A stretch of 64,000 nucleotides of DNA from positions 62,001 through 126,000 of the forward strand of contig JAFEMX010000009.1 in the NCBI GenBank assembly GCA_016892645.1. The letters are read 5' to 3'. Under the pieces are notes generated by a model. It saw only the letters and a program-made list of their open reading frames with translations, was not told the origin of the DNA and searched no databases. The position numbers and the translations under genes were made by a program. The DNA comes from Micrococcaceae bacterium RIT 802 (lineage in GTDB: Bacteria > Actinomycetota > Actinomycetes > Actinomycetales > Micrococcaceae). Within the stretch, counting starts at the first letter, position 1; each line of letters opens with the position of its first letter. Positions 1 through 64,000 of this stretch are shown here, piece by piece.

Positions 1-1
1 G

Positions 2-484
2 GACCCGGATCGCAATGGCTGCGACGGGCGCAACGACATCCTGCGCCGCGACCTGACGACCGTGGTGGCACGTCCGGGGACCCAGGGGTGCGTCATCACC
101 TCGGGCATCCTCAACGACCCCTACACCGGCACCTTCATCGACTTCGTCCGCGGGCAGGGGACGAGCAACGCGGTGCAGATCGACCATGTCGTGGCCCTCT
201 CGGATGCCTGGCAGAAGGGCGCCCAACAGCTGGGGGACGACCAGCGCATCGAGCTGGCCAACGACCCGCTGAATCTCCTCGCCGTCGACGGACCGACCAA
301 CGCCTCCAAGGGCGACGGCGACGCCGCGACCTGGTTGCCGCCACGGAAGTCCTACCGCTGCGCCTATGTCGCACGGCAGACCGCGGTGAAGGCGAAGTAC
401 GGACTGTGGGTCACCCCAGCCGAGCGCGATGCGATCCAACGTGTCGTGACCGCGCAATGCCCGGGGCAGAAGGCGTTGCGGTAG
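2..484 (+). CDS. HNH endonuclease family protein (DUF1524), 5' end outside window
   Basis: This reading frame is already open at the window edge and ends at a TAG at 482-484. The visible 160 residues carry the DUF1524/GmrSD-C type HNH core: IDHVVALSDAW supplies the HNH histidine, followed by NDPLNLLAVDG, N-x-SKGD and WLPP, the usual signature of small secreted actinobacterial HNH proteins. The family cuts DNA non-specifically or acts as a nuclease module. An in-frame GTG exists at 62, but the frame upstream of it (CDGRNDILRRDL) also fits the family, so the true start lies outside the window and the signal peptide expected for these proteins cannot be seen. Confidence 0.85.
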   Translation, partial: DPDRNGCDGRNDILRRDLTTVVARPGTQGCVITSGILNDPYTGTFIDFVRGQGTSNAVQIDHVVALSDAWQKGAQQLGDDQRIELANDPLNLLAVDGPTNASKGDGDAATWLPPRKSYRCAYVARQTAVKAKYGLWVTPAERDAIQRVVTAQCPGQKALR

Positions 485-529
485 GCCGTTCCCTTCGACG
501 CCCTGGGGGCACCCTGGGCAAGGGGGCCG

Positions 530-1003
530 TCAGGCTCCCGCGCGGGCGCAGACCCACCCGTCCGGCGTGGTGCCCGAGGCGATGAATTCCTGCAGGTTGG
601 CGGTGGTGGATGCGTCCAGGGCGGCGTCGGCCTGCGGGTAGATGATCGGTTCCTCCTTCGAGTTGTGCCGGTCCAGGGCGGAGAGCAGCTCGGTGCAGGT
701 GGAGACGAGCTCGGCAGGTGCCGCGCCGCCGTCGTGCAGGTCGGTGACGGTGTCCATCAGGTCCCAGAGCTCGCCGTGTTCGCGTTCCATGACCATGACC
801 GGCATCATGAGCCCGGGCCCCCGCAGGGGCGGGAAGAGGAACGCCTCCTCGAGGTAGATGTGCCGGCGCAGGGCGGACAGCGCGGCCAACAGGGCGCCGT
901 CGTCGTACACCCCGGTGGCGGTCCCGGCGGTGAAGGCCTCGATGCCGCCGTCGATCTCGCGGTGTTCGCGCTCGAGCGCGGCGCTGAGCAGCCCGGTGCT
1001 CAT
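530..1003 (-). CDS. Hemerythrin domain-containing protein
   Basis: A 157-residue protein with the hemerythrin HHE four-helix pattern: HREID near residue 15, HIYLEE near 48, HGELWDLMD near 76 and HNSKEEPIIYP near 113 supply the histidine and acidic ligands of a di-iron centre. Such cytoplasmic proteins bind oxygen or nitric oxide or act in redox sensing. The start ATG overlaps the stop of the upstream AhpD-like gene (ATGA), so the two are translationally coupled and probably work together in peroxide or NO stress. A much longer open frame continues upstream on this strand, but it only shadows the glycosylase gene and was not used. Confidence 0.88.
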   Translation of the reverse strand: MSTGLLSAALEREHREIDGGIEAFTAGTATGVYDDGALLAALSALRRHIYLEEAFLFPPLRGPGLMMPVMVMEREHGELWDLMDTVTDLHDGGAAPAELVSTCTELLSALDRHNSKEEPIIYPQADAALDASTTANLQEFIASGTTPDGWVCARAGA

Positions 1004-1476
1004 GATGCCGGCGTGCCGGCGGCCGGCAGCCCAGGCAGCGGCTGGCGGGTGGTGATGGCCATCCGGTTCCACGCGTTGATGGCGCAGATCGCCATGATGA
1101 GCACGACGATGTCCTGGTCGCCGAACTCCGCGGTGGCCCGGGCCCAGGTCTCGTTGGAGACGCCGCCTTCGCCGATGAGGGTGACCTCCTCGGCCAGGGC
1201 GAGGGCCGCCTGTTCGCGGGCCGAATAGAGGTCGGGCGCCTCGTGCCACCCGGCGAGGACGTCGAGGCGGCGTTCGTCCACTCCCGCGGTGCGCGCCTCG
1301 CGGGCGTGCATGTCCAGGCAGTAGGCGCAGCCGTTGATCTGCGAGGCGCGGATCTTGACCAGGGCCAGCAGGTCCTCCCCGAGGTTCCCGGCGTGGATGT
1401 ACTTCTCCAGGGCGAACATGGGCTGGTAGGCGGCCGGGTCGATGTCCTGGATGGATAGGCGTGCCGAGGTGGGCAT
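1000..1476 (-). CDS. Carboxymuconolactone decarboxylase family (AhpD-like) protein
   Basis: A 158-residue protein of the CMD/AhpD fold. The redox motif CAYCLDMH (residues about 50-57) has the CxxC plus histidine of alkylhydroperoxidase AhpD-type enzymes, and the N-terminal segment matches the MPTSARLSIQDIDP type common to that subfamily. Expected activity is peroxidase or peroxide-linked redox relay in the cytoplasm. It is the first gene of a two-gene operon with the hemerythrin protein (ATGA overlap). An AAGGA ribosome binding site precedes the ATG. It diverges from the Fpg/Nei gene across about 100 bp that must hold both promoters. The peroxide substrate cannot be told from sequence. Confidence 0.9.
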   Translation of the reverse strand: MPTSARLSIQDIDPAAYQPMFALEKYIHAGNLGEDLLALVKIRASQINGCAYCLDMHAREARTAGVDERRLDVLAGWHEAPDLYSAREQAALALAEEVTLIGEGGVSNETWARATAEFGDQDIVVLIMAICAINAWNRMAITTRQPLPGLPAAGTPAS

Positions 1477-1576
1477 GGTGGGGTTTCCTTCGGGCGGTGT
1501 CGGGGCGGCGGTGGCCCGTCGTCCATTTCACCTTCCCGCCGTCCCGCCGGGGTGTCAACCGGGCTAAGGTGGGCCC

Positions 1577-2464
1577 ATGCCCGAGATGCCCGAAGTGCAG
1601 GGTCTCGCCGACTTCCTGCGGCTCAAGCTCATGCCGCCCGGCGTCCCGCCGAAGAGGATCGACGAGGTGGAGGTGCTCTCCTTCTCGGTGTTGAAGACCG
1701 CGGCCGTCCCGCTCGCGGAGCTGGGCACCGGTCCGGTCTCCGCCGTCGTGCGCCGGGGGAAGTTCCTGGACATCGGCGCCGGCGACGCACACCTGGTCAT
1801 GCATCTGGCCAGGGCCGGATGGCTGCGCTGGTCCGATGCGCTGAAGCCGGGACGGTTGCGACCGGGCACGGGGCCGATCGCCCTGCGGGTCAGGTTCGCT
1901 GCCGGGGACGACGGCGATGCCCAGCAGGGGTTCGACCTCACCGAGGCGGGCACGAAGAAGTCGCTGGCCGTGTACGTGGTGCGCGAGCCGGACGAGGTCC
2001 CGGGCATCGCCCGGCTGGGGCCCGACGCGCTCGATATCGCCACGGAGGACTTCGCCCGGCTGCTGGCCGGCCACGGGGGCCAGATCAAGGGGCTGCTGCG
2101 CGACCAAGCGGCCATCGCCGGCATCGGCAACGCCTACAGCGACGAGATCCTGCACGCGGCCCGGCTTTCCCCGTTCGCGCTCGCCGACAAGCTCGACCCC
2201 GAGCAGGTCGACCTGTTGTTCGCCGCGATGCATGAGGTCCTGGACGCAGCGGTCGCCAGTGCCGCCGGGCGCCCGGCCAGCGCGTTGAAGGATTCCAAGC
2301 GCCAGTCGATGCGCGTCCACGCCCGCACCGGCGAGGCCTGCCCGGTGTGCGGGGACACCGTCCGGGAGGTCTCCTTCGCGGACTCGTCGCTGCAGTACTG
2401 CCCCACCTGCCAGACCGGGGGCAAGTTGCTGGCGGACCGCAGGACGTCCAGGTTCCTGAAATAG
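1577..2464 (+). CDS. Fpg/Nei family DNA-formamidopyrimidine glycosylase
   Basis: A 295-residue bifunctional DNA glycosylase/AP lyase of base-excision repair. The N-terminus MPEMPEVQ gives the mature catalytic Pro2 and Glu3. The helix-two-turns-helix region reads QIKGLLRDQAAIAGIGNAY, and a C4 zinc finger occupies residues about 255-278 (CPVC, 16 residues, CPTC). The RTSRFLK end is slightly unusual compared with typical Fpg. Length is normal. The start is set by the obligatory proline and an AAGGTGG ribosome binding site. Actinobacteria carry several Fpg/Nei paralogues, and this one could be MutM-like or one of the Nei-like versions, so no gene symbol is given. Confidence 0.92.
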   Translation: MPEMPEVQGLADFLRLKLMPPGVPPKRIDEVEVLSFSVLKTAAVPLAELGTGPVSAVVRRGKFLDIGAGDAHLVMHLARAGWLRWSDALKPGRLRPGTGPIALRVRFAAGDDGDAQQGFDLTEAGTKKSLAVYVVREPDEVPGIARLGPDALDIATEDFARLLAGHGGQIKGLLRDQAAIAGIGNAYSDEILHAARLSPFALADKLDPEQVDLLFAAMHEVLDAAVASAAGRPASALKDSKRQSMRVHARTGEACPVCGDTVREVSFADSSLQYCPTCQTGGKLLADRRTSRFLK

Positions 2465-2523
2465 GGGAACGCCGACGGCCGTCCCGGTACCCGTGTGGCT
2501 TACCGTCCGGTAGCGTCGCCCGT

Positions 2524-2988
2524 ATGGCATCGACGTATGAGCTCTACCAAAAGGTCACCGCCCAACCCTTCGGCCGGAGGATCTTCTCCGCGGCCTACAT
2601 GCTCAAGGTGCCCTATTTCCGCTCGGTGCGTCCGGCTGTCCTGGAGATGGCCCCGCACCGCGCGGTGCTGCAGATCGGCAAGCGGCGTGCGGTCCACAAC
2701 CACATCGGCACCCTGCACGCGATCGCCATCGCGAACGGCCTCGAGGCGGCGATGGGCCTGCTCGCCGAGGCGACCGTGGCGCGGGGGATGCGGTGGATCC
2801 CGAAGGGCATCGCGCTGGACTACCTCGCGAAGGTCCCCGGCGACGTCCGCTGCGTGGCCGAGACGGAACCGGCGGACTGGGAGCGGCAGGCACCGTTCCA
2901 GGTCGACGTCCGGGTCGCCGCGCACCTGCGGGACGGGACCGTGGTCGTCCGCGGCATCATCCCGATCTGGGTGACGGCCCGGAAGTAG
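2524..2988 (+). CDS. DUF4442 hotdog-fold domain protein
   Basis: A 154-residue protein matching the DUF4442 group of the hotdog superfamily. It has an N-terminal helical stretch with PYFRSVRP, then NHIGTLHAIAIANGLEAAMGLL, which corresponds to the PaaI-type thioesterase active-site helix, and a C-terminal strand VVVRGIIPIWV. Members are presumed acyl-CoA thioesterase relatives with no established substrate. The ATG at 2524 was chosen because the family begins a few residues before the YELYQKV segment; the frame is open further upstream but overlaps the glycosylase. It is followed by a GC-rich hairpin shared with the convergent reductase gene. Confidence 0.8.
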   Translation: MASTYELYQKVTAQPFGRRIFSAAYMLKVPYFRSVRPAVLEMAPHRAVLQIGKRRAVHNHIGTLHAIAIANGLEAAMGLLAEATVARGMRWIPKGIALDYLAKVPGDVRCVAETEPADWERQAPFQVDVRVAAHLRDGTVVVRGIIPIWVTARK

Positions 2989-2990
2989 GC

Positions 2991-3019
2991 GCCGCGCCGC
3001 CCGGCATGGACGGCGCGGC
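2991..3019. terminator. Bidirectional terminator hairpin
   Basis: A perfect 9-bp GC-rich inverted repeat (GCCGCGCCG / CGGCGCGGC) with an 11-nt loop lies in the 40 bp between two convergent genes. There is no T tract, as is common for actinobacterial terminators. Confidence 0.6.
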
Positions 3020-3028
3020 ACCCCACAC

Positions 3029-3712
3029 TCAGGCCAGCGCGTCGGCGATCGGCGTCTCGCCGTCGTAGAAGTTCACGGTCGCGCGGATGGACGTGTTGGC
3101 CGCGATGGCGTGGGTGATGACCGCTGCGACGTTTTCGCGCGAGGTCACCTTCTGGTCGGCGGCCAGCTCGCGTCCGGCGACCTCGCCGTGGGCGTCGGCG
3201 AGCTGGATCTTGCCGGTGGCCGGTTCCAGCGTCAGCTGGCCCGGGCCGAGGATGGTGTAGTCGAGCCCGGTCCCGCGCAGGTGCGCATCGGCGTCGTGCT
3301 TGGCCTGCGCATACGGGTAGAACGAATCGCCGGGATCCAGCCGGTCCAGGTCCACGTCGGCGCGCGCGTAGGAGACCATGACGAAGCGGCGGACGCCCGC
3401 CTGCTCGGCGGCGGTCATCGCGCGGACGGCGGCGTCCAGGTCCACTGCGCGGGTACGTTCGGGGCTTCCGCCACCGGCGCCGGCGGAGAACACCACGGCG
3501 GCGGCGCCGGAGAACGCCTGTGCCAGCTCGTCCACGCCTGCGGTTTCGATGTCCAGCACGACGGCGGTGCCGCCTGCCGCTTCGATCTCACCGGTCTGGT
3601 CCGGGTTGCGGATGACCGATTCGACGGCGTACCCGGCGTCCGTGAGCTTCGGGGCGGCGAGCAGGGCGATCTTGCCGTGCCCACCGAGGATGACAACGCG
3701 TTCTTCTGACAT
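3029..3712 (-). CDS. NAD(P)-binding atypical SDR family oxidoreductase
   Basis: A 227-residue Rossmann protein of the NAD(P)-binding (NmrA-like, SDR_a5) group. VVILGGHGKIALLAAPKL at the N-terminus is the dinucleotide-binding loop, followed by VFSAGAGGG and a C-terminal ILGPGQLTLEP segment. Members are putative NADPH-dependent reductases or redox sensors without a fixed substrate. The start is the ATG with an AAGGAG ribosome binding site 6 nt upstream; the frame is open further upstream but there it only shadows the divergent monooxygenase. It is monocistronic, convergent with DUF4442 and divergent from the FAD monooxygenase. Confidence 0.85.
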   Translation of the reverse strand: MSEERVVILGGHGKIALLAAPKLTDAGYAVESVIRNPDQTGEIEAAGGTAVVLDIETAGVDELAQAFSGAAAVVFSAGAGGGSPERTRAVDLDAAVRAMTAAEQAGVRRFVMVSYARADVDLDRLDPGDSFYPYAQAKHDADAHLRGTGLDYTILGPGQLTLEPATGKIQLADAHGEVAGRELAADQKVTSRENVAAVITHAIAANTSIRATVNFYDGETPIADALA

Positions 3713-3887
3713 GTGACGCTCCTTCTGCACCGCTGACGGTGCCACAGCTTCCCCAGGCCGGATCCGCAGGGATCGGCCGGTGGCTTCCACTGGGCATAAC
3801 GCGGCACGGCCGCGGATATTCCGCCCGAGCGGGAGCACGACGCGCGTAGGGTGCTGGTAGCGATCGGATCGGGCGGAGGTGTGTGCC

Positions 3888-5042
3888 ATGCATGTGGCGG
3901 TCATCGGCGGTGGGATCGGCGGGCTGTGTGCCGCCATCGGGCTGCAACGCCACGGCGCCGAGGTGGAGGTCTTCGAGCGGTCGGCGGTGCTCGCACCGGT
4001 GGGGGCCGGGTTGTCGCTCTTCGGCAACGGGTTGGCGGCACTGGACGCGATCGGTCTCGGGCCGCGGTTCCGCGACCTGACCGATCCGCACGGGGCCGTC
4101 ACCACCGGTGGGCAGCGCAGGCCCGACGGCACCTGGCTTGCCCGGCTCGGACCCGGGCTGCTGCCCGACCTGCGCGTCATCCACCGTGCCGACCTGCACG
4201 AGCTGCTGGTCTCCGCCCTGGAGCCGGGAACGCTGCATCTCGGCTCGACGTGTGCCGCCGTGCCGGGTGGGGGACGGGAACTCGACATGGCGGACGCCGG
4301 CGGCAAGCGGCGGCAGCGGTACGACCTGGTCGTCGCCGCCGACGGCATCCGCAGCTCCACGCGCGCCGGATGGCCCGGCGATCCCGGACTGCGGTACTCC
4401 GGCTACTCGGCCTGGCGCGGGGTGACCCGCGGGCCGGTCGACCTCGGCGGGGAAGCCGGGGAAACCTGGGGGAGGGGATTGCGTTTCGGCATGGCGCCGC
4501 TCGTCGACGGGCGGGTCTACTGGTTCGCGGTGGCGACCATGCCGGCCGATGCGGTGGTCGACGATGAGTTCGCCGAGGTCCGCCGGCTGTTCGGGAGGTG
4601 GCACGATCCGATCCCGCGGCTGCTCGACGGCACCGACCCGGCCGCCGTCGTGCGGCATCCCATCCACGACCTCGCCAAGCCCTTGCCGACGTTTCGGCGC
4701 GGTCGCACCCTCCTGCTCGGGGATGCCGCCCACGCCATGACCCCCGACCTGGGGCAGGGTGGGGGACAGGCCATGGAGGACGCCGCCACGCTGGCGGCAC
4801 TCCTGGCACCGGTCGCCCGGAACCAGGATCCCGACCTCGACGCGGCGTTGGTCCGCTACGACTCCCTGCGCCGGAAGCGCACCCAACCGATGGCCCGGGC
4901 GGCCCGCGCGGTGGGGCGGGTGGCGCAACTGGGGTTCGGCCCCGCCGTCGTGCTCCGGGACACCGCCATGAGGATCACCCCCGCGTCGGCGATGGCCGGC
5001 AGGATCCGTGCCGTCCAGCGGTGGGAGCCGCCGACGCCATAG
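3888..5042 (+). CDS. FAD-dependent monooxygenase (PHBH-like)
   Basis: A 384-residue class A flavoprotein monooxygenase. The GxGxxG FAD-binding motif (VAVIGGGIGGL) opens the protein. The DG motif appears as LVVAADGIRSSTR, and the GD motif as LLLGDAAHAMTPDLGQGGGQA, near residue 285. Such enzymes hydroxylate aromatic or related compounds with NAD(P)H and O2. Start: the ATG at 3888 lies 7 nt after GGAGG; a GTG three codons upstream overlaps that site. A divergent promoter region separates it from the reductase. The substrate is unknown; the neighbours give no pathway. Confidence 0.87.
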   Translation: MHVAVIGGGIGGLCAAIGLQRHGAEVEVFERSAVLAPVGAGLSLFGNGLAALDAIGLGPRFRDLTDPHGAVTTGGQRRPDGTWLARLGPGLLPDLRVIHRADLHELLVSALEPGTLHLGSTCAAVPGGGRELDMADAGGKRRQRYDLVVAADGIRSSTRAGWPGDPGLRYSGYSAWRGVTRGPVDLGGEAGETWGRGLRFGMAPLVDGRVYWFAVATMPADAVVDDEFAEVRRLFGRWHDPIPRLLDGTDPAAVVRHPIHDLAKPLPTFRRGRTLLLGDAAHAMTPDLGQGGGQAMEDAATLAALLAPVARNQDPDLDAALVRYDSLRRKRTQPMARAARAVGRVAQLGFGPAVVLRDTAMRITPASAMAGRIRAVQRWEPPTP

Positions 5043-5075
5043 CGACCGGCTCCCCGGCACGACGGCGGTGCCCGG

Positions 5076-6014
5076 CTACCGCTGGAGGGCTGCGGCATCC
5101 AGCGGGTAGGCGACATAGGCAAACCGGTCCGACGTCGGGGCCCAGCTGTTCACGTTCAACGTTCCCTGGCCACCGAAGAGCGCGAAGGTGTGCACCGGCG
5201 TCGTCCAGTCGTCGGTGGCGACCACCACCAGCTCGACGTCCAGGTCGGCCGGATGGCCCCTCGTCCCGGCCGGGAACCGCAGGTAGGTGGCCAGGCGCCC
5301 GTCGGGGGACAGGTGCGGGAACCAGTCCACGGTCCGGCTGTCGAGGAGCCGTTCGAAGCCGGAGCCGTCCGGCCGGATCCGGGCCAGCTGCGCGTGGCCG
5401 GGATCGGGGGTGAACGCCTCCGTGTTCAGGTACAGCCAGTGGCCGTCGGGGGAGTACTCGGGCCCGTCGCAGTGCCCCGTGCCGGTGTCGAGGGGCGTCG
5501 GCATCCCGCCGTCCGCCGGCATCGTCATCAGACGGCCGGGCCGGGAAAAGTCGCCGTCCTCGATGCCCACGTAGGCCAGGGTGCCGCCGTCGGGGCTGAC
5601 ACCATGGAGAAAGTGGGACCAGCCGTCGTCTGCGGTGACGCGGGTGGGGCGGCCACCGCGCAGGGAGGCCCGGTGGATGTGCCCGTCGGCGGCCGAAAGG
5701 TAGATGTGCCCGCCGTCGGGGTCGAGCACGTGGTCGTTGTTCAGCGCGGCGATGCCAGCCAGGGGCACGCGGTCGAGCCGACGGTCGGCGAGGTCCAGCA
5801 TCCACAGGCTGCCGTCGCCGTTGAGGACGAGCGCGGCGCCATCGAGCGTCCAGTTCGGCGCCTCCAGCAACCGATCATGCGTGGTGAACAGCAGCTCGCG
5901 CTCGCCGGTCGCGGCGTCCGCCACCCAGACCTCGCAGCGTTGGCCCGTGCGCAGCGAACGGGCAGGGGCGGCAGGGGTGGTCGGTGCCGCGGTCCCCGAA
6001 GGTTCCCCGGACAC
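5076..6014 (-). CDS. TolB-like beta-propeller protein
   Basis: About 312 residues made of repeated beta-propeller blades with PD-type loops: TLDGAALVLNGDGS, DPDGGHIYLS, SPDGGTLAYVG, SPDGHWLYLN and SPDGRLATYLR, the WD40-like/PD40 pattern of TolB and biopolymer-transport proteins. No signal peptide is visible, so it is probably cytoplasmic. It could bind a ligand or a partner protein. The start is a GTG four bases after the stop of the upstream lipoprotein gene; the frame extends further but there overlaps the lipoprotein. It is the last gene of a four-gene minus-strand operon whose other members look envelope-associated. Confidence 0.75.
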   Translation of the reverse strand: MSGEPSGTAAPTTPAAPARSLRTGQRCEVWVADAATGERELLFTTHDRLLEAPNWTLDGAALVLNGDGSLWMLDLADRRLDRVPLAGIAALNNDHVLDPDGGHIYLSAADGHIHRASLRGGRPTRVTADDGWSHFLHGVSPDGGTLAYVGIEDGDFSRPGRLMTMPADGGMPTPLDTGTGHCDGPEYSPDGHWLYLNTEAFTPDPGHAQLARIRPDGSGFERLLDSRTVDWFPHLSPDGRLATYLRFPAGTRGHPADLDVELVVVATDDWTTPVHTFALFGGQGTLNVNSWAPTSDRFAYVAYPLDAAALQR

Positions 6015-6018
6015 GTGG

Positions 6019-6600
6019 CTATTTCCCGTCGTCGTAGTACTTGCTGTTCTTGCCGTAGTCGGCATCGATCTCCAGGCGCTGCATGCGGTGTTCGACGGGC
6101 TGCTCGGCGCAGGGCGAGGTGACGATGACCTCCAGCGTGGGCCGGGAGGCGCCCTCGACGATCTTGGCCGTGGCTCCGAGGTCGCCCTTGCGGAAGTACA
6201 AGGCCCGCGTCGATTCGTCGGTGACCTCGTTCTTCTTCTCCCAGGAGTCGGCCAGCAGGTGCTGGTCCATGCGGTCCAATGCGCGGTTGGCCGCCGTGCG
6301 TGATGCGACGGGTGCCTCGGCCAGGCCGATCCAGGCGGTGTTGGTCTGGGGGTCCTTTTCCTCGGGACGCAGGCACGTTTGTTCCCGCGCCTTGCGGATC
6401 TCCAGTTCCACGGCATCCCGTGACGACTCGACCAGCCCGGTCAGGACGGTGCCGATGTCCTGGCCCAGAGCAGCTGAAGCGCTCGAGGCCTGGGCGGGGT
6501 CCGGCGTCGTGTTCATGGCACAACCTCCAAGGAGTGGTGTGAGGACCAGCGGGAGCGCGAGGAGGGCGACCGCCCCGGCCCGCGGGGGTCGCCGCGTCAT
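6019..6600 (-). CDS. Hypothetical lipoprotein
   Basis: A 193-residue protein with a type II signal peptide: MTRRPPR, a hydrophobic stretch, and the lipobox LGGC with the lipidated cysteine at residue 27. The mature part is charged and has no family I recognise; it contains DQHLLADSWEKKNEVTDESTRALYFRKGD and two further cysteines (TCLRPEEK and SPCAEQP) that could form a disulfide outside the cell. The start overlaps the end of the DUF1023 gene by 4 nt, implying translational coupling, and the product is probably anchored in the membrane beside whatever the DUF1023 protein does. Confidence 0.8.
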   Translation of the reverse strand: MTRRPPRAGAVALLALPLVLTPLLGGCAMNTTPDPAQASSASAALGQDIGTVLTGLVESSRDAVELEIRKAREQTCLRPEEKDPQTNTAWIGLAEAPVASRTAANRALDRMDQHLLADSWEKKNEVTDESTRALYFRKGDLGATAKIVEGASRPTLEVIVTSPCAEQPVEHRMQRLEIDADYGKNSKYYDDGK

Positions 6601-8483
6601 TTTTCGAGGCTCTCGGTGCTCACGGTCTCCAGCTTGCCATAGGCAAAGTCCTCGGGGCTGTCCTCCAGCGGTGATTCCGTGGAGGAGTAGCCGAAGCCGT
6701 AGTGGTGTTCATAGTCGACGAAGCGGCTGACCGAGGTGCCCTCGATGACCCCGTTCATGTTGGTGGCAGCCGTCGATCCGTCCCCGAAGTAGTCGGTGTG
6801 CCCTCCGATGACCGATTCCGGGTCGCTGGGGTCCTTGAACCCGGATTCGAGGCGGACGGCACCCATCTGCTGCTGCGGGTTGCTGCCTTCCCAGAAGGAC
6901 GGGCCGTGGTATCCGCCGGCGAATCCCTGGGCGTACGCGATTGGATCGTCGCGGGTCTGGATCCAGTAGCGGTTGGCATCGGGGTTGGCCGTGTCCGATG
7001 GGCTGCCGACGTCGTGCCCGACGCCGGCCGGGGCCACGTAGACGATGTTCGTCGAGTCCAGGCCCTCGCGTTCGCCCGTGCCCAGCAGCGGGCCGCCGTC
7101 CTCGTTGTACCGGCTGGTGACGTTGTCGGGGATCTCGTTGGGCAGGTCGGTGCCCTGCCAGTAGAAGGACACCCGGTCCTCCCCTACGGTCCCTTCGATG
7201 GCGTCCAGCTTGCCCGTGTAGTCCTCCAAGCTGCCCAGATCCGCGCCGGTCCCCGGCACGAGGGTGGAGACGGTGGCGGTGGAGGGGGAGGGCGTCCCTT
7301 TCATGGTGACGATGCGTCCATCGCCCTCGAGGGAGACCATGACGACCTGTGTGTCGTGGTCCAGGGCGTAGTCGAGGCCGGTGGCCTGGCGGGCCAGGGC
7401 GTCATACGCCGCCTTCGCCTCCTCCCACGCCCGGTGGGCTTCCTGGTAGGCGCCGTACGCGCTGTAGGCCCGCGATCGGTCGTTGCCCGGTTCCGAAAAG
7501 GCCTCCGCGGTGAAGTCGTTGATGTCCGGTTCGGGTCCCGGGTCGACCTGCCGGTTCCGGACCTGCTCCCGGTAACCGGCGACGGTGACGATGTTGGCCG
7601 TGGCGCGCTGGGCCATCGGGACGCCGTTGAGGTTGCCGAACACCGCGGGGTAGAGCAATAGGAGCTTTTCCTGCCCGGCACCGTCGAGCCCGAGCCAGGC
7701 CGAGCGGATGTCGTCGATCCCCTCCTCGGTCAGGGACGCATAGCCGCCCATCACCTCGGCCATGACCGCCTCGGGGGAGCCGGGGGCGAAGGGGCCCATC
7801 GGCCGGTTGTCCGCCAGCACGGCGGCGGCCTCCGGGTTGGCGTCGGCCCAGGCCCGCAGCTCGTCCGCGCTCAGCCCGCGCAGCGATGCCAACAGGGACG
7901 CGGGGGAGACGGGCCCGAAGTCCTCGTCGAGCCCGCTGGTGAAGGCCGCCCAGGAGCCCGATGTCATGGTCCCGGCGCTGATCGCCGCCAATGCCGGCAT
8001 TCCGTCGCCGGTCCCCGTGGCGATGGCGTCCAACTCGTCCGCGGCCGTCGATTCGGCGGTCTCCCACGCGGTCCGCAGCGTCCGGGCCCGACGGTTGAAA
8101 TCCTCCAGCTCCGAGGTGGTGGAGGGCTCCTCCCCGTCGGGGTCGGCCCTGACCTTCGCCCGGAGGCCGGGCAGCAGGGCACCCAGGGCCTCGGATTCGC
8201 GCTGGAGCGTCCGGCCGGTGGTGACGAACCCCGCCAGCGTGGTTCCGGCGGTTCCCAGCGCGCCGCTCCACGCGGCGAGCGGATCCGTCAGGTCGTCGAG
8301 CGCGGTGTAGACGATGGTCTGGGTCTCGTCGTGGCGGTAGGCGCCCTGCACCCGCTTCCACGCGGAGTGGGCGTCCGTCAGGTACGACGCGGTGACCGAG
8401 GACTTGGTGCCCAGATCGGTCGCGGCGTCCTCGAGGGCGTCCCAGGGGACGTCGATGTCGGGAAAGGATTCGATGGGTTCCAT
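6597..8483 (-). CDS. Divergent DUF1023-type alpha/beta hydrolase-like protein
   Basis: A 628-residue protein. Residues 1 to about 180 are alpha-helical with WXG100-like spacing (SAWKRVQGAYRH, AAWSGALGTAG). The middle is helical, and the last 250 residues resemble the DUF1023 domain of actinobacterial alpha/beta hydrolases: STLVPGTGADLGS, VSFYWQGTDLPNE, NIVYVAPAGVGHDVGSP, then RDDPIAYAQ, HGPSFW and GGHTDYFGDGS. The nucleophile elbow GHSYGS, normally between the W-G-D segment and the GSPG-like segment, is not visible, and that interval is too short to hold it. It may therefore be catalytically dead. Second gene of the operon, 3 nt after the small protein's stop. Confidence 0.75.
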   Translation of the reverse strand: MEPIESFPDIDVPWDALEDAATDLGTKSSVTASYLTDAHSAWKRVQGAYRHDETQTIVYTALDDLTDPLAAWSGALGTAGTTLAGFVTTGRTLQRESEALGALLPGLRAKVRADPDGEEPSTTSELEDFNRRARTLRTAWETAESTAADELDAIATGTGDGMPALAAISAGTMTSGSWAAFTSGLDEDFGPVSPASLLASLRGLSADELRAWADANPEAAAVLADNRPMGPFAPGSPEAVMAEVMGGYASLTEEGIDDIRSAWLGLDGAGQEKLLLLYPAVFGNLNGVPMAQRATANIVTVAGYREQVRNRQVDPGPEPDINDFTAEAFSEPGNDRSRAYSAYGAYQEAHRAWEEAKAAYDALARQATGLDYALDHDTQVVMVSLEGDGRIVTMKGTPSPSTATVSTLVPGTGADLGSLEDYTGKLDAIEGTVGEDRVSFYWQGTDLPNEIPDNVTSRYNEDGGPLLGTGEREGLDSTNIVYVAPAGVGHDVGSPSDTANPDANRYWIQTRDDPIAYAQGFAGGYHGPSFWEGSNPQQQMGAVRLESGFKDPSDPESVIGGHTDYFGDGSTAATNMNGVIEGTSVSRFVDYEHHYGFGYSSTESPLEDSPEDFAYGKLETVSTESLEK

Positions 8484-8486
8484 GGT

Positions 8487-8678
8487 CTATTCCGCCTGCG
8501 GGCCGGGTCTGCCCGCGACCGAGCGCTCGTAGCCGGTGGGAATGCGGCCCGCCGCGGCTTTCGCGTCGACGGTCATCCGGCCATCGGCGTCGATCAGCGC
8601 GACGACCGTCTGCGAGAGGTACTCCGCCTTGCGGAAGACGAGCGCGTGCAGTTGGCCGGGGTCGATCGCGTACGCCAT
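8487..8678 (-). CDS. Small hypothetical protein, first gene of the DUF1023 operon
   Basis: A 63-residue acidic/neutral protein (MAYAIDPGQLHALV...) of unknown function with no signal peptide or membrane segment. Short proteins at this place before DUF1023 genes often accompany WXG100-type secretion substrates, but there is no WXG motif here, so that link is only contextual. The ATG at 8678 follows AGGAGG by 3 nt; an alternative ATG four codons upstream lacks any ribosome binding site. Its stop is 3 nt before the DUF1023 start. Confidence 0.6.
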   Translation of the reverse strand: MAYAIDPGQLHALVFRKAEYLSQTVVALIDADGRMTVDAKAAAGRIPTGYERSVAGRPGPQAE

Positions 8679-8896
8679 GGTCCTCCTCATGGTCCCGTGG
8701 TGTCGTCCGGGAGCGGAGCGTCTCACCCGACCCTTCCAGTTCCGCAGGCATCCGTCCATGGGTACATCTCCCCCTGGTGCTCGCCGCGTCATGTGATGCC
8801 GGTTCCGGCTGCCCTTCCGGCTGCCCTCCCGGCTTCCGACGCGCGCCGTCCGGCCATAGGGTGGAGGCCAACCAGCAATCGACGCGGAGGCCCATC

Positions 8897-9568
8897 ATGC
8901 CGGAGACCACGGTGAAGGAACTGCAAGCCGAATTGGCGGCACTCGAGAACCCGAAGGTGCGGGCGGTCAACGAGAAGCACGGTGACGACCATGGCGTGAA
9001 CCTCTCCCAGCTGCGTGCCGTCGCCAAGCGGCTCAAGACCCAGCAGCCGCTGGCCAGGGACCTGTGGGCCACCGGCGACACCGCCACCCGTCTGCTGGCG
9101 CTGCTGATCTGCCAGCCGAAGGAGTTCGACGCCGGCGAACTGGACTCCATGCTGCGCGAAGCGCGTGCACCGAAAGTGCAGGACTGGCTCGTCAACTACG
9201 TGGTCAAGAAGGGCAGGCACACCGAGGAGCTGCGGGTGGCGTGGATGGCGGACACCGATCCGACCGTCGCGAGCGCGGGGTGGGCGCTGACCAGCGACCG
9301 TGTGGCCAAGAAACCCGCCGGACTCGATCTATCCGGTCTGCTGGACACCATCGAGGCCGAAATGAAGGACGCCCCCGACCGGCTCCAGTGGGCGATGAAC
9401 ACCTGCCTGGCCACCATCGGGATCGAGCACGAGGAGCACCGCGCCCGGGCGCTGGACATCGGCGAACGCCTGCGGGTCCTGGAGGACTACCCGACGCCAC
9501 CGAACTGCACGTCGCCGTTCGCCCCGATCTGGATCAACGAGATCGTGCGGCGCAAGGCCGCCGTCTGA
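8897..9568 (+). CDS. DNA alkylation repair protein (AlkD-like HEAT-repeat)
   Basis: A 223-residue all-helical protein of the AlkD-like superfamily, made of ALK/HEAT repeats: LAALENPKVRAVNEKHGDD, LRAVAKRLKTQQPLARDLWATGDTATRLLALL, DSMLREARAPKVQDWLVNYVVKK and so on. AlkD removes alkylated bases such as N3- and N7-methylpurines without base flipping. This member ends with a TPPNCTSPFAPIWI segment that is common in the actinobacterial DUF-type branch, whose own glycosylase activity is unproven. ATG chosen with GGAGG 6 nt upstream. It stands alone on the plus strand. Confidence 0.8.
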   Translation: MPETTVKELQAELAALENPKVRAVNEKHGDDHGVNLSQLRAVAKRLKTQQPLARDLWATGDTATRLLALLICQPKEFDAGELDSMLREARAPKVQDWLVNYVVKKGRHTEELRVAWMADTDPTVASAGWALTSDRVAKKPAGLDLSGLLDTIEAEMKDAPDRLQWAMNTCLATIGIEHEEHRARALDIGERLRVLEDYPTPPNCTSPFAPIWINEIVRRKAAV

Positions 9569-9592
9569 CGTGGACGGGAGAAACCGGGGAGA

Positions 9593-9985
9593 TCAGAAGC
9601 CGCCGCCTTCGATCAGCTCCCGCGCCAGCGAAACTGCCTTGTTGAACGCGGCGTTGCGCAGGTGGACCTGTTCGTGCCGGCTGTGGTCGTCCCCCTCGCT
9701 CCGTGGTTCGCTGTACGGGCCCTGGCCGGGGTAGAGCGTCCAGATGTCCCCGGCGGGTGGCAGGTAGAAGACCCCGAAGGACCGGTGGGTGTCGTCGTCG
9801 TCCGTCCAGATGGGCACGACGGCGATCGCCGCGCCGGTGTCGATGTTGATCCATTGGGCGCGGGGAACCGGCTGTTCGAGGACTTCCGGGTCAAGGAAGG
9901 GCGCGGTGCCCTTTCCCCACCGCTTCTCGAAGCGCTCGTGGAACACCGGCAGCAACGGCTTGTTGTAGCTACGCCAGCCGCTCAT
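9593..9985 (-). CDS. Hypothetical protein
   Basis: A 130-residue soluble protein I cannot assign. It has no signal peptide or membrane segment. Notable stretches are AQWINIDTGAAIAVVPIWTDDDDTH and GDIWTLYPGQGPYSEPRSEGDD. The start follows AGGAGG by 8 nt; an ATG three codons earlier abuts the ribosome binding site and is less likely. It converges with the AlkD-like gene and lies upstream of, and in the same direction as, nothing obvious; hsp20 follows on the same strand side but with its own promoter region. Confidence 0.65.
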   Translation of the reverse strand: MSGWRSYNKPLLPVFHERFEKRWGKGTAPFLDPEVLEQPVPRAQWINIDTGAAIAVVPIWTDDDDTHRSFGVFYLPPAGDIWTLYPGQGPYSEPRSEGDDHSRHEQVHLRNAAFNKAVSLARELIEGGGF

Positions 9986-10079
9986 CGGGGACATCCTCCT
10001 GGGCTCGTCGGGTGCAGGTGGTGATGACCGGTGCGGTGCCCGGCCGCGGGGCACCGCACCGGCCACGGGCGAGGCGGGA

Positions 10080-10505
10080 TCAGGCGCTGATCTCCTGGCG
10101 GTCGGACTCGCCCGTTTCGATCTGGATCCGGCGGGGCTTCGCCTTCTCGGCCACCGGGATCCGCACGGTCAGCACGCCCGCGTCGTAGCTCGCCTGGATG
10201 CCATCGGTATCCAAGGCCTCGCCGAGGATCAGCTGGCGGCTGAAAACTCCCCGTGGGCGCTCCGAGACGACCAGCTCGGTGGATTCGCTGGTCCGGTCCG
10301 GCCGTTCCGCGCGGACCGTCAAGGTGTTGCCCTCGACGTCGAGGTCCACCGAGTCCGGCGAGACACCGGGTAGGTCGAATTCGACGACGAATTCATGTTC
10401 CTGCTGCCAGGCGTCCATCGGCATGGCCGCTGGACGTGCCGTCGTGCCCAGAACCTGCTGCGTGAGCCGGTCGAGCTCACGGAAGGGATCGGTGCGCATC
10501 AGCAT
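10080..10505 (-). CDS. Hsp20/alpha-crystallin small heat-shock protein
   Basis: A 141-residue small heat-shock chaperone. The alpha-crystallin domain runs from about residue 35 to 130: [31 protein letters not shown], then [19 protein letters not shown] and the [14 protein letters not shown] signature (A-x-x-x-x-G-V-L-T). The C-terminal IQI tail provides the I-x-I/V motif for oligomer assembly. It binds unfolding proteins without ATP in the cytoplasm. The ribosome binding site is AAGGAG. It diverges from an HspR-like MerR regulator, which is the likely repressor. Confidence 0.95.
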
Positions 10506-10559
10506 GGTCTTCTCACTCCTTCACAGATCGTGGTTGGTGTTGTCGTGCCAGCCGATTAC

Positions 10560-10577
10560 CTATATCGTCTGGTATAG
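10560..10577. promoter_or_regulatory. Candidate operator between hsp20 and hspR-like gene
   Basis: CTATA-N8-TATAG, a perfect 5-bp inverted repeat, sits in the 139-bp divergent interval in the most AT-rich part. It does not match the classical HAIR consensus (CTTGAGT-N7-ACTCAAG), so it may be a promoter element or a divergent HspR site. Confidence 0.3.
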
Positions 10578-10644
10578 ATCTTTATAGCACCGGCTCGACG
10601 AACCGTAAAGGGCCTCCTGGAAAAAATTCGGAAGGAGATGGCGC

Positions 10645-10932
10645 ATGGAACCGAGGCTCTCGAGCAAGGGCGTCTACAGCATCTCCGTCGTCGCCGAATT
10701 GACCGGAACCGGGCAGCAGAACCTCAGGTTGTACGAGCGCAGGGGCCTGCTGGAACCCGAGAGGACCATGGGCGGGACGCGTCGCTACAGCGACGACGAC
10801 GTCGAAGTCCTGCGCCGCATCATCGCCCTGCTGGACGAGGGGGTGAACCTGGCGGGCATCCGCCGGGTGCTCGAATTGGAGGCCGAGAACCGCCAGCTGC
10901 GCCGCGAACGGGCGCACCGCCCGTCGACGTGA
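10645..10932 (+). CDS. hspR: MerR-family regulator, HspR-like
   Basis: A 95-residue MerR-type winged-helix regulator. The layout is that of HspR: YSISVVAELTG forms the first helix, then QQNLRLYERRGLLEPERTMGGTRRYSDDDVEVLRRI, the recognition helix and wing, then a short coiled coil (VLELEAENRQLRRE). HspR represses heat-shock genes with DnaK as co-repressor. Here it faces hsp20, which fits local control of that chaperone. Ribosome binding site GGAGATG in front of the ATG. The usual HPQTLRQYE segment reads QQNLRLYE, a small divergence, so the symbol is tentative. Confidence 0.8.
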   Translation: MEPRLSSKGVYSISVVAELTGTGQQNLRLYERRGLLEPERTMGGTRRYSDDDVEVLRRIIALLDEGVNLAGIRRVLELEAENRQLRRERAHRPST

Positions 10933-11012
10933 GGGGGGACGCAAACCGCTGACGAGCCCACCGAAGCGGGCCGGCGTTGAAGGTTGCATTCAAAGGCTCG
11001 GAGGGAATTGCC

Positions 11013-11381
11013 TTGTCCCAGAAACCGATCATGCCCAGCGACGCTGCCTCGCGGGTGGGGTTGTTCGACCGGTGCGCCGGCGGCGCGTCGCTCGTGGCGT
11101 CCCGGGTGTGGTTCTCTTGCTGCTGTGTCGTCATCGTCGTGGTCGGGGTCCCATCGTTCTTCATCCTGCAGGACATCGACACCTGGCAGCTGATCATCAA
11201 CACCATCACGACCATCGTCACGTTCCTGCTGGTCGCGCTGTTGCAGAACACCCAGACCCGGTCGGACCAGGCGATCCAGCACAAGCTCAACGCCATCGCC
11301 GACGTCCTGAAGGACGCGGCCGAATTACTGGAGGCCGTCGGCCTCGAGGAGCGCAAGGTCTTCACGAGGATCAAGTCCTGA
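11013..11381 (+). CDS. Low-affinity iron permease family membrane protein
   Basis: A 122-residue inner-membrane protein of the PF04120 family. Two membrane segments are visible: residues about 30-48 (VWFSCCCVVIVVVGVPSFF) and 58-76, followed by the family signature TITTIVTFLLVALLQNTQTRSDQAIQ and KLNAIADVL. Despite the family name, bacterial members have not been shown to carry iron. The TTG start is set by GGAGGG 7 nt upstream; a longer frame from a TTG at 10977 lacks a ribosome binding site. It lies downstream of the hspR-like gene with an 80-bp gap. Confidence 0.85.
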   Translation: MSQKPIMPSDAASRVGLFDRCAGGASLVASRVWFSCCCVVIVVVGVPSFFILQDIDTWQLIINTITTIVTFLLVALLQNTQTRSDQAIQHKLNAIADVLKDAAELLEAVGLEERKVFTRIKS

Positions 11382-11496
11382 GCGATCCCGCGATCGCGGG
11401 CACCCCACGAATGCCGGCGGTGAAGGACGGAAGGGCTCGGCTCCTGCACCATGTGGTCGTATCCTCAAAGAAGCAGGACAAGCAGGAGGACGAGCT

Positions 11497-12129
11497 GTGG
11501 GCACATGGCGGGCAACCCTTCAGGACTGGGCCGCGGCATGGGCGGCGATTCGGGACCGTGAAACCACGGTGGATGGGGCAGGTGTGCGGACCATCGGCGG
11601 GCACGCCCCTGCCGAGTACATCCTGGCCTGGCCTGGTGACGATGTCCCCCGGCTGGCGGACGAGGTGCGATCGCATCCCGGGGCGACGCTGACCCTGGTC
11701 GCCCACCAGGCGTCCGACCTCCTCGACGAGGCGGCCCCCGTCGGGCTGGCCCCCGTGAAACGAGCCGTCCTGCTCACGGCGTCCACGACAGGGCTAGAAA
11801 CCTCATCGGCGTTGCCGGAAACCGGAGGCCTGCAGGAAGCGTCGCTGGACCTGTACGACGTGGTGGAGGCAACCGAGTTCGGCCGCCCGGTAGCCAGCGG
11901 CCGCGTACGCGTCGAGAACGGTGTCGCCGTCGTCGGGTCCCTCAAGATCAACCATCCGGAAACCAGTCCCGTCTTCGGCCGGGCCGTGCTGGCGGCACTC
12001 GTGGAGGAGGCCTACGTGCACGGGGCGGACACCCTCTTCACCGTCGTCTCCGAGCGGCAGGTATCCAGCTACACCGAGACCGGGTGGGCCACCGCCGCCC
12101 ACATCGTCACCTTCCGCAGCCCCCCGTAG
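11497..12129 (+). CDS. GNAT-like N-acetyltransferase protein
   Basis: A 210-residue protein whose C-terminal part resembles the GNAT acetyl-CoA fold: VFGRAVLAALVEEAYVHGADTLFTVVSERQVSSYTETGWATAAHIVTF corresponds to motif A/B with the final beta-strand, though the usual R/Q-x-x-G-x-G/A loop is poorly kept (SPVFGRAV). The N-terminal 110 residues are divergent. The acceptor is unknown. GTG start with GGAGG 7 nt upstream. A strong hairpin follows the stop. Confidence 0.65.
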   Translation: MGTWRATLQDWAAAWAAIRDRETTVDGAGVRTIGGHAPAEYILAWPGDDVPRLADEVRSHPGATLTLVAHQASDLLDEAAPVGLAPVKRAVLLTASTTGLETSSALPETGGLQEASLDLYDVVEATEFGRPVASGRVRVENGVAVVGSLKINHPETSPVFGRAVLAALVEEAYVHGADTLFTVVSERQVSSYTETGWATAAHIVTFRSPP

Positions 12130-12143
12130 GCACAGAACGACAG

Positions 12144-12175
12144 GACGACGGCGGAACCCGGGTTCCGCCGTCGTC
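12144..12175. terminator. Bidirectional terminator, perfect 32-bp palindrome
   Basis: A perfect inverted repeat with two 16-nt arms (GACGACGGCGGAACCC and its complement) lies between the convergent GNAT-like and tautomerase genes. It would form a very stable hairpin. Confidence 0.75.
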
Positions 12176-12200
12176 TCGGCACGGGCGCCAGGCCACCGGC

Positions 12201-12386
12201 CTACCGTTCGGCGATGGTCACATCCGCCCGCGACCAGTGGGTCTTCGGGATCTCGCGGATGATCACCGTCGTGTTGTCCGGCAGTGCCCCGACCGTCTCC
12301 TCGGCGGAACGGTGCAGGGCCGAGACGAAGGCGCGCAGCTGTTCGGGTGACCGTCCCTCGGCAATGGACACCTCGATCAACGGCAT
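12201..12386 (-). CDS. 4-oxalocrotonate tautomerase family protein
   Basis: A 61-residue tautomerase. After Met removal the sequence begins PLIEVSIAEGRSPEQLRAF, giving the catalytic Pro1; the two beta-alpha-beta half is typical of 4-OT monomers. The enzyme interconverts 2-hydroxymuconate-type enols and ketones in meta-cleavage pathways, although the helix lacks an obvious Arg39 equivalent except in IIREIPKTHW. The gene starts 2 nt after the stop of the aldehyde dehydrogenase remnant, so both once formed an operon for aromatic catabolism. With the upstream promoter side lost, its expression is uncertain. Confidence 0.85.
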   Translation of the reverse strand: MPLIEVSIAEGRSPEQLRAFVSALHRSAEETVGALPDNTTVIIREIPKTHWSRADVTIAER

Positions 12387-12388
12387 GT

Positions 12389-12823
12389 TCAGCCCCTCAT
12401 CACGAACGGGTCGGCGACCGGGCCCTCGTCGGTGTTGATCCACACGCTCTTCAGGCGCGTGTACTCGTTCATCGACTCGAGGCCGTGCTCGATGCCGACC
12501 CCGGAGGACTTGAAGCCCTGCCGTGGCGACATCGGGGACATGGCCCGGTAGGTGTTCGCCCAGGTGGTGCCGGCCTCCAGGCGCGAGACCATCCGGTGGG
12601 CGCGGGCCAGGTTGTTGGTCCACACCCCGGCGGCCAGTCCATAGTTCGTGTCGTTGGCCAGGGCCAGGACCTCGTCCTCGGTGTCGAAGGGCATGATCGC
12701 GGCGACCGGTCCGAAGATCTCCTCGCGGACCACCCGCATCGAGTTGTCCACGTCGGTGAGCACGGTTGGCTCGTAGAAGTAGCCGGGCAGGTCCACATGC
12801 GGGCGCCCGTACTGAAAGATCGA
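12389..12823 (-). pseudogene. Aldehyde dehydrogenase, C-terminal remnant
   Basis: About 144 codons match only the last third of a NAD(P)-dependent aldehyde dehydrogenase of about 490 residues: GYFYEPTVLTDVDNSMRVVREEIFGPVAAIMPFD, NDTNYGLAAGVWTNNLARAHRM, the TTWANTY strand and SPRQGFKSSGVGIEHG. The catalytic glutamate and cysteine regions are missing, and the frame meets a TGA ten codons above the first homologous residue. The upstream DNA to 13,008 does not contain the missing part in any frame. It is a truncated relic created by a deletion or replacement that brought in the permease region. Confidence 0.85.
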
Positions 12824-13008
12824 TCACACTGCGCTCCGCCGGTGAACGCTCGTCGACACCACCGCGATAGGGTTGGTGCCGCTGTTCTTGAGCTCTGGCG
12901 GCGACGCCATCCATGTCCATCCTCCGCGTTCCCTCCAGTGGACGCTTCGACTCCTGACGACGGGGTTGACCGGGGAAGCAGCTACTCCCCCGAACCCGAG
13001 GAACAACC
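12824..13008. other. Junction/promoter interval before NCS1 permease
   Basis: This 185-bp interval separates the broken aldehyde dehydrogenase from the divergent permease. It holds no convincing gene. It must carry the permease promoter, and it contains the breakpoint at which the dehydrogenase homology stops. Confidence 0.45.
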
Positions 13009-14436
13009 ATGACCACTGAAACCACCCGCGTCCCCCCAGCCGAGGACTCCATCGCCCAGGACCGCGGATACCGCAACAGCCTGACCAAGATCGAGCCCTA
13101 CGGCATCGAACACATCCCCGATGTCGAGCGCCACGGCAAGCCCTCCTCGCAGTTCTTCCTCTGGTTCGCAGCGGGGATGAACTTCCCGATCGTCGTCCTG
13201 GGGTTCAGCGCCACCTACTTCGGGCTGCCGTTCTGGTCCGCCGCCCTGGCGATCCTCGCCGCCGGCCTGATCGCCGCCACCGTCATGGGTTACCTCTCGG
13301 GCATGGGAGTCCGGCTCGGCGTCCCCCAGCAGATGCAGGCCCGCGGCCCGCTCGGATTCATCGGCAACCTGCTGCCCGTCGCCTACGTCAACGTCTTCGC
13401 CGGCGTCGGCTGGGCGGCCGTCACGGTCATCCTCGGCGGGCAGGCCATCGCCCTGCTCTCCGGCATGCCGTTCTGGGCCTCGGCGCTGGTGCTGATGCTG
13501 CTGCAGCTCGTCGTTGCCGTGATGGGATACAACCTCATCCACTTCCTGCAGCGGGTGCTCTCGATCATCCTGTTCGCCGGCTTCGTGTTCATCACCGTCG
13601 TGGCCCTGGCCAAGGGCGAAGTGGTGAACTCCGTCAACGAATCTGCCGAGGGGTTCGCCGGCATCGGCGGCTGGATCATCTTCTTCGGTTACTTCATGTC
13701 CTTCATCATCGCGTGGATGCCGTTCGCCTCGGACTACTCGCGCTACCTGCCCAATACCTCGGCCAACCGGCGCGGGGCCGGCGTGTTCACCATGCTGGGC
13801 AACTTCGTCACGCTCTCGTGGATGGGCATCCTCGGCGTCCTGCTCGGGGCCACGGCCACCACGGACGACGCCATCGGCGCGCTCAAGGACCTCATGGGCC
13901 CCTGGGCGATCGTCGGGATGGGCATCGTCGCGCTGTCGTCCTTCACGCAGAACTTCCTCAACGTCTATGGCGGCGCGATCTCCATCCAGACCATGGGGGT
14001 GCCGGTGAAACGGCACACCGCCGTCGTCTTCATCTGCGCGGCCTCCTACCTGGTGGCGCTCTGGGGCCAGACCGGCTTCAACGACGGCTTCACCGTGTTC
14101 CTGAACCTCACGGCCTACTTCGTGGCCCCCTACGTCATGGTGCTGATCTGCGATTACGTGCTCGGCCGGCGCCGCAGCGACCGCGGCCTGCGCGAGCTCT
14201 TCGACAAGTCGCGGAAGTTCGAATGGGGCTTCGTCGCCTGGGCCGCCGGCGTGCTCGGCTCCACACCGTTCTGGATCTCCGCCGTCTACACCGGGCCCAT
14301 CGCCGCGGCGAACCCGCAACTGGGCGACCTGACGTTCTACGTCGGCGCGGCCATCGCGGTCATCGTCTACCTCGCCACCTACCGGCTGCCGCGCCTGTCA
14401 CGCCGCGACGCGCTGACCACCGGCCAGGACGCATAG
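13009..14436 (+). CDS. NCS1-family cytosine/purine permease
   Basis: A 475-residue, 12-helix transporter of the NCS1 (CodB/purine-cytosine permease) family. GIEHIPDVERHGKPSSQFFLWFAAGMNFPIVVLG is the conserved start to TM1, PQQMQARGPLGFIGN follows TM2, and AWMPFASDYSRYLPN is the TM5-6 loop signature. It imports nucleobases or related heterocycles with protons or sodium. GAGGA ribosome binding site. The next gene, 3 nt downstream, is an isochorismatase-like hydrolase, so import and hydrolysis of an amide-type heterocycle product is a fair inference. Confidence 0.93.
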   Translation: MTTETTRVPPAEDSIAQDRGYRNSLTKIEPYGIEHIPDVERHGKPSSQFFLWFAAGMNFPIVVLGFSATYFGLPFWSAALAILAAGLIAATVMGYLSGMGVRLGVPQQMQARGPLGFIGNLLPVAYVNVFAGVGWAAVTVILGGQAIALLSGMPFWASALVLMLLQLVVAVMGYNLIHFLQRVLSIILFAGFVFITVVALAKGEVVNSVNESAEGFAGIGGWIIFFGYFMSFIIAWMPFASDYSRYLPNTSANRRGAGVFTMLGNFVTLSWMGILGVLLGATATTDDAIGALKDLMGPWAIVGMGIVALSSFTQNFLNVYGGAISIQTMGVPVKRHTAVVFICAASYLVALWGQTGFNDGFTVFLNLTAYFVAPYVMVLICDYVLGRRRSDRGLRELFDKSRKFEWGFVAWAAGVLGSTPFWISAVYTGPIAAANPQLGDLTFYVGAAIAVIVYLATYRLPRLSRRDALTTGQDA

Positions 14437-14439
14437 GGC

Positions 14440-15009
14440 ATGGCGGGAAAGCGGGGGAGCAGCACCGCGCAGCTGGTCGTCATCGACATGCAGGCCGCGT
14501 TCCGCCGGCCGGGACAGTGGCACGTGCCGCGCTACGACGAGGCCGCCGCCCGGATCGGCCGACTCATCGAGGCCGTCGGCGATCCGCTGTTCACCCGCTT
14601 CGTCCCCGATCCGTCCGAGCAGGGTTCATGGCGCGCCTACTACGACCGCTGGGACCAGATGCGGCTGCCGCCCGAGGACTCCGTGTGGGACGTGGACCTT
14701 CCCGGGTACGACGGCGGGGCCACCCTCGACCTGCCCACTTTCGGCAAGTGGGGGCCGGCCATGGCGCAGCAGGTGCCGATCGGCGGTGAGCTCGTCCTCA
14801 CCGGCGTGGCCACGGACTGCTGCGTCCTGTCCACCGCGTTGGCGGCCGTCGACGCCGGACGGTTAGTCACCGTCGTCACCGACGCCTGTGCCGGGCAGGA
14901 CGACGCGGCGCACGAAGGCGCCGTGGCGATGATGGGACTGTTGTCGCCGATGATCCGGCTGGCCACCTGCGACGAACTGCTGGTTGGGGCCGACGCCGCG
15001 ACGGGTTGA
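14440..15009 (+). CDS. Isochorismatase-family cysteine hydrolase
   Basis: A 189-residue cysteine hydrolase. VVIDMQAAF supplies the catalytic Asp, FGKWGP the Lys, and the TGVATDCCVLSTALAAVDAG segment the nucleophile Cys, the set used by nicotinamidases, ureidoacrylate hydrolases and N-carbamoylsarcosine hydrolases. The substrate pocket residues do not identify one of these. It begins 3 nt after the permease stop, so the two form an operon and the substrate is probably derived from what the permease imports. The divergent-facing AraC gene ends just downstream on the other strand. Confidence 0.88.
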   Translation: MAGKRGSSTAQLVVIDMQAAFRRPGQWHVPRYDEAAARIGRLIEAVGDPLFTRFVPDPSEQGSWRAYYDRWDQMRLPPEDSVWDVDLPGYDGGATLDLPTFGKWGPAMAQQVPIGGELVLTGVATDCCVLSTALAAVDAGRLVTVVTDACAGQDDAAHEGAVAMMGLLSPMIRLATCDELLVGADAATG

Positions 15010-15018
15010 CCGTCAGCG

Positions 15019-15873
15019 TCAGGCGCCAGGTCTTCCAACCCGTGGCCGGTCGTTCAGGCGCAGGTACCCGCCGGGAGTCATCCCGATCACCCGGGAGAAA
15101 TCGCGGGTGAAATGCGCCTGGTCCGCGTACCCCAGGTCGGCGGCCACCTGGCCGACCGTGCATCCGCCCGCGCCAAGCCGAACGCTGGCCTCCTGCAACC
15201 GCCGCCGCTGGATCAGCCACTTCGGGCCCAGTCCCAGTCGCTTGTGCGTCAGCCGTTGCAATGCCCGCTCGTCCAGGCCGACGCGCGTGGCCAACTGGTC
15301 CACCCTGGTGAGCGACGGCGTGGCCTCGACCAGATCCGTGACCGTATTGATGAGCTCGTCCTCCTCCGTCGGGGGCCCGCACATCGAAGCGAGGGCCATC
15401 ATGGCACGTTCGATGCAGCGCGCATGGACCGCTGGCGACGATGGCTCGGCGGACATGGAGACGCGGATATCACGGATGAACTCCGGGGTATTGACGAGGG
15501 CCTCCACCGTTTCGAGCGGTCGCTCGTCGTCAACCAGGGAGGGAAGGCCCGCACCATGGAGGCGGTACCCCGCGGCGGCCTGGAACAGCACGCCGAAACC
15601 CCATGACGATCCGCGCAGCTCCTGATGCGAGAGGGACAACTGCGGGCCCTTGGCGATCGCATACACCGGGCTGATGACCAACAGCGTGCCGGGGTACTGC
15701 AGGACGCGCTGGTGCGACGCCTCACCGTCGCGGAAGTTCCAGACGGGCATCCAGAACTGCCGCACCACATGCCCGATGGACGACGCCGGTGCATACCTGA
15801 ACACCTGAGGCGCGGGCATGCGCGGATCCCGCAGTGGCCCGCGGGTGATCGGGTCGACCGGCTGGGGTGCCAT
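15019..15873 (-). CDS. AraC-family transcriptional regulator
   Basis: A 284-residue regulator. The C-terminal 100 residues form the double helix-turn-helix of AraC/XylS proteins: VDQLATRVGLDERALQRLTHKRLGLGPKWLIQRRRLQEA and then TVGQVAADLGYADQAHFTRDFSRVIGMTPGGYLR. The N-terminal 160 residues are the cupin-like AraC-N (DUF6597-type) sensor with FGVLFQAAAGYRL. It may control the divergent DinB-like gene, the nearby permease pair, or a remote target; no operator was identified. Confidence 0.9.
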   Translation of the reverse strand: MAPQPVDPITRGPLRDPRMPAPQVFRYAPASSIGHVVRQFWMPVWNFRDGEASHQRVLQYPGTLLVISPVYAIAKGPQLSLSHQELRGSSWGFGVLFQAAAGYRLHGAGLPSLVDDERPLETVEALVNTPEFIRDIRVSMSAEPSSPAVHARCIERAMMALASMCGPPTEEDELINTVTDLVEATPSLTRVDQLATRVGLDERALQRLTHKRLGLGPKWLIQRRRLQEASVRLGAGGCTVGQVAADLGYADQAHFTRDFSRVIGMTPGGYLRLNDRPRVGRPGA

Positions 15874-15924
15874 GTGTCGGATTTTATCAAGACGTCGCGA
15901 GGGTGGCTCGGATAGCTTGGCGAC

Positions 15925-16494
15925 ATGACTTCACACTCAGAGCTGTTTCTGACAGCCAACGAGCAACTGACAGCAGTTCTGGATACGGTCGAGGACTGGA
16001 CGACAGCGAGTGCCTGCGAGGGGTGGAAGGTCGGCGATGTCGTGGACCACCTCATCGACACCCAGCGCGACTTCCTCCAACGGCACGGGCTCGAAATCGG
16101 CCCACGCCCGGACACCCACGATGACCCGCTCGATGCCTGGACCGCCCACGCTTCGAAGATCCAGGACCTGTTGGATACCCCGGCCGTCGCCGGCAGCGAA
16201 TTCGACGGGTTCTTCGGCCGCACGACCATCGGCGCCACCCTGGCCACGTTCTACGGGTTCGACATGGTCGTGCACCGGTGGGACATCGCCAGGGGAATCG
16301 GCCTTGAGCACCACTTCAACGACGCCGAATTGGACCTCATCGAGCAGTCGCTCGACGGTTTCGGCGACCATCTGTACGAGGAGGGTATCTGCAAGCCCGC
16401 GCTACCGACGACGCCTGATGCCGATCGTGAAACCCGACTCCTGGCCCGGATGGGACGGATGGAAGCTGCAGCGACCGTGGCGCCCAACGGTTAG
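15925..16494 (+). CDS. TIGR03086-type maleylpyruvate isomerase N-terminal domain protein
   Basis: A 189-residue four-helix protein of the DinB/maleylpyruvate isomerase-N family (TIGR03086 type). It has LFLTANEQLTAVLDTV, TTASACEGWKVGDVVDHLIDTQRDF, and a later YGFDMVVHRWDIARGIG, which give the three metal-binding histidine positions (H at about 42, and VVHRWD). Related enzymes use mycothiol as cofactor, which fits an actinobacterium. Reaction unknown. It is divergent from the AraC regulator across 51 bp. Confidence 0.85.
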   Translation: MTSHSELFLTANEQLTAVLDTVEDWTTASACEGWKVGDVVDHLIDTQRDFLQRHGLEIGPRPDTHDDPLDAWTAHASKIQDLLDTPAVAGSEFDGFFGRTTIGATLATFYGFDMVVHRWDIARGIGLEHHFNDAELDLIEQSLDGFGDHLYEEGICKPALPTTPDADRETRLLARMGRMEAAATVAPNG

Positions 16495-17002
16495 CCTCGC
16501 GCTGCCGTTCGGACGTGTTGCGCCAGCGGCTGAACGGCTCGCCCCAGTCCCGCAAGCATGGAAAATTGCCCATGATCTGCTGCTGGCCGGGCCCCGCGAT
16601 GTGCAACGTATCCAAACGCTGGCTGAGGGTTGGCCATACCTGGTGAAGATGGCGCTTCCGGTAGTAGCGAGAACCATCGGGTTCGAGGCGGCCGCCGGAC
16701 TTGCGCGGGTGAGTCCCGAGAGTCGTATTCAAATCCTGTCAACGGTGGAGTCCTCGATGCGGACCGGGTCACTGTCGCGGACCTCGGAACTGCATTAAGG
16801 TCACCGAAACACCTGTTGAAGCGACTGAGCCGTCTCAAAGAACCTGACAGAACTTGACGCATCAATTCCGTGGGATGGTGCTTGCATTCGGCCGGCCCCA
16901 ACGGCTCTCGATCCGGCTTAAACACCACAAGAGCAGGGGCCACAAAATCCTTCAGCTGTGGCCACACGGCATCGCGGCCAACGGGGCACGGGCGCAGCTA
17001 GC
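16495..17002. other. Gene-free interval, no recognisable content
   Basis: About 500 bp without a convincing gene. Several overlapping open frames exist on both strands, but none has a recognisable domain. A stretch near 16,720-16,740 looks superficially like a tRNA T-loop but has no cloverleaf around it. It could be decayed coding DNA. Confidence 0.4.
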
Positions 17003-17134
17003 ATGGTGAAGCGTGTCAACGCGGCACCCGCGCCAGCGGCCCCACCCACGCCGGAAGGCCTGGAACCGACAGAGCGGACGATTCACGGCGGGGCCCTGCT
17101 CCATCCGCCACAACGAAAGCGCAGGCAGTCATGA
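17003..17134 (+). CDS. Possible 43-residue leader ORF
   Basis: A 43-codon frame (MVKRVNAAPAPAAPPTPEG...) ends in a TGA that overlaps the next gene's ATG (ATGA). Its composition is proline- and arginine-rich and it has no family match I know. The overlap would couple translation to the reductase downstream, which otherwise has a weak ribosome binding site, but the overlap could also be chance in GC-rich DNA. Confidence 0.25.
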   Translation: MVKRVNAAPAPAAPPTPEGLEPTERTIHGGALLHPPQRKRRQS

Positions 17135-18225
17135 ACACATCGCCCATCGCAGACCCCGTAACGCCCACCAGGACGGCGCTCGTCGTCGGCGCCACCGGTA
17201 TTGCCGGATCCGCGATCATCGAGGAACTGGAACGGGCTGGCGGCTGGACCATCCTGGCACTATCCCGTCGCCCCATCCGCAAGTCGACCGTGCGGCACAT
17301 CGCCGCCGACCTGCAGTCCGCCGAGAGCCTCAAGGAGGCCCTCGACAGCGAGCAGCCGACCCACGTGTTCTTCACCGCGTGGGCGCGGCAGGACACCGAA
17401 GAGGAGAACATCAGGGTCAATTCGGCCATGCTGCGCGATCTGCTCGGCGCCCTGGACCATGCCCCGGTGGAGCATGTGGCCCTGATGACCGGGCTGAAGC
17501 AGTATCTGGGCCCCTTCGAGTCATACGGGGCGGGGCCGGTTCCCGACACTCCGTTCCGTGAGGAGGCGCCCCGGCTTCCGGTGGAGAACTTCTACTACGC
17601 CCAGGAGGACGAGCTGTGGGCGGCTGCTGAGCGGTGCGGATTCCGTTGGTCGGTCCACCGCTCGCATACGGTCATCGGTCACGCCGTGGGAAATGCCATG
17701 AACATGGGCCTCACATTGGCCGTGCAGGCGTCGCTGTGTCAGGAGTTGGGCATGCCTTTCGTCTTCCCGGGCTCCGAGACACAGTGGAACGGCCTCGTCG
17801 ACGTGACCGACGGGGATCTCCTGGCCGAACACATGGTCTGGGCCGCGACCACCGAGTCGGCGGGCAACGAGGCCTACAACATCGTCAACGGCGACGTCTT
17901 CCGCTGGCGCTGGATGTGGCCGAAGCTGGCTGCCTATTTCGGTGTCCAGCCCGAGGGCTTCGAGGGCTCCCCTCGGCCGTTGGAGGACCAGATGCAGGGC
18001 ATGGAGCAAACGTGGTCGAAGCTGGCCGACACCCACGCACTGACGACTGACGACCTGTCCAAGGTTGCGTCCTGGTGGCACACCGATGCAGACCTCGGAC
18101 GCGACGTGGAGGTCATGGCGGACATGGGCAAGAGCCGACTGGCCGGTTTCACCGGTTACCGGCGCACCGAGGACTCCTTCCTGCGGCTGTTCGACCGCTA
18201 CCGTGCGAAAAGAATCATTCCCTGA
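17131..18225 (+). CDS. PRISE-type SDR (progesterone 5-beta-reductase/iridoid synthase-like)
   Basis: A 364-residue extended SDR. ALVVGATGIAGSAIIEEL is the nucleotide-binding loop. The active-site stretch ENFYYAQEDELWAAAE has the tyrosine placed as in the PRISE group (NFYYxxED), and HRSHTVIGHAVGNAMNMG follows. PRISE enzymes reduce activated C=C bonds of enones with NADPH; bacterial members are often annotated as NAD-dependent epimerases. It is monocistronic, except for a possible leader ORF, and ends at a terminator shared with the convergent hydroxylase gene. Confidence 0.87.
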   Translation: MNTSPIADPVTPTRTALVVGATGIAGSAIIEELERAGGWTILALSRRPIRKSTVRHIAADLQSAESLKEALDSEQPTHVFFTAWARQDTEEENIRVNSAMLRDLLGALDHAPVEHVALMTGLKQYLGPFESYGAGPVPDTPFREEAPRLPVENFYYAQEDELWAAAERCGFRWSVHRSHTVIGHAVGNAMNMGLTLAVQASLCQELGMPFVFPGSETQWNGLVDVTDGDLLAEHMVWAATTESAGNEAYNIVNGDVFRWRWMWPKLAAYFGVQPEGFEGSPRPLEDQMQGMEQTWSKLADTHALTTDDLSKVASWWHTDADLGRDVEVMADMGKSRLAGFTGYRRTEDSFLRLFDRYRAKRIIP

Positions 18226-18262
18226 TTGTCGGGAAACCGCCACGTCACTCGGGGGCGAACAA

Positions 18263-18300
18263 CACGGCGGCGGAATCCGATTGGATACCGCCGCCTTGTC
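18263..18300. terminator. Bidirectional terminator hairpin
   Basis: GGCGGCGGAATCC pairs with GGATACCGCCGCC (13 bp with one A-A mismatch) around a 4-nt loop, between the convergent reductase and hydroxylase genes, followed by TTGTC. Confidence 0.7.
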
Positions 18301-18319
18301 GAGTGGGGCCTGCCCGCGG

Positions 18320-20221
18320 TTAGGCCTTCTGCGACGCGTTGGCGTGCAGCAGCGGGGCGAAGAACGCGGCGAGTTCGTCGGTGGCGGTCAGCGGCAGGAT
18401 GTTCGCCACGTATTGGTCCGGGCGGACGACGACCATGACGCCCTCGCGGCTCAGCCCGCGCTCGTCGAAGATGTCGGCGCCGGGAACGGTGCCGAAGATC
18501 TTCTCCAGGTTGGTCAGCTTGAACGGACCGACCTCCGGGCGGAAGACCGAGGGGACCGCATTGATGTCGATCTCCTCGTGGGGCTGCTGGTAGATGACCT
18601 TCAGATCAAACCAGGCATCGTCGTCGTACCCCTCGGGGGTGGCGGCGAGCGGGGAGTCCGGTGCGGTGGCGAGCCATTCGGCGAGGTCCGTGGTGGGGGA
18701 GGCAGAACCGGCGGTGGCGGGGTCGGCGAAGACGTAGATGCGCCAGCGCCCGTCGGCGGTGGCCGTGTGGCCGAGCTGCAGCGGGTTGGTGTCGCAGACG
18801 CGGGCGGCCATGGCGGACTTGAAGCGCTTGCCGACCGGGAAGCCGGTGGCCAGCTCCTGGTGTTTCGCCTCGCCGGTGATCAGCGACGGGGTGTACTCGG
18901 TCATGAAGCCCGCCGGGAACTCGGCGGTGGCCACGTAGAAGTCCTCGAGGTCCGAGGGGCTGTCGAACTCCTCGGGCTTCTTGGCCATCATCGTGGACCA
19001 TTCCTTGTCGAAGTCGATGAGGTTCTTGGCCACGACCTGGCGCTCGGCCGAGTAGGTGGAGAGCAGTTCCTCGGGGCTGCGGCCCTCGAGCACGTGGGCG
19101 AGCTTCCAGCCGATGTTGAACCCGTCCTGCATGGAGACGTTCATGCCCTGGCCGGCCTTGGCGGAGTGGGTGTGGCAGGCGTCGCCGGTGATGAACACGC
19201 GTGGGGTCCGGGTGCCGACGTCCTCGGGGGCGACGTCGTCGAAGCGGTCGGTGAGGCGGTGGCCGACCTCGTAGACGCTGTGCCAGGCGACGTTGCGCAC
19301 CTCCACCGTGTAGGGGTTCATGATGGCGTTGGCCTTGGCGATGATCTGCTCGATGCTGGTCTTGCGGACCTGGCCCTTGTCGTTCTCCGGCACGACTCCG
19401 AGGTCGACGTACATGCGGAAGAGGTGGCCGCCCTCGCGCGGGATGAGCAGGATGGAGCCGCCGTCGTGCGACTGGATGGCGCACTTGGTGCGGATGTCCG
19501 GAAAGTCGGTCTTGGCGAGCACGTCCATGACGCCCCAGGCATGGTTGGCCTGGTCGCCGGCCATGGTGCAGCCGATGGAGGAGCGGACCTTGGAGCGGGC
19601 GCCGTCGCAGCCGACGACGTACTTCGCGTGGACGGTCTTGGTGGCGCCCTCATCGGGTCCGGCGCTGCGGACGAGGCTGACCTTGACCGGGTAGTCGCCC
19701 TCGTCCGTGACCTCCAGGCCCTGGAAGTCCCAGCCGAAGTCTGGGGTGAGGCGGGTGGGGGAGTTCTTGGCGACCTCGGCGAAGTAGTCGAGCACGCGGG
19801 CCTGGTTGACGATCAGGTGCTTGAACTCGCTGATGCCCGTCTCGTCGTCCTTGGCGCGGCCGCCGCGCACGATGTTGGTGGGGTTCTCGGTGTCCGGGCG
19901 CCAGAAGGCCATCTCGGTGATCCAGTAGGCCTCGGAGGTGATGGACTCCGCGAAGCCGAACGCCTGGAAGGTCTCGACGCTGCGGGCCTGGATGCCGTCG
20001 GCCTGCCCGATCTCCAGGCGGCCGCCGCGGCGTTCGACCAGGCGGGTGGTGATGTCCGGGAACTGGGAGAGCTGGGCGGCGGTGAGCATGCCGGCCGGGC
20101 CGGAGCCGACGATGAGCACGTCGACCTCCTCGGGAAGCTCCTCGGGGCGGTCGATGCCGACTCCGGCAACCGGCTGGACGCGCGGGTCGCCTGAAACGTA
20201 TCCGTGGTGGTGGAACTGCAC
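18320..20221 (-). CDS. FAD-dependent phenol/3-hydroxybenzoate 4-monooxygenase-like hydroxylase
   Basis: A 633-residue class A flavoprotein hydroxylase of the phenol 2-monooxygenase/MobA group. GSGPAG is at residues 39-44, ERRGGRLEIGQADGIQARSVE is the substrate/FAD loop, GCDGARSKVR the DG motif, and GDACHTHSAKAGQGMNVSMQDGFNIGWKLA the GD motif. A C-terminal thioredoxin-like domain follows. Length and the EIGQADGIQ segment match 3-hydroxybenzoate 4-hydroxylases, which make protocatechuate; phenol hydroxylase cannot be excluded. It is monocistronic with a palindrome-rich upstream region that suggests substrate-responsive control. Confidence 0.88.
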   Translation of the reverse strand: MQFHHHGYVSGDPRVQPVAGVGIDRPEELPEEVDVLIVGSGPAGMLTAAQLSQFPDITTRLVERRGGRLEIGQADGIQARSVETFQAFGFAESITSEAYWITEMAFWRPDTENPTNIVRGGRAKDDETGISEFKHLIVNQARVLDYFAEVAKNSPTRLTPDFGWDFQGLEVTDEGDYPVKVSLVRSAGPDEGATKTVHAKYVVGCDGARSKVRSSIGCTMAGDQANHAWGVMDVLAKTDFPDIRTKCAIQSHDGGSILLIPREGGHLFRMYVDLGVVPENDKGQVRKTSIEQIIAKANAIMNPYTVEVRNVAWHSVYEVGHRLTDRFDDVAPEDVGTRTPRVFITGDACHTHSAKAGQGMNVSMQDGFNIGWKLAHVLEGRSPEELLSTYSAERQVVAKNLIDFDKEWSTMMAKKPEEFDSPSDLEDFYVATAEFPAGFMTEYTPSLITGEAKHQELATGFPVGKRFKSAMAARVCDTNPLQLGHTATADGRWRIYVFADPATAGSASPTTDLAEWLATAPDSPLAATPEGYDDDAWFDLKVIYQQPHEEIDINAVPSVFRPEVGPFKLTNLEKIFGTVPGADIFDERGLSREGVMVVVRPDQYVANILPLTATDELAAFFAPLLHANASQKA

Positions 20222-20257
20222 GGTGGGTCCTCACTTCTTTGTGTGCTGGTCGTTCAT

Positions 20258-20300
20258 GCGTGTTCTATAGTTGAACTCAACATTCGATTATCGAACACGC
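20258..20300. promoter_or_regulatory. Nested palindromes upstream of the hydroxylase gene
   Basis: Three inverted repeats overlap here: GCGTGTTC (20258-20265) with GAACACGC (20293-20300); GTTGA-AC-TCAAC (20270-20281); and the perfect 13-mer TTCGATTATCGAA (20283-20295). They lie 37-79 bp upstream of the hydroxylase start, in unusually AT-rich DNA. This is the expected place for an IclR, GntR or MarR-type operator. No regulator gene is adjacent. Confidence 0.6.
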
Positions 20301-20384
20301 GGTCTGGAACACACTATACGGGGAGTATGACGTGCCTAACAAGTGTTGCCCCGGGTTGCCCGTGCGTCATGCAAGGGTGGGGCC

Positions 20385-20999
20385 ATGGGCGTTGTGACGA
20401 AAGTGGGGGTGGCCATCCTGGCCGTGGGGATCGTGGCCGCCATCGCGGGCTTCGTCTTCGCCAACACGGTTACGACCCCTGGTGGAGACGGAACCACCGA
20501 CCCGGGAACCAAGCCGGAGAATCCCGGAATCGATCCCGAGGACCCGGGCACTAGCCCGGAATACCCGGGGACGGGACCGGACGAGCCCGGCATGCCCGGA
20601 ACTCCCGGCGAGCCGCACATGCCAAGCGATCCTGCTGACCCGAATCAGCCGACTGACCCGGCTACTCCGGGCACTTCGACTGAGCCGGCCGACGAGATGT
20701 CACCAGTCGTCCCGGCCGCAGGGCAGGTACAAGTGCAGACCGGATTCGCAGCGACGGATTCGCGTGGAGTTGTCAGCGCCGACCTCGCAGGCGTTGCCGA
20801 GGGTCGCAGCATGGCCGGGACCTGGGCTGGCGCCAAGGAAAGCGGCGCTGCCAGCATGAGCGCGAGTGGAATGGCGCCAAGCGTCGGTGCGCTCGCCCAG
20901 ACGGGTGCGAATTCCGGTTCGCTGGTGTGGTTCGGCGGGGCCTTGGTTTTGTTGGGCTTGGCCGCGCTGGGGCTGCGCCGCAGTCTCGGGGCCAAGTAA
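20385..20999 (+). CDS. LAQTG cell-wall-anchored surface protein with proline-rich stalk
   Basis: A 204-residue protein. Residues about 5-28 are a hydrophobic signal or anchor segment. Residues 30-105 form a Pro/Gly/Asp/Glu/Thr-rich stalk with repeated P-G-(T/I)-(D/G/S)-P-(D/E) units. The C-terminus holds a sortase signal: LAQTG, then a hydrophobic helix (SLVWFGGALVLLGLAAL) and a basic tail (RRSLGAK). LAxTG is the signal preferred by class E sortases of high-GC actinobacteria. The product is therefore probably linked to peptidoglycan. No sortase gene is in the window. The stop is followed by a strong hairpin. Confidence 0.8.
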   Translation: MGVVTKVGVAILAVGIVAAIAGFVFANTVTTPGGDGTTDPGTKPENPGIDPEDPGTSPEYPGTGPDEPGMPGTPGEPHMPSDPADPNQPTDPATPGTSTEPADEMSPVVPAAGQVQVQTGFAATDSRGVVSADLAGVAEGRSMAGTWAGAKESGAASMSASGMAPSVGALAQTGANSGSLVWFGGALVLLGLAALGLRRSLGAK

Positions 21000-21023
21000 C
21001 CCACACCCCGTGTAGACCGGTGT

Positions 21024-21055
21024 GTCGACGCCTTCCTCCTCAGGGAGGCGTCGAC
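21024..21055. terminator. Terminator hairpin after the LAQTG gene
   Basis: A 14-bp stem (GTCGACGCCTTCCT paired with AGGGAGGCGTCGAC, one G-T wobble) with a 4-nt loop lies 25 bp after the stop codon. Confidence 0.75.
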
Positions 21056-21217
21056 TCACTGTGTCTGCACCGAGCCCGGCACCCGGATTGGAGGTCGGCC
21101 CAGGAGACCGGGCACTTCTACAGGACGGGGTGCGACACGGCAGAGTACCGCGTCGGCCAGCGTCGAAGCGGCGGTGTATTGGTGGTTATCGGCGGATGAA
21201 TCCCTGTGGAAACCCTG

Positions 21218-21245
21218 TTGAACGGGTATCGTGGGGTACTAATCT
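21218..21245 (+). promoter_or_regulatory. Candidate promoter for the LtaS-like gene
   Basis: TTGAAC (21218-21223) and TAATCT (21240-21245) are separated by 16 bp and lie about 77 bp before the ATG, in a locally AT-richer stretch. Confidence 0.35.
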
Positions 21246-21321
21246 TCTAGGGGCCCGCAAATGGGCCAGCAGTCAAAGGTGGTCGGCAAACACGCGGGCT
21301 TCTGGAACGCGAGGTGTTGCC

Positions 21322-22872
21322 ATGTCCGACCGGATCCGAAACGTACCCCAACGGCTTGCTGCCGTCCTAGGCTACCTCTTGGTCTACGCCCTGATTTGGG
21401 TGGGGCTCGTGCTGCTCTTCGCAGGCATCGGCATCCGCGTGTTCTTTGGGAAGATCTCGGTAGGTCAGATGCTCCTGAACCTCGTCTCCGTCGAAACCGA
21501 CGGCGGTGGCGGATCCTTCATGTGGATCGGCATCCTCGTAGTCGGCGTCCTGCCCCTGCTGGTCACCGCGGGGATCGCCCTCTGGCACCGCTCACGGCTC
21601 CGCAAGCGCCGGACTGGCGGCGGTCGGACCCGCCGTCCGCCGTGGATCAGGCGCTCCGTTTCGACTGTACTGGTGGCAGCGGTGGTCGTCGGCGGCACTA
21701 CGGCCTTCTCCTCCACGGTCAGCTTGGCGGACTACATCAAGGCGGGGAACTCGAAATTCAATATCGGCGACCACTATGTGGAACCGACTGTGACCAGCGA
21801 CAAGAACAAGCGCAACTTGGTGCTGATCTACCTCGAGTCGGGCGAGGCCACTCTCGCGGACGACCAGCTCTTCGAGAAGGACGCGTTTGAGCCCCTGGAG
21901 AAGGCCACACAGGCGGCGGACGGTTGGCAGAGCGTGGCTGACTTTCAGCAATACGAGGGTGGCGGCTGGACCATGGCAGGACTCGCTTCCACACAATGCG
22001 GTATCCCCTTGAAGGGTACGGGTTCAGTGCTTGGCAGCGGCAGCCTCAATGAGCTCGGTAGCGATGTCGGCTCCTATCTGGGAGGGGTCACCTGCCTGGG
22101 CGACGTTCTGGACGACCACGGCTACAACAGCACATTCTTGGGGGGTGCCAACGGGCAATTCGCCGCGAAGGACACCTTCCTGGAGGGCCACGGCTACTCC
22201 ACGGTGAAGGACCTGTCCGACTGGCGGGCCGCCGGTGACCCGGCGAAGAGCTTCCGGCCCGACTGGGGCCTGAGCGATCAGCGCCTCATGGAGCATGCCA
22301 AGGACGAGATCGACCAGCTGCATGCTGAATCGAAGAAGACCGGTCAGCCGTTCAACCTCTCCATGCTGACCCTGGATACGCACGAGCCCGCGCACATCTA
22401 CGACTACTGCGACGTGGATACGCAGGAGGTGGTCACGTCGATGTTCTTCTGCTCCATGACCCAGGTTGCTGGATTTGTGGACTACATGAAGGAGAAGGGC
22501 TACCTCGACGACACCGCCGTGGTGATCATGGGTGACCACCTCAAGCACATGGGAGGGGGCGACGCCTTCCACAAACAACTGGACAACAACGACAACCGCA
22601 CCATCTTCAACCGGATTTGGATCCCTGGCGAGGGCAAGAAGAGCGCGCTGCGTCCCCGCGTGGACCAGCTGAACATGTACCCCACGCTCCTGGAAGCCGC
22701 CGGCCTGAAGGTGAAGAACCACGAGGCCGGCCTGGGCGTTTCCGCCTTCACCCCGACGGTTCCGGCCGACTCTGCGCAGGCCATGGAACCAGGGGACTAT
22801 GCAGATCTCCTGAACTCGCGTTCGGCGCGGTTTTACGCGAAGGCCTGGGCCGGCTCAAACCCCGCCCAGTAG
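21322..22872 (+). CDS. LTA synthase/phosphoglycerol transferase-like membrane sulfatase-fold enzyme
   Basis: A 516-residue protein with three N-terminal membrane segments (about residues 12-35, 65-88 and 110-130) and an extracellular sulfatase-fold domain. NLVLIYLESGEAT is the metal-binding first strand, GGGWTMAGLASTQCG near residue 217 holds the nucleophile Thr of LtaS-type enzymes, and VVIMGDHLKHMGGG near 403 provides metal-binding Asp and His. The family transfers phosphoglycerol or related groups to surface glycans or lipids. The acceptor is unknown; it may decorate teichoic-like polymers. Start ATG chosen at the first basic-hydrophobic N-terminus; the frame is open further upstream without homology. 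Confidence 0.85.
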   Translation: MSDRIRNVPQRLAAVLGYLLVYALIWVGLVLLFAGIGIRVFFGKISVGQMLLNLVSVETDGGGGSFMWIGILVVGVLPLLVTAGIALWHRSRLRKRRTGGGRTRRPPWIRRSVSTVLVAAVVVGGTTAFSSTVSLADYIKAGNSKFNIGDHYVEPTVTSDKNKRNLVLIYLESGEATLADDQLFEKDAFEPLEKATQAADGWQSVADFQQYEGGGWTMAGLASTQCGIPLKGTGSVLGSGSLNELGSDVGSYLGGVTCLGDVLDDHGYNSTFLGGANGQFAAKDTFLEGHGYSTVKDLSDWRAAGDPAKSFRPDWGLSDQRLMEHAKDEIDQLHAESKKTGQPFNLSMLTLDTHEPAHIYDYCDVDTQEVVTSMFFCSMTQVAGFVDYMKEKGYLDDTAVVIMGDHLKHMGGGDAFHKQLDNNDNRTIFNRIWIPGEGKKSALRPRVDQLNMYPTLLEAAGLKVKNHEAGLGVSAFTPTVPADSAQAMEPGDYADLLNSRSARFYAKAWAGSNPAQ

Positions 22873-23212
22873 CGCTGTCCGCTCGCCACAGCACGACGCC
22901 GTATAAGAGGGCAATCCGCGTCCGATCCGTACCCGAACATGTGCGCAGCGCGTGGAGCTGGGGGCATGCGTTGCGTCGTCCGCGGCGCGTGACGACACAA
23001 CCCGGCGCAAGTCAGCGGGAAGGCGTGGCTGCCAGTCCGCGGACGTCGAGGCGGGCACCGGACAGCGCGTGACTGTTGGGGAAAGTCAGTGACGGCGTTG
23101 AAGGAAATATTGCTTGAACAGTGGCTTCTCCCCTTGTGGGGCTCGCCCACGGTATGCCAGACTCCCCGTGGACGAGCCGACCAGCTCGGCAGCACCGACT
23201 CGAGGACCGACC
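22873..23212. other. Gene-free interval before the lysozyme
   Basis: 340 bp with no supported gene. It has short inverted repeats (for example CTCCCC...GGGGCTC near 23,127) and must contain the promoter of the downstream GH25 gene. No terminator with a clear stem follows the LtaS-like stop. Confidence 0.4.
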
Positions 23213-24346
23213 ATGAAGCCATCGACCATTCGCCGCCGCTTGGCGGTGATCCCCCTGACTCTTGCCTTCGCCCTGACGTCGATGCAGGTTTCGGCATCCG
23301 CAAGCCAGCCGGACCACCGGGCCTCTTCGCCCGACCGACCGGCTCAAGTAGCCCGGGAGATTGCGAGGGCTTTGGCCCAAGACGATCTCCCGAAGGCCGA
23401 TCGGCGGAAGCTGGCCACCGAAGCCCTTGACGCACTCCAGATGACGGATCTTCCGGCAGAAATGGGACAGGGCGCCCGGCGGATCGCGGAAACGGGCAGC
23501 GCCCAGATTCCCACGCGCGACGAGCTGGCGGAGTTGGCCCGAAAGGCCGGCGGAGGGTCCGTTGCGATCCCCGAACAAAACCGGGCCGCGGCCCCTGCGA
23601 CAGCCGCCACCGTCGCGCCCACCTACACCTCGGGGAACGGATGGTGGCGGCCGCCGGGCGTGCCGGGGGTGGACGTTTCCAGCCACCAGGGAAACGTCGA
23701 CTGGTCCTACGCCTACGGCAAGGGCGCTCGTTTCGCGTACGTCAAGGCCACGCAGTCGTGGCCGAGTACGTTGTACAAGAACCCCTACTTCAACCAGCAG
23801 TACATCGGCTCCTACAAGGCGGGCCTGATCCGCGGGGCCTATCACTTCGCCATGCCCGCGACGTCCAGCGGGACCACCCAGGCCAAGCAGTTCGTGGCCA
23901 ACGGCGGCGGGTGGTCAGCCGACGGGAAGACGATGCCACCGTTGCTGGACATCGAGTGGAACCCCTACAACTCGTCGGACTACCCGCAGGGCAAGGGGAA
24001 CGCCTGCTACGGCATGAGCGCCACCGAGCTGTCGAACTGGATCTACGATTTCGGCGTGGAGGTCAAGCGGCTGACCGGCCGGGTGCCGATGATCTACACG
24101 GCCAAGTCGTGGTGGGACTCCTGCACCAACGGAACCACCCGGTTCAAGAACTGGCCCCTGCACATCGCCCGCTACCCGTCGGCCGCGCAGGATACTCCCG
24201 GCGCCCTGCCCGGGGGATGGCCCATCTACAGCGTCTGGCAGTATTCGACGACGACCGGATTCATCAGCCCGAGCAAGGGCGTGGACGGCAACGTCTTCAA
24301 TGGCAGCCTGGCCGGGCTGCAGAAGTTCGCCCGCTACGCCTCGTAG
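23213..24346 (+). CDS. Secreted GH25 lysozyme
   Basis: A 377-residue secreted muramidase. Residues 1-30 are a Sec signal peptide (basic MKPSTIRRR, hydrophobic core, AxA-type site SASASQ). Residues 35-140 form a helical, charged spacer with no known domain. The GH25 domain runs from about residue 150: GVDVSSHQGNVDWSY (catalytic Asp), FAYVKATQSW, GAYHFAMP, LLDIEWNP near 246 (catalytic Glu/Asp) and a C-terminal VWQYSTTTG and VDGNVFNG. It cleaves the beta-1,4 bond between MurNAc and GlcNAc. Ribosome binding site GAGGA. It stands alone next to the LtaS-like gene, so both may serve cell-wall turnover. Confidence 0.93.
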   Translation: MKPSTIRRRLAVIPLTLAFALTSMQVSASASQPDHRASSPDRPAQVAREIARALAQDDLPKADRRKLATEALDALQMTDLPAEMGQGARRIAETGSAQIPTRDELAELARKAGGGSVAIPEQNRAAAPATAATVAPTYTSGNGWWRPPGVPGVDVSSHQGNVDWSYAYGKGARFAYVKATQSWPSTLYKNPYFNQQYIGSYKAGLIRGAYHFAMPATSSGTTQAKQFVANGGGWSADGKTMPPLLDIEWNPYNSSDYPQGKGNACYGMSATELSNWIYDFGVEVKRLTGRVPMIYTAKSWWDSCTNGTTRFKNWPLHIARYPSAAQDTPGALPGGWPIYSVWQYSTTTGFISPSKGVDGNVFNGSLAGLQKFARYAS

Positions 24347-24420
24347 GCCACACCGAATTCGAGGACGACGGCGGAGCCCGGGTCCCGGAGTTGAAGGCGA
24401 TCGATGCCCATCTGATGGGC

Positions 24421-24490
24421 GCCAGCCGAGCTCCGGCGCCACGTGGGTCGGGATCCCCTCGATGACGGGGGAATCGTAGTCGTCGCGGAC
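24421..24490 (-). pseudogene. LLM-type flavoenzyme C-terminal relic
   Basis: On the minus strand about 23 codons read DDYDSPVIEGIPTHVAPELGWR, closely matching the last residues of the LLM oxidoreductase that ends at 25,417 (DYNAHVIEAILEHVAPELGWR). The relic then continues without the stop codon, and nothing upstream of it is homologous. It is a diverged fragment of a second LLM gene, lying 0.9 kb downstream of the intact one with the DinB-like gene between them. Confidence 0.7.
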
Positions 24491-24667
24491 CCGGCCCCTG
24501 GAACCTGCTCCAATCCGGGAGCGGACCGTATTAGGCTGATCGAAACCGACGGGCGGGTGCGGCACCATGGGTCCGTGTGCGTGTTCCGGAGCCTTCCTGA
24601 TACGCCAGGGCCGGAGAGGCAACCGGTGAGATGCCGCGCGACCAGCGAGAGAAGCGGGGAAACCACC

Positions 24668-25309
24668 ATGGAGAAGCGCGACTTCTGGGCGGCGATTCAT
24701 GCCGAACGACTTCGCCTGGTCGATACGCTGTCGACGTTGGGTCCCGAGCGCTGGCGGGAACCGACGCTGTGCGGTGACTGGTCGGTGTCCCACGTCGTCG
24801 CACATCTGACGGCGGCCGCCAACACGGGTACTGCTGCCTGGCTGCTCAGCATAGTGTTGGCGGGCTTCAACCCGGCCCTGCACAATGAGCGCCGATTGAA
24901 AAGATACCTCGGGGCCACGCCCACAGAGACGCTCGCGATGTTCCGGTCATCGGCCACGAAGACGGTGTCGCCAACCAAGGACTACGCAGCGATGCTGGGC
25001 GAGGTGATCGTCCACGGGCAGGACATCGCCCGCCCCGCCGGTCTCGACCTCGTGCCCGATCCTTCGGGGGTGCACGAGGTGGCACGCTTCTTCGCAACGC
25101 GCGATTTCGCGGTGAACAGCAAGCGCCTCGTGAAGGGCCTCATGCTGCAAGCCGATGACTCTTCCTTCGAAGCGGGGCAGGGGCCGCTCGTGCAGGGCAA
25201 GCAGCTCGACCTCGTCATGGCGATGGCGGGACGACCTGCGTATCTTGCAGGTCTTCAGGGCGACGGAGTGGCAACACTCGAACGGCGGTTGCTACAGGAT
25301 CGTCGTTAG
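24668..25309 (+). CDS. Maleylpyruvate isomerase-family mycothiol-dependent protein
   Basis: A 213-residue protein of the DinB/MDMPI superfamily: residues 1-60 FWAAIHAERLRLVDTLSTLGPERWREPTLCGDWSVSHVVAHLTAAA contain the characteristic CxxWxVxxVxxHL with a metal-binding histidine, and EVIVHGQDIARP supplies the third histidine position. It is likely a mycothiol-linked isomerase or S-transferase of unknown substrate. It is on the plus strand between an LLM relic and the intact LLM gene on the minus strand. It looks like an insertion between two LLM copies, or the survivor of a rearranged tandem. Confidence 0.87.
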   Translation: MEKRDFWAAIHAERLRLVDTLSTLGPERWREPTLCGDWSVSHVVAHLTAAANTGTAAWLLSIVLAGFNPALHNERRLKRYLGATPTETLAMFRSSATKTVSPTKDYAAMLGEVIVHGQDIARPAGLDLVPDPSGVHEVARFFATRDFAVNSKRLVKGLMLQADDSSFEAGQGPLVQGKQLDLVMAMAGRPAYLAGLQGDGVATLERRLLQDRR

Positions 25310-25416
25310 GGATCGGTGAGGATTAGAGCCTTCCGAGTGGGGGACCGCTGATATCGCCGCAGGACGGCTCCCTGGGGCTCACGCGGCCGAAACCGGTGTG
25401 CCGACGGCCGACGCCG

Positions 25417-26445
25417 TCACCGCCAGCCGAGCTCCGGGGCCACATGCTCCAGGATCGCCTCGATGACGTGGGCGTTGTAGTCGACGCCGAGCTGGTTCGG
25501 CACCGTGAGCAGCAGCGTATCGGCCGCAGCGATCGCCTCGTCCTCCGCCAACTTGTCGACCAGCTCGTCCGGTGCACCGGCGTAGGACCGCCCGAAAACC
25601 GCGCGCGTCTTCTCGTCGATGTTGCCCACCTGGTCCGAGCTGTAGCGATCCCGGCCGAAGTACTGCCAATCGCGCTCGTCCGTCAGGGCGAAGATGCTGC
25701 GGCTGACCGAGACCCGTGGCTCGCGCTCGTGACCGGCTTCCTTCCACGCCTGGCGGTACAGCTGGATCTGCTCCGCCTGCTGGACGTGGAACGGCTTGCC
25801 GGACTCGTCGTCCTTGAGCGTGGAGCTCTGCAGGTTCATGCCGAGCTTCGCCGCCCACACCGCCGTCGCGTTCGAACCGGAACCCCACCAGATGCGCTCG
25901 CGCAGGTCCGCCGAATGCGGCTCCACGCGCAGCAGCCCCGGAGGGTTCGGGAACATCGGATGCGGGCTCGGCTCAGCGAAACCCTCCCCGGTGAGCACCT
26001 CGAGGAGACGTTCGGTGTGGCTGCGGCCCATGTCGGCGTCCGATTCCCCGTCGGCGGGGGAGAAGCCGAAGTGGCGCCACCCGTCGACGACCTGCTCGGG
26101 TGAACCCCGGCTGACGCCCAACTGCAGCCGGCCGCCCGAGATCACGTCGGCAGCACCGGCGTCCTCCGCCATGTAGAGCGGATTCTCGTAGCGCATGTCG
26201 ATCACGCCGGTGCCGATCTCGATCCTGCTCGTCCGCGCCCCGATCGCCGCGAGCAGCGGGAACGGGGAGGCGTATTGCTGGGCGAAATGGTGGACCCGGA
26301 AGTACGCCCCGTCCGCGCCGAGCTCCTCGGCCGCGACCGAGAGATCGATCGCCTGCAGCAGCGCATCCGAGGCGTTGCGCGTGGCGGACTGGGGGTGGTC
26401 GGTCCAGTGGCCGAAGGACAGGAATCCGATGTTCTTCACACCCAT
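25417..26445 (-). CDS. LLM class flavin-dependent oxidoreductase
   Basis: A 342-residue TIM-barrel flavoenzyme of the bacterial luciferase/F420 superfamily. It has AEELGADGAYFRVHHFAQQYASPFPLLAAIGARTSRIEIGTGVIDMRYENPLYMAEDAGAADVISGGRLQLGVSRG as the N-terminal barrel half; WWGSGSNATAVWAAKLGMNL is a conserved loop near residue 190. The flavin may be FMN or F420, and the substrate is unknown. The ATG at 26445 is preferred; a TTG two codons upstream is possible. The next gene upstream is a GlcD-like FAD oxidase ending 39 bp away on the same strand, so the two may be co-transcribed. Confidence 0.9.
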   Translation of the reverse strand: MGVKNIGFLSFGHWTDHPQSATRNASDALLQAIDLSVAAEELGADGAYFRVHHFAQQYASPFPLLAAIGARTSRIEIGTGVIDMRYENPLYMAEDAGAADVISGGRLQLGVSRGSPEQVVDGWRHFGFSPADGESDADMGRSHTERLLEVLTGEGFAEPSPHPMFPNPPGLLRVEPHSADLRERIWWGSGSNATAVWAAKLGMNLQSSTLKDDESGKPFHVQQAEQIQLYRQAWKEAGHEREPRVSVSRSIFALTDERDWQYFGRDRYSSDQVGNIDEKTRAVFGRSYAGAPDELVDKLAEDEAIAAADTLLLTVPNQLGVDYNAHVIEAILEHVAPELGWR

Positions 26446-26483
26446 GTCCAACCCGGTCCCGGCGGTTCCTATTCCTCCCCGTG

Positions 26484-27869
26484 TCAGTCCTCCGGGACGA
26501 ACACCTTCCCGGGGTTCAGGATGCCGAGCGGATCGAAGAGCTCCTTGATCCCGCGTTGCAGCTCGTATTGGTCATCGCCCAGCTCATCGCGCAGCCAGGC
26601 ACGCTTCAGCAGGCCGATGCCGTGCTCCCCGGAGAGCGTTCCCCCGAAGTCGAGCGCGGTGCGGAACATTTCGCCGGCCGCCGCCCAGATGTTCTCGGGA
26701 ACCGTATCGCCGGTGTAGACGAAACTCGGGTGCAGGTTGCCGTCCCCGGCGTGGCAGGTGCTGGGGATGGCGACGTCGTATTTCTGCTCGATCCGCCGGA
26801 TCGCCGCAAAGGCATCGGCCATGCGATCGCGGGGAACCGCCATGTCCTCCACGAGCATCGTGCCCATGGCCTCCAAGGCGGGAAAGGCGTTGCGACGCAG
26901 CCCCACCAACCGGTCCGACTCCTCGGGGTCGGTGGTGGTTTCGACCCGCCCTCCGATGGCTGTCGCCAGGGCGGCCGCCCGGGACGCGGTCGCCTGCGCG
27001 GCGGGCCCGTCGCACTGGACCAGCAGGAACGCCCCGGCCCCGCCGAACACCGCATCACCGGCGAAACGCTCCATCGCCGTGATGGTCCGTCCGTCCATGA
27101 GCTCCATGATGGAGGGGACCAGGCCCTCTGCGGTGATGGCGGAGGCCGCTGCCGCGGCGTCCTCCACGGAGTCGAAGAACGCCCCCACCGTGGCGACCCC
27201 GCCGCTGACGAGGGGCTGGAGCTTGAGCGTGGCTTCGACGATGATGCCCAACGTGCCCTCGGAGCCGATCATCAGCGCGCAGACGTCGAACCCGGTGACC
27301 CCCTTGACCGTCCGGTGGCCCACGGTGATGAGCCGGCCGTCAGCGAGGACCACCTTCAGCGCCAGGACCGCCTCCCGCGTCACCCCGTACTTCGCGCACA
27401 ATAGCCCGCCGGCGTTCATCGCGATGTTGCCGCCCACCGTGGAGATGTCCTTGCTCGCCGGGTCGGGTGCCCACCACAGGCCGTGGCCGGCCAGCACCCG
27501 GTTGAGGTCGCCGTTGAGGATTCCTGGTTCGACGACGGCGAGCCGGTTTGCGGGGGAGACCTCCAGGATCCGGTCCATCCCGGTCAGGGACAGCACGATT
27601 TCCCCGGGTCCCGCAATGGCGCCACCGGCCAAACCGGTCCCGGCCCCTCGGCTGACCACGGGGACCCGGAATTCGGAGGCGAGGCGGCATGCGGCCTGGA
27701 CATCCTCGATGGTGCAGGCGTTGACGACCGCCAGTGGGGCGCCGGGGGAGCGGTGCCCCGAGCGGTCGGTCGTGAACGCGTCCAGCAGGGCCGGATCCGT
27801 GTCCACGCGACCGGGCAGCGCCGCCTGCAGGGCGTCGACGATCTTGGTGGTGCTGTGCGTGGTGGTCAT
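26484..27869 (-). CDS. FAD-linked oxidase, GlcD/D-lactate dehydrogenase-like
   Basis: A 461-residue flavoprotein with the vanillyl-alcohol-oxidase fold. The FAD-binding PCMH domain is at residues about 40-220 (VVSRGAGTGLAGGAIAGPGEIVLSLTGMDRIL, GLWWAPDPASKDISTVGGNIAMNAGG, GSEGTLGII). The C-terminal cap has the metal-binding STCHAGDGNLHPSF and SGEHGIGLLKR. These enzymes oxidise glycolate, D-lactate or other 2-hydroxy acids. There is no iron-sulfur GlcF partner here, so it may pass electrons to another acceptor. It is followed 38 bp later by the LLM oxidoreductase. Confidence 0.92.
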   Translation of the reverse strand: MTTTHSTTKIVDALQAALPGRVDTDPALLDAFTTDRSGHRSPGAPLAVVNACTIEDVQAACRLASEFRVPVVSRGAGTGLAGGAIAGPGEIVLSLTGMDRILEVSPANRLAVVEPGILNGDLNRVLAGHGLWWAPDPASKDISTVGGNIAMNAGGLLCAKYGVTREAVLALKVVLADGRLITVGHRTVKGVTGFDVCALMIGSEGTLGIIVEATLKLQPLVSGGVATVGAFFDSVEDAAAAASAITAEGLVPSIMELMDGRTITAMERFAGDAVFGGAGAFLLVQCDGPAAQATASRAAALATAIGGRVETTTDPEESDRLVGLRRNAFPALEAMGTMLVEDMAVPRDRMADAFAAIRRIEQKYDVAIPSTCHAGDGNLHPSFVYTGDTVPENIWAAAGEMFRTALDFGGTLSGEHGIGLLKRAWLRDELGDDQYELQRGIKELFDPLGILNPGKVFVPED

Positions 27870-27943
27870 GGGTCCTCGATCTCTGCCGGAGGTGCGACCG
27901 GACGCGGTCGCACAGCTGGGTTCATTCCAGCAGCGGGATGTGA

Positions 27944-28516
27944 CCTGAGTCAAAGCGCGCCCGGGCTGGTGGTTCCCCCCGCCGACCGGCCGTCCAGCCG
28001 TGGAAGCTGTTCAACGCCAACGAGTCCCCCTTCGTGGGCATGTTCGCCCTCGACGGGCTGGTCGGCGCGGCCGGCGTCGTCCTGCTCTATGCGGAGGGAT
28101 CGGTCGCCGTGGCCTTCACCCTGGTGACGACGATTTCTGCGCTGTGCTTCATGTTCGTCTGGTCGATCATCCTGGTCAGCTACCTGGTGTACCGGGCCCG
28201 CCGCCCGCAGCTGCACGCGGTCAGCAAATTCAAGATGCCCGGCGGGACCTTCATGCCCTACGGGGTCCTCGGCTTCTTCGTCTTCATCCTCTGGGCACTG
28301 ACGACCCAGCCGGACACGCTCTCCGCGCTGCTGTTCACCCCCATCTGGTTCATCGCCGTGGGCATCGGCTACGCGGTGCTGCGCCGCAACCCGCAGCACA
28401 CCAGATGGCGCGCCGCCCATGAGGCCAAGGTCGCCGAGGAACGCCAGGCCGCCGCGGCTTGGCGCGCCGGAACGAACGTCCGGGATCCCGACGTGCGCGA
28501 GCCCGTCTCGAAGTAG
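27944..28516 (+). pseudogene. Amino-acid permease (APC family), C-terminal remnant
   Basis: From about 28,034 the frame encodes the last 160 residues of an APC-superfamily amino-acid transporter: three to four hydrophobic helices (VAFTLVTTISALCFMFVWSIILVSYLVY, MPYGVLGFFVFILWALTTQP, LLFTPIWFIAVGIGYAVL) and a basic cytoplasmic tail. A full protein has 12 helices and about 460 residues. Codons before 28,005 have no match and the frame closes at a TGA at 27,941. No start with a ribosome binding site exists. The break lies just upstream of the divergent GlcD gene. A strong terminator follows. Confidence 0.8.
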
Positions 28517-28542
28517 GGGCGACAACCCAGCAGCAATGCTGA

Positions 28543-28590
28543 GCACGACGCCGGTTCCCCCTCCCGCGGGAGGTGGCACTGGCGTCGTGC
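28543..28590 (+). terminator. Strong terminator hairpin
   Basis: GCACGACGCC pairs with GGCGTCGTGC around a second palindrome (CCTCCCGCGGGAGG), followed by CTTATTT, a run unusually T-rich for this genome. Confidence 0.8.
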
Positions 28591-28655
28591 CTTATTTAGT
28601 TCCCGGGGACAGGTGGGGCGACGCTGTGCCGGCTGGACCGGCGCATACTGGGACC

Positions 28656-29060
28656 ATGAACGCCCGAGACGATTTTCTGGCCTGGGTGAATTCGACGCTG
28701 TATCAAGCCGAACTCGCCCTGCACAACGGCGACCCGGAACCCCGCCGGGCCATCTGGTCACGCATCGAACCCGTGAGCGTGCTGGGTGCCTGGCACAACG
28801 CCTACGGGCTGGACGAGGTCAACGACCTCTTCACCGCCCTGGGGCGGGGCTTCTCCGAGTGCACGTCCTACTCCTTCGAGCTCCTGGCAAACGACGTGGT
28901 GGGCGACATGGCCTACACCGTCGGGCTGGAACACACGTCGGCGTCGGTCGACGGCGAACCGCGCACCTACACGCTCCGGGCGACCCAGGTGTACCGCCGG
29001 GAGGACGGGCTCTGGAGGGTGGCTCATCGCCATGGCGACACCTTTGGCGCGGTGACTTGA
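28656..29060 (+). CDS. SnoaL-like/DUF4440 NTF2-fold protein
   Basis: A 134-residue protein of the NTF2-like superfamily: ARDDFLAWVNSTLYQAELALHNGDPEPRRAIWSRIEPVSVLGAW, then the central VNDLFTALGRGFSECTSYSFELLANDVVGDMAYTVGLEHT and YTLRATQVYRREDGLWRVAHRHGD, which are the typical C-terminal strands. Members include ketosteroid-isomerase-like enzymes and many of unknown function; no catalytic residue set is diagnostic. It is monocistronic between a terminator and a stretch of gene scraps on the opposite strand. Confidence 0.8.
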   Translation: MNARDDFLAWVNSTLYQAELALHNGDPEPRRAIWSRIEPVSVLGAWHNAYGLDEVNDLFTALGRGFSECTSYSFELLANDVVGDMAYTVGLEHTSASVDGEPRTYTLRATQVYRREDGLWRVAHRHGDTFGAVT

Positions 29061-29065
29061 CGGCA

Positions 29066-29137
29066 GCAGGGTTGCGGTGCCCGTCGGCGGCCGCCTCGGT
29101 GGCGCACCTGTCGGGGCCGACGTCCAGCGCCTTCGCC
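29066..29137 (-). pseudogene. S15-family hydrolase fragment
   Basis: On the minus strand about 22 codons read LDVGPDRCATEAAADGHRNPAA, matching LDVGPDGRGTEAAAGWTRIPAD in the C-terminal beta-sandwich domain of the S15 hydrolase beginning 0.2 kb away. DNA similarity is clear over about 70 bp. It is a second, diverged copy reduced to a scrap. Confidence 0.65.
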
Positions 29138-29340
29138 GGTGATGCTCGCCTCGTTGACCAGGGCGTTGCCGGCGGAGATCCGGCCGTCGACGGCGATCAG
29201 CCCGCCGGTCGTGATGACCACCGTGTCGCCGGGGTGATGTAGTCCACCGGGACGGTGGCGGTGCCGCCATCGCGCCGGGCCATGGCCTCCTGCGGGGCGA
29301 GGTCCACCAGCTCGCGGACCGTCAATTCCGGCGAAACGGT
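29138..29340 (-). pseudogene. P-type (heavy-metal) ATPase actuator-domain fragment
   Basis: Two minus-strand frames together give LTVRELVDLAPQEAMARRDGGTATVPVDYI, and then, shifted, PGDTVVITTGGLIAVDGRISAGNALVNEASITGE. This is the actuator domain of P1B-type ATPases (LAP..A...RDG, PGD.V.V..G..I.VDG, the TGE loop). One frameshift near 29,237 and loss of both ends show it is dead. The TGE end abuts the hydrolase scrap in another frame. Confidence 0.8.
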
Positions 29341-29345
29341 ACGTC

Positions 29346-30983
29346 TCAGGGGAGGACGGGCAACTCGATCCGCGTACCGTTCTGGCCGGTGTGCAGTGTG
29401 ACGGACCCCCTTGCCTCCGAGGGCCCGAGCTTGGGGGAATCGCCGCCGGCGACCACGATCCGGACGCGGTGCCCGGGGTGGAAGACCCAGTCCGTGGGCT
29501 GCAGCCTGACGGCCAGCCGCGTGCGCTTTCCCAACGCGTCGGCGGGGATTCGGGTCCAGCCGGCGGCGGCCTCGGTGCCCCTTCCATCGGGTCCGACATC
29601 GAGCACCTTCACGGCCAAGGGGTGCGGTGCTGTCGCGTGGCTCGTCACGGCGAGCTCCGCGGTCACGCTCCCGACGAGGTGCAGTGGGTCGTCCAGGGGC
29701 TCGTCGGAGAAGATGGCAAGTCCGTCGGAGGCCCGGGCCGTCCCCGAGACGGTCTTCTCGGGGGTGGCGCATGTGAACAGGCAGGTGGTTGCCGGGCCCG
29801 CGTCGGAGTCCGCCCGGAACTGGACGGAGGCTCCCTGCGGAGCAGTGGCCCCCAGACCGCCGGCGGGCGCGGGAAACCAGGTGTGCACCGTCGTGCTTGG
29901 CCAGGAGCCGTAGGACGACCAGCCCGGGGACGACGCCGTGGGCATGGCAAAGCTGGAGACGTGGTGTTCGGGAAGCTGGCCGTCTTCGGTGTCGGAGAGC
30001 CAGTGGTCCCACCAGGCGAGCTGGCCCCCGAGCGGCAGCGGCTGTTCCGCCTGCAGGTGGGACTGCCCGTGGGTCCACGGACCCATCACCAGGTACGAGG
30101 TGTCGCCCCGGTCGGCGTGCACCAGATCGGCGTGGTTCTCGATGGGGCCGGCCCGGAAGACGTCGTACCAACCGCCCGTCGTCATGACGGGAACCTCGAC
30201 GCGCTGCATCCGGTCGGAGCGGTCCATGTCCGCCCAGTAGGCGTCGCGCATGGGATGCGCGCGCCAGGTCTTGAGCTGCTGGGCGGCGTAGCCCGGGTCG
30301 GAAGACGTCACCGCTCCGGGCCAGGCCAAGTCGGCACCGGCCAGATTCCCGCCGGGGTAGATGAACTGCTCATACATGTTCGACGGTGCAACGTTCGTCA
30401 GCACGGCGGCCAGATGTTCGGGGCGTTCCGCGGCGGCACGGAGCGCCGTCCAGCCCCCGTAGCTCCTGCCGCTGGCCCCGACCTTGCCGGTGGACCACTT
30501 CTGGCTGCCCAGCCAATCGATCGCATCGCGGGCGGCGATGTCCTGCACCGGCCAGTTCAGGTCGTACCCGTGTCCGGCGCTGGCCCCGGTGCCCGGGATG
30601 TCGCAGCGCATGACGTTGTAGCCGTGCTCCGCGAGGTACTTCTCCTCGCTATCCGGTTTCGCCGGGGCATCGGCAGCGTTGTAGGGAGCGAACTGGTAGA
30701 AGATGCCCGGGAACTTGCCAGGAGCCGGCACTCCATCTGTGGCAGGCCGGTGCAGCAGGCAACTCAGCGTGCCGGGAGAGCGAGGACCCTGGTCCGTGAT
30801 GGGCACGGTGATGCGGGTGGTCGTCACCGAGTATTCGGCGGGGCGGTCGTAGCCGAACCAGGAAGGCTGATTGACTGTCGACTGCTCGTCGGTGGCAGGA
30901 GCTGGCGTACAGGCGGACGTTCCCAGCAGGAGAAGAAGCACGACGGCGATGCTTGTCTTCCGTTGTCGTCGCTGGTTTCCCAC
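29346..30983 (-). CDS. CocE/NonD (S15) family hydrolase, lipoprotein
   Basis: A 545-residue secreted serine hydrolase related to X-Pro dipeptidyl peptidases and cocaine esterase. It begins with a lipoprotein signal (GNQRRQRKTS, hydrophobic run, LLGTSAC, Cys about residue 26). The alpha/beta hydrolase domain has YNVMRCDIPGTGAS, GRSYGGWTAL with the nucleophile Ser near 174, and GPWTHGQSHL with the catalytic His. A C-terminal PepX_C jelly roll (residues about 380-545) has VFHPGHRVRIVVAGGDSPK. It likely hydrolyses esters or amides outside the membrane. GTG start with GGGAG upstream; an ATG 20 codons earlier would spoil the signal peptide. Confidence 0.88.
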   Translation of the reverse strand: MGNQRRQRKTSIAVVLLLLLGTSACTPAPATDEQSTVNQPSWFGYDRPAEYSVTTTRITVPITDQGPRSPGTLSCLLHRPATDGVPAPGKFPGIFYQFAPYNAADAPAKPDSEEKYLAEHGYNVMRCDIPGTGASAGHGYDLNWPVQDIAARDAIDWLGSQKWSTGKVGASGRSYGGWTALRAAAERPEHLAAVLTNVAPSNMYEQFIYPGGNLAGADLAWPGAVTSSDPGYAAQQLKTWRAHPMRDAYWADMDRSDRMQRVEVPVMTTGGWYDVFRAGPIENHADLVHADRGDTSYLVMGPWTHGQSHLQAEQPLPLGGQLAWWDHWLSDTEDGQLPEHHVSSFAMPTASSPGWSSYGSWPSTTVHTWFPAPAGGLGATAPQGASVQFRADSDAGPATTCLFTCATPEKTVSGTARASDGLAIFSDEPLDDPLHLVGSVTAELAVTSHATAPHPLAVKVLDVGPDGRGTEAAAGWTRIPADALGKRTRLAVRLQPTDWVFHPGHRVRIVVAGGDSPKLGPSEARGSVTLHTGQNGTRIELPVLP

Positions 30984-31152
30984 CGCTCTCCCTGGTGTTG
31001 GTTTGATCAAGACGCCAGGTCGATACCGGGCCGAGGCCAGCATAATGGGTCTGTCTCGCAGCCCCTCGTGGTTTGGCGGAAGCGGGGCAACCCGATGGCA
31101 GGGGGTGGGGCAAACGACGAGCGACGGCCGGTGCTGGTGCAGGTGCGTGGGC

Positions 31153-31536
31153 TCAACCGTTGAAACTCCCGGTGAGCATGGCATTGGCTGCCACGCGGAC
31201 CTCCTTGAACCGGCCTTCCATGACTGCTTCGATGGGGGAGTCTTCCTCCAGCCACGGGTTGGAGCCAATGAACCACAGTCGTGCAACGTGCTCGCCGTGG
31301 GTGTCGGTCAGTTCCGTCCAAAGGCGGATGCCCGTCATCAGTCGGCGAAAGGCTGCTGCGTTGGGTTCAGGTCCGTCATCCTTGGCCCACTTGTGGGAGA
31401 TGCGGCGGTCCTTGCTGCCGGAAAGTGCTGCAACCAGAGTGGGGCCGAGGCCAGCGTTGAGCCGGCGGACGATTTCGCGGATGCCCAGCTCATTCGTGCG
31501 GACAGCTGCGGTTCCGACGGTTGCGTCGATGGGCAT
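31153..31536 (-). CDS. ParS/MbcA/Xre-type antitoxin-like protein, orphan
   Basis: A 127-residue small protein. Residues 15-65 resemble a helix-turn-helix (LGIREIVRRLNAGLGPTLVAALSGSKDRRISHKWAKDDG), and the end reads LWFIGSNPWLEEDSPIEAVMEGRFKEVRVAANAML. The N-P-x-L-x-x-x-S-P pattern and following charged helix match the toxin-binding domain of RES-Xre type antitoxins. No RES-domain toxin gene follows or precedes. ATG at 31536 has AAGGAGG 5 nt upstream; an ATG seven codons earlier with GGAG is also possible. It sits at the edge of AT-richer decayed DNA, suggesting acquisition. Function as antitoxin is inference. Confidence 0.6.
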   Translation of the reverse strand: MPIDATVGTAAVRTNELGIREIVRRLNAGLGPTLVAALSGSKDRRISHKWAKDDGPEPNAAAFRRLMTGIRLWTELTDTHGEHVARLWFIGSNPWLEEDSPIEAVMEGRFKEVRVAANAMLTGSFNG

Positions 31537-31557
31537 TCTGGCCTCCTTGGGTTTCAT

Positions 31558-32471
31558 GTTCTCAACTCCAAGCTACTTCGAATATGCCTGCAATTCCACA
31601 TAAAAGCTACAAGGAAACAGAGCGGTCTGGAGGAGTCAGTCACGGTCGGCGGTGCGAACCGGGGTTCGAGTAGGAGAAGAACGTAAACCGATGCGGTTCG
31701 TTGCGCCGAGCCGGTGGAACGCATGGCGCGTTGTGCCAGAGGTGTCGGCCGCAAGAACTTCGTCCGGACAGCGCGTTCTCCCGCGCGGTCGCATCCCCGC
31801 GTAGTGGACCAAACACATGGTGCAAGTGGTCCTTGCGCCGTTGAATCGTGTCCCGGCCCCGCACGGACTCCTGGACGCACTTCACCTACCGGGCAGGAGA
31901 AGTCTCTTCCTCCGGAATCCGATTTTGGGAATGCCGACGGCCTCTTTGGCGTACCAACGGTGCCTCGTACTCAGGGCTGCTGCTGTCATCAGCGGAATGC
32001 GGTAGCACCGTGGAAATCTTGCAGATGGTTTCTGCAAACTCTTCTTTTCCGGAGAAACCGCCGCGGACGACTCTAATCTTCGGAGATTTCAGGGGCCGCG
32101 CCGGAACGTGGACGAATCCATCACGGAGATCAGCGGGAAGCCTGTCGATCGCTTTGGTGCCTCTGTCGCGATCAGCTTGCCGACCGCTTGTGCATCACCA
32201 ATGTCGCGTCGTACTCGGGGCTGCCTTGGCTAGGGTCAGGACCGGCAACACCACGGCAAAGTTGCAGCAGGCTGTTGCAACATTGCTGAGTCGGGCCAGG
32301 CTGCCGCGAAAACTTTCATGGAGCAAAGGTTTCGAGGTGAGTAGGGGCACCGTTATCCCCGCCCGGTGCCTTGTCGGATTTCTTCGGTGCCATGATCCGC
32401 CTCTTCGCGTCTGCTGCTCCGAATCTATCGGTTGCAACCGACAGATGGACGCGACTCTGAGGGAATGTGGA
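31558..32471. other. 0.9 kb of decayed, internally repeated, AT-richer DNA
   Basis: No intact gene is supported. Two diverged direct repeats of about 110 bp lie at about 31,935-32,045 and 32,178-32,290. On the minus strand both encode related peptides (SPEYEAPLV and SPEYDATLV, preceded by similar ...VLP segments) in frames broken by stops and shifts, so this looks like the ruin of a gene with repeated domains. GC content is visibly lower than in flanking genes. Confidence 0.5.
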
Positions 32472-33185
32472 TTACAGCGATGCGCCCCCGCAGATCGTCA
32501 ACGTCTGCCCGGTGATCGAGGAGCCGTGGGGGCCGAGCAGGAAGGCGACGAGTTCGGCGACGTCGGCGGGGTCGACCAGTTTTCCCAGGGCCGGGACCTT
32601 CGGCGGCACACCGGCCCGCCCGGGATCGTTGAGCATGGGGGTGTCAGTCGGCCCCGGGGCCACGACGTTGCAGGTGATCGACCGCGGTGCCAGCTCGATG
32701 GCCCAGCTGCGGCTCAGCCCGGACAACGCCGACTTGGTAGCCGCGTAGTGGCTCTTGCCGGCGACGCCGGTCATGGTCCGGCTGCCGACGAGGACCACGC
32801 GGCCGCCGTCGGAGATCCGCTCGGTGAGCGTGTCCACCAGGGCGGACGCCGCCTCCACGTGCACGGCGAACATCCCCCGCAGTGCCGCCGGATCCAGGGA
32901 GCCGAGCGGCGCCGTCGTCATGAATCCCGCGGCATGGACCACCGCGTCGACTGTACCCAGATGACTCAGCAGGCCAGGCAGGGCCTCCGGTGCGGAGAGG
33001 TCGGCGCGTAGCCATTCGAAGGTGCCCTCGTCTGCATCTCCCGTCTGTGGGTTTGCGTGCGGAGCGAAGCCGGGCTCGCGGCGGCTGAGCCCGGTGACCT
33101 TCCACCCGCCGGCCAACAGGGTGGTGGCGATGGCGTGCCCGATGCCGGAACTGCAGCCGGTGACGACCGCGTGGGGTGCCGTCAT
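32472..33185 (-). CDS. SDR family oxidoreductase, last gene of the sugar-acid operon
   Basis: A 237-residue classical short-chain dehydrogenase. TGCSSGIGHAIA is the NAD(P)-binding loop, VHAAGF replaces the common NNAG, and the catalytic set is Ser in LVGSRTM with YAATK. The C-terminal FLLGPHGSSITGQTLTICGG is typical. Its ATG overlaps the sialidase-like gene's stop by one base, so it is coupled to that operon. It likely oxidises or reduces a hydroxyl or keto intermediate of the imported compound. Confidence 0.9.
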   Translation of the reverse strand: MTAPHAVVTGCSSGIGHAIATTLLAGGWKVTGLSRREPGFAPHANPQTGDADEGTFEWLRADLSAPEALPGLLSHLGTVDAVVHAAGFMTTAPLGSLDPAALRGMFAVHVEAASALVDTLTERISDGGRVVLVGSRTMTGVAGKSHYAATKSALSGLSRSWAIELAPRSITCNVVAPGPTDTPMLNDPGRAGVPPKVPALGKLVDPADVAELVAFLLGPHGSSITGQTLTICGGASL

Positions 33186-34426
33186 CAGTCGGTGCCCCCG
33201 GCGTAGATCCATTCGGGGGAGACCCTGACGTACTTGATCGCCTGGCGGAAGTACGTGTACGCCAGCTGCAGCTGCCCGTCGGCGGTCTGGTGGATCGAGG
33301 GATAGGAGAACTCCCGGTTCAGGCCGTCGCGCGAGTTGTTGGACAGGCAGTAGCCGTCGCCGACCTCGAGGTCGCGGCGGATGGGCCACGTGTGCCCGCC
33401 ATCCTCCGAGACCGCGACGGTCAACGGCGCACGGGGAGTGCCCCAGAAGGCCTTCGGACCGTCGTCGGGCGCGCCGGCCGCGGGGGCCGGCGGTTCGGTG
33501 ACGGTTTCCTGGGTGTCTGCCAGCCCGTCGTCGTCGATCTCGTCATAGAGCGAGGCCCGGCGTTCGGTGTCGGCCTGGGCCTGGCTGTGGTTGTAGATCA
33601 GCGTCAGGCGGCCGTCGTCCAGCGGGGTGAACTGGATGGAGGAGTTGTTGTTCGGCAGCTCGGTCGGCACCGGTTCGCTCCACGTGGCCCCGCCGTCCGA
33701 GGAGCGGGAGGAGTAGATCCAGTCGGCCCAGCGGCTGCGGTACAGGGCCAGCAGGGTGCCATTGGCCAGCGGGTGGATGTTCATGTGCACGCACCCCAGG
33801 CTGCCGGGGACGACCTGCCGGGTCCAGGTGGCACCGTCGTCGTCGGAGACCATGACGGCGCTGTCATCCTGGTTGCCGACCCACTTCTCGCCGGGAACGA
33901 TGACGCACCGGAAGACGGGCACCAGCAGCCGGCCGTCCACGACGACCGGGGGCTGGCGGACGAAAACCCCGCCCTCATCGGTGGCCGGGAACAGGGTATG
34001 GGTCTCGCCCCAGGAGGCACCGCCGTCGTACGAGATGCGCCGGCGGACCTCGGAGGTGTCCTGGTTCCCGGCGTGTTGGGCGGTGTAGAGCAGCCAGGTC
34101 TCCTCGCCGTGGACGAAGAGGATGGGGTTCTGCTCGGAGCGGGTGGGGTCATCGCTCAGGCGCGCCGGCTCCGACCAGGCGGTGTCCCAGCCGGTGGCGG
34201 TGCGGCCGAGGGTGGAGAACCAGACGCTGATGTCCGGTACTCCCTCCTGGGTGCCGCCGAACCAGACGCAGCCGAGCCGGCCGTCAGGCAGGGTGGCGAG
34301 GTTGGCGGCGTGGGACTGCACGGTGGGGGCGGGCAGGTAGGCGAAGGCCAGGGCGTCGGCGTCGGGCCCTGTCAGCTCGTGCACCGTCCCGTCGGGGGTG
34401 ATGGCGTCATAGGCGGTGGTGGTCAT
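33185..34426 (-). CDS. Sialidase-superfamily (BNR/Asp-box) protein without signal peptide
   Basis: A 413-residue six-bladed propeller protein of the exo-sialidase superfamily. Four Asp-boxes are visible: SYDGGASWGE, SDDDGATWTR, SSDGGATWSE and SEDGGHTWPI. PTVQSHAANLATLPDGRLGCVWFGGTQEG is the usual N-terminal blade with an arginine-poor FRIP counterpart, so true sialidase activity is doubtful. There is no signal peptide, so it acts in the cytoplasm. Similar proteins occur in sugar-acid clusters, where they may act as lyases or hydrolases. GGGAG ribosome binding site. Overlaps the SDR gene by one base. Confidence 0.85.
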   Translation of the reverse strand: MTTTAYDAITPDGTVHELTGPDADALAFAYLPAPTVQSHAANLATLPDGRLGCVWFGGTQEGVPDISVWFSTLGRTATGWDTAWSEPARLSDDPTRSEQNPILFVHGEETWLLYTAQHAGNQDTSEVRRRISYDGGASWGETHTLFPATDEGGVFVRQPPVVVDGRLLVPVFRCVIVPGEKWVGNQDDSAVMVSDDDGATWTRQVVPGSLGCVHMNIHPLANGTLLALYRSRWADWIYSSRSSDGGATWSEPVPTELPNNNSSIQFTPLDDGRLTLIYNHSQAQADTERRASLYDEIDDDGLADTQETVTEPPAPAAGAPDDGPKAFWGTPRAPLTVAVSEDGGHTWPIRRDLEVGDGYCLSNNSRDGLNREFSYPSIHQTADGQLQLAYTYFRQAIKYVRVSPEWIYAGGTD

Positions 34427-34485
34427 GGTCTCTCCCGGGGTGGTGGTGGAAGCGGGTCGGCGGCCAGGGCGCGGGGCGGCGTGGT

Positions 34486-35274
34486 TCAGGCGGACAGGGC
34501 GGCGGCTGCGCGGGAGGCCTCCAGATGCGCGGCGGCGGCGATTTCCAGGTGGGTGAGGTCGGAGGCGACGGTGGCGAACGTGTAGCCGGACGCCAGGCGC
34601 TGCGCGGCGAGCTCGCCGGTGGCGTTGTGGATCCCGGCGGCGACGCCGGCGGCCTCGGCGGCGGCTGCGACGCGGACCAGCGCGGTGTCGAAGACCTCGG
34701 CGACGTCGGGGTCCCCGGGGAACCGGGCGCCCACGGCCAGGGCCAGGTCGGAGGGGCCGACGTAGACGCCGTCGAGCCCGGGGACGGCGGCGATGGCCTC
34801 GACGTTTTCCAACCCGGCGGGGGTCTCGATCATCGCGAACACCAGGGTGGCGGCATCGGCTTCGGCGGGCACGGGGCCGACCCGGAGGGCGGAGCGCATG
34901 GGGCCGTAGGAGCGGTCGCCGTGCGGCGGGTACTTCGCCGCCCGGACAGCGGCGGCGGCGTCCTCGGCGGTGTTGACCAGCGGGACGATGATGCCCACGG
35001 CGCCGGCGTCGAGCGCCTTGCCGATGGCCGTGGGGTTGTTGGCCTCCACGCGCACCATGCCGGCCGCGGTCTGCCCGGCGTCGATGGCCATCAGGCCCTG
35101 GAGCATGCCGGAGTAGCCGATCAGCCCGTGCTGGGCGTCCAGGGCGACGTAGTCGTAGCCGGTGCGGGCGATGCGTTCGGTGGACACGGGGGAGTCCAGC
35201 ACGATCCAGTAGCCGACGGCCTGCTCGCGGGCACGGATCTTGCGGGCGAATTCGGTGGCGACGGGGGAGGTCAT
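34486..35274 (-). CDS. HpcH/HpaI-family aldolase
   Basis: A 262-residue class II pyruvate aldolase. YDYVALDAQHGLIGYS contains the conserved D-x-Q/E-H-G segment, VRVEANNPTAIGKALDAGAVGIIVPLVNTAEDA is the core barrel with the catalytic Arg, and AMIETPAGLENVEAIAAVPGLDGVYVGPSDLA carries the metal-binding Glu and Asp. The family cleaves 4-hydroxy-2-oxo acids to pyruvate and an aldehyde. In this operon it fits cleavage of a 2-keto-3-deoxy-type sugar acid. The gene sits 59 bp before the sialidase-like gene and after the aldo/keto reductase. Confidence 0.93.
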   Translation of the reverse strand: MTSPVATEFARKIRAREQAVGYWIVLDSPVSTERIARTGYDYVALDAQHGLIGYSGMLQGLMAIDAGQTAAGMVRVEANNPTAIGKALDAGAVGIIVPLVNTAEDAAAAVRAAKYPPHGDRSYGPMRSALRVGPVPAEADAATLVFAMIETPAGLENVEAIAAVPGLDGVYVGPSDLALAVGARFPGDPDVAEVFDTALVRVAAAAEAAGVAAGIHNATGELAAQRLASGYTFATVASDLTHLEIAAAAHLEASRAAAALSA

Positions 35275-35357
35275 GGTTCCTGCTTTCGGTTCGGGGAGTG
35301 GAGGGGGACGTGGAGGAGGACGACGACGGTGCCCGGCTGGGCGGGCACCGGCCGGAC

Positions 35358-36356
35358 TTAGCGGTTGTAGGCGGGCATGGGGCCGCGCAGCGAGGCGCCG
35401 ACGGCATCGCACGCGGTGATGACATCGGCGGGCAGCGGGCCGGCGGAGATGGCGGCGATGTTCGATTCGAGCTGGGCGGGCTTGGAGCCGCCGAGCAGCA
35501 GCGAGTCGACGCCGGGGTGGTGGGCGAGCCAGCGCAGCGAGAGCTCGATGAGCGTCAGGCCGGCCTCGGCGGCGATCCCCGACAAGGCGTCGATCGCCTC
35601 GAACAGCGTCGCGTCCCAGTAGCGCTGCGTGTACATCGCCGCCAGCCGTGAATCGCCGAAGCGCCCCTCGGCGGGGCGCTCGCCGAAGCTGTGCTTCCCG
35701 GTGAGCAGGCCGCCGCCGAGCGGATTGTAGACCATGGTGCGCACGCCGTGGGAGGCGGCGAAGGGCAGGTATTCGTCCTCGATCCGGCGGGCCACCAGGT
35801 TGTAGAGCTGCTGGGCGACGACGGGGGCCGGCGCCCCGACGGCTGCCGCGGCGGCCTCGACGTCGGCGATCTGCCACGCCGCGTAGTTGGACACGCCCAG
35901 CGCCAGGATCTTGCCCTCGGCGGCCAGCTCGGCCACGGCGGTCAGGGTCTCCTCCAGCGGGGTGGAGTCGTCGGGCTGGTGCAGGTAGAACAGGTCCAGC
36001 CGGTCGGTACCCAGCCGGGACAGCGATGCCTCGACGCTGCGGCGCAGCGCTGCGCCGGAGAGCAGCGCGTCGTCGCCGGCATCGGGGTGCGGCATGCCGG
36101 CCTTCGAGGCGAGGAAGACCTCGTCCCGGCGGCCCCCCAGCAGGCGGGCGAGCATCTTCTCGGTCTCGCCGCCGACGTAGGCGTTGGCGGTGTCGATGTG
36201 GCGGATGCCGGCGTCGAGCGCGGTATCGAGCATCCGGGCGGCGGTGGCCTCGTCGACGGTGTCGCCGAACGTCATGGTGCCGAGCACCAGTCCGCTGTAG
36301 GGATCGGTGGCCGCGGCGGTCGTGCCGGCGGGTGAGGTCTGCGGGGTGGTCATCAT
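35358..36356 (-). CDS. Aldo/keto reductase
   Basis: A 332-residue NADPH-dependent TIM-barrel oxidoreductase. The catalytic tetrad is visible: Asp in HIDTANAYVGG (with Tyr), Lys in FLASKAG, and His in FYLHQPD. VYNPLGGGLLTGKH and the C-terminal LLLGGSKPAQLESNIAA bind the cofactor. It probably interconverts an aldehyde or ketone with an alcohol of the imported sugar-like substrate. It lies 46 bp downstream of dppF in the same operon and 83 bp upstream of the aldolase gene. Confidence 0.92.
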   Translation of the reverse strand: MMTTPQTSPAGTTAAATDPYSGLVLGTMTFGDTVDEATAARMLDTALDAGIRHIDTANAYVGGETEKMLARLLGGRRDEVFLASKAGMPHPDAGDDALLSGAALRRSVEASLSRLGTDRLDLFYLHQPDDSTPLEETLTAVAELAAEGKILALGVSNYAAWQIADVEAAAAAVGAPAPVVAQQLYNLVARRIEDEYLPFAASHGVRTMVYNPLGGGLLTGKHSFGERPAEGRFGDSRLAAMYTQRYWDATLFEAIDALSGIAAEAGLTLIELSLRWLAHHPGVDSLLLGGSKPAQLESNIAAISAGPLPADVITACDAVGASLRGPMPAYNR

Positions 36357-36402
36357 GCTCCTGGGTGTCGGTCGGGAACGGCGGGTTGCAGGTGGTCGGT
36401 GC

Positions 36403-37233
36403 TCAGGCCGGGGTCTTCAGCGCCAGAGAGGACACCAGGTGGCGGGGTTTGATCCCCTCCATGGTGGCCGGATCGAGGGCTGCACGGCGCAGCCGCCGGG
36501 TGTAGTCCTCGCGCGGGGTGGCCAGCACATCGCCGGTCGTCCCGGCCTCCACGATCCGGCCCCGGCGCATCACCACGATCTCATCGCTGATCTCCTTCAC
36601 CACGCCCAGGTTGTGGGAGATGAAGACGTACGTGATGTCGGTGTCGCGCTGGATCTCCTGCAACAGCTCCAGCACCTGCGCCTGCACCGAGACGTCCAGC
36701 GCGCTGGTGGCCTCGTCGCAGACCAGCAGGTCGGGCGCCGACGCCAGGGCGCGGGCGATGCCGATGCGCTGGCGCTGTCCGCCGGAGAACTCGTTGGCCC
36801 GGCGCTCCAGCGACGACGCGGGCAGCCCGACGCGGTCGAAGAGCCGGCGGGCCTCGGCGCCGCGCTCGGCGGCCGAGCGGACACCCTGGATCCTCAGCGG
36901 TTCGGTGACGATGTCCTCGGCGCTCAGATGCGGGTCCAGGGAACCATAGGGATCCTGGAAGACCATCTGGAAGCGCTTGCGCAGCGGCCGCAATTTCGCG
37001 TCGTTGAGCGGGACCAGGTCGGTTCCATCGAGCACGATGCGCCCGGCGGTGGGCTGCAGCAACCGCATGACGGCCTTGGCGATCGTCGACTTGCCGCAGC
37101 CTGACTCGCCGACCACGGCCAGCGTGCTGCCGCGGGCGACGCTGAAGGACACGTCGTCCACCGCCCGGAAGGGGCCGGCCTTGGTGGCGTAGTCGACGGT
37201 GAGGTTTTCGACGGTGAGGAACGGCTCGGTCAC
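36403..37233 (-). CDS. ABC transporter ATP-binding protein, DppF/OppF-like
   Basis: A 276-residue ATPase of a peptide/opine/nickel-type (PepT family) importer. Walker A GESGCGKST at 42-50, Q-loop MVFQDPYGSLDP, signature FSGGQRQRIGIARAL, Walker B LLVCDEATSALD and switch FISHNLGVV. The C-terminus ends shortly after the EDYTRRL segment that binds the permease. It overlaps dppD by 4 nt (ATGA). It works with the partner ATPase and the two permeases below to import the ligand of the binding protein. Confidence 0.94.
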   Translation of the reverse strand: MTEPFLTVENLTVDYATKAGPFRAVDDVSFSVARGSTLAVVGESGCGKSTIAKAVMRLLQPTAGRIVLDGTDLVPLNDAKLRPLRKRFQMVFQDPYGSLDPHLSAEDIVTEPLRIQGVRSAAERGAEARRLFDRVGLPASSLERRANEFSGGQRQRIGIARALASAPDLLVCDEATSALDVSVQAQVLELLQEIQRDTDITYVFISHNLGVVKEISDEIVVMRRGRIVEAGTTGDVLATPREDYTRRLRRAALDPATMEGIKPRHLVSSLALKTPA

Positions 37234-38126
37234 GGTGTGCCTCCTGCGGCAGGTTCGACGACGGTGTCCACGCCGGTGGTTCCGGCACCGTCGAGCGGGC
37301 GTTCGTCCCAGGGACCGAGCTGCGGCACGGCACCCAGGAGCTTGCGGGTGTACTCCTCGCGGGGGTGGTCCACGATTGCGGAGGCCGGCCCGGATTCGAC
37401 GAACCGTCCGCTCTTCATCACGTGGATCGTATCGGAGACCAGGCGGGCGACCCCGATGTCGTGGGTGATCATCAGGATGCCGGTCCCGCGCTGTTCCTGG
37501 ATCTCCATCAGCAGGTCCAGGATCCCGGCCTGGACGGTGACATCCAGCGCCGACGTCGGCTCGTCCGCGATCAACAGTTCCGGTTCGCTCGCCAGCGCCA
37601 TGGCGATCAGCACGCGTTGGAGCATGCCGCCGGAGAGCTGGTGCGGGAACTTCTTCAACTGCGACGGCGGATCCGGGATGTGGACCGAGGCCAGCAGCTC
37701 GGATGCCCGGGTGGTGGCCTGGGTGCGGCCGCTCGTGCGTCCGGCGATCCGGATGGCCTCGACCAGCTGGCTGCCGATGGACAGCACCGGGCTGAGCGCG
37801 GTCATCGGGTCCTGGGGGATCAGGGCGACGGTGCGGCCGCGGACCTTGTTGATCGCCTTGCGGTTGCCGAGCACGTCCAGGCCGGTGACGCGGACGGTGC
37901 CGGAGAGGATGGCGAGGTCCTGGGGCAGCAGCTGCAGGATGCCCATCGCGGTGGTGGACTTGCCGGAGCCCGACTCGCCGATGATGGTCACGGTCTCACC
38001 CCGGCCGACCCGGAAGGTGGCCCCGTCGACGGCGCGGACGATGCCGTTGTCGGTCATCAGTTCGACGACGAGGTCCTCGACGTCGAGCAGCGGCGTTGCG
38101 GCGGCTGCTTCATGCTGCGGGTTCAT
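37230..38126 (-). CDS. ABC transporter ATP-binding protein, DppD/OppD-like
   Basis: A 298-residue ATPase: Walker A GESGSGKST at 50-58, ALIPQDPMTALSPVL Q-loop, signature LSGGMLQRVLIAMAL, Walker B LLIADEPTSALD and MITHDIGVA. The oligopeptide-type C-terminal Fe-S cysteine region is absent; the protein ends with a short GTTGVDTVVEP tail. ATGA overlaps with both dppC upstream and dppF downstream show tight coupling. It pairs with DppF as a heterodimer. Confidence 0.94.
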   Translation of the reverse strand: MNPQHEAAAATPLLDVEDLVVELMTDNGIVRAVDGATFRVGRGETVTIIGESGSGKSTTAMGILQLLPQDLAILSGTVRVTGLDVLGNRKAINKVRGRTVALIPQDPMTALSPVLSIGSQLVEAIRIAGRTSGRTQATTRASELLASVHIPDPPSQLKKFPHQLSGGMLQRVLIAMALASEPELLIADEPTSALDVTVQAGILDLLMEIQEQRGTGILMITHDIGVARLVSDTIHVMKSGRFVESGPASAIVDHPREEYTRKLLGAVPQLGPWDERPLDGAGTTGVDTVVEPAAGGTP

Positions 38127-39061
38127 CGGGTCGCTCCTTTCGTGCGCTTGGCGCGGGGCTTGCGGTCGCGCAGGCCGTCGCCGAGCAGGTTCACGCCGAT
38201 GACCAGCAGGGCGATCATCAGGCCGGGCAGGGTCACCATCCACCAGGAGGTGGTGACGTAGTCCTGGCCGTCGGAGATGATCCGCCCCCAGGTGGCGAAC
38301 GGACGTTGCGGTCCGGCCCCGAGGAAGCTCAGTGCGCTCTCGAGCAGCACGGCCTGGGCCAACAGCAGCAGGACGACGAGGGAGGCCTGCTTGAACACGT
38401 TGGGGATGACGTGGCGGATGAGGATCTGGATCTTGTGCAGGCCCAGGATCCGGGCGGCCGACACGTAGGGCTTTTCGCGTTCGACCAGGACCAGCGACCG
38501 GGTCAGCCGGGCCACTTCTGGCCATTGGGCGATGGCGATGACGAACGTGATGACGGGGATCGACGGGCCGAAGAGGGCGACGACCAGCAGGAGCATCATC
38601 AGCAGGGGAAGCGACATCTGCGCTTCCAGGACGCGGGAGATGATGATGTCCACCCATTTGCCGTAGAAGCCGGCGGCGGCCCCGAGGATGATGCCGATGG
38701 CACCGGAGACGACGACGGCGAGCACGCCGATGGTCAGCGACACCTGCCCGCCGTGCAGGACGCGGGAGAGCAGGTCACGGCCGAGCTGGTCGGTGCCGAA
38801 CAGGTGGCCGGCGACCAGCGGGGCGAGTCGGCGCTGGGACAGGTCCTGTGCGTTCGGGTCCGCCAGCGGCAGGACCTGGGCGAACACGATGGGCAGGAAC
38901 ACCACGAGGGTGCAGATCGCCCCGATCCAGAGTTTGATCTTCGTGGACCGGGCCCGCCGGGTGGCGGCCGAGGTGGCCAGGTCGCGGGCGGTGACGCCGC
39001 TGGGGCGCGCGCTGCGTTCCGGCATGGTCCCGGCCAGGGGAGGGGTGGTGGTGGCGCTCAT
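38123..39061 (-). CDS. ABC transporter permease, DppC/OppC-like
   Basis: A 312-residue integral membrane protein with six helices. An N-terminal helix at about 40-62 is followed by a periplasm-facing stretch with HLFGTDQLGRDLLSRVLHGGQVSLTIG, typical of DppC. The EAA loop reads YVSAARILGLHKIQILIRHVIPNV, and the end SFLGAGPQRPFATWGRII is family-typical. It forms a channel with DppB. The gene overlaps both neighbours by 4 nt. Confidence 0.94.
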   Translation of the reverse strand: MSATTTPPLAGTMPERSARPSGVTARDLATSAATRRARSTKIKLWIGAICTLVVFLPIVFAQVLPLADPNAQDLSQRRLAPLVAGHLFGTDQLGRDLLSRVLHGGQVSLTIGVLAVVVSGAIGIILGAAAGFYGKWVDIIISRVLEAQMSLPLLMMLLLVVALFGPSIPVITFVIAIAQWPEVARLTRSLVLVEREKPYVSAARILGLHKIQILIRHVIPNVFKQASLVVLLLLAQAVLLESALSFLGAGPQRPFATWGRIISDGQDYVTTSWWMVTLPGLMIALLVIGVNLLGDGLRDRKPRAKRTKGATR

Positions 39062-39993
39062 GCTGTGGCCGCCTTTCCGAGTCGAACGCGGGGATCGAGG
39101 AGCGGGTAGGCCAGGTCGATCAGCAGCTGGACGCCGACGGCGAGCAGCGCGGTGATCAGCACGGCGGCCTGGATGAGGGGATAGTCGCGGGTCTCCAGGG
39201 CCCGGACGATCAGCGAACCGACGCCGGGCCAGGCGAAGACGACCTCGACGACGACGACGCCGTTGAGCATCGCGGCGAACCGGGTGCCCAGAGCGGTGAA
39301 CACCGGGATGGCGGCATTGCCCATGGCGTAGCGCCAGGTGAGCATGCCCTCGCTGACGCCGCGGGAGCGGGCCACTGTCAGGTAGGGGGCCGAGAAGTTC
39401 GTGGTCATTTCGCGGCGGACCATGCGCGAGACCAGGGCGACCTGGAGGATGGCGATGGTGATCGCCGGAAGGGCGAGCCCGCTCCAAGTCGTGAAGCCGG
39501 AGGCCGGGAAGATCGGCAGCAGGACGGAGAAGCCGGTCAGCAGCATGATGCCGGTCCAGAAGTCGGGCATGGACTGGCCGGTGATCGTCAGCATGTTCAC
39601 GCCGAGTTCCTGGCCGGTGTCGGTGCGCCGGGCCATCCACACGCCGAGCGGGATCGCGATGATGGCCGCAAGCACGATGGCCGCCGTGGCCAGGGTCAGC
39701 GTGTAGGGGAGCCGTTCGAGGACCACCTGGGCGGCGGGGGCCTGGAAGGAGTAGGACGTGCCGAGGTTTCCGGTGAAGAGCTGCTGGAGGAACATCCAGT
39801 ATTGGGCCAGCAGCGGGCGGTCCAGGCCGAACTGTTCGCGGACCGCGGCGAGTTGTTCATTGGTGGCCAGCGGTCCGGCATAGGCAGCAGCCGGGTCCCC
39901 GGGGGCCATGCGGATCAGCAGGAAGACCGTCGAGACCGTCAGGAAGACGGTCAGCAGCCCCTGGCCGACGCGTTTGGGTAGGTAGGTCAACAT
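39058..39993 (-). CDS. ABC transporter permease, DppB/OppB-like
   Basis: A 311-residue integral membrane protein with six helices: TM1 in residues 10-30 (VFLTVSTVFLLIRMAPGDP), then the large loop with LDRPLLAQYWMFLQQLFTGNLGTSYS, and the EAA loop APYLTVARSRGVSEGMLTWRYAMGNA. The last helix leads to PLLDPRVRLG. It starts 2 nt after the stop of the binding-protein gene and overlaps dppC by 4 nt. Complete length for the family. Confidence 0.94.
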   Translation of the reverse strand: MLTYLPKRVGQGLLTVFLTVSTVFLLIRMAPGDPAAAYAGPLATNEQLAAVREQFGLDRPLLAQYWMFLQQLFTGNLGTSYSFQAPAAQVVLERLPYTLTLATAAIVLAAIIAIPLGVWMARRTDTGQELGVNMLTITGQSMPDFWTGIMLLTGFSVLLPIFPASGFTTWSGLALPAITIAILQVALVSRMVRREMTTNFSAPYLTVARSRGVSEGMLTWRYAMGNAAIPVFTALGTRFAAMLNGVVVVEVVFAWPGVGSLIVRALETRDYPLIQAAVLITALLAVGVQLLIDLAYPLLDPRVRLGKAATA

Positions 39994-39995
39994 GG

Positions 39996-41570
39996 TCAGG
40001 CCTCCAACGTGACAGCGGAGAGCGGATAGGAATTGGCCGAGGAGAGGGCCAGGTGGTCGACGCGTTCGCGCCGGGCCAGCACCGACTTGGGGACGAACGC
40101 CCAGGCGCACGGCCAGGTGTCCCAGACGGCCTGCTGGGCCTGGGCCAGCAGCTTGTTCCGGGCGGCCTCGTCGACCTCGGAGGCGGCGCGGGCGATCTTC
40201 GCGGCGACGGCCTCGTTCACGTACCCCTGGTAGGTGTCGCGGGTCTTCTCCTTGGCAGGGGTGCCCGCGTACATGCCCTGGAGCATGGTGATGGCCAGGC
40301 CGGTGGGGCTGGAGAAGCCGTTGCCGAGCAGGTCCCAGTCTCCGGTCTTGCCCTGGCGCCATTGCAGGATGTTGCCGCCGGGTTCGAATTGCTGCAGCTG
40401 GGTGCGCACGCCGATGTCGGCGTACATGTCGGACAGGGCCTCCATGATGGAGGTGTCGGCCGGGAACTCGCCGGTCTCCCAGATGATCTTCAGCGTCAGG
40501 TTGTCCACGCCGAGGTCCTTCAGCCGCTTCTTCGCCTGCGCCGGGTCGTAGACGTAGTCCCCGGTCTTGGCGTAGCCGAACAGCGAGGAGGGGGTGACGC
40601 CCTCGGCCTGGGTGACCGAGTCCATCAGCACGTCACGGACCAGGGACTTGCCGTCGATCGCCATCGAGAGGGCCTGGCGGACCTTCGGGTCGGAGAGCGG
40701 GTGGCTCTTCGGCTTGCGGAAGTTGTAGAAGATCTGGTTCAGGCGCAGGCTGGAGGCCCGGTCGATCGCCACCCCCGGCAGGCCGGCGAGCTGTTCGCCG
40801 GAGTCGGGGGAGATGGAGTCGATGACGTCGACCTCGCCCGAGCGCAGGGAGATGACCCGGCTGGATTCCTCGGGCAGGAACCGGACGTTGACCCGCTCGA
40901 TTTGCGGGCGTTCGCCCCAGTACTTCTCGTTGCGGACCAGCGAGTAGGTGCCGGTGCCGCGGTTGAAGGTCTCCACCGTGTAGGGGCCCGTTCCGACGCC
41001 GGTCTGCAGCTCCGCGGCCTTGTTGTCCTTGGCGGGGGTGATGAGGATCAGTGCCATGAGCGCGTCGAGGATCGGCACGGGGCGTTCGGTGTCGAGGTAG
41101 AAGGTGCGCTCGTCCTTCGGGACCACCGTGGGGAACTCCGGGAAGAAGCTGGCCACGAAGGATCCCTGGACCTTTTCGTACATCTTCAGCGCGGTCGCCA
41201 CATCCTCGATCTGCACCGGCGTTCCATCGGAATACTGGATGCCCTGGCGCAGGGTCACGGTCCAGCGGGTGGGCGAGGTCAACTCGAAGCGTTCGGCCAG
41301 GACGGGGACGGGCTTGATGTCCGGACCGATTTCGGTCAGGCCCTGCCGAACGGCGCGCTGGACCGTGACGGCTGCGTCGAACTGGTTGAGCTTGTTGTCC
41401 AGGCTGACCAGGGAACGGTTCAACGCCAGGGTCAAGGTAGCCGGGCCCGGCAGACCGGTGGGGCCGGCGCAGGCAGTGGTCGAGCCGACGCCGAGCAGGA
41501 GGCCGCCGGCTGCTCCCCACCGCAGCAATTGCCGGCGGGACAAGGTGGATCCAGTGAGTGGAACGGTCAT
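39996..41570 (-). CDS. ABC transporter substrate-binding lipoprotein (family 5)
   Basis: A 524-residue solute-binding protein of the oligopeptide/opine SBP_bac_5 family. It has a twin-arginine start (SRRQLLRWG) and a hydrophobic run ending in a lipobox-like GSTTAC, so it is probably a membrane-tethered lipoprotein. RWTVTLRQGIQYSDGTPVQIEDV and TGPYTVETFNRG are family signatures. Despite the family name many members bind sugars, so the ligand here may be an oligosaccharide or sugar-acid conjugate. Two adjacent ATG codons exist; the second gives better spacing to GAGAGG. First gene of a nine-gene operon, divergent from the kinase fusion gene. Confidence 0.92.
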   Translation of the reverse strand: MTVPLTGSTLSRRQLLRWGAAGGLLLGVGSTTACAGPTGLPGPATLTLALNRSLVSLDNKLNQFDAAVTVQRAVRQGLTEIGPDIKPVPVLAERFELTSPTRWTVTLRQGIQYSDGTPVQIEDVATALKMYEKVQGSFVASFFPEFPTVVPKDERTFYLDTERPVPILDALMALILITPAKDNKAAELQTGVGTGPYTVETFNRGTGTYSLVRNEKYWGERPQIERVNVRFLPEESSRVISLRSGEVDVIDSISPDSGEQLAGLPGVAIDRASSLRLNQIFYNFRKPKSHPLSDPKVRQALSMAIDGKSLVRDVLMDSVTQAEGVTPSSLFGYAKTGDYVYDPAQAKKRLKDLGVDNLTLKIIWETGEFPADTSIMEALSDMYADIGVRTQLQQFEPGGNILQWRQGKTGDWDLLGNGFSSPTGLAITMLQGMYAGTPAKEKTRDTYQGYVNEAVAAKIARAASEVDEAARNKLLAQAQQAVWDTWPCAWAFVPKSVLARRERVDHLALSSANSYPLSAVTLEA

Positions 41571-41684
41571 CATCGACCTCTCGGTTCGTGAAGGGAAGTC
41601 CAGCGGGTGATGCGGCCAGATGCCGCCGGTGAAGACTCGCGGAACCTGCCCAGAAGATGTTGTGTCCGTCACTCTGCCATAGCT

Positions 41685-41726
41685 GCGCGTTGTGCGCAAT
41701 ACGTGTAGCGCGATTCGCGCAATCCG
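41685..41726. promoter_or_regulatory. Paired operators of the putative DeoR regulon (site pair 1)
   Basis: Two copies of GCGCR-N4-GCGCAATNCG lie head-to-tail at 41685-41703 (GCGCGTTGTGCGCAATACG) and 41708-41726 (GCGCGATTCGCGCAATCCG), 23 bp apart centre to centre. They sit in the 206-bp divergent promoter region between the ABC operon and the kinase fusion. The same motif in reverse orientation occurs at 44917-44958. The adjacent DeoR regulator is the likely binder. Confidence 0.7.
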
Positions 41727-41776
41727 TGTCATGATGGCTATCAGACCTACATCATGAGCGGGAGGAGGAAGCGAAC

Positions 41777-43996
41777 ATGCACCACGTTCTGGTCATCGCC
41801 GATGACTTCACCGGTGCCTGCGAAGTGGCGGCGCAGTGGTACGACGCCGGTTCCCGGACCGTGATCCGGTTGCGCGACGACGCCCGCTCCGCCACGGCTG
41901 CAGACGTCCTGGTCGTCGACACCCATTCACGCCAGCTTCCCGCGGACTTGGCCCGCCGCGCCGTCGTGGACCGGCTGCCCGCAACCATCTTCCCGGACAC
42001 CGTGCTGTTCAAGAAGATCGACTCGCTCTGGCGGGGGCACGTTGCCGTGGAACTCGAGGCCTTCGCCGCCGCCGGATACCGGCTGGTCATCGCCGGCGCG
42101 TTGCCCGACCACGGACGGACGGTCGTCGGCGGGGTCCCCCTGGTCGACGGGCAGCCACTTGCCGACACGGGATTGTGGCAGGTGGAGAACCGCCGCGCAC
42201 CGGCCTCCGTCCGTGAAGCCATAGGATCGTTGTCCGCCATCGGAATCGGCGTGGACCAGGTCCGGGACGGCAGCCTCCACGACCATCTGGCTAATGCCGT
42301 GGCCGCACATGAAGCAGTCATCGTGGACTGCGAGACCGCCGCGGATCTAGATGCCATCGCCGGAGCCTTCGCCGCAATGGCGGACGGACGCAACCAACAC
42401 CCCGTGGCCCTGGTCGGCACGGGCGCACTGGCCCGTTCGCTCGCACAGGTCATGGCACGCACCGCCTCGCTGCATCCAGTAGATCCCTCCACTCGATCCG
42501 CCACAGGGCAGCGGGCCATCCTCACCGTCGTCGGCTCGGCCAGCACCAAGGCCGGCGAACAGATTTGCCACCTCGAAGCCGCGGGCATCCCCGTCTTCCC
42601 GGCCGCCCACGCCGAAGCCGCCGCCCGGGTCCTGGCCTCCGGGTCCGCCGCTGCCCTCGTGGCCGATGCGACCACGCTCCGCGACCCCGCCGAAGCCCAC
42701 CGGGACATGGAGGCGGCCGTGGCCACGGCCTTGGCCGCGGCGCCGGACGCGGACCTGGTCCTGACCGGCGGCGAGACGGCCCGCGCCGTCCTGGACCGCC
42801 TGGGCATCAACGAACTCGTACCCCTGCAGCAAATCCAACACGGTGTTGTCATCTCCCGCGCCGACGACGGCCGCCTGGTCGCCGCCAAGCCGGGCACCTT
42901 CGGCACCGCCACCGTCCTCACCGAAGCCATCCACTCGCTGCGCGCCCTGCGCGCGGCCCCCACACCCCCGGGAGATCCCATGGAAGCAACCACCACCGAC
43001 CCGCGCCCCTTCATCGCCGTCACCATGGGGGACGGCGCCGGCGTCGGCCCCGAGGTCACCGTCGGCGCCCTGCTGGACGAACGCGCCTATCGCGAATGCC
43101 GCCCGGTCGTCATCGGCGACACCCACCGCCTCCGCCTGGGCGCGGCGGCGCTCGGCCTCACCGCCGACATCGTGGAGATCCAGGCCGTCTCCGAGGCGGT
43201 CTTTATCCCCGGCACCATCAATGTCATCGATCCGCACCTGCTCTCGGAGGATCTGCCGTGGGGCCGCGAATCCGCCGAGGCCGGGAACGCCGCCTACCAC
43301 TACATCCGGATCGCCTGCGAGCTCGGCATGGCCGGTGACGTCCAGGGCATCTGCACCGCACCGCTGAACAAGGCCGCATTGCACAGCGCCGGGCACATCT
43401 ACCCCGGGCACACCGAGCTGCTGGCCCACTTCATGGGCGTCGACGAGGTCTCCATGATGCTCTCCACCCCGAAGGTCAAGGTCATCCACGTGACCACCCA
43501 CGTCGGGCTGATCGACGCCATCGCGCGCATCGAACCCGGCCTCGTCGAGCGCACCGTCCGCCGCGGCCATGAGGCCCTGGTCCGCTCCGGCGTCGCCAAC
43601 CCCAAGATCGGTGTCTGCGCCATCAACCCGCACGCCGGGGAGAACGGCCTGTTCGGCTATGGCGAGGAAGAAGAAAAGATCATCCCGGCCCTGGAAGTGC
43701 TCCGCGCGGACGGGATCGACGCCATCGGACCGCTGCCCGCCGACACCGCCTTCTTCCTGGCCGGCCGCGGCGACTACGACCTCATCGTGGCCATGTACCA
43801 CGACCAGGGCCACGGCCCGGTGAAGGTCCTCGGCATCGAGGCCGGCGTCAACATCACCGTCGGCCTGCCGGTCATCCGCACCTCGGTCGACCACGGCACC
43901 GCGTTCGACATCGCCGGGACCGGCGTCGTGGAGGTGGGTAGCATGATCGAAGCACTACACCAGGCCACCAACCTTTCGCCGAGCCCGGTCCACTGA
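41777..43996 (+). CDS. Fusion of DUF1537 four-carbon acid sugar kinase and PdxA-like dehydrogenase
   Basis: A 739-residue protein joining two enzymes normally encoded apart. Residues 1 to about 395 are the DUF1537 kinase: HHVLVIADDFTGACEVAAQWYDAG at the N-terminus, KKIDSLWRGHVAVELEAFAAA, and ATP-site LVLTGGETARAVLDRLGI and KPGTFGTATVL at the end. Residues about 410-739 are PdxA-like: VTMGDGAGVGPEV, TAPLNKAALHSAG, YPGHTELLAHF with metal-binding His, and VAMYHDQGHGPVKVLG. Together they would phosphorylate a 4-carbon acid such as threonate or erythronate and oxidise the phosphate to dihydroxyacetone phosphate plus CO2. An internal ATG at 42980 with GGGAG upstream could also give free PdxA. Ribosome binding site GGAGGA. 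Confidence 0.9.
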   Translation: MHHVLVIADDFTGACEVAAQWYDAGSRTVIRLRDDARSATAADVLVVDTHSRQLPADLARRAVVDRLPATIFPDTVLFKKIDSLWRGHVAVELEAFAAAGYRLVIAGALPDHGRTVVGGVPLVDGQPLADTGLWQVENRRAPASVREAIGSLSAIGIGVDQVRDGSLHDHLANAVAAHEAVIVDCETAADLDAIAGAFAAMADGRNQHPVALVGTGALARSLAQVMARTASLHPVDPSTRSATGQRAILTVVGSASTKAGEQICHLEAAGIPVFPAAHAEAAARVLASGSAAALVADATTLRDPAEAHRDMEAAVATALAAAPDADLVLTGGETARAVLDRLGINELVPLQQIQHGVVISRADDGRLVAAKPGTFGTATVLTEAIHSLRALRAAPTPPGDPMEATTTDPRPFIAVTMGDGAGVGPEVTVGALLDERAYRECRPVVIGDTHRLRLGAAALGLTADIVEIQAVSEAVFIPGTINVIDPHLLSEDLPWGRESAEAGNAAYHYIRIACELGMAGDVQGICTAPLNKAALHSAGHIYPGHTELLAHFMGVDEVSMMLSTPKVKVIHVTTHVGLIDAIARIEPGLVERTVRRGHEALVRSGVANPKIGVCAINPHAGENGLFGYGEEEEKIIPALEVLRADGIDAIGPLPADTAFFLAGRGDYDLIVAMYHDQGHGPVKVLGIEAGVNITVGLPVIRTSVDHGTAFDIAGTGVVEVGSMIEALHQATNLSPSPVH

Positions 43997-44025
43997 TGCC
44001 GGGCCGGCGCGGAACAGGAGCAAAC

Positions 44026-44826
44026 ATGTCCATCGGCGCACGCCAGCGCAGGGACGACATCGTGCTCCTGGCCCACACCAGCGGCCTGACCAGCGTCGAG
44101 GAACTCTCGGCCCGCTTCGATGTCACCGCCTCCACGATCCGCCGCGACCTCGCCCGGCTGACCGGCGAGGGCAAGATCGCCCGCACCTACGGCGGCGCCA
44201 TGGCGCTGACCGGCAACGGCGGGGAATCCACCTTCCGCCAGCGCAACCAGGAGGCAGCCGCCGCCAAGCGCGCCATGGCCCGCCTGGCCCGGGCCCTCGT
44301 GCACGACGGCGAATCCATCCTCCTCGACGCCGGCTCCTCGGTCGCGGCGCTGGCCACCGAGCTGCAGCACGACATCTCGCTCACCGTCGCCACCACCTCG
44401 TTGGCGGTCCTGGAGGAGCTGGCCGAGGTCGACGCCATCCACGTCGAGTGCCTCGGTGGCACGCTGCGCCATCCCAGCCAGGGATTCGTCGGCCCGCTGG
44501 CCGAGGCCGCCCTGGAGCGCATGACGTTCGACCGGGTGTTCCTCGGCGCTGACGGTGTGGCCGTGGGCTCGATCTGCGAGGCGGACCTGCAGCAGACCCG
44601 GCTCAAGGAGATGATGTGCCGGCAGGCCCACGAGGTCGTGGTGCTGGCTGATGCCTCCAAGCTCGGGGCGGCGCCGTTCCACGCCTGGGCCAAGCTGCCC
44701 GAACGCTGGACGCTGGTCACCGACGATTCCGCGACCGAGGAACAACTGGAACCGTTCCGTGAGGCCGGTGTCTCCGTGCTGGTGGCGACCGCGCCGACGT
44801 TGGCCGAGGTGCGCGCCCGGGCGTAA
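44026..44826 (+). CDS. DeoR/GlpR-family transcriptional regulator
   Basis: A 266-residue DeoR-type repressor. The N-terminal helix-turn-helix reads RRDDIVLLAHTSGLTSVEELSARFDVTASTIRRDLARLTGEGKIARTYGGA. The C-terminal sugar-phosphate sensor domain (DeoRC) has DGESILLDAGSSVAALA, VATTSLAVLEELAEVD, GGTLRHPSQGFVGPLAEAAL, DRVFLGADGV and ADASKLG. The start follows ACAGGAG. It is 29 bp downstream of the kinase fusion and likely senses a phosphorylated intermediate. The paired operators on both sides (41685-41726 and 44917-44958) fit this protein. Confidence 0.93.
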   Translation: MSIGARQRRDDIVLLAHTSGLTSVEELSARFDVTASTIRRDLARLTGEGKIARTYGGAMALTGNGGESTFRQRNQEAAAAKRAMARLARALVHDGESILLDAGSSVAALATELQHDISLTVATTSLAVLEELAEVDAIHVECLGGTLRHPSQGFVGPLAEAALERMTFDRVFLGADGVAVGSICEADLQQTRLKEMMCRQAHEVVVLADASKLGAAPFHAWAKLPERWTLVTDDSATEEQLEPFREAGVSVLVATAPTLAEVRARA

Positions 44827-44916
44827 TCGGCTCCTCCCGCCACGGAGCAAGAAACCATCAGCCACTCCGTGGCCAGGTGGGAACGCCAATACCCTCCCGG
44901 GGTGAATCCGTGTCAC

Positions 44917-44958
44917 CAAATTGCGTGCAATGCGCGTCGCAAATTGCGCGGTGCGCGC
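44917..44958. promoter_or_regulatory. Paired operators of the putative DeoR regulon (site pair 2)
   Basis: Two reverse-orientation copies of the motif: CAAATTGCGTGCAATGCGC at 44917-44935 and CAAATTGCGCGGTGCGCGC at 44940-44958, again 23 bp apart centre to centre. They lie 116-157 bp before the Nramp-like gene. An AT-rich GCATTAAGGTTAACC follows, perhaps the promoter core. Confidence 0.7.
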
Positions 44959-45073
44959 ATTAAGGTTAACCTTTCGTGAGCGGGGTCACGCCTTTCGGCG
45001 AGCCAATCATGACTTTCAGGGGCCATTGCCCCAGCCCTCGAGGCATCCGAATATTCCGTCAAAGGAGACAGAA

Positions 45074-46489
45074 ATGACTGCGACTTCAACGCGATCGGCG
45101 AGATCGGCCGATGCGGTCGATCCCTACGCGCTCCGGAATGAGGACGTCAAAACCGCGCCCCGCCGGTTCAGGGACCGGTTCCGCTATCTCGGTCCGGGGA
45201 TCGTGCTCTCGGCAGCAGTCGTCGGGTCCGGTGAACTCATCACGACCACCGCGCTGGGAGCCAAGGCAGGTTTCGTATTGCTGTGGCTGGTCATCATCTC
45301 GACCGGCATCAAGGTGTGGGTCCAGATGGAACTGGCGCAGTGGTCGATCCTGACGGGCAAGACCGCCCTGCAGGGATACAGCCAGGTTGCCCCGCGCACC
45401 CGGCGGGGAAGCTGGATCAACTTCCTGTGGATCCTGATGGACTTCGCAAAGATCCTGCAACGGGGCGGGATCATCGGTGGAACCGTCGCCGCCCTGTCGA
45501 TCATGTTCCCCGTCCTCGGCGCACCGCTGGAGACACCATCGCTGGTGTTCTGGACCATCATCGTCACCGGTTCGGTCATCACTCTGCTGGCCAGCGGGCG
45601 CTACAGCATTGTCGAGCGCGTGGCCTTCGCCTCCGTCGTCGCCTTCACGCTGATCACCGTCGGGTTGGCCGTCGTGCTTCCCCTGACCGATTTCGGCTAC
45701 AGTACCGCCGACATCGGTTCCGGCATGAGCTTTGTCCTCCCGGCCGGCGCCGTTGGCTTCGCCGTGGCCATGTTCGGCTTGACGGGTGTCGGCTCGGATG
45801 AAATGACCACCTACACGTACTGGTGCATCGAAAAGGGATACGCGCGCTGGACCGGCCCCGATGACGGCACCGAAGAGCGCGCGGAACGTGCCGCCGGATG
45901 GATCAAGGTCATGCGCCTGGACGTTTTGATCTCGTGGATCATCTGCACGTTGTGCACGCTGTCGTTCTACGTCATCGGCGCATCCGTGCTGCACCCCCAG
46001 GGCCTGGTCCCGGAGGGCGACGACATGATCGTGACGCTGTCGCGCATGTATTCGGACACCATGGGCCAGTTCGGCTATTGGGTCTTCCTCGTCGGGGCGT
46101 TTGGAGTCCTGTTCTCCACCCTGGTTGCCTCCACGGCATCCGTACCCCGGTTGTGGACCAATACGTTGGCCATCCTCGGGGTCTTCGATTGGACGGATCT
46201 GCGCACGCGCCGTCGGATCATCTCGGCCCTGACGATCGTCCTGCCGATCATTTGGGCCGCCAGCTTCCTCGTCATCAAGTCGCCGGTCGTCATGGTGATG
46301 ATCGGTGGCCTGGGATCGGCAGGATTCCTGATTGCCGTGGTCATCGCGGTGTGGACGCTGCGCGGTCAGGTGGATCGCCGCTTCCGCAGTAGCCCGCTGT
46401 GGACCATCCTCCTGGCTTTCAGTAGTCTCGCGGTGACGTTCATCGGCGTCTATTCGGCGATGAAGGTCTTTGGTATCGAGATCGGCTAG
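45074..46489 (+). CDS. Nramp-superfamily transporter lacking the metal motif
   Basis: A 471-residue membrane protein with about 11 helices, clearly Nramp-like (LeuT fold): RYLGPGIVLSAAVVGSGELITTTALGAKAGFVLLW covers TM1. Canonical divalent-metal Nramps have DPGN-x-x-T in TM1 and MPH in TM6; here TM1 reads GSGELITTT and TM6 reads FGLTGVGSDEMTTYTYW, so neither metal motif is present. It therefore probably carries something else. The position behind the DeoR operators suggests an organic acid or other small substrate of the same regulon. AAAGGAG ribosome binding site. Confidence 0.85.
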   Translation: MTATSTRSARSADAVDPYALRNEDVKTAPRRFRDRFRYLGPGIVLSAAVVGSGELITTTALGAKAGFVLLWLVIISTGIKVWVQMELAQWSILTGKTALQGYSQVAPRTRRGSWINFLWILMDFAKILQRGGIIGGTVAALSIMFPVLGAPLETPSLVFWTIIVTGSVITLLASGRYSIVERVAFASVVAFTLITVGLAVVLPLTDFGYSTADIGSGMSFVLPAGAVGFAVAMFGLTGVGSDEMTTYTYWCIEKGYARWTGPDDGTEERAERAAGWIKVMRLDVLISWIICTLCTLSFYVIGASVLHPQGLVPEGDDMIVTLSRMYSDTMGQFGYWVFLVGAFGVLFSTLVASTASVPRLWTNTLAILGVFDWTDLRTRRRIISALTIVLPIIWAASFLVIKSPVVMVMIGGLGSAGFLIAVVIAVWTLRGQVDRRFRSSPLWTILLAFSSLAVTFIGVYSAMKVFGIEIG

Positions 46490-46555
46490 AGGGACCGCTG
46501 GAGAGTGCCGAAACCCATGTCAACGACCGTCCCCACAACTTCAGAAGGAGTGACC

Positions 46556-47506
46556 ATGGAGGTCCTCATCACCACTCCGAGCTTCGGCCGGCAATCCAAC
46601 GAACCATGGGAAGCGCTGGATGACGCAGGGGTGGTGGTGCGCCGGCCGCAGGCCGCGCACCCGCTTGACCCCACGCAACTGGCCAACGAAGCCAGCGATG
46701 TCCCTGCGATCATTGTCGGACTCGACGAAGTGGACAAGTCGGTCTTCTCTGCGCTTCCGTCCTTGAAGGTCGTGGCGAAACATGGGGTCGGGGTCGATAA
46801 CATCGACCTCGATGCCGCCCGTGCCGCTGGTGTGCGCGTCGTCAATGCGCCGGGTGCCAACGCAGGTGCGGTGGCGGACCTGACGCTGGGTGCCATGCTG
46901 TCCATTGCCCGCCAGCTTCCTGCAGCACATCGCTCCATGCTTGAAGGGCGCTGGGAGACGTTCCCCGGGGTCGAATTGGGCGGGCGGAAGTTGGGCATCC
47001 TGGGATTCGGCCGGATTGGCCAAGGCGTCGCGCAGCGGGCCCGCGCCTTCGGCATGGAAGTCGTTGCCTACGACCCCTATGTGCCGGACGAGGTCATGGT
47101 CGCCGCAGGCGTGAAACCCGATGGTCTGGACGAGGTGGTGGCAATCGCCGACTTCCTGACGCTTCACCTGCCGGGAGATCCGGACGCCGCTCCCTTGCTT
47201 AGCCCTGAGCGGATGGAATCCATGAAGCGCGGGGTATTCCTCATCAATGCGGCACGCGGTGGGCTCATTGATGAGGGACACCTCGTGAAGTTGCTTGCGG
47301 ATGGACACGTGGCCGGTGCCGCACTCGACGCCTTCGCCCAGGAGCCCTTGGGCAAAGACCATCCGCTTCTGTCGGCGGGCAACGTGCTGCTGACGCCTCA
47401 CATTGGCGCCTATACGGATCGTGCCAACGCTGCGATGGGAACCTCGGTCGCCCACGATGTCGCCAGGGTGCTGCGCGGGGAGGAACCGGTCAACGCCGTC
47501 GTTTAG
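46556..47506 (+). CDS. D-isomer-specific 2-hydroxyacid dehydrogenase
   Basis: A 316-residue NAD-dependent dehydrogenase of the SerA/GyaR-type family. The NAD-binding motif is GILGFGRIGQGVAQRA; the catalytic Arg lies in INAARGGLIDEGHL, Glu in FAQEPL and His in LTPHIGAYTD. It interconverts a D-2-hydroxyacid and the 2-keto acid. The ATG at 46556 is preceded by AAGGAG at 5 nt. It lies 66 bp after the transporter gene, so transport and oxidation of a hydroxy acid are probably linked. Confidence 0.92.
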   Translation: MEVLITTPSFGRQSNEPWEALDDAGVVVRRPQAAHPLDPTQLANEASDVPAIIVGLDEVDKSVFSALPSLKVVAKHGVGVDNIDLDAARAAGVRVVNAPGANAGAVADLTLGAMLSIARQLPAAHRSMLEGRWETFPGVELGGRKLGILGFGRIGQGVAQRARAFGMEVVAYDPYVPDEVMVAAGVKPDGLDEVVAIADFLTLHLPGDPDAAPLLSPERMESMKRGVFLINAARGGLIDEGHLVKLLADGHVAGAALDAFAQEPLGKDHPLLSAGNVLLTPHIGAYTDRANAAMGTSVAHDVARVLRGEEPVNAVV

Positions 47507-47613
47507 GCGTGCTCCCGGAGGGCATCAGGCCACTCGGCCAGCGGGTTTACTACGTCTGGACCACGCCGAGGACGGGAACCACGGCTATGACCGCCAACCG
47601 ATACTTGCGCCGG

Positions 47614-47651
47614 TCCTTACCATCGGTTACGTACATAACCGATGGTAAGGA
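47614..47651. terminator. Perfect 16-bp-arm hairpin between convergent genes
   Basis: TCCTTACCATCGGTTA pairs with TAACCGATGGTAAGGA around the loop CGTACA. It lies between the stop of the 2-hydroxyacid dehydrogenase (47,506) and the stop of the 3-hydroxyacyl-CoA dehydrogenase (47,681). It would end transcription in both directions. It is far less GC-rich than the other terminators here, so an operator or mobile-element scar is possible. Confidence 0.6.
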
Positions 47652-47680
47652 GGGACAAGGTTGCACTCATCGGCGGGAGT

Positions 47681-48547
47681 TCAAGCCCCGGTCTCGTAGT
47701 CGTACCAGCCCTTGCCGGTCTTCCTCCCGTAGTCGCCGCGTTCATACATCGCGGCCAGATCCGGGTGCGGCAGATCTGCTGGGTCGCCCGTCTCCTCGAA
47801 CGTGGACTGGCGGATCTGGTAGCTGACATCCAGCCCCACGAGGTCCATGAGCTCGAACGGTCCCATCGGGTGCCCGAGTGCCGACTTGGCCGCGGTATCG
47901 ATGTCCTCGAAGCTGGCGATCCCGTCGGCACGCAGGCGCAAGGCCTCGTCACGGATGGCTCCCATGAGCCGGTTGGCGACGAACCCCGGGATCTCCCGGT
48001 TGATCAGCACCGGGGACTTGCCCATGACCCGCGCCACCTCGAGCACGGTGTCGATGGTGTCCTGCGAAGTCGCCGCGTGGCGGACCACCTCGACGCATTT
48101 CATGACCAGAGCGGGGTTGAAGAAGTGCATGTTGCAGACCTTCTCCGGTCGTCCCGTGGCCGCGGCTACCTGGGAGGCGCCGATCGACGACGAGTTGGTC
48201 GCCAGGATCGCCTCGCTTCGGGTGAGGCGCCCAAGGTCGGCGAAGATCATCCGCTTGGTGTCCAGGTTCTCGGTGGCTGCCTCGATCACCAGATCCGCTT
48301 CGGGGGCGACGGCCTCAAGGTCGGCGGAGAAGCGGAGCCGCTGCCATGCGGCGTCGGCGTCCTCACGTGTCGTCCGGTTCTTCTCGATGTTGCGCTCCAG
48401 CTGTTCCGACAAGGCGTCCCGGGCCTTGTCCAGGGCCGTGGTGCTGACGTCCCGGATGGTGGTGTCGTAGCCGGCCAGCGCGCCGACGAGGCCGATCTGT
48501 GAGCCCATGGCCCCGGAGCCGATGACCAGGAGATTCTCGATGTCCAT
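47681..48547 (-). CDS. 3-hydroxyacyl-CoA (3-hydroxybutyryl-CoA) dehydrogenase
   Basis: A 288-residue NAD(P)-dependent enzyme. LLVIGSGAMGSQIGLVGALAGYDTTIRDVS is the Rossmann motif with the discriminating Asp. The catalytic His sits in NMHFFNPALVMKCVEVV, with Asn/Ser in ATNSSSIG and Glu in EAATENLD. It oxidises 3-hydroxybutyryl-CoA to acetoacetyl-CoA. It is the last gene of a five-gene operon and follows the glutaryl-CoA dehydrogenase by 9 nt, which is the expected later step after crotonyl-CoA hydration. The enoyl-CoA hydratase is not in the window. Confidence 0.93.
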   Translation of the reverse strand: MDIENLLVIGSGAMGSQIGLVGALAGYDTTIRDVSTTALDKARDALSEQLERNIEKNRTTREDADAAWQRLRFSADLEAVAPEADLVIEAATENLDTKRMIFADLGRLTRSEAILATNSSSIGASQVAAATGRPEKVCNMHFFNPALVMKCVEVVRHAATSQDTIDTVLEVARVMGKSPVLINREIPGFVANRLMGAIRDEALRLRADGIASFEDIDTAAKSALGHPMGPFELMDLVGLDVSYQIRQSTFEETGDPADLPHPDLAAMYERGDYGRKTGKGWYDYETGA

Positions 48548-48556
48548 GGTCGTCGC

Positions 48557-49771
48557 TTACCGGAAGGCGGGGGTGCCGGTGATGTGGTGGCCGAGGATGA
48601 GGGTGTGGACCTCGTCGGTGCCCTCGTAGGTGCGCACGGATTCGAGGTTGTTCGCATGCCGTAGCGGCGGATAGTCCAGGGTGATGCCGTTGCCGCCGAG
48701 GATGGCGCGGGCGTCGCGGCAGATCTGGATGGCTTCGCGGCAGTTGTTGAGCTTGCCCACTGAGATCTGGACCGGTTGAAGGGTTCCGGCGTCCTTGAGG
48801 CGTCCGGTGTGGATGGCCAGCAGGGTGCCCTTCTGGATCTCCAGGAGCATGTCCACCAGTTTCTGCTGGGTGATCTGGTACGCGGCCAGTGGCTTGTCGA
48901 ACTGCATCCGTTCCTTGGAGTACTCCAGTGCCGCCTCGTAGGAGTCGCGGGCGGCTCCCATGGCGCCCCAGATGATCCCGTAGCGGGCCTCGTTCAGGCA
49001 GGAGAACGGTCCGCGCAGGCCCTTGGCGCCGGGCAGGATCGCGGTGGCGGGGAGGATCGCGGTGGCGGGGAGGTGGACGTCGGTGAGGGTGATGTCGCAC
49101 TGGATGGAGGCGCGCATCGAAAGTTTGGGATCGATCGGCGTAGCGGTGAACCCCTCGGTGTCGGTCGGGACCAGAAACCCGCGCACTCCCTGATCCGTCA
49201 TGGCCCAGATGACGGCGATCTGCGCGATCGACGCCAGCCCGATCCAGCGCTTGGCCCCGGTGAGGACCCAGGACCCGTCGGGTTGTTCGGTGGCGGTGGT
49301 GGCCATCGAGGACGGGTCAGACCCGGCGGTGGGCTCGGTCAGGCCGAAGCAGCCGATGATCTCGCCTTTAGCCATTCCGGGCAGGTAGGTGTTCTTCTGG
49401 TCCTCGGAGCCCCACTTGTGGATGGCCGACATGGCCAGCGAGCCCTGGACGGAGACGAACGTGCGCAGCCCGGAGTCCCCGGCTTCGAGTTCCATGGCGG
49501 CGATGCCGTAGTCGACGGCGGTGCGTCCGGGGCAGCCGTAGCCGTGCAGGTGCATGCCGAGCAGGCCGAGGTCTCCCATCTCGCGGGCGATCTCGACGGG
49601 GAAATGAGCGTCCTCGTACCAGGCGGCGATGTTCGGACGGATCCGGGCATCGACGAACGCACGGACCGTGTCGCGCAGATCAAGCTCGGCCGGAGTCAGC
49701 AGCCCATCGAGATCCAACACATCGGAGCGGTCCTCGGCGGCAGGGTGGGGATCTGTGGCGGTCGAAGTCAT
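48557..49771 (-). CDS. gcdH: Glutaryl-CoA dehydrogenase
   Basis: A 404-residue acyl-CoA dehydrogenase of the glutaryl-CoA type. It oxidises and decarboxylates glutaryl-CoA to crotonyl-CoA with FAD. The signatures are GCFGLTEPTAGSDP, FAD-binding TGAKRWIG, LRGPFSCLNEARYGIIWGAMGAA, and the C-terminal RTYEGTDEVHTLILGHHITG, where the Glu of YEGT is the catalytic base. An exact 18-bp tandem duplication (49035-49070) repeats six residues in a surface loop (LPATAILPATAILPG). Second-last gene of the operon. Confidence 0.9.
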   Translation of the reverse strand: MTSTATDPHPAAEDRSDVLDLDGLLTPAELDLRDTVRAFVDARIRPNIAAWYEDAHFPVEIAREMGDLGLLGMHLHGYGCPGRTAVDYGIAAMELEAGDSGLRTFVSVQGSLAMSAIHKWGSEDQKNTYLPGMAKGEIIGCFGLTEPTAGSDPSSMATTATEQPDGSWVLTGAKRWIGLASIAQIAVIWAMTDQGVRGFLVPTDTEGFTATPIDPKLSMRASIQCDITLTDVHLPATAILPATAILPGAKGLRGPFSCLNEARYGIIWGAMGAARDSYEAALEYSKERMQFDKPLAAYQITQQKLVDMLLEIQKGTLLAIHTGRLKDAGTLQPVQISVGKLNNCREAIQICRDARAILGGNGITLDYPPLRHANNLESVRTYEGTDEVHTLILGHHITGTPAFR

Positions 49772-49802
49772 GGGGTGGGTCTCCTGGAAGGGGTCGTCGG
49801 TC

Positions 49803-50999
49803 TTAGCGGGAGGTGGCTGATGTGTGGGTCCCGAGGATTTCCTCGGTATCGGCGCCGAGCACCGGGGGAGCGGAGCGCACCGGCGGGCGCACGCCGTTGA
49901 AGTTCACCGGGAAGGCTACCTGGCGCATGGGCCCGATGCTGGGGTGCTCCACGGTCTGCACCATGCCCAGGGCCTCGGTTTGCGGGTCGTTGTAGACCTC
50001 GTCGAGGTGCTTGATCGGTGAAGCGGGGATCCCCTTTTCGGAGAACAGCGAGCACCAGTGCTTGACGCTACGGGCGCCCAGGGTGCGGGTCAGCTCGGCG
50101 TTGACGTACTCCCGTTCGACCACGCGCCCACGGTTCTGTGTCAGCCGCTCATCCCGGGCGAGGTCATCGCGTCCGATTGTCGTGCACAGCCGCTGCCACA
50201 GCGCGTCGTTGCCGATGGCGATGACGAAGTAGCCGTCCTCAGCCGGATACGCCTGATAGGGGACCAGATTCGGGTGCCCGGAGCCCAAGGCCGAAGGGCG
50301 GCGCCCGTCGGCGAAGTAGTTGGTCGCCCAATTCACGTGCAGTGCCAGCTGCCCCTCGTACAGCGAGGTCGTCAGGTACTTCCCGCGTCCGGTGCGGCTG
50401 CGCTCGAAAAGCGCGGAGACGATCCCGATGACGCCGAAGAGCCCGGCGCCGAGGTCGCCCATGGCGAACCCCGCCTTCATCGGGGCACCACCCGGTTCGC
50501 CGGTCAGAGACATGAGCCCGCCGGCCGCCTGGGCGATCATGTCGTAGCCCGGCTCGTCGCGCATCGGCCCGTGGTCGCCGAAGGCCGAGATGTGTAGGAC
50601 CACCAGGTGGGGGTACTGCTCGGAGAGCTCGTGGTAGTCGAAGATCCGCTGCAGGGAGGATCCGGGCCGGAAGTTCTCCACCAGCACGTCGGCGTCGGCG
50701 AGCATCTCGTGGACGTGTGCCTGCCCGGCGTCGGACTTCAGGTCGATCGTGACCGACTTCTTGGAGTGGTTCGTCGCGTGGAAGTAGGTGGCGTCGTCGC
50801 CCAGGGCGGGTGGGCCCCAGGAGCGGGTGGGGTCCCCGCCCTCGGGGTGCTCGATCTTGATGACTTCGGCGCCCAGGTCGGCCAGGGACATGGTGGCGTA
50901 GGGGCCGGCCAGGATCTTGGACAGGTCCACGACGCGGACGCCGGCGAGCGGGCCGGCGAAGGATGTGGCGGGGGCGGAGGGGCTGGAATCGGTGTTCAT
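49803..50999 (-). CDS. CaiB/BaiF family III CoA-transferase
   Basis: A 398-residue family III CoA-transferase. RVVDLSKILAGPYATMSLADLGAEVIKIEHPEGGDPTRSWGPP is the N-terminal core, DYHELSEQYPHLVVLHISAFGDHGPMRDEPGYDMIAQAAGG contains the catalytic Asp (PGYDM), and GRGKYLTTSLYEGQLAL follows. Next to gcdH, the best reading is succinyl-CoA:glutarate CoA-transferase, which activates glutarate; other dicarboxylates are possible. The stop is 31 bp before gcdH and the start is 25 bp after the AidB-like gene. Confidence 0.9.
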   Translation of the reverse strand: MNTDSSPSAPATSFAGPLAGVRVVDLSKILAGPYATMSLADLGAEVIKIEHPEGGDPTRSWGPPALGDDATYFHATNHSKKSVTIDLKSDAGQAHVHEMLADADVLVENFRPGSSLQRIFDYHELSEQYPHLVVLHISAFGDHGPMRDEPGYDMIAQAAGGLMSLTGEPGGAPMKAGFAMGDLGAGLFGVIGIVSALFERSRTGRGKYLTTSLYEGQLALHVNWATNYFADGRRPSALGSGHPNLVPYQAYPAEDGYFVIAIGNDALWQRLCTTIGRDDLARDERLTQNRGRVVEREYVNAELTRTLGARSVKHWCSLFSEKGIPASPIKHLDEVYNDPQTEALGMVQTVEHPSIGPMRQVAFPVNFNGVRPPVRSAPPVLGADTEEILGTHTSATSR

Positions 51000-51024
51000 G
51001 CTGTCCTCATCGTAGTTCGGGCAC

Positions 51025-52719
51025 TCAGGCCACGGGAGTGGGGGAGCCGACGGCGTCGCGGGTGAGCACGGCCCCGTCGATGATCTGCTCCAGGTGCCCC
51101 AGCGCCTCGGGGGCCACCTCGTCATCGTGCAGGATGTTCAGCGCGATGAAGGTGCGCGCGACGAGCAGCTTGCGGAAGTTCCCGTCGCGGGTGGCCTCGG
51201 TATCGGCCTGGGTGAGCATCAGGGTGGCCATGACCAGCTGGGCGAGGGCGTCGGCGTAACGGCCGACCATCGCCTCGGCGTCGGCGGCCGGTCCTGCGAT
51301 CAGGGCGTCGCCCCGGGCGGTGATCGCTTCCCAGCGGACCAGCAACGTGCGCACATCACCGCCGGCCTCGGGCAGCGTCACCGCCTCCAGACCGGCTGTC
51401 ATCGTCTCGGCCAGCAGGCGGTGCGTGCCCTGTTTGCGCATGCAGCGCAGCACATCCAGGGCGATCACGTTGGACGATCCCTCCCAGACGGAGCCGAGAT
51501 GGGAGTCGCGCACCAGGCGGGCATCGGGCCATTCCTCGATGTAGCCGCGGCCTCCGCGGACCTCCATCGCCTCGCCGGTGACGTGGCGGGCTCGCTTGCA
51601 GATGTAGTGCTTGGCCAGCGGGGTCAGCACGCGGATCAGCTGGGTTGCGGTGGCGTCGCCGGCATCGGCCCGCTGCAGGGTGTCCCCGGCATAAAAAACC
51701 ATCCCCAGGGCAGCCTCGGCCTCGGCCTGCAGCGGCAGCAGGGTCATGCGCATCAACGGCGCCTCGATCAGCGGGCGCCCGAACACCACGCGCTTCCGGG
51801 CGTGGGCGACGGCCTCGTTGACGGAGCGGCGCATCAGCGCGGTGGAGCGCATCGCGTTGGACAGCCGGGAGGCGTTGACCATCTCGGCCATCTGCCGGAA
51901 CCCACGCTCGAGCTCGCCGACCTGGACCGCATAGGCGCCGTTGAGGGTGACCTCGCCGCTGGGCATCGAGCGGGTGCCGAGCTTGTCCTTGAGCCGGTCG
52001 ATCACGTACGCGTTCCGCGACCCATCGGGCAGCACCTTGGGCAGCATGAACAGCCCGACGCCACGGGTGGTGTCGTCCCCGCCGGGGTAGCGGGCCAGGG
52101 TAAGGATGATGTCGGCGTCCGGGTTGGAGGCGAACCACTTGCGTCCGGACAGCTTCCACTCCTCGCCGTCGCGCTCGGCGACGGTCTCGGTGCGGGCGAT
52201 GTCGGTGCCGACCTGGATCTCGGTCATGAACATCGCGCCGGTGTACCGCCGCGCCGAGTCCACGGAGGTGAGCCGGTCGATGACCTCCTCGAAGCGCCCG
52301 GCCCCGAACTTGCGCAGCGTGCGGGCCGCGGCGTCGGTCATCGACACCGGGCAGGCCAGCCCGAACTCGGCCTGCACGAACACGTAGGACAGGATGTACT
52401 TCACCAGGTGCGGCGGCACGTCGTCCCACCCGTGCAGGCCCCGGTGGGACAACGCGGAGAGTCCGTACTCCTCGTACGCGGCCCGCGAGAGCTCCCGGTA
52501 GCTGTCGTGGTAGGTGATTGCATCGACCCGCTCGCCCTCGCGGTCGAACTGCTCGAGCACCGGCGGGTTCTTATCCGCCGTCTCGGCCAGCGGGCCCAGC
52601 CGTTGTGCGGCGTCGGCACCCAGGGCATGCAGCACGGGGGCCAGCAGCGCCCGGTTGGTCGGGTCGAGGTAGGACTCGATGAGCGGCTGCAGGGCAGGGT
52701 CGAGGGACACGAAGTTCAT
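51025..52719 (-). CDS. AidB-like acyl-CoA dehydrogenase
   Basis: A 564-residue member of the long acyl-CoA dehydrogenase/AidB group. HRGLHGWDDVPPHLVKYILSYVFVQAEFGLACPVSMTDAAARTL, GAMFMTEIQVGTDIARTETVAE and LSGRKWFASNPDAD mark the FAD domain, and VRGGRGYIEEWPDARLVRDSHLGSVWEGSSNVIALDVLR carries the catalytic-position glutamate of WEGS. E. coli AidB binds DNA and protects against alkylation, but within this operon a substrate-specific acyl-CoA dehydrogenase is more likely. It is the second gene, 45 bp after the transporter. Confidence 0.88.
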   Translation of the reverse strand: MNFVSLDPALQPLIESYLDPTNRALLAPVLHALGADAAQRLGPLAETADKNPPVLEQFDREGERVDAITYHDSYRELSRAAYEEYGLSALSHRGLHGWDDVPPHLVKYILSYVFVQAEFGLACPVSMTDAAARTLRKFGAGRFEEVIDRLTSVDSARRYTGAMFMTEIQVGTDIARTETVAERDGEEWKLSGRKWFASNPDADIILTLARYPGGDDTTRGVGLFMLPKVLPDGSRNAYVIDRLKDKLGTRSMPSGEVTLNGAYAVQVGELERGFRQMAEMVNASRLSNAMRSTALMRRSVNEAVAHARKRVVFGRPLIEAPLMRMTLLPLQAEAEAALGMVFYAGDTLQRADAGDATATQLIRVLTPLAKHYICKRARHVTGEAMEVRGGRGYIEEWPDARLVRDSHLGSVWEGSSNVIALDVLRCMRKQGTHRLLAETMTAGLEAVTLPEAGGDVRTLLVRWEAITARGDALIAGPAADAEAMVGRYADALAQLVMATLMLTQADTEATRDGNFRKLLVARTFIALNILHDDEVAPEALGHLEQIIDGAVLTRDAVGSPTPVA

Positions 52720-52764
52720 GGTGGGGTTCTTTCGTAGGTGGTGCGGGGAAGCAGGTGGGGATTC

Positions 52765-54159
52765 TCAGCGCACGACGGCGGTGCTCTCCTGGGTTGCGCC
52801 GGTGGCGGTTTCGTCGGCCTCGACAACATGGCCGGCTTGGCCCTCGCGGTTGGTCCAGCTCTTGCCGCGCAGCAGCAGCGACATGCAGACCGCCGAGACC
52901 AGGACGTAGAACAGGCCGAGGGCGACGACGGTCCAGATGGTGCCGGAGACGTTGAGGAGTGCCTGGCTGACGAACGGCGCTGTGCCGGCGAACAGGGCAG
53001 TTGAGACCTGGTAGGCAACGGAGATCCCGGTGTAGCGGATCCGGGTCGGGAAGAGCTGGGCGAGTACGCCGGCCAGTGCCGAGTAGTACATGGCGTGCGG
53101 TGCGGTGGCCAGGACCATCCCGAGCATGGCCAGGGCGAAGCTGCCGGTCTGGATGAGGACGAACATCAGCGGCAGCAGCACCAGTTCGGGCAGCAGCATG
53201 ATGAGGATGGCCTTCTTGGCGTCGATTTTGGAGGCCAGCACCGCGCCGAACGGCTGGATGATCACCTGTGCGACGAGCGCGACGGTGACGATCTGCAGGA
53301 ACTGGGTACGGCCGAAATCCAGCTCCGTGGTGGCCCAGGAGAGGGCGAAGGTGGTCTTCAGGTACGTGATGGCGACGCCGGTCACGACGGCCCCGACGGC
53401 CAGGGAGACAACGCGCCAGTGGTCGCGCATCAGCGTGACCAGCGGGATCCGCTGCTGCGGGGTCTGCTGGGTGGCTCGGATCATCTCCGGGGACTCGGTG
53501 ATGTGCAGGCGGATGTAGAGGCCGATGCCGATGAGGATCGCCGAGGCGAGGAATGGGATCCGCCAGCCCCAGGAGCCGAAGTTCTCCGCACTCATGTAGG
53601 TCAGGCCCAGGAAGGCTGCGGTGGCGAGCAGGTTGCCGACGGGTGAGCCCTGCTGGGCGAACGCGCCATAGAGGATCTTCTTGCCCGGCGGAGCGAACTC
53701 GGTGGCGATCAAGACCGCGCCACCCCATTCGCCGCCCATGGCGATGCCCTGGATGACGCGCAGGACCACCAGCAGGATGGGTGCCATCGCGCCGATCTGC
53801 GAGTAGGTCGGCAGCAGGCCGACGCCGACGGTGGCCAGGCCCATGAGCATCAGCGTGGTGATGACGGTGTTCTTACGGCCGAATTTGTCGCCGAAGTGGC
53901 CGAAGATGATGCCGCCCAGTGGACGGGCGATGAAGCCGACGGCGAAGGTCGCAAAGGCGGCCAGGGTGGCGATCGCCGGTTCCTCGCCGGGGAAGAAGAG
54001 CTTGCCCAACACCAGGGCTGAGGCCGTGCCGTAGATGTAGAAGTCGAACCACTCGATGGTGGTGCCGACGAAGGCGGCGACGCCTGCCTTGCGGCCCTGC
54101 TTGGTGTCGAAGGCCGGTGGCTCGGTGGGGATCGGCGCTGATCCGTTGGCTGTGCTCAT
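52765..54159 (-). CDS. MFS transporter, metabolite:H+ symporter (MHS) family
   Basis: A 464-residue 12-helix transporter. GTTIEWFDFYIYGTASALVLGKLFFPG is the MHS TM1, ARPLGGIIFGHFGDKFGRKNTV the loop 2-3 motif, and RVIQGIAMGGEWGGAVLIATEFAPPGKKILYGAFAQQGSPVG is the TM4-5 signature. The family carries small carboxylates, shikimate, alpha-ketoglutarate or proline-betaine with protons. As first gene of the gcdH operon it probably brings in glutarate or a related dicarboxylate. Divergent from its LysR regulator. Confidence 0.93.
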   Translation of the reverse strand: MSTANGSAPIPTEPPAFDTKQGRKAGVAAFVGTTIEWFDFYIYGTASALVLGKLFFPGEEPAIATLAAFATFAVGFIARPLGGIIFGHFGDKFGRKNTVITTLMLMGLATVGVGLLPTYSQIGAMAPILLVVLRVIQGIAMGGEWGGAVLIATEFAPPGKKILYGAFAQQGSPVGNLLATAAFLGLTYMSAENFGSWGWRIPFLASAILIGIGLYIRLHITESPEMIRATQQTPQQRIPLVTLMRDHWRVVSLAVGAVVTGVAITYLKTTFALSWATTELDFGRTQFLQIVTVALVAQVIIQPFGAVLASKIDAKKAILIMLLPELVLLPLMFVLIQTGSFALAMLGMVLATAPHAMYYSALAGVLAQLFPTRIRYTGISVAYQVSTALFAGTAPFVSQALLNVSGTIWTVVALGLFYVLVSAVCMSLLLRGKSWTNREGQAGHVVEADETATGATQESTAVVR

Positions 54160-54288
54160 GCCAGTTCTCCCGTGCTGGAGGTCGTGCGGTGCTTTGTGCT
54201 GCACGTCACTCTTCCAGTTGTTTTCACAAGAGTCTAAGACCTAATATCAAGGCAATTATTTGAATTAACCGAACAATGGAGGCGTTGG
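54160..54288. promoter_or_regulatory. Divergent promoter region of the MFS operon and LysR gene
   Basis: 129 bp, AT-rich from 54,220 to 54,275, with AATTATTTGAATT (54254-54266) and neighbouring TTAACC/CTAATA runs. Such regions bind LysR proteins at T-N11-A sites; I cannot fix the exact operator by eye. Confidence 0.5.
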
Positions 54289-55182
54289 ATGGAGCTACGG
54301 CACTTCACGGCGTTCATCGCCGTGGCGGAGGAACTCCACTTCGGCCGGGCAGCCGAGAAGCTGCACGTCGCTCAGCCGGCGCTGAGCCACATGATCCGAT
54401 CGCTGGAAAAGGACCTCGGGACCCCGTTGTTCGAGCGGACCACCCGGAGAGTGAGGCTGACGTCATCGGGAGAGGCGCTGCTCGAGCCCGCGCGGTCGAT
54501 CCAGGTTCAAGTCGACGGTGCTCGGCGGATCGCACGGGCTGCGCAGGAAGGCGAGGTAGGCCGCGTCCGCGTCGGTTTCGGCGGAACGAGCGGCTACTCG
54601 ATCCTGTCGCTGCTTGCCCGCGAGGTGGCGCGCCGGCATCCGGGCATCAGCCTTGAGCTGCATCCGCGGACGTACTCGGGCGATGCCGCGCTGGCGCTGA
54701 GGGACGAGGGGATGGATTTGGCGATCGTGAGTCCGCCGGTACCGGCGGGTATCGACGTTCACGTGATTCGAGAGGAGCGGGTCATGGTGGCCATGCCGTC
54801 TGACCACGAGCTCGCTGGCCGCGAGTCCGTCAGCATGAACGAACTCCACGACCAAGCGTTCATTTCTTATCCGGCATCCCATGGATCAAAGGTGCGGGAG
54901 TCGATGATGCGGATGTGCGATGAAGCGGGATTTCTGCCGCACATCGCGCAGGAAGCACCGGATCCGTACAGCTTGCTAGCCTTGGTCGGCGCTCAGGTGG
55001 GGATCGCCATCGTGGTCGAGTCGTCGGAGCACATTCGCATTGACGGCGTGACATATGTGCCGCTGGCGGAGGGGGCTAACGCCTTTACTCTGGCTTTGGG
55101 TTGGCGGCATAGTAATGCCTCGACGGCGTTGGCACGGGTGCTGGACATTGCGAGGGAGATACTGCCGCTCCCTTGGACGTAA
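54289..55182 (+). CDS. LysR-family transcriptional regulator
   Basis: A 297-residue LysR activator. The winged helix reads MELRHFTAFIAVAEELHFGRAAEKLHVAQPALSHMIRSLEKDLGTPLFERTTRRVRLTSSGE. The effector domain starts with GRVRVGFGGTSGYSILSLLAREVARRHPGISLELH and has VAMPSDHELAGRESV and LVGAQVGIAIV. GGAGG ribosome binding site 7 nt upstream of the ATG. It is divergent from the MFS-gcdH operon, which it likely activates in response to the substrate or a pathway CoA-free intermediate. Confidence 0.93.
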   Translation: MELRHFTAFIAVAEELHFGRAAEKLHVAQPALSHMIRSLEKDLGTPLFERTTRRVRLTSSGEALLEPARSIQVQVDGARRIARAAQEGEVGRVRVGFGGTSGYSILSLLAREVARRHPGISLELHPRTYSGDAALALRDEGMDLAIVSPPVPAGIDVHVIREERVMVAMPSDHELAGRESVSMNELHDQAFISYPASHGSKVRESMMRMCDEAGFLPHIAQEAPDPYSLLALVGAQVGIAIVVESSEHIRIDGVTYVPLAEGANAFTLALGWRHSNASTALARVLDIAREILPLPWT

Positions 55183-55307
55183 TTGGTCCAGTGCGCACAC
55201 TAGAGGTCCCTGGGAGCGTCGTGACGGTAAGGGCAACAGGCGCGCTGCATGGCGATTCCATGGTGCTGGAACTGCATCGGTTGCCCCGGTCGCCGCATAT
55301 TCAAACG

Positions 55308-56039
55308 CTAGGCGTCGTGAGGTGGTAATCGAATTCCCGAATCCGGCACCAGCTGTCCAGAAGGATATGGAACCCGGCAACCGGAGCGCTTTTTGCTGGA
55401 CTTCGATACCAAACCGTCGAGAGCGTTGGCCCGGGCCATGGGGAGAACACCACGACGTTCTCGGGATCGTTGCCGGCTCAACCAGGAACCCAGGCTCCGC
55501 TCGTGGTCGGTTGTCCCGCTCCGGTATGCCGGGAGCCGCCCATGTTTTTCGATGAACACCCTGCAGGCAGCGAGTCGTTCATCCCAGTGTTTGGCGTTGA
55601 GTTGGTCGCGTCCGAGAATGGTCCACCGGGGTATGGACTCCAGCTGGCTCTCCTGAAGGGCTGTCAGGCCGCCAGCTGCGGATTGGCTGCGTTGAGCACG
55701 GGCCCAGTGGTACAGGAACACCTCCAGCGCCCCGGAGACCGTGGTCGTGTCCGCAGACCGCCGAGGAAATCTTCCTCGTGTCTCGACGAAGACGGAGAGT
55801 GACAGTCGATTGCCTTCCCATCCCTGCATGGCGTCTTCGTTCCGGAAGACCGGCAGGGATGGCTCCCGGCACGGGGACAGCCGCGTGTCGAACAGAGTCG
55901 GGTCGCGTTCGAGCTGCTCCCGGATGAATGACTCCGCGGTCCGTGGCAGTGTGTGGCAGATCCGTGCGATGTCTGTTGGCTCGAGTCCGCGCCGGTACAA
56001 GAGCATCCACTCGGCTCTGGAAGCATGATCACGCGCCAT
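55308..56039 (-). CDS. Helicase-associated-domain protein without helicase
   Basis: A 243-residue soluble protein. Residues about 155-215 match the helicase-associated domain (PF03457): HWDERLAACRVFIEKHGRLPAYRSGTTDHERSLGSWLSRQRSRERRGVLPMARANALD, and an earlier weaker copy (residues about 75-115) has RLSLSVFVETRGRFPRRSADTTTVSGALEVFLYHWARAQR. The N-terminus looks like a small helix-turn-helix. The domain usually sits on DEAD/SNF2 helicases or mobile-element proteins, and none is attached here. It lies at the edge of a restriction island. Confidence 0.65.
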   Translation of the reverse strand: MARDHASRAEWMLLYRRGLEPTDIARICHTLPRTAESFIREQLERDPTLFDTRLSPCREPSLPVFRNEDAMQGWEGNRLSLSVFVETRGRFPRRSADTTTVSGALEVFLYHWARAQRSQSAAGGLTALQESQLESIPRWTILGRDQLNAKHWDERLAACRVFIEKHGRLPAYRSGTTDHERSLGSWLSRQRSRERRGVLPMARANALDGLVSKSSKKRSGCRVPYPSGQLVPDSGIRLPPHDA

Positions 56040-56409
56040 ACCAGCAACCTATCCCATCCCCAAGGCCGCTCAGGGATCGTCTTCGCTGCGTGTGGAGGGC
56101 CGGGGGCCCTATTGTCGGCAGTTCTGCCATCTACCCCGCTATGAAAGACGCGGCATGAGTGGACGAGACATATAGCCGAGGACTTTGGGATGTCGGGTCT
56201 CCGCCTGGACTGACCTATCAGGGGAATATCGGCGTTGGGCGTATGCCTTTGACCGGAAGCTGATGGGGACGGCCTGGGGCTGGAACGCCGAAGCCGCCTG
56301 GCCCCGGGCAGAGGGAGGCCTGGGTATTGGAGCCGATACCTTGTGTGAACCAAGGCCCCGTCACGGCATGCGGGGGCTGCGAGCCGGCGCGGGAGGTGTC
56401 AACGGTGGG
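56040..56409. other. Gene-free interval before the mcrBC genes
   Basis: 370 bp with no supported gene; short open frames overlap in several phases. It contains GC-rich inverted repeats near 56,270-56,320 that could terminate transcription of the restriction genes. Confidence 0.4.
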
Positions 56410-57591
56410 TTAGTGCTGTGCCGCTATTTTATCGGCCAGTTGGGACATCTGTCGGAGAAGCACTGATGGGTGTTGGTTCAGGTCGATCGCGTGGCAGTGG
56501 ATATACGCTGTGTGCCCGATGATTTCGTGGATCCTGGGTTCGTCCTCGCCCTTGGCGTATACGAGGTGCCCGGCTTCGAGCCCGAACCGCATGCAGTAGG
56601 CCAGCATTTGGTAGATGTCGGCATTGGGGTAGTTGGCAAGTTTAGTTCGCTTGTATTTGGCGTCGATGACTGCCTTGCAATGGACGCCGTCGTGCCACAG
56701 CAGGTCGGGCCGCAGCGCAATCTTTGCACCCGTGTCGAGGTACGTGCCTTTCGCCTGCGAGGTCGCGGTGCCGCCTCGGTCCTCCAAGCGGTGGGCCAGA
56801 ACTGTCGTAACGAAGTCCTCAAAGACCCTCCACATGTCGAACAGGAACGCGGTGGTGCCAATGTTCCCTCCGTCTTGTTCGAGGGAAGAGTTTCGCAGGA
56901 TGATTTCCGCGAGGACCAGGGCTGGCTTGTATCTCGCATTAAGCCTGGTTTAGTGCACGCGGGGCATGGCCTGACCCACGGCAAGGGGCGTGACCCCGTC
57001 CAGGGCCTGTGTCATCTTCCGCAGTGCGACCATCGACCCGTCCGTCAAATCCGGCAGATTCAACAGGCGGCGGGCCGCCGAGAGGAGCAGCCGGTTTTCG
57101 GCTACGTCGGTGGTGAACTCGTCATAGACCACTTGTGCAGGGAAGGCGAGTCCTCCTCGCCGGGCGATCTGGGCGGGAATGTCGATTCTGCCCCGCATGA
57201 TGGGCAGGGAGTCCTCGTAGCTCTCGTACCCCTGGATGATTCCTTCCCGGATTGCCTTGGAGGCGTTCCGGATGAACGTGAGAGCGATGGTGTTCACCAG
57301 GTCGACGTCCACGTCGGGGCTGATGGCGATGTCGTCATCGAGCCAGAAACCGCGGTCCAGGCTGTAACCCATGAGGAAGAAGAGGCTAGTGACCGGGATC
57401 TTGGGACGGATGGTGATTTGGCAGCCGACTGCCATCAGGACTCCGACCTTGCGGATGTTCGCCACCAACCACCCACCGCCTTCTGCGGGGGTGACGGTTG
57501 CGATGTCGAGCCGGTTGAGAACCGTGGCGACACCATCGGGCAGGCAGTGGATTTCGGGGCCGTTGCCCTCGCGGAGCTGGAGCCGCAACAC
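56410..57591 (-). pseudogene. mcrC: McrC restriction subunit, interrupted by an in-frame TAA
   Basis: 393 codons encode McrC, the nuclease partner of McrB. The N-terminal half (VLMAVGCQITIRPKIPVTSLFFLMGYSLD) and the C-terminal PD-(D/E)xK nuclease (RPDLLWHDGVHCKAVIDAKYKRTK) are both well kept in one frame. A TAA at 56950-56952 (codon 214) interrupts it, at a place reading VH-stop-TRLNARYKPAL, where the family usually has Tyr. No frameshift is needed to join the halves, so it is a single nonsense change. The nuclease half can only be made by readthrough or restart. It starts 4 nt after the mcrB stop. Confidence 0.88.
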
Positions 57592-57595
57592 GGGC

Positions 57596-59737
57596 CTATT
57601 CCGCCGGATCGGCGGTGGCCGGGGGAGAGGTCTTCATCCGGACCCGCAGCGCCTCGAGGCCGTAGGTCCCTTCGACGTCGATCCGTTCGCCGTAGTGGTG
57701 CTCAGTCAGGAGGGGCAAGATGTCGTATTCCCAGATGTCCTCCAGCTGGCCGGGTTGGAATAGCCCGTCCTTGGGCATGAGGTAGCTTGGCCCGATCCGG
57801 AAGTCGGCGGCTCCGATCTGCGCGTTGGCCAACGCGAGGAGGTCCGCTGGTTCCTTGCCGAGTCCGTGGCGGTCAAGCCAGCGGGCGAGGACGGCGTCGA
57901 TGGGGTACTTGGCCGGATGCAGTTCCACGAACGAGAAGCGCCGGCGCATGGCCGTGTCAAGCAACGCGATGGACCGGTCGCTGGTGTTCATCGTGCCGAT
58001 GAGGAAGAGGTTCGCAGGCATCACGAAGGAATCCTCGCCGTCCCGGCTGTATTGCAGCTTGATGGGTCGGTCCCGGTATTCCAGCAGGAAGTACAGTTCG
58101 CCGAAGATCTTGGCCAGATTGCCCCGGTTGATCTCATCGATAACCAGGACGTAACTGAACTCCGGATTCTTCCTGGCCTGCTCCACTATCCGTCGCAGGG
58201 GACCATCCTTGAGCTCATAGGTCAACGATCCGGCCTCCGTGGTGACCGGGCGGTAGCCCTGGAAGAAGTCCTCGTACGTATAACTGGGATGGAACTGGAC
58301 TATTTCGGTGTACTCACCATCGCCTGCAACGTGGTTGGCCAGCGTCATCGCCACGAAGGTCTTACCCGTTCCGGGAGGCCCATAGAGGATGATCTGGCCG
58401 CGGCGTTCGAGCAGGTCCAACTGCTTTTGCAACCAATCCGCGTCGATGTACAGGGACTCCGCCAGTGTTGCGTCGGCAGCGCGGAAGGGACGCCGTAGAG
58501 TGGCCCGGGTTTCGACGGCGAGCCCGGTATCCGGTTCGGGCTCGGGATCCGGCACCACGTCTGCTTGAGGCTGCTTCTTCCATTCATGCGCGAATGGTTC
58601 GGCGTAGAAGCCCACCGGACCACCGGCCTTTTGCTGCAGCTTCAAGATGATGGCCAGCAGGTCACGGTCCACATCGGCGGACCCTTCCCCCACTTCGCCG
58701 ATGAACGCATCGCGGATGGCGAGTTTGTGCGCTTCGGAGACGATGGAGCTGATGCGCAGGGGGTGGACGATGTAGGTCAGCGAATTGCGCTGCGTTGGGA
58801 AGCTGTGGCCCGGCAAGTCGTTCACGAAATCACGCCACGCCCACGCGTCCCCGAGCAGCACTTCCTTCTCGTCGTCGGTCTGCTTGAGCCAGCTGTCCAG
58901 CAGCTGAATGATCATGACAAGCGCGCCGTAGAGGTTGTTGGACATGGCCGGACCTGGGTTGAACGTTCCGTTCTTGAAGGCCCGGGCAATCTCCGCAGGG
59001 ATTTGCACGGGATGGTCCATGTAGCCCAGAAGGGCCTGCACGCGCTCCGTCTTCGCGCGTTCACCGATCGTCCCGGGACTGATCGGAAGCAACTGCCAGC
59101 ACACTAGTTCGGCCATCAGTAAACGGGCGTCGTCTGAAACATCGGCCATCTGGACTTTCAGCTTGTCCACGAAATTGCCCGATTCCGGATCAGGGGCATC
59201 GACGAAAACCGAGCGAAGGTCATCCACGGAGCCCGATTGCCAGACAGGCCGCCCGGGGGAGAACACGGAGTCGCCTGCCCGCAGGCCGCGCTCCACGAAC
59301 GGCAGGGCGGCCTGCCGGACCACTTCCTCGTTCTTGTCCACGGCCACGATCGTGGTGCTGAGCTGCTCCTGCTTTTGCCGGCTGGTCAGCGCGCTCCAGG
59401 CGTTGTAGCGGTTCCTGGCCTCCGCAACGAGGCCTTGGGCATCGGGGTAATCCTCGAGGGCGTGCACGCCTGGGGCGGTGGCCTTCCACACGCCGGTGCC
59501 GCTTTTCTCCAGCCAGCCCGCCTTCACCAGGTCCACGCTCGACCACATCAGGTTCGACTCGCCACGGGAGAGCCCGTCCTTGAGCTGCGTGGACTCGGAT
59601 CCTTCCTCCGGAACCTGAGAAAAGACCTGCGGAAAGAACGCTTCAGGACCGGATGTCGGGGGAAGACCCTCCGGGTGGTGCGCCAGGAACTCAAGCATCA
59701 AGCGCACGCGTTGTACGTTGTTCTCCGCAGCTGACAT
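57596..59737 (-). CDS. mcrB: McrB-type AAA+ GTPase
   Basis: A 713-residue motor subunit of an McrBC-type modification-dependent restriction system. Residues 1-130 look like a winged-helix (Mrr-N-type) module. A long central region (about 130-430) has no assigned domain. The AAA+ domain starts near 430: Walker A LYGPPGTGKTFVA at about 452-459, FHPSYTYEDFFQGYRP, VLVIDEINRGNLAKIFGELYFLLEY (Walker B) and GTMNTSDRSIALLDTAMRRRFSF (sensor). Start: ATG at 59737 with AAGGAG 6 nt upstream. The partner McrC is broken. Confidence 0.92.
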   Translation of the reverse strand: MSAAENNVQRVRLMLEFLAHHPEGLPPTSGPEAFFPQVFSQVPEEGSESTQLKDGLSRGESNLMWSSVDLVKAGWLEKSGTGVWKATAPGVHALEDYPDAQGLVAEARNRYNAWSALTSRQKQEQLSTTIVAVDKNEEVVRQAALPFVERGLRAGDSVFSPGRPVWQSGSVDDLRSVFVDAPDPESGNFVDKLKVQMADVSDDARLLMAELVCWQLLPISPGTIGERAKTERVQALLGYMDHPVQIPAEIARAFKNGTFNPGPAMSNNLYGALVMIIQLLDSWLKQTDDEKEVLLGDAWAWRDFVNDLPGHSFPTQRNSLTYIVHPLRISSIVSEAHKLAIRDAFIGEVGEGSADVDRDLLAIILKLQQKAGGPVGFYAEPFAHEWKKQPQADVVPDPEPEPDTGLAVETRATLRRPFRAADATLAESLYIDADWLQKQLDLLERRGQIILYGPPGTGKTFVAMTLANHVAGDGEYTEIVQFHPSYTYEDFFQGYRPVTTEAGSLTYELKDGPLRRIVEQARKNPEFSYVLVIDEINRGNLAKIFGELYFLLEYRDRPIKLQYSRDGEDSFVMPANLFLIGTMNTSDRSIALLDTAMRRRFSFVELHPAKYPIDAVLARWLDRHGLGKEPADLLALANAQIGAADFRIGPSYLMPKDGLFQPGQLEDIWEYDILPLLTEHHYGERIDVEGTYGLEALRVRMKTSPPATADPAE

Positions 59738-59987
59738 CTCTGTCTCCTTCATGGCTTTTGATTAGACTATCCGGCCTGAAGGCAATGATCGTGTGGAGAA
59801 CACCGGAGTGAACACGTCGGGGAAAGGAACAGCGCTGGTGGAGGGGCGCTGTGGAACCTTACAGGTAATGGGACCGGAAGGGCTCACATGGTCATCCAAA
59901 TTCGATTCGCCGGACTCGCGATTTCATATGCGCCGTTATCGGCGTTACTTGCTCGTTGAGTAATCGTTCCTGGTTTTTATTAGGCTT
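59738..59987. other. AT-rich interval between mcrB and the membrane protein gene
   Basis: 250 bp without a gene. The part nearest 59,960 is very AT-rich (TTTTTATTAGGCTTTTAGGC), and should hold the mcrBC promoter and the terminator of the hsd operon. Confidence 0.4.
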
Positions 59988-60596
59988 TTAGGCATTTTTA
60001 GCAATGGATTCAATGCTTCTTGTTAGGTCTCTGGCAGCGTCAACGTAATCGAGGACTACTTCAGGTTCAACGTCGAAAACTTCCTGATGAGCTGCTTGAT
60101 TGCGCAGATGACGAAGCTCTGATGCTGACATGACCAAATCCTTTGGGACCCCACCGATTCGGCGAAGGGCGGCAATAGGATTTCTGAGCATCATCTGTAT
60201 GTCTTTTCGACTGCCGCCTTCATGCTCAATCAAGTTGTAGGCAGCTTTCTCCAGGGGTATATAGGCCTCGAGGACAGCATGGCGTGGGGAAGTGTATGCC
60301 ATTGAATCGAGGACTTCTTCGACAAGCTTGTTTTGCGCATGATCGGCTGACGCGGGCTGATCAGCGTTTAGTCGTGATTCGAATTTGGACGTTACGTCCG
60401 TAACTTCCCGTACGCCCTTTTCGAACTTCGCGTTCAGACTTCCTGGGCCTGAAAGTTCAGACATGTCCGCGATCCGCTCGGCGATCGCATGAATGATTTC
60501 CCGGAGCTTTTCGCGGAAAATCAGGGCAAGCACGATGACAGCGGAGGGCCATGCGATGGACGAAATCAGGCTTGCGATGAAGTCGAGCAAATTCAA
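59988..60596 (-). CDS. Membrane-anchored protein with DUF4145-like domain
   Basis: A 202-residue protein. One N-terminal helix (ISSIAWPSAVIVLALIF, about residues 12-28) is followed by a coiled-coil-like charged part, EKLREIIHAIAERIADMSELSG. The C-terminal helical domain has VLEAYIPLEKAAYNLIEHEG and LRHLRNQAAHQEVFDVEPE, where RNQAAH is typical of DUF4145/HEPN-like folds. TTG start with AAGGA 5 nt upstream; 20 bp after hsdR, so it is in the hsd operon. Function unknown; its place between hsdR and mcrB suggests a defence-related role. Its base composition is AT-richer than hsdR. Confidence 0.65.
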   Translation of the reverse strand: MNLLDFIASLISSIAWPSAVIVLALIFREKLREIIHAIAERIADMSELSGPGSLNAKFEKGVREVTDVTSKFESRLNADQPASADHAQNKLVEEVLDSMAYTSPRHAVLEAYIPLEKAAYNLIEHEGGSRKDIQMMLRNPIAALRRIGGVPKDLVMSASELRHLRNQAAHQEVFDVEPEVVLDYVDAARDLTRSIESIAKNA

Positions 60597-60615
60597 TTCG
60601 TTCCTTAGCTAGAGG

Positions 60616-63600
60616 CTAGTTTCCGGTTGATCCCAGGCCGAGGAACCGGTCGAAGAAGGCCCCGAGTCTGGCGATGACGGTTTGTTTCTTCTCTCCGTGT
60701 CCACCGCTGGGGGCGAAGCGGGAGACCGGGGGGAGGAACTTGGTGATTGCGGTGCCGGTGGTGCGCAAGTGCCCGTCCCGGAAGGCGGCATCCATGAAGG
60801 AGCGTGTTTCTACTGGGCGCAGGTTCTCCTCGTCGATGATGGCCGCCAGCTCGTCTTCGCGTTTGGCGGCCATGAATTCGCGCCATTCCCGATCCAGCTC
60901 GCCTTCCAGGGAGACGGAGTCGACGAAGGCCTCGATGAGGTCCTTCTTGTTGCGCAGGGTCGGGCTGGCGTCCACGGCACGGGTGATTTCGGCCCGGATT
61001 TCCTTGTCATGTCCGTTGCTGCGTTCGTCCCGGTATTTCTGCACGAGCATCAGGATGTAGTCCACGTTGATCTCGACCTGTTTGATCAGCTCGATCTCGA
61101 AGACGACATCGTCGTTGATCTTCTCCTTCTCCCCGGACCGGCCCTTGCGCAGTTCGGCATGCAGGTCCAGGTAGACGCTGCGGTAGTTCTGGTCCTGTCG
61201 AGCGGTGAGGATCTCGTTGCCGGTGAACTCGTCGAAAGAGGTCAGGATGTTCTGCAGGCGCAGGATGTGCCCGAACAGGGCGATGAATTCCTTCTGCGCA
61301 CCCTCCCCGACCGGCTGGACACCGGGGGTGAAGGAGCTAAGGAGTTCGGTGACCTTCTCGGCGTAGTCCTCGTAGTACTCCCGGTAGGGCTTGAGCAGCA
61401 CCACGCCTTGGGCGTCCTTGTTCCCGAACAAGGCGATCGCGTCGTTCGTCTGGTCCTCGAGGTTGCGGAAGGAGACGATGTTTCCGTAGGTCTTCACGGA
61501 GTTCAGGATCCGGTTGGTGCGTGAGTAGGCCTGGATCAAGCCGTGGGAGCGCAGGTTCTTATCCACGAACAAGGTGTTCAGCGTGGTGGCGTCGAACCCG
61601 GTGAGGAACATGTTCACCACGATCACCAGGTCGATTTCCCGGTCCTTGAGCTTCAGCGACAGGTCCTTGTAGTAGTTCTCGAACTGGGTGCCACTGGTGT
61701 CGTAGGAGCGGCCGAACATGGTGTTGTAGTCGGTGATCGCCCCTTCCAGGAAGGTCCGGGAATCGGCGTCCAGGGAACTGGTGTCGAAGCCTTCCTCCAC
61801 CAGGTCCCCGTCCTCGACGGGATCGTTGGCCCCGTAGGAGTAGATCAGCCCGACCTTCAGCCGGCGGTCGGGCGGCAGGTGGGCTTGTGCGGCCTGGAAC
61901 TGCTGGTAGTAGGCGCGGGCAGCTGCGATGGAGGCGGTGGCGAACAGGGCGTTGAACCCACGGACCCGTTTATCCCCCAACTTATAGCCTTCGGTGCGCT
62001 TGGTCTTCTGATCGAAATGCTCCAACACGTAGCCGGTGATCTGTTCGATCCGTCGCGGGGCCAACAAAGCGGCCTCGGTGTCGATCGCGGAGACCTGCTT
62101 ATCAGCCACCGTGCCGACCCGCATCGTATCGACGTAGTCGATGCGAAAGGGCAGCACGTTCCTATCGGTGATGGCATCGACGATCGTGTAGGTGTGCAGT
62201 TTCTCCCCGAAGGCCTGCTCAGTCGTCCTGAGGTGGGGGTTGCCGCCGCTGCCGGAGTTCTCGGCGAAGATCGGTGTGCCGGTGAACCCGAAGAGGTTGT
62301 ACCTTTTGAAGGCCTTCGTGATCGCGGTGTGCATGTCACCGAACTGGGAGCGGTGACACTCATCGAAGATGATCGCCACATGCCCCGAGTAGATCGCATG
62401 GCCCTTGTTCGCGGTAATGAACGTGGCCAGCTTCTGGATTGTGGTGATGATGATCCGGGCGCCCGGGTCCTCGAGCTGCTGCTTGAGGACCGCCGTGGAA
62501 TTATTCGAGTTCGCCGCACCCTTTTCGAAACGGTCGTATTCGCGCATGGTCTGGTGGTCCAGGTCCTTGCGGTCCACGACGAACAACACCTTGTCCACGC
62601 TGGGCAGTTTCGAGGCGCTCTGGGCGGCCTTGAACGAGGTCAATGTCTTTCCCGAGCCGGTGGTGTGCCAGATGTATCCGCCGGCGGCCAGGGTGCCGAG
62701 TTGCTTGTAGTTGGTGGAGATCTCGATCTTCTGCAGGATCCGCTCGGTCGCGACGATCTGGTACGGGCGCATCACCAGTAGCATCCGGTCCGCGGTGAGC
62801 ACGCAGTAGCGGGTCAGGATGTTCAGCAGCGCGTGTTTGGAGAAGAATGTCTTGGCGAACGCCGGAAGATCGGTGATCGGCTTGTTCTGGGCGTCCGCCC
62901 ACCAGGAAGTGAACTCAAAACTGTTCGAGGTCTTGCGGGAACGCTTTGATGCTGCCGCCTCGTTGAGGTGTTCGCGGCGGGTGGTGTTGGAGTAGTACTT
63001 CGTCAGGGTCCCGTTGGAGATCACGAACAGCTGCACGTACTCGAAGAGGCCGGAGCCGGCCCAGAAGCTATCGCGCTGGTACCGGTCGATCTGGTTGAAC
63101 GCCTCACGGATATCCACACCGCGGCGTTTGAGCTCGATATGGACCATGGGTAGCCCGTTGACCAGGACGGTGACGTCGTACCGGTTCGCGTACCGGGCCC
63201 CGTCGGCGCCTTGGGGTGTTTCGTATTGGTTGATGACCTGGAGTCGGTTGTTGTGGATGTTCTGCTTATCGATCAGCAGGACGTTCTTCACCGACCCGTC
63301 ATCCCGTTTGAGAAGCTGGACGTGGTCCTCCTGGACCCGGACCGTTTTTTCCGCGATCCCGTCATTCGCCCCGGCGACCCGTTCGGTGAAGAACTGGTCC
63401 CACTCAGCATCGGAGAACGTGATGCCATTGAGGGCCTCGAGTTGGGTACGCAGGTTCGCGACGAGCTGTTGCTCGGAGGTGATGGGCAGGTACTGGTAGG
63501 CCTGCACCTGGAGGAGTCGGATGAGCTCGTTCTCGAGTTCGGCTTCGGACTGGTACGCGGTGTCGGTGTTGGTGTCGGGGATGTATTCGGCGACGACGGT

Positions 63601-63654
63601 GCTCTCATTCGAGACAGCGATAGGCTCATACTTCCGCACAGTCATTTCGTTCAT
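60616..63654 (-). CDS. hsdR: Type I restriction enzyme, motor/nuclease subunit R
   Basis: A 1012-residue restriction and translocation subunit. The PD-(D/E)xK nuclease is near the N-terminus (YDVTVLVNGLPMVHIELKRR, Glu about 173 and Lys about 175). The superfamily 2 motor follows: IWHTTGSGKTLTS (Walker A, about 329-337), VVDRKDLDHQT, IIFDECHRSQFGDMH (about 428), GFTGTP, and SRTNRILNS motif VI. The C-terminal part binds HsdM/HsdS. The ATG overlaps the hsdS stop (ATGA) and has GAGGAGG 7 nt upstream. hsdM is presumably beyond the window. Confidence 0.95.
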   Translation of the reverse strand: MNEMTVRKYEPIAVSNESTVVAEYIPDTNTDTAYQSEAELENELIRLLQVQAYQYLPITSEQQLVANLRTQLEALNGITFSDAEWDQFFTERVAGANDGIAEKTVRVQEDHVQLLKRDDGSVKNVLLIDKQNIHNNRLQVINQYETPQGADGARYANRYDVTVLVNGLPMVHIELKRRGVDIREAFNQIDRYQRDSFWAGSGLFEYVQLFVISNGTLTKYYSNTTRREHLNEAAASKRSRKTSNSFEFTSWWADAQNKPITDLPAFAKTFFSKHALLNILTRYCVLTADRMLLVMRPYQIVATERILQKIEISTNYKQLGTLAAGGYIWHTTGSGKTLTSFKAAQSASKLPSVDKVLFVVDRKDLDHQTMREYDRFEKGAANSNNSTAVLKQQLEDPGARIIITTIQKLATFITANKGHAIYSGHVAIIFDECHRSQFGDMHTAITKAFKRYNLFGFTGTPIFAENSGSGGNPHLRTTEQAFGEKLHTYTIVDAITDRNVLPFRIDYVDTMRVGTVADKQVSAIDTEAALLAPRRIEQITGYVLEHFDQKTKRTEGYKLGDKRVRGFNALFATASIAAARAYYQQFQAAQAHLPPDRRLKVGLIYSYGANDPVEDGDLVEEGFDTSSLDADSRTFLEGAITDYNTMFGRSYDTSGTQFENYYKDLSLKLKDREIDLVIVVNMFLTGFDATTLNTLFVDKNLRSHGLIQAYSRTNRILNSVKTYGNIVSFRNLEDQTNDAIALFGNKDAQGVVLLKPYREYYEDYAEKVTELLSSFTPGVQPVGEGAQKEFIALFGHILRLQNILTSFDEFTGNEILTARQDQNYRSVYLDLHAELRKGRSGEKEKINDDVVFEIELIKQVEINVDYILMLVQKYRDERSNGHDKEIRAEITRAVDASPTLRNKKDLIEAFVDSVSLEGELDREWREFMAAKREDELAAIIDEENLRPVETRSFMDAAFRDGHLRTTGTAITKFLPPVSRFAPSGGHGEKKQTVIARLGAFFDRFLGLGSTGN

Positions 63655-64000
63655 GCCGGGGCCTCCTCGAACGTCAACAACCGGTCCCGGTAGTACTCAT
63701 ACTGCTTACGGCGAGCAGTCAGCTCAGCAGGAAGACCCACACTGAGGTCATTTAAGAAAGCATCGAATTTGTCGAGGACGGCAACAATCCGTTCCTGTTC
63801 AGGGAGACTCAGGACAGGGATCAGAATTTTCGCCAGGCTAGGCCCAGCAAGACGCTTGACCTTCGCACGAGCGACATATTTGTTCTTTTGGCTATGAAAC
63901 TCTTCTGTTTGCAGGTAATAAGAGACGAATTTTGGATTCAGATTGCCACGGAACAAAAACGTATCGTCGTGGATCGCAACTCGGTCGTGACCTAGCCACG
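63651..64000 (-). CDS. hsdS: Type I restriction specificity subunit S, 5' end outside window
   Basis: About 116 codons are present, running off the right edge. They are the end of the second target-recognition domain (DDTFLFRGNLNPKFVSYYLQTEEF, KRLAGPSLAKILIPVLSLPEQERIVAVLDKFDAFLNDL) and the final conserved coiled coil (ARRKQYEYYRDRLLTF). HsdS chooses the DNA sequence recognised by the methylase and restriction complex. It overlaps hsdR by 4 nt. The recognition-domain DNA is less GC-rich than the neighbours, as usual for these exchangeable domains. Confidence 0.92.
   Translation of the reverse strand, partial: WLGHDRVAIHDDTFLFRGNLNPKFVSYYLQTEEFHSQKNKYVARAKVKRLAGPSLAKILIPVLSLPEQERIVAVLDKFDAFLNDLSVGLPAELTARRKQYEYYRDRLLTFEEAPA

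Follow-up and report, generated by a model that had tools for sequence, protein, structure and literature searches.

GlpR and UlaR are DeoR-family regulators with tandem operators, acting as multimeric repressors on several of them, and the sequences of these operators differ from the palindrome described here. In the field of acid-sugar clusters, VdtR of Brucella is a DeoR-family repressor of an erythronate aldolase-DUF1537 cluster; the accessible part of that report describes binding of VdtR to several truncated fragments of its own promoter, while free acids were without effect on binding, which fits a derivative as the inducer (PMC10580937). As far as the accessible part of its source describes it, YgbI of Escherichia coli (ygbJK operon) has one binding place, located between ygbI and ygbJ and overlapping the ygbJ promoter (PMC8464067). 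In the literature searched, no direct report was found of an operator of the kind considered below.

The locus compared here lies in a 64,000-nucleotide stretch of DNA, all of which was analyzed and is referred to as the window. One gene (41777..43996, + strand) encodes a 739-aa protein in which a DUF1537-type acid-sugar kinase (SBD_N and NBD_C domains) is fused to a PdxA dehydrogenase, a combination characteristic of the DUF1537/PdxA2 pathway for four-carbon acid sugars. Of the enzyme models compared, only the general PdxA model TIGR00557 (4-hydroxythreonine-4-phosphate dehydrogenase) was passed (340.7; cut-off, 290.35), those for D-threonate kinase (119.9; cut-off, 450), 3-oxo-tetronate kinase (70.1; cut-off, 350) and D-threonate 4-phosphate dehydrogenase (323.1; cut-off, 583) remaining below their cut-offs. 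Located approximately 30 bp behind this gene is that of a 266-aa DeoR-family regulator with HTH_DeoR and DeoRC domains (44026..44826, + strand), whose family membership is evident from PF08220 (51.7 bits; cut-off, 21) and PF00455 (140 bits; cut-off, 31.8). All ten NCBIfam models listed for it, the YgbI, AgaR, SrlR, GlpR, UlaR and DeoR equivalogs among them, scored below cut-off, for example, 176.8 for AgaR (cut-off, 260) and 96.6 for YgbI (cut-off, 400). On the - strand, the locus harbors a peptide/nickel-type ABC transporter (36403..41570; binding protein at 39996-41570, two permeases and two ATPases), behind which an aldo/keto reductase (AKR), an HpaI-type aldolase and a BNR-repeat protein are encoded on the same strand (33185..36356). 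The + strand continues with a 471-aa Nramp-related transporter lacking the DPGN/MPH metal motifs (45074..46489) and a D-2-hydroxyacid dehydrogenase (46553..47506; start codon provisional).

A motif scan identified four GCGCR-N5-CGCAAT sites in the window, arranged as two pairs with a spacing of 23 bp within each: GCGCGTTGTGCGCAAT at 41685-41700 and GCGCGATTCGCGCAAT at 41708-41723 on the + strand, and GCGCGCACCGCGCAAT at 44943-44958 and GCGCATTGCACGCAAT at 44920-44935 on the - strand. These exact coordinates bear out a preliminary description of this DNA, which had noted four sites in two equally spaced pairs; its site intervals were correctly positioned but ran 3 bp beyond the common motif, and its GCGCAAT end holds in general but not at one site, which reads ACGCAAT. 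The spacing, given there as about two helical turns, corresponds to 2.2 turns at 10.5 bp per turn and not to exactly two. The pairs had also been said to bracket the DeoR gene; the second pair precedes the Nramp-like gene, and deoR itself is part of the presumed operon that follows the first pair. In full form, the sites are 17-bp palindromes of the type TTGCGC-N5-GCGCAA, and the putative operators are designated O1 (41683..41699, center 41691; CTGCGCGTTGTGCGCAA), O2 (41706..41722, center 41714; TAGCGCGATTCGCGCAA), 23 bp from O1, O3 (44921..44937, center 44929), the weaker of the two sites in the second pair, and O4 (44944..44960, center 44952; TTGCGCGGTGCGCGCAT), 23 bp from O3. The 21 bp around O1 differ at one position from the G052 counterpart.

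Single sites are not enriched in the window (7 observed versus 5.3 expected with one mismatch allowed). The 3.87-Mb genome (3,866,216 bases) contains eight exact copies, versus none of the reversed-pattern control, and four of these are the sites described above; the other four all fall within open frames, one inside oppF in the window and the remainder in unrelated-looking frames, which by eye resemble a formyltetrahydrofolate ligase on C4, a secretion-type protein on C5 and a sigma factor on C35. With up to three mismatches, the looser palindrome occurs 233 times in the genome versus 183 times in the control, and a single-site genome scan was consequently rejected as a means of finding the regulon. 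The double motif of the same spacing, again with up to three mismatches, was found at these two places only, both in the window, where none of 100 shuffles reached two, and in the whole genome, where the reversed control gave none. The distinctive feature is the site pair and not the single site, and the earlier expectation that four equally spaced matches would be improbable by chance is upheld. A chance origin of the sites as GC-rich palindromes, the window having approximately 67% GC, would account for the near-background frequency of single relaxed sites, but is scarcely conceivable for pairs that occur nowhere else in the genome and are retained across families and orders.

The motif recurs in relatives. 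A site with a score of at least 12 was located no more than 450 bp before a target-gene match in 38 of the 41 genomes of the same order with a DeoR orthologue, a count that is partly circular, since 15 sites of the order-genome loci and one further relative served to train the scoring matrix; in the other three, inspection by hand placed the site just outside this automatic rule. Among 18 held-out genomes of other orders, 15 possess a site with a score of at least 11, while in the remaining three (L169, L170 and L176) the promoter is probably missing, as the contig ends in or near the operon. Because 12 genomes belong to a single genus (g37), these counts do not represent independent events. 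The palindrome is present in target promoters of the DeoR orthologues, as expected of a DeoR-type operator. It is improbable that another regulator binds the palindromes and that the DeoR gene is merely a neighbor: the motif accompanies the orthologue in the genomes just listed, and eight Nramp-like loci situated away from this DeoR gene contain no pair and only one weak single site. What speaks for another regulator is locus L025, in which two palindromes lie 31 bp apart beside a DeoR protein of only 39% identity, so that the motif may be common to a wider DeoR group. A search for related loci with the DeoR protein alone returned one distant relative (32%).

With respect to pair geometry, a partner with a score of at least 6 at 21 to 23 bp was present for 40 of 61 automatically picked sites and in 43 of 56 hand-listed promoters, versus 3 of 1,120 shuffled-flank controls of the latter; the hand-made list lacks 10 of these 61 sites, most of them secondary ones with no partner nearby, and has five others (L022, L084, L091 and L158, plus the second Nramp-like gene in L096). 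Spacings of 21 and 22 bp are together commoner than 23 bp, and in the genomes of other orders the palindrome is retained with a partner mostly 31 to 33 bp away, or with none. Most spacings are of 21 to 23 or 30 to 33 bp, further partners being present at 19, 38, 41 to 43 and 51 to 52 bp; at 26 to 29 bp, no partner with a score of at least 6 was detected among the promoters scanned. Some lineages have one clear promoter site only (the two genomes of f15, three of four in f17, and f38), and the pair is, therefore, not essential everywhere. An exact two-turn spacing was rejected as a general rule, given the 21-, 22- and 30- to 33-bp spacings and the single sites, and the exact 23-bp spacing is lineage specific.

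The gene-proximal palindrome supplies a -35-like hexamer, and 17 or 18 bp downstream of it NANNNT is present in 58 of 70 promoter directions (shuffled mean, 5.2) and a TGn-extended -10 in 54 of 70 (shuffled mean, 0.28), whereas 12 of 70 have no -10 at this distance. Not counted among the 70 directions are L022, L089, L090, L100, L106 and L158, nor the second Nramp-like gene in L096. The AKR side is likewise excluded for L088 and the f13 loci, as is the HpaI side for L089, L090 and L097; at the AKR side of six f13 loci examined, the palindrome lies only approximately 35 to 45 bp before the start codon, leaving no room for such a promoter. In the window, three promoters are predicted: that of DUF1537-PdxA-deoR (41706..41735, + strand) with -35 TAGCGC (41706-41711) inside O2, an 18-bp spacer and -10 CATGAT (41730-41735); that of the ABC operon (41671..41699, - strand) with -35 TTGCGC (41699-41694) inside O1, 17 bp and -10 CAGAGT (41676-41671); and that of the Nramp-like operon (44944..44972, + strand) with -35 TTGCGC (44944-44949) inside O4, 17 bp and -10 TAACCT (44967-44972), the last without a preceding TGn.

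Each palindrome of a divergent promoter thus carries one -35, which, together with the single sites of some lineages, is what would be seen if the second site were a by-product of back-to-back promoters each requiring a TTGCGC -35, with the repressor binding every site alone. We regard this explanation as unlikely. The open frame preceding each of 14 Nramp promoters is co-directional in 5 cases, oppositely oriented in 5, as the by-product explanation would have it, and of unclear direction in 4. The second site is, therefore, clearly not the -35 of another gene in only the 5 co-directional cases (the window, L096, L111, L112 and L115), in which the pair is nevertheless present; a one-way Nramp promoter in all relatives was accordingly rejected. 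The concentration of spacings at 21 to 23 or 30 to 33 bp, with the gap at 26 to 29 bp, likewise argues against a by-product.

The preferred reading, which we consider probable, is that a DeoR-family repressor occupies paired sites overlying the -35 elements at three promoters. Evidence at the level of sequence comprises the sites, their spacing and conservation, their co-occurrence with the DeoR gene and the promoter-like geometry, from which we infer binding, a tetramer, repression, operon structure and an inducer. The sites would serve as operators for the DeoR-family protein whose gene lies between the two pairs, each 17-bp palindrome accommodating one dimer, and each pair two dimers, probably as a tetramer, on nearly the same helix face; it is the spacing that suggests cooperative binding. 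As the gene-nearest palindrome contains the -35 hexamer, bound repressor would exclude RNA polymerase. At the divergent promoter, O1 is predicted to overlie the -35 of the ABC operon and O2 that of the DUF1537-PdxA-deoR operon, the latter implying autoregulation, while the second pair would silence the Nramp-like/hydroxyacid-dehydrogenase operon. The most likely inducer is a phosphorylated four-carbon acid-sugar intermediate, which would release the repressor. The genome-unique pairs and their recurrence in relatives lend support to the preliminary interpretation of operator pairs at the divergent promoter of the ABC and fusion genes and before the Nramp-like gene.

The Nramp-like protein belongs to the Nramp superfamily (PF01566, 51.5 bits; cut-off, 29.8), and its structure model gives TM scores of 0.64 to EleNRMT, 0.65 to DraNramp 8e60 and 0.67 to the YcsG model. 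It lacks the DPGN in TM1 and MPH in TM6 of canonical Nramp clades A to C: DPGN aligns to GSGE, the GxGE pattern being invariant in 23 sequences, and the MPH stretch is opposite GSDEMTTYTYW, a correspondence that is approximate for TM6 because the two Nramp groups match only weakly at profile level (probability, 45%). Across loci, 14 have the Nramp gene only, 21 the ABC transporter only, 1 both and 23 neither, i.e., the Nramp-like gene tends to replace the ABC transporter. We tentatively propose, at slightly under an even chance, that this Nramp-related group (GxGE / GVGxxExTxYTYW) carries a four-carbon acid sugar or close derivative and not a metal, functionally substituting for the peptide-type ABC transporter found under the same repressor in other lineages; no direct report linking Nramp with acid sugars was found in the literature searched. 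A serious competitor, although we would not favor it, is import of a divalent metal needed by PdxA or the dehydrogenases, with no acid sugar carried. It is consistent with the NCBIfam name of the protein, divalent metal transporter, with the nickel-binding model that NCBIfam gives as the best match for the ABC binding protein (145.8, far under the cut-off of 600), and with the top solved-fold match by E-value, EleNRMT, described in the accessible part of a 2026 preprint as an Nramp-related Mg2+ carrier also without DPGN/MPH motifs (PMC12873925). Metal import is harder to reconcile with the invariant GxGE and GV(G/A)xxExTxYTYW at the expected DPGN and MPH positions, and with the neighbors of other group members (10 open frames hand-chosen from six of eight loci), which include zinc-type dehydrogenases or a xylose-isomerase-like gene in three of six loci; the remaining three have cation-efflux and DinB genes, a WYL regulator, or nothing recognizable. 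Caution is advisable with the automatic name for this group.

For a DeoR regulon of acid-sugar use that occurs across several families within the class to which the window belongs, the analysis provides a candidate operator sequence together with a promoter geometry, from which regulon members become predictable by their paired DNA sites. The operator would also link one Nramp superfamily group to a defined carbon pathway, making its substrate directly testable; if the proposal is correct, the group would combine the SLC11 fold with transport of a substrate other than a metal. Like the repressor proposed for the window, VdtR belongs to the DeoR family and acts on a DUF1537 kinase cluster, while its gene set differs (ltnD, otnK, otnI, denD, otnC and mfs); the accessible part of the report gives no operator sequence and names no Nramp-like or ABC genes (PMC10580937). 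YgbI similarly is a DeoR-family repressor beside an acid-sugar cluster, but with one binding site, tandem palindromes not being described in the accessible text, versus the paired palindromes of the window (PMC8464067). EleNRMT shares with the window protein the Nramp fold and the lack of DPGN/MPH motifs, and, in the portion of the preprint available, the Nramp-related groups other than the NRMT-like and MntG-holding ones are called entirely uncharacterized (PMC12873925). Unlike Nramp-related proteins such as EleNRMT, the window gene lies behind a likely acid-sugar operator and belongs to a group tending to replace an ABC transporter. The proposed regulation itself is of an already known type; the unexpected part is an Nramp-like gene with a putative operator and without the canonical metal motifs.

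The first pair of predicted operators consists of forward-strand 16-mers matching the motif at 41685-41700 and 41708-41723, and the second of reverse-strand 16-mers at 44943-44958 and 44920-44935; all four sites claimed in the preliminary description were recovered at their places, with 23 bp within each pair. Leftwards of the first pair run the genes of a peptide/nickel-type ABC transporter (a binding protein, two permeases and two ATPases), followed by those of an aldo/keto reductase (AKR), an HpaI-type aldolase and a BNR-repeat protein. Rightwards lie a fused DUF1537-type kinase/PdxA dehydrogenase gene, whose product passes the general PdxA model alone and falls below cut-off in the specific kinase and dehydrogenase models, the DeoR-family gene (deoR) approximately 30 bp behind it and, beyond deoR, the second pair, the Nramp-like gene and a hydroxyacid dehydrogenase gene. 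The earlier placement of the first pair in a divergent promoter and of the second before the Nramp-like gene holds, but deoR, described as bracketed by the pairs, belongs to the presumed operon behind the first. With one mismatch allowed, the single motif is not rare (7 in the window versus 5.3 expected), and the exact motif occurs eight times in the genome of 3,866,216 bases, four of these in the window. The double motif of the same spacing (up to three mismatches) is found genome-wide at these two places alone, and its reversed-pattern control gave no match in the genome at the same tolerance, bearing out the assertion that such matches are unlikely by chance. On the sequence evidence, the finding of operators holds.

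Among 396 genomes from the order, 41 yielded a DeoR orthologue (E up to 1e-50). The regions surrounding all 41, the window included, were read, and 15 sites gave a symmetric weight matrix with the core TTGCGC-N5-GCGCAA. An automatic rule (score of at least 12, no more than 450 bp in front of a match to a target gene of the presumed regulon) placed an operator site in 38 of the 41, a count which is partly circular, as the matrix sites were drawn from these same loci and one further relative. The remaining three carry sites that narrowly miss the rule: where the frame for the binding protein begins (G011), 83 bp ahead of an additional first frame of the kinase operon (G412) and approximately 450 bp before a partial kinase match (G067). 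Because of this partial circularity, 18 genomes from outside the order served as held-out data, and 15 had a site scoring at least 11 before deoR or a target gene; in the other three (loci L169, L170 and L176) the contig stops within the operon or near it. The motif is kept before the same genes in relatives. At eight Nramp-like loci away from this deoR, two of them from genomes having it elsewhere, no operator pair was found, and one weak single site was seen. One of the four loci with distant DeoR proteins (L023-L026, 32-42% identity), L025, carries two palindromes at a distance of 31 bp, a hint that the motif may be common to a wider DeoR group.

A best partner at 21-23 bp accompanied 40 of the 61 automatic sites at a score of at least 6 (43 at any score) and 43 of 56 hand-listed promoters from 42 genomes (47 at any score), versus 3/1120 and 56/1120, respectively, in shuffled flanks of the hand-listed set. 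The identical 23-bp distance of the preliminary description varies by family: f1 and f13 mostly have 23 bp, f6 21-22 bp, f14 21-23 bp and the f11 genome 30 bp, and of four partners in f17 one reaches score 6 (23 bp). Among the held-out promoters, the distance is 22 bp in one case (L168) and 31 or 32 bp in L172 (weak), in L173 and in two cases in L179, whereas f38 has only one clear palindrome; distances of 38, 41, 42 and 51 bp are rarer. Pairs at 33 bp lie within the kinase gene in L175, L182 and L183, and shuffling gave one pair in five rounds. No partner scoring at least 6 lay at 26-29 bp, and most spacings are close to two or three helical turns, which would fit two dimers bound on approximately the same helix face. 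Further palindromes were noted in or near the DUF1537 gene start (L020 5619, L094 7345, L087 12622 and L098 7485; L177 7723, L180 12882, L182 7659/7692 and L183 7650/7683), some 175-220 bp from the promoter site and mostly in lineages with one clear promoter site; these could be looping operators or a consequence of the coding sequence. In the closest relative, G286, a strong palindrome lies between the DUF1537 and PdxA matches (L083 8505).

The actinobacterial -10 box is TANNNT, and a preceding TGn constitutes an extended -10. When 70 promoter directions, a subset of all, were aligned on the gene-proximal operator, its left half-site (TTGCGC, TAGCGY, TTGCAC etc.) was followed 17 or 18 bp later by NANNNT in 58 and by TGn before that box in 54 (shuffled: mean 5.2, maximum 15, and mean 0.28, maximum 3, respectively); outside the 70 are L022, L089, L090, L100, L106, L158, the second Nramp-like gene of L096, the AKR side of L088 and the f13 loci, and the HpaI side of L089, L090 and L097. 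This geometry predicts promoters for DUF1537-PdxA-deoR (forward; -35 41706-41711, -10 41730-41735), the ABC operon (reverse; -35 41699-41694, -10 41676-41671) and the Nramp-like operon (forward; -35 44944-44949, -10 44967-44972). We propose that the repressor, once bound, would lie over the -35 of each promoter and that, in the divergent promoter, each palindrome would supply one side with its -35. The Nramp promoter of the window has the pair even though deoR, the frame upstream, has the same orientation and the second palindrome thus serves as the -35 of no other gene. L096, L111, L112 and L115 likewise combine a pair with a same-direction upstream frame; at other Nramp loci this frame is opposite in five and assignable in neither sense in four. 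Among the 14 Nramp promoters of the order, the best partner lies at 22-23 bp in 12, at 30 bp in one and at 52 bp in L117, which has a further partner (score 9.0) at 22 bp.

This DeoR is accompanied at 21 of 59 loci by the ABC genes only, at 14 by the Nramp-like gene only, at one (the window) by both and at 23 by neither, as far as the stretch was read; G277, counted among the 23, has its Nramp-like gene and an operator of its own on another contig. In the 15 Nramp-positive genomes besides that of the window, G277 among them, the search turned up no closely related ABC binding protein (sole match at E up to 1e-30: 30% identical, G131). A search confined to the order found no Nramp-like gene (E up to 1e-80, up to four candidates scored per genome) in any of its 11 ABC-only genomes, the other ten such genomes belonging to other orders. 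This exclusion suggests that the Nramp-like protein and the ABC transporter do the same job, although the Nramp-positive genomes span four families, and hence few independent events; possibly, the Nramp-like protein instead serves a supporting metal uptake. The value of the operator finding is that it links an uncharacterized group of Nramp-related proteins to the use of acid sugars. In two f35 genomes (L171 and L172), the Nramp-like and hydroxyacid dehydrogenase genes stand in line with the genes for the aldolase and the aldo/keto reductase and diverge from deoR; the stretch read gave no ABC match.

The 471-aa Nramp-like protein and 22 relatives share an invariant GxGE in place of the canonical Nramp DPGN and GV(G/A)xxExTxYTYW around the MPH position, where the TM6 alignment is weak. 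A structure model of the 471-aa protein (mean pLDDT 77.9, pTM 0.77) matches EleNRMT and DraNramp first (TM 0.64-0.65), and a model of YcsG at 0.67. The protein (45074-46489; alignment A1) passes the NCBIfam model NF037982, named divalent metal transporter, although it lacks the canonical metal motifs. A second, different Nramp-like gene adjoins the same DeoR locus in G386 (L111 17999-19117, reverse) and G356 (L096 11949-13064, reverse), with operator-like sites approximately 210-330 bp upstream of the domain match. Elsewhere in the genome of the window, a related gene (42% identity; L160, G000:C36:156358-157731) is flanked on both sides by genes for zinc-type dehydrogenases and has a TetR-like gene in its vicinity; no operator pair was found at that locus.

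With the corrections to deoR placement and spacing, the preliminary interpretation of the pairs as operators of a DeoR regulon stands on sequence and conservation in relatives. The nearest studied regulators, VdtR of Brucella (PMC10580937) and YgbI of Escherichia coli (PMC8464067), are both DeoR-family repressors of DUF1537-type clusters. VdtR is reported to bind several promoter fragments, and free acids are reported to be without effect on this binding (PMC10580937), so that a phosphorylated inducer is, by analogy, likely for the DeoR protein of the window too.
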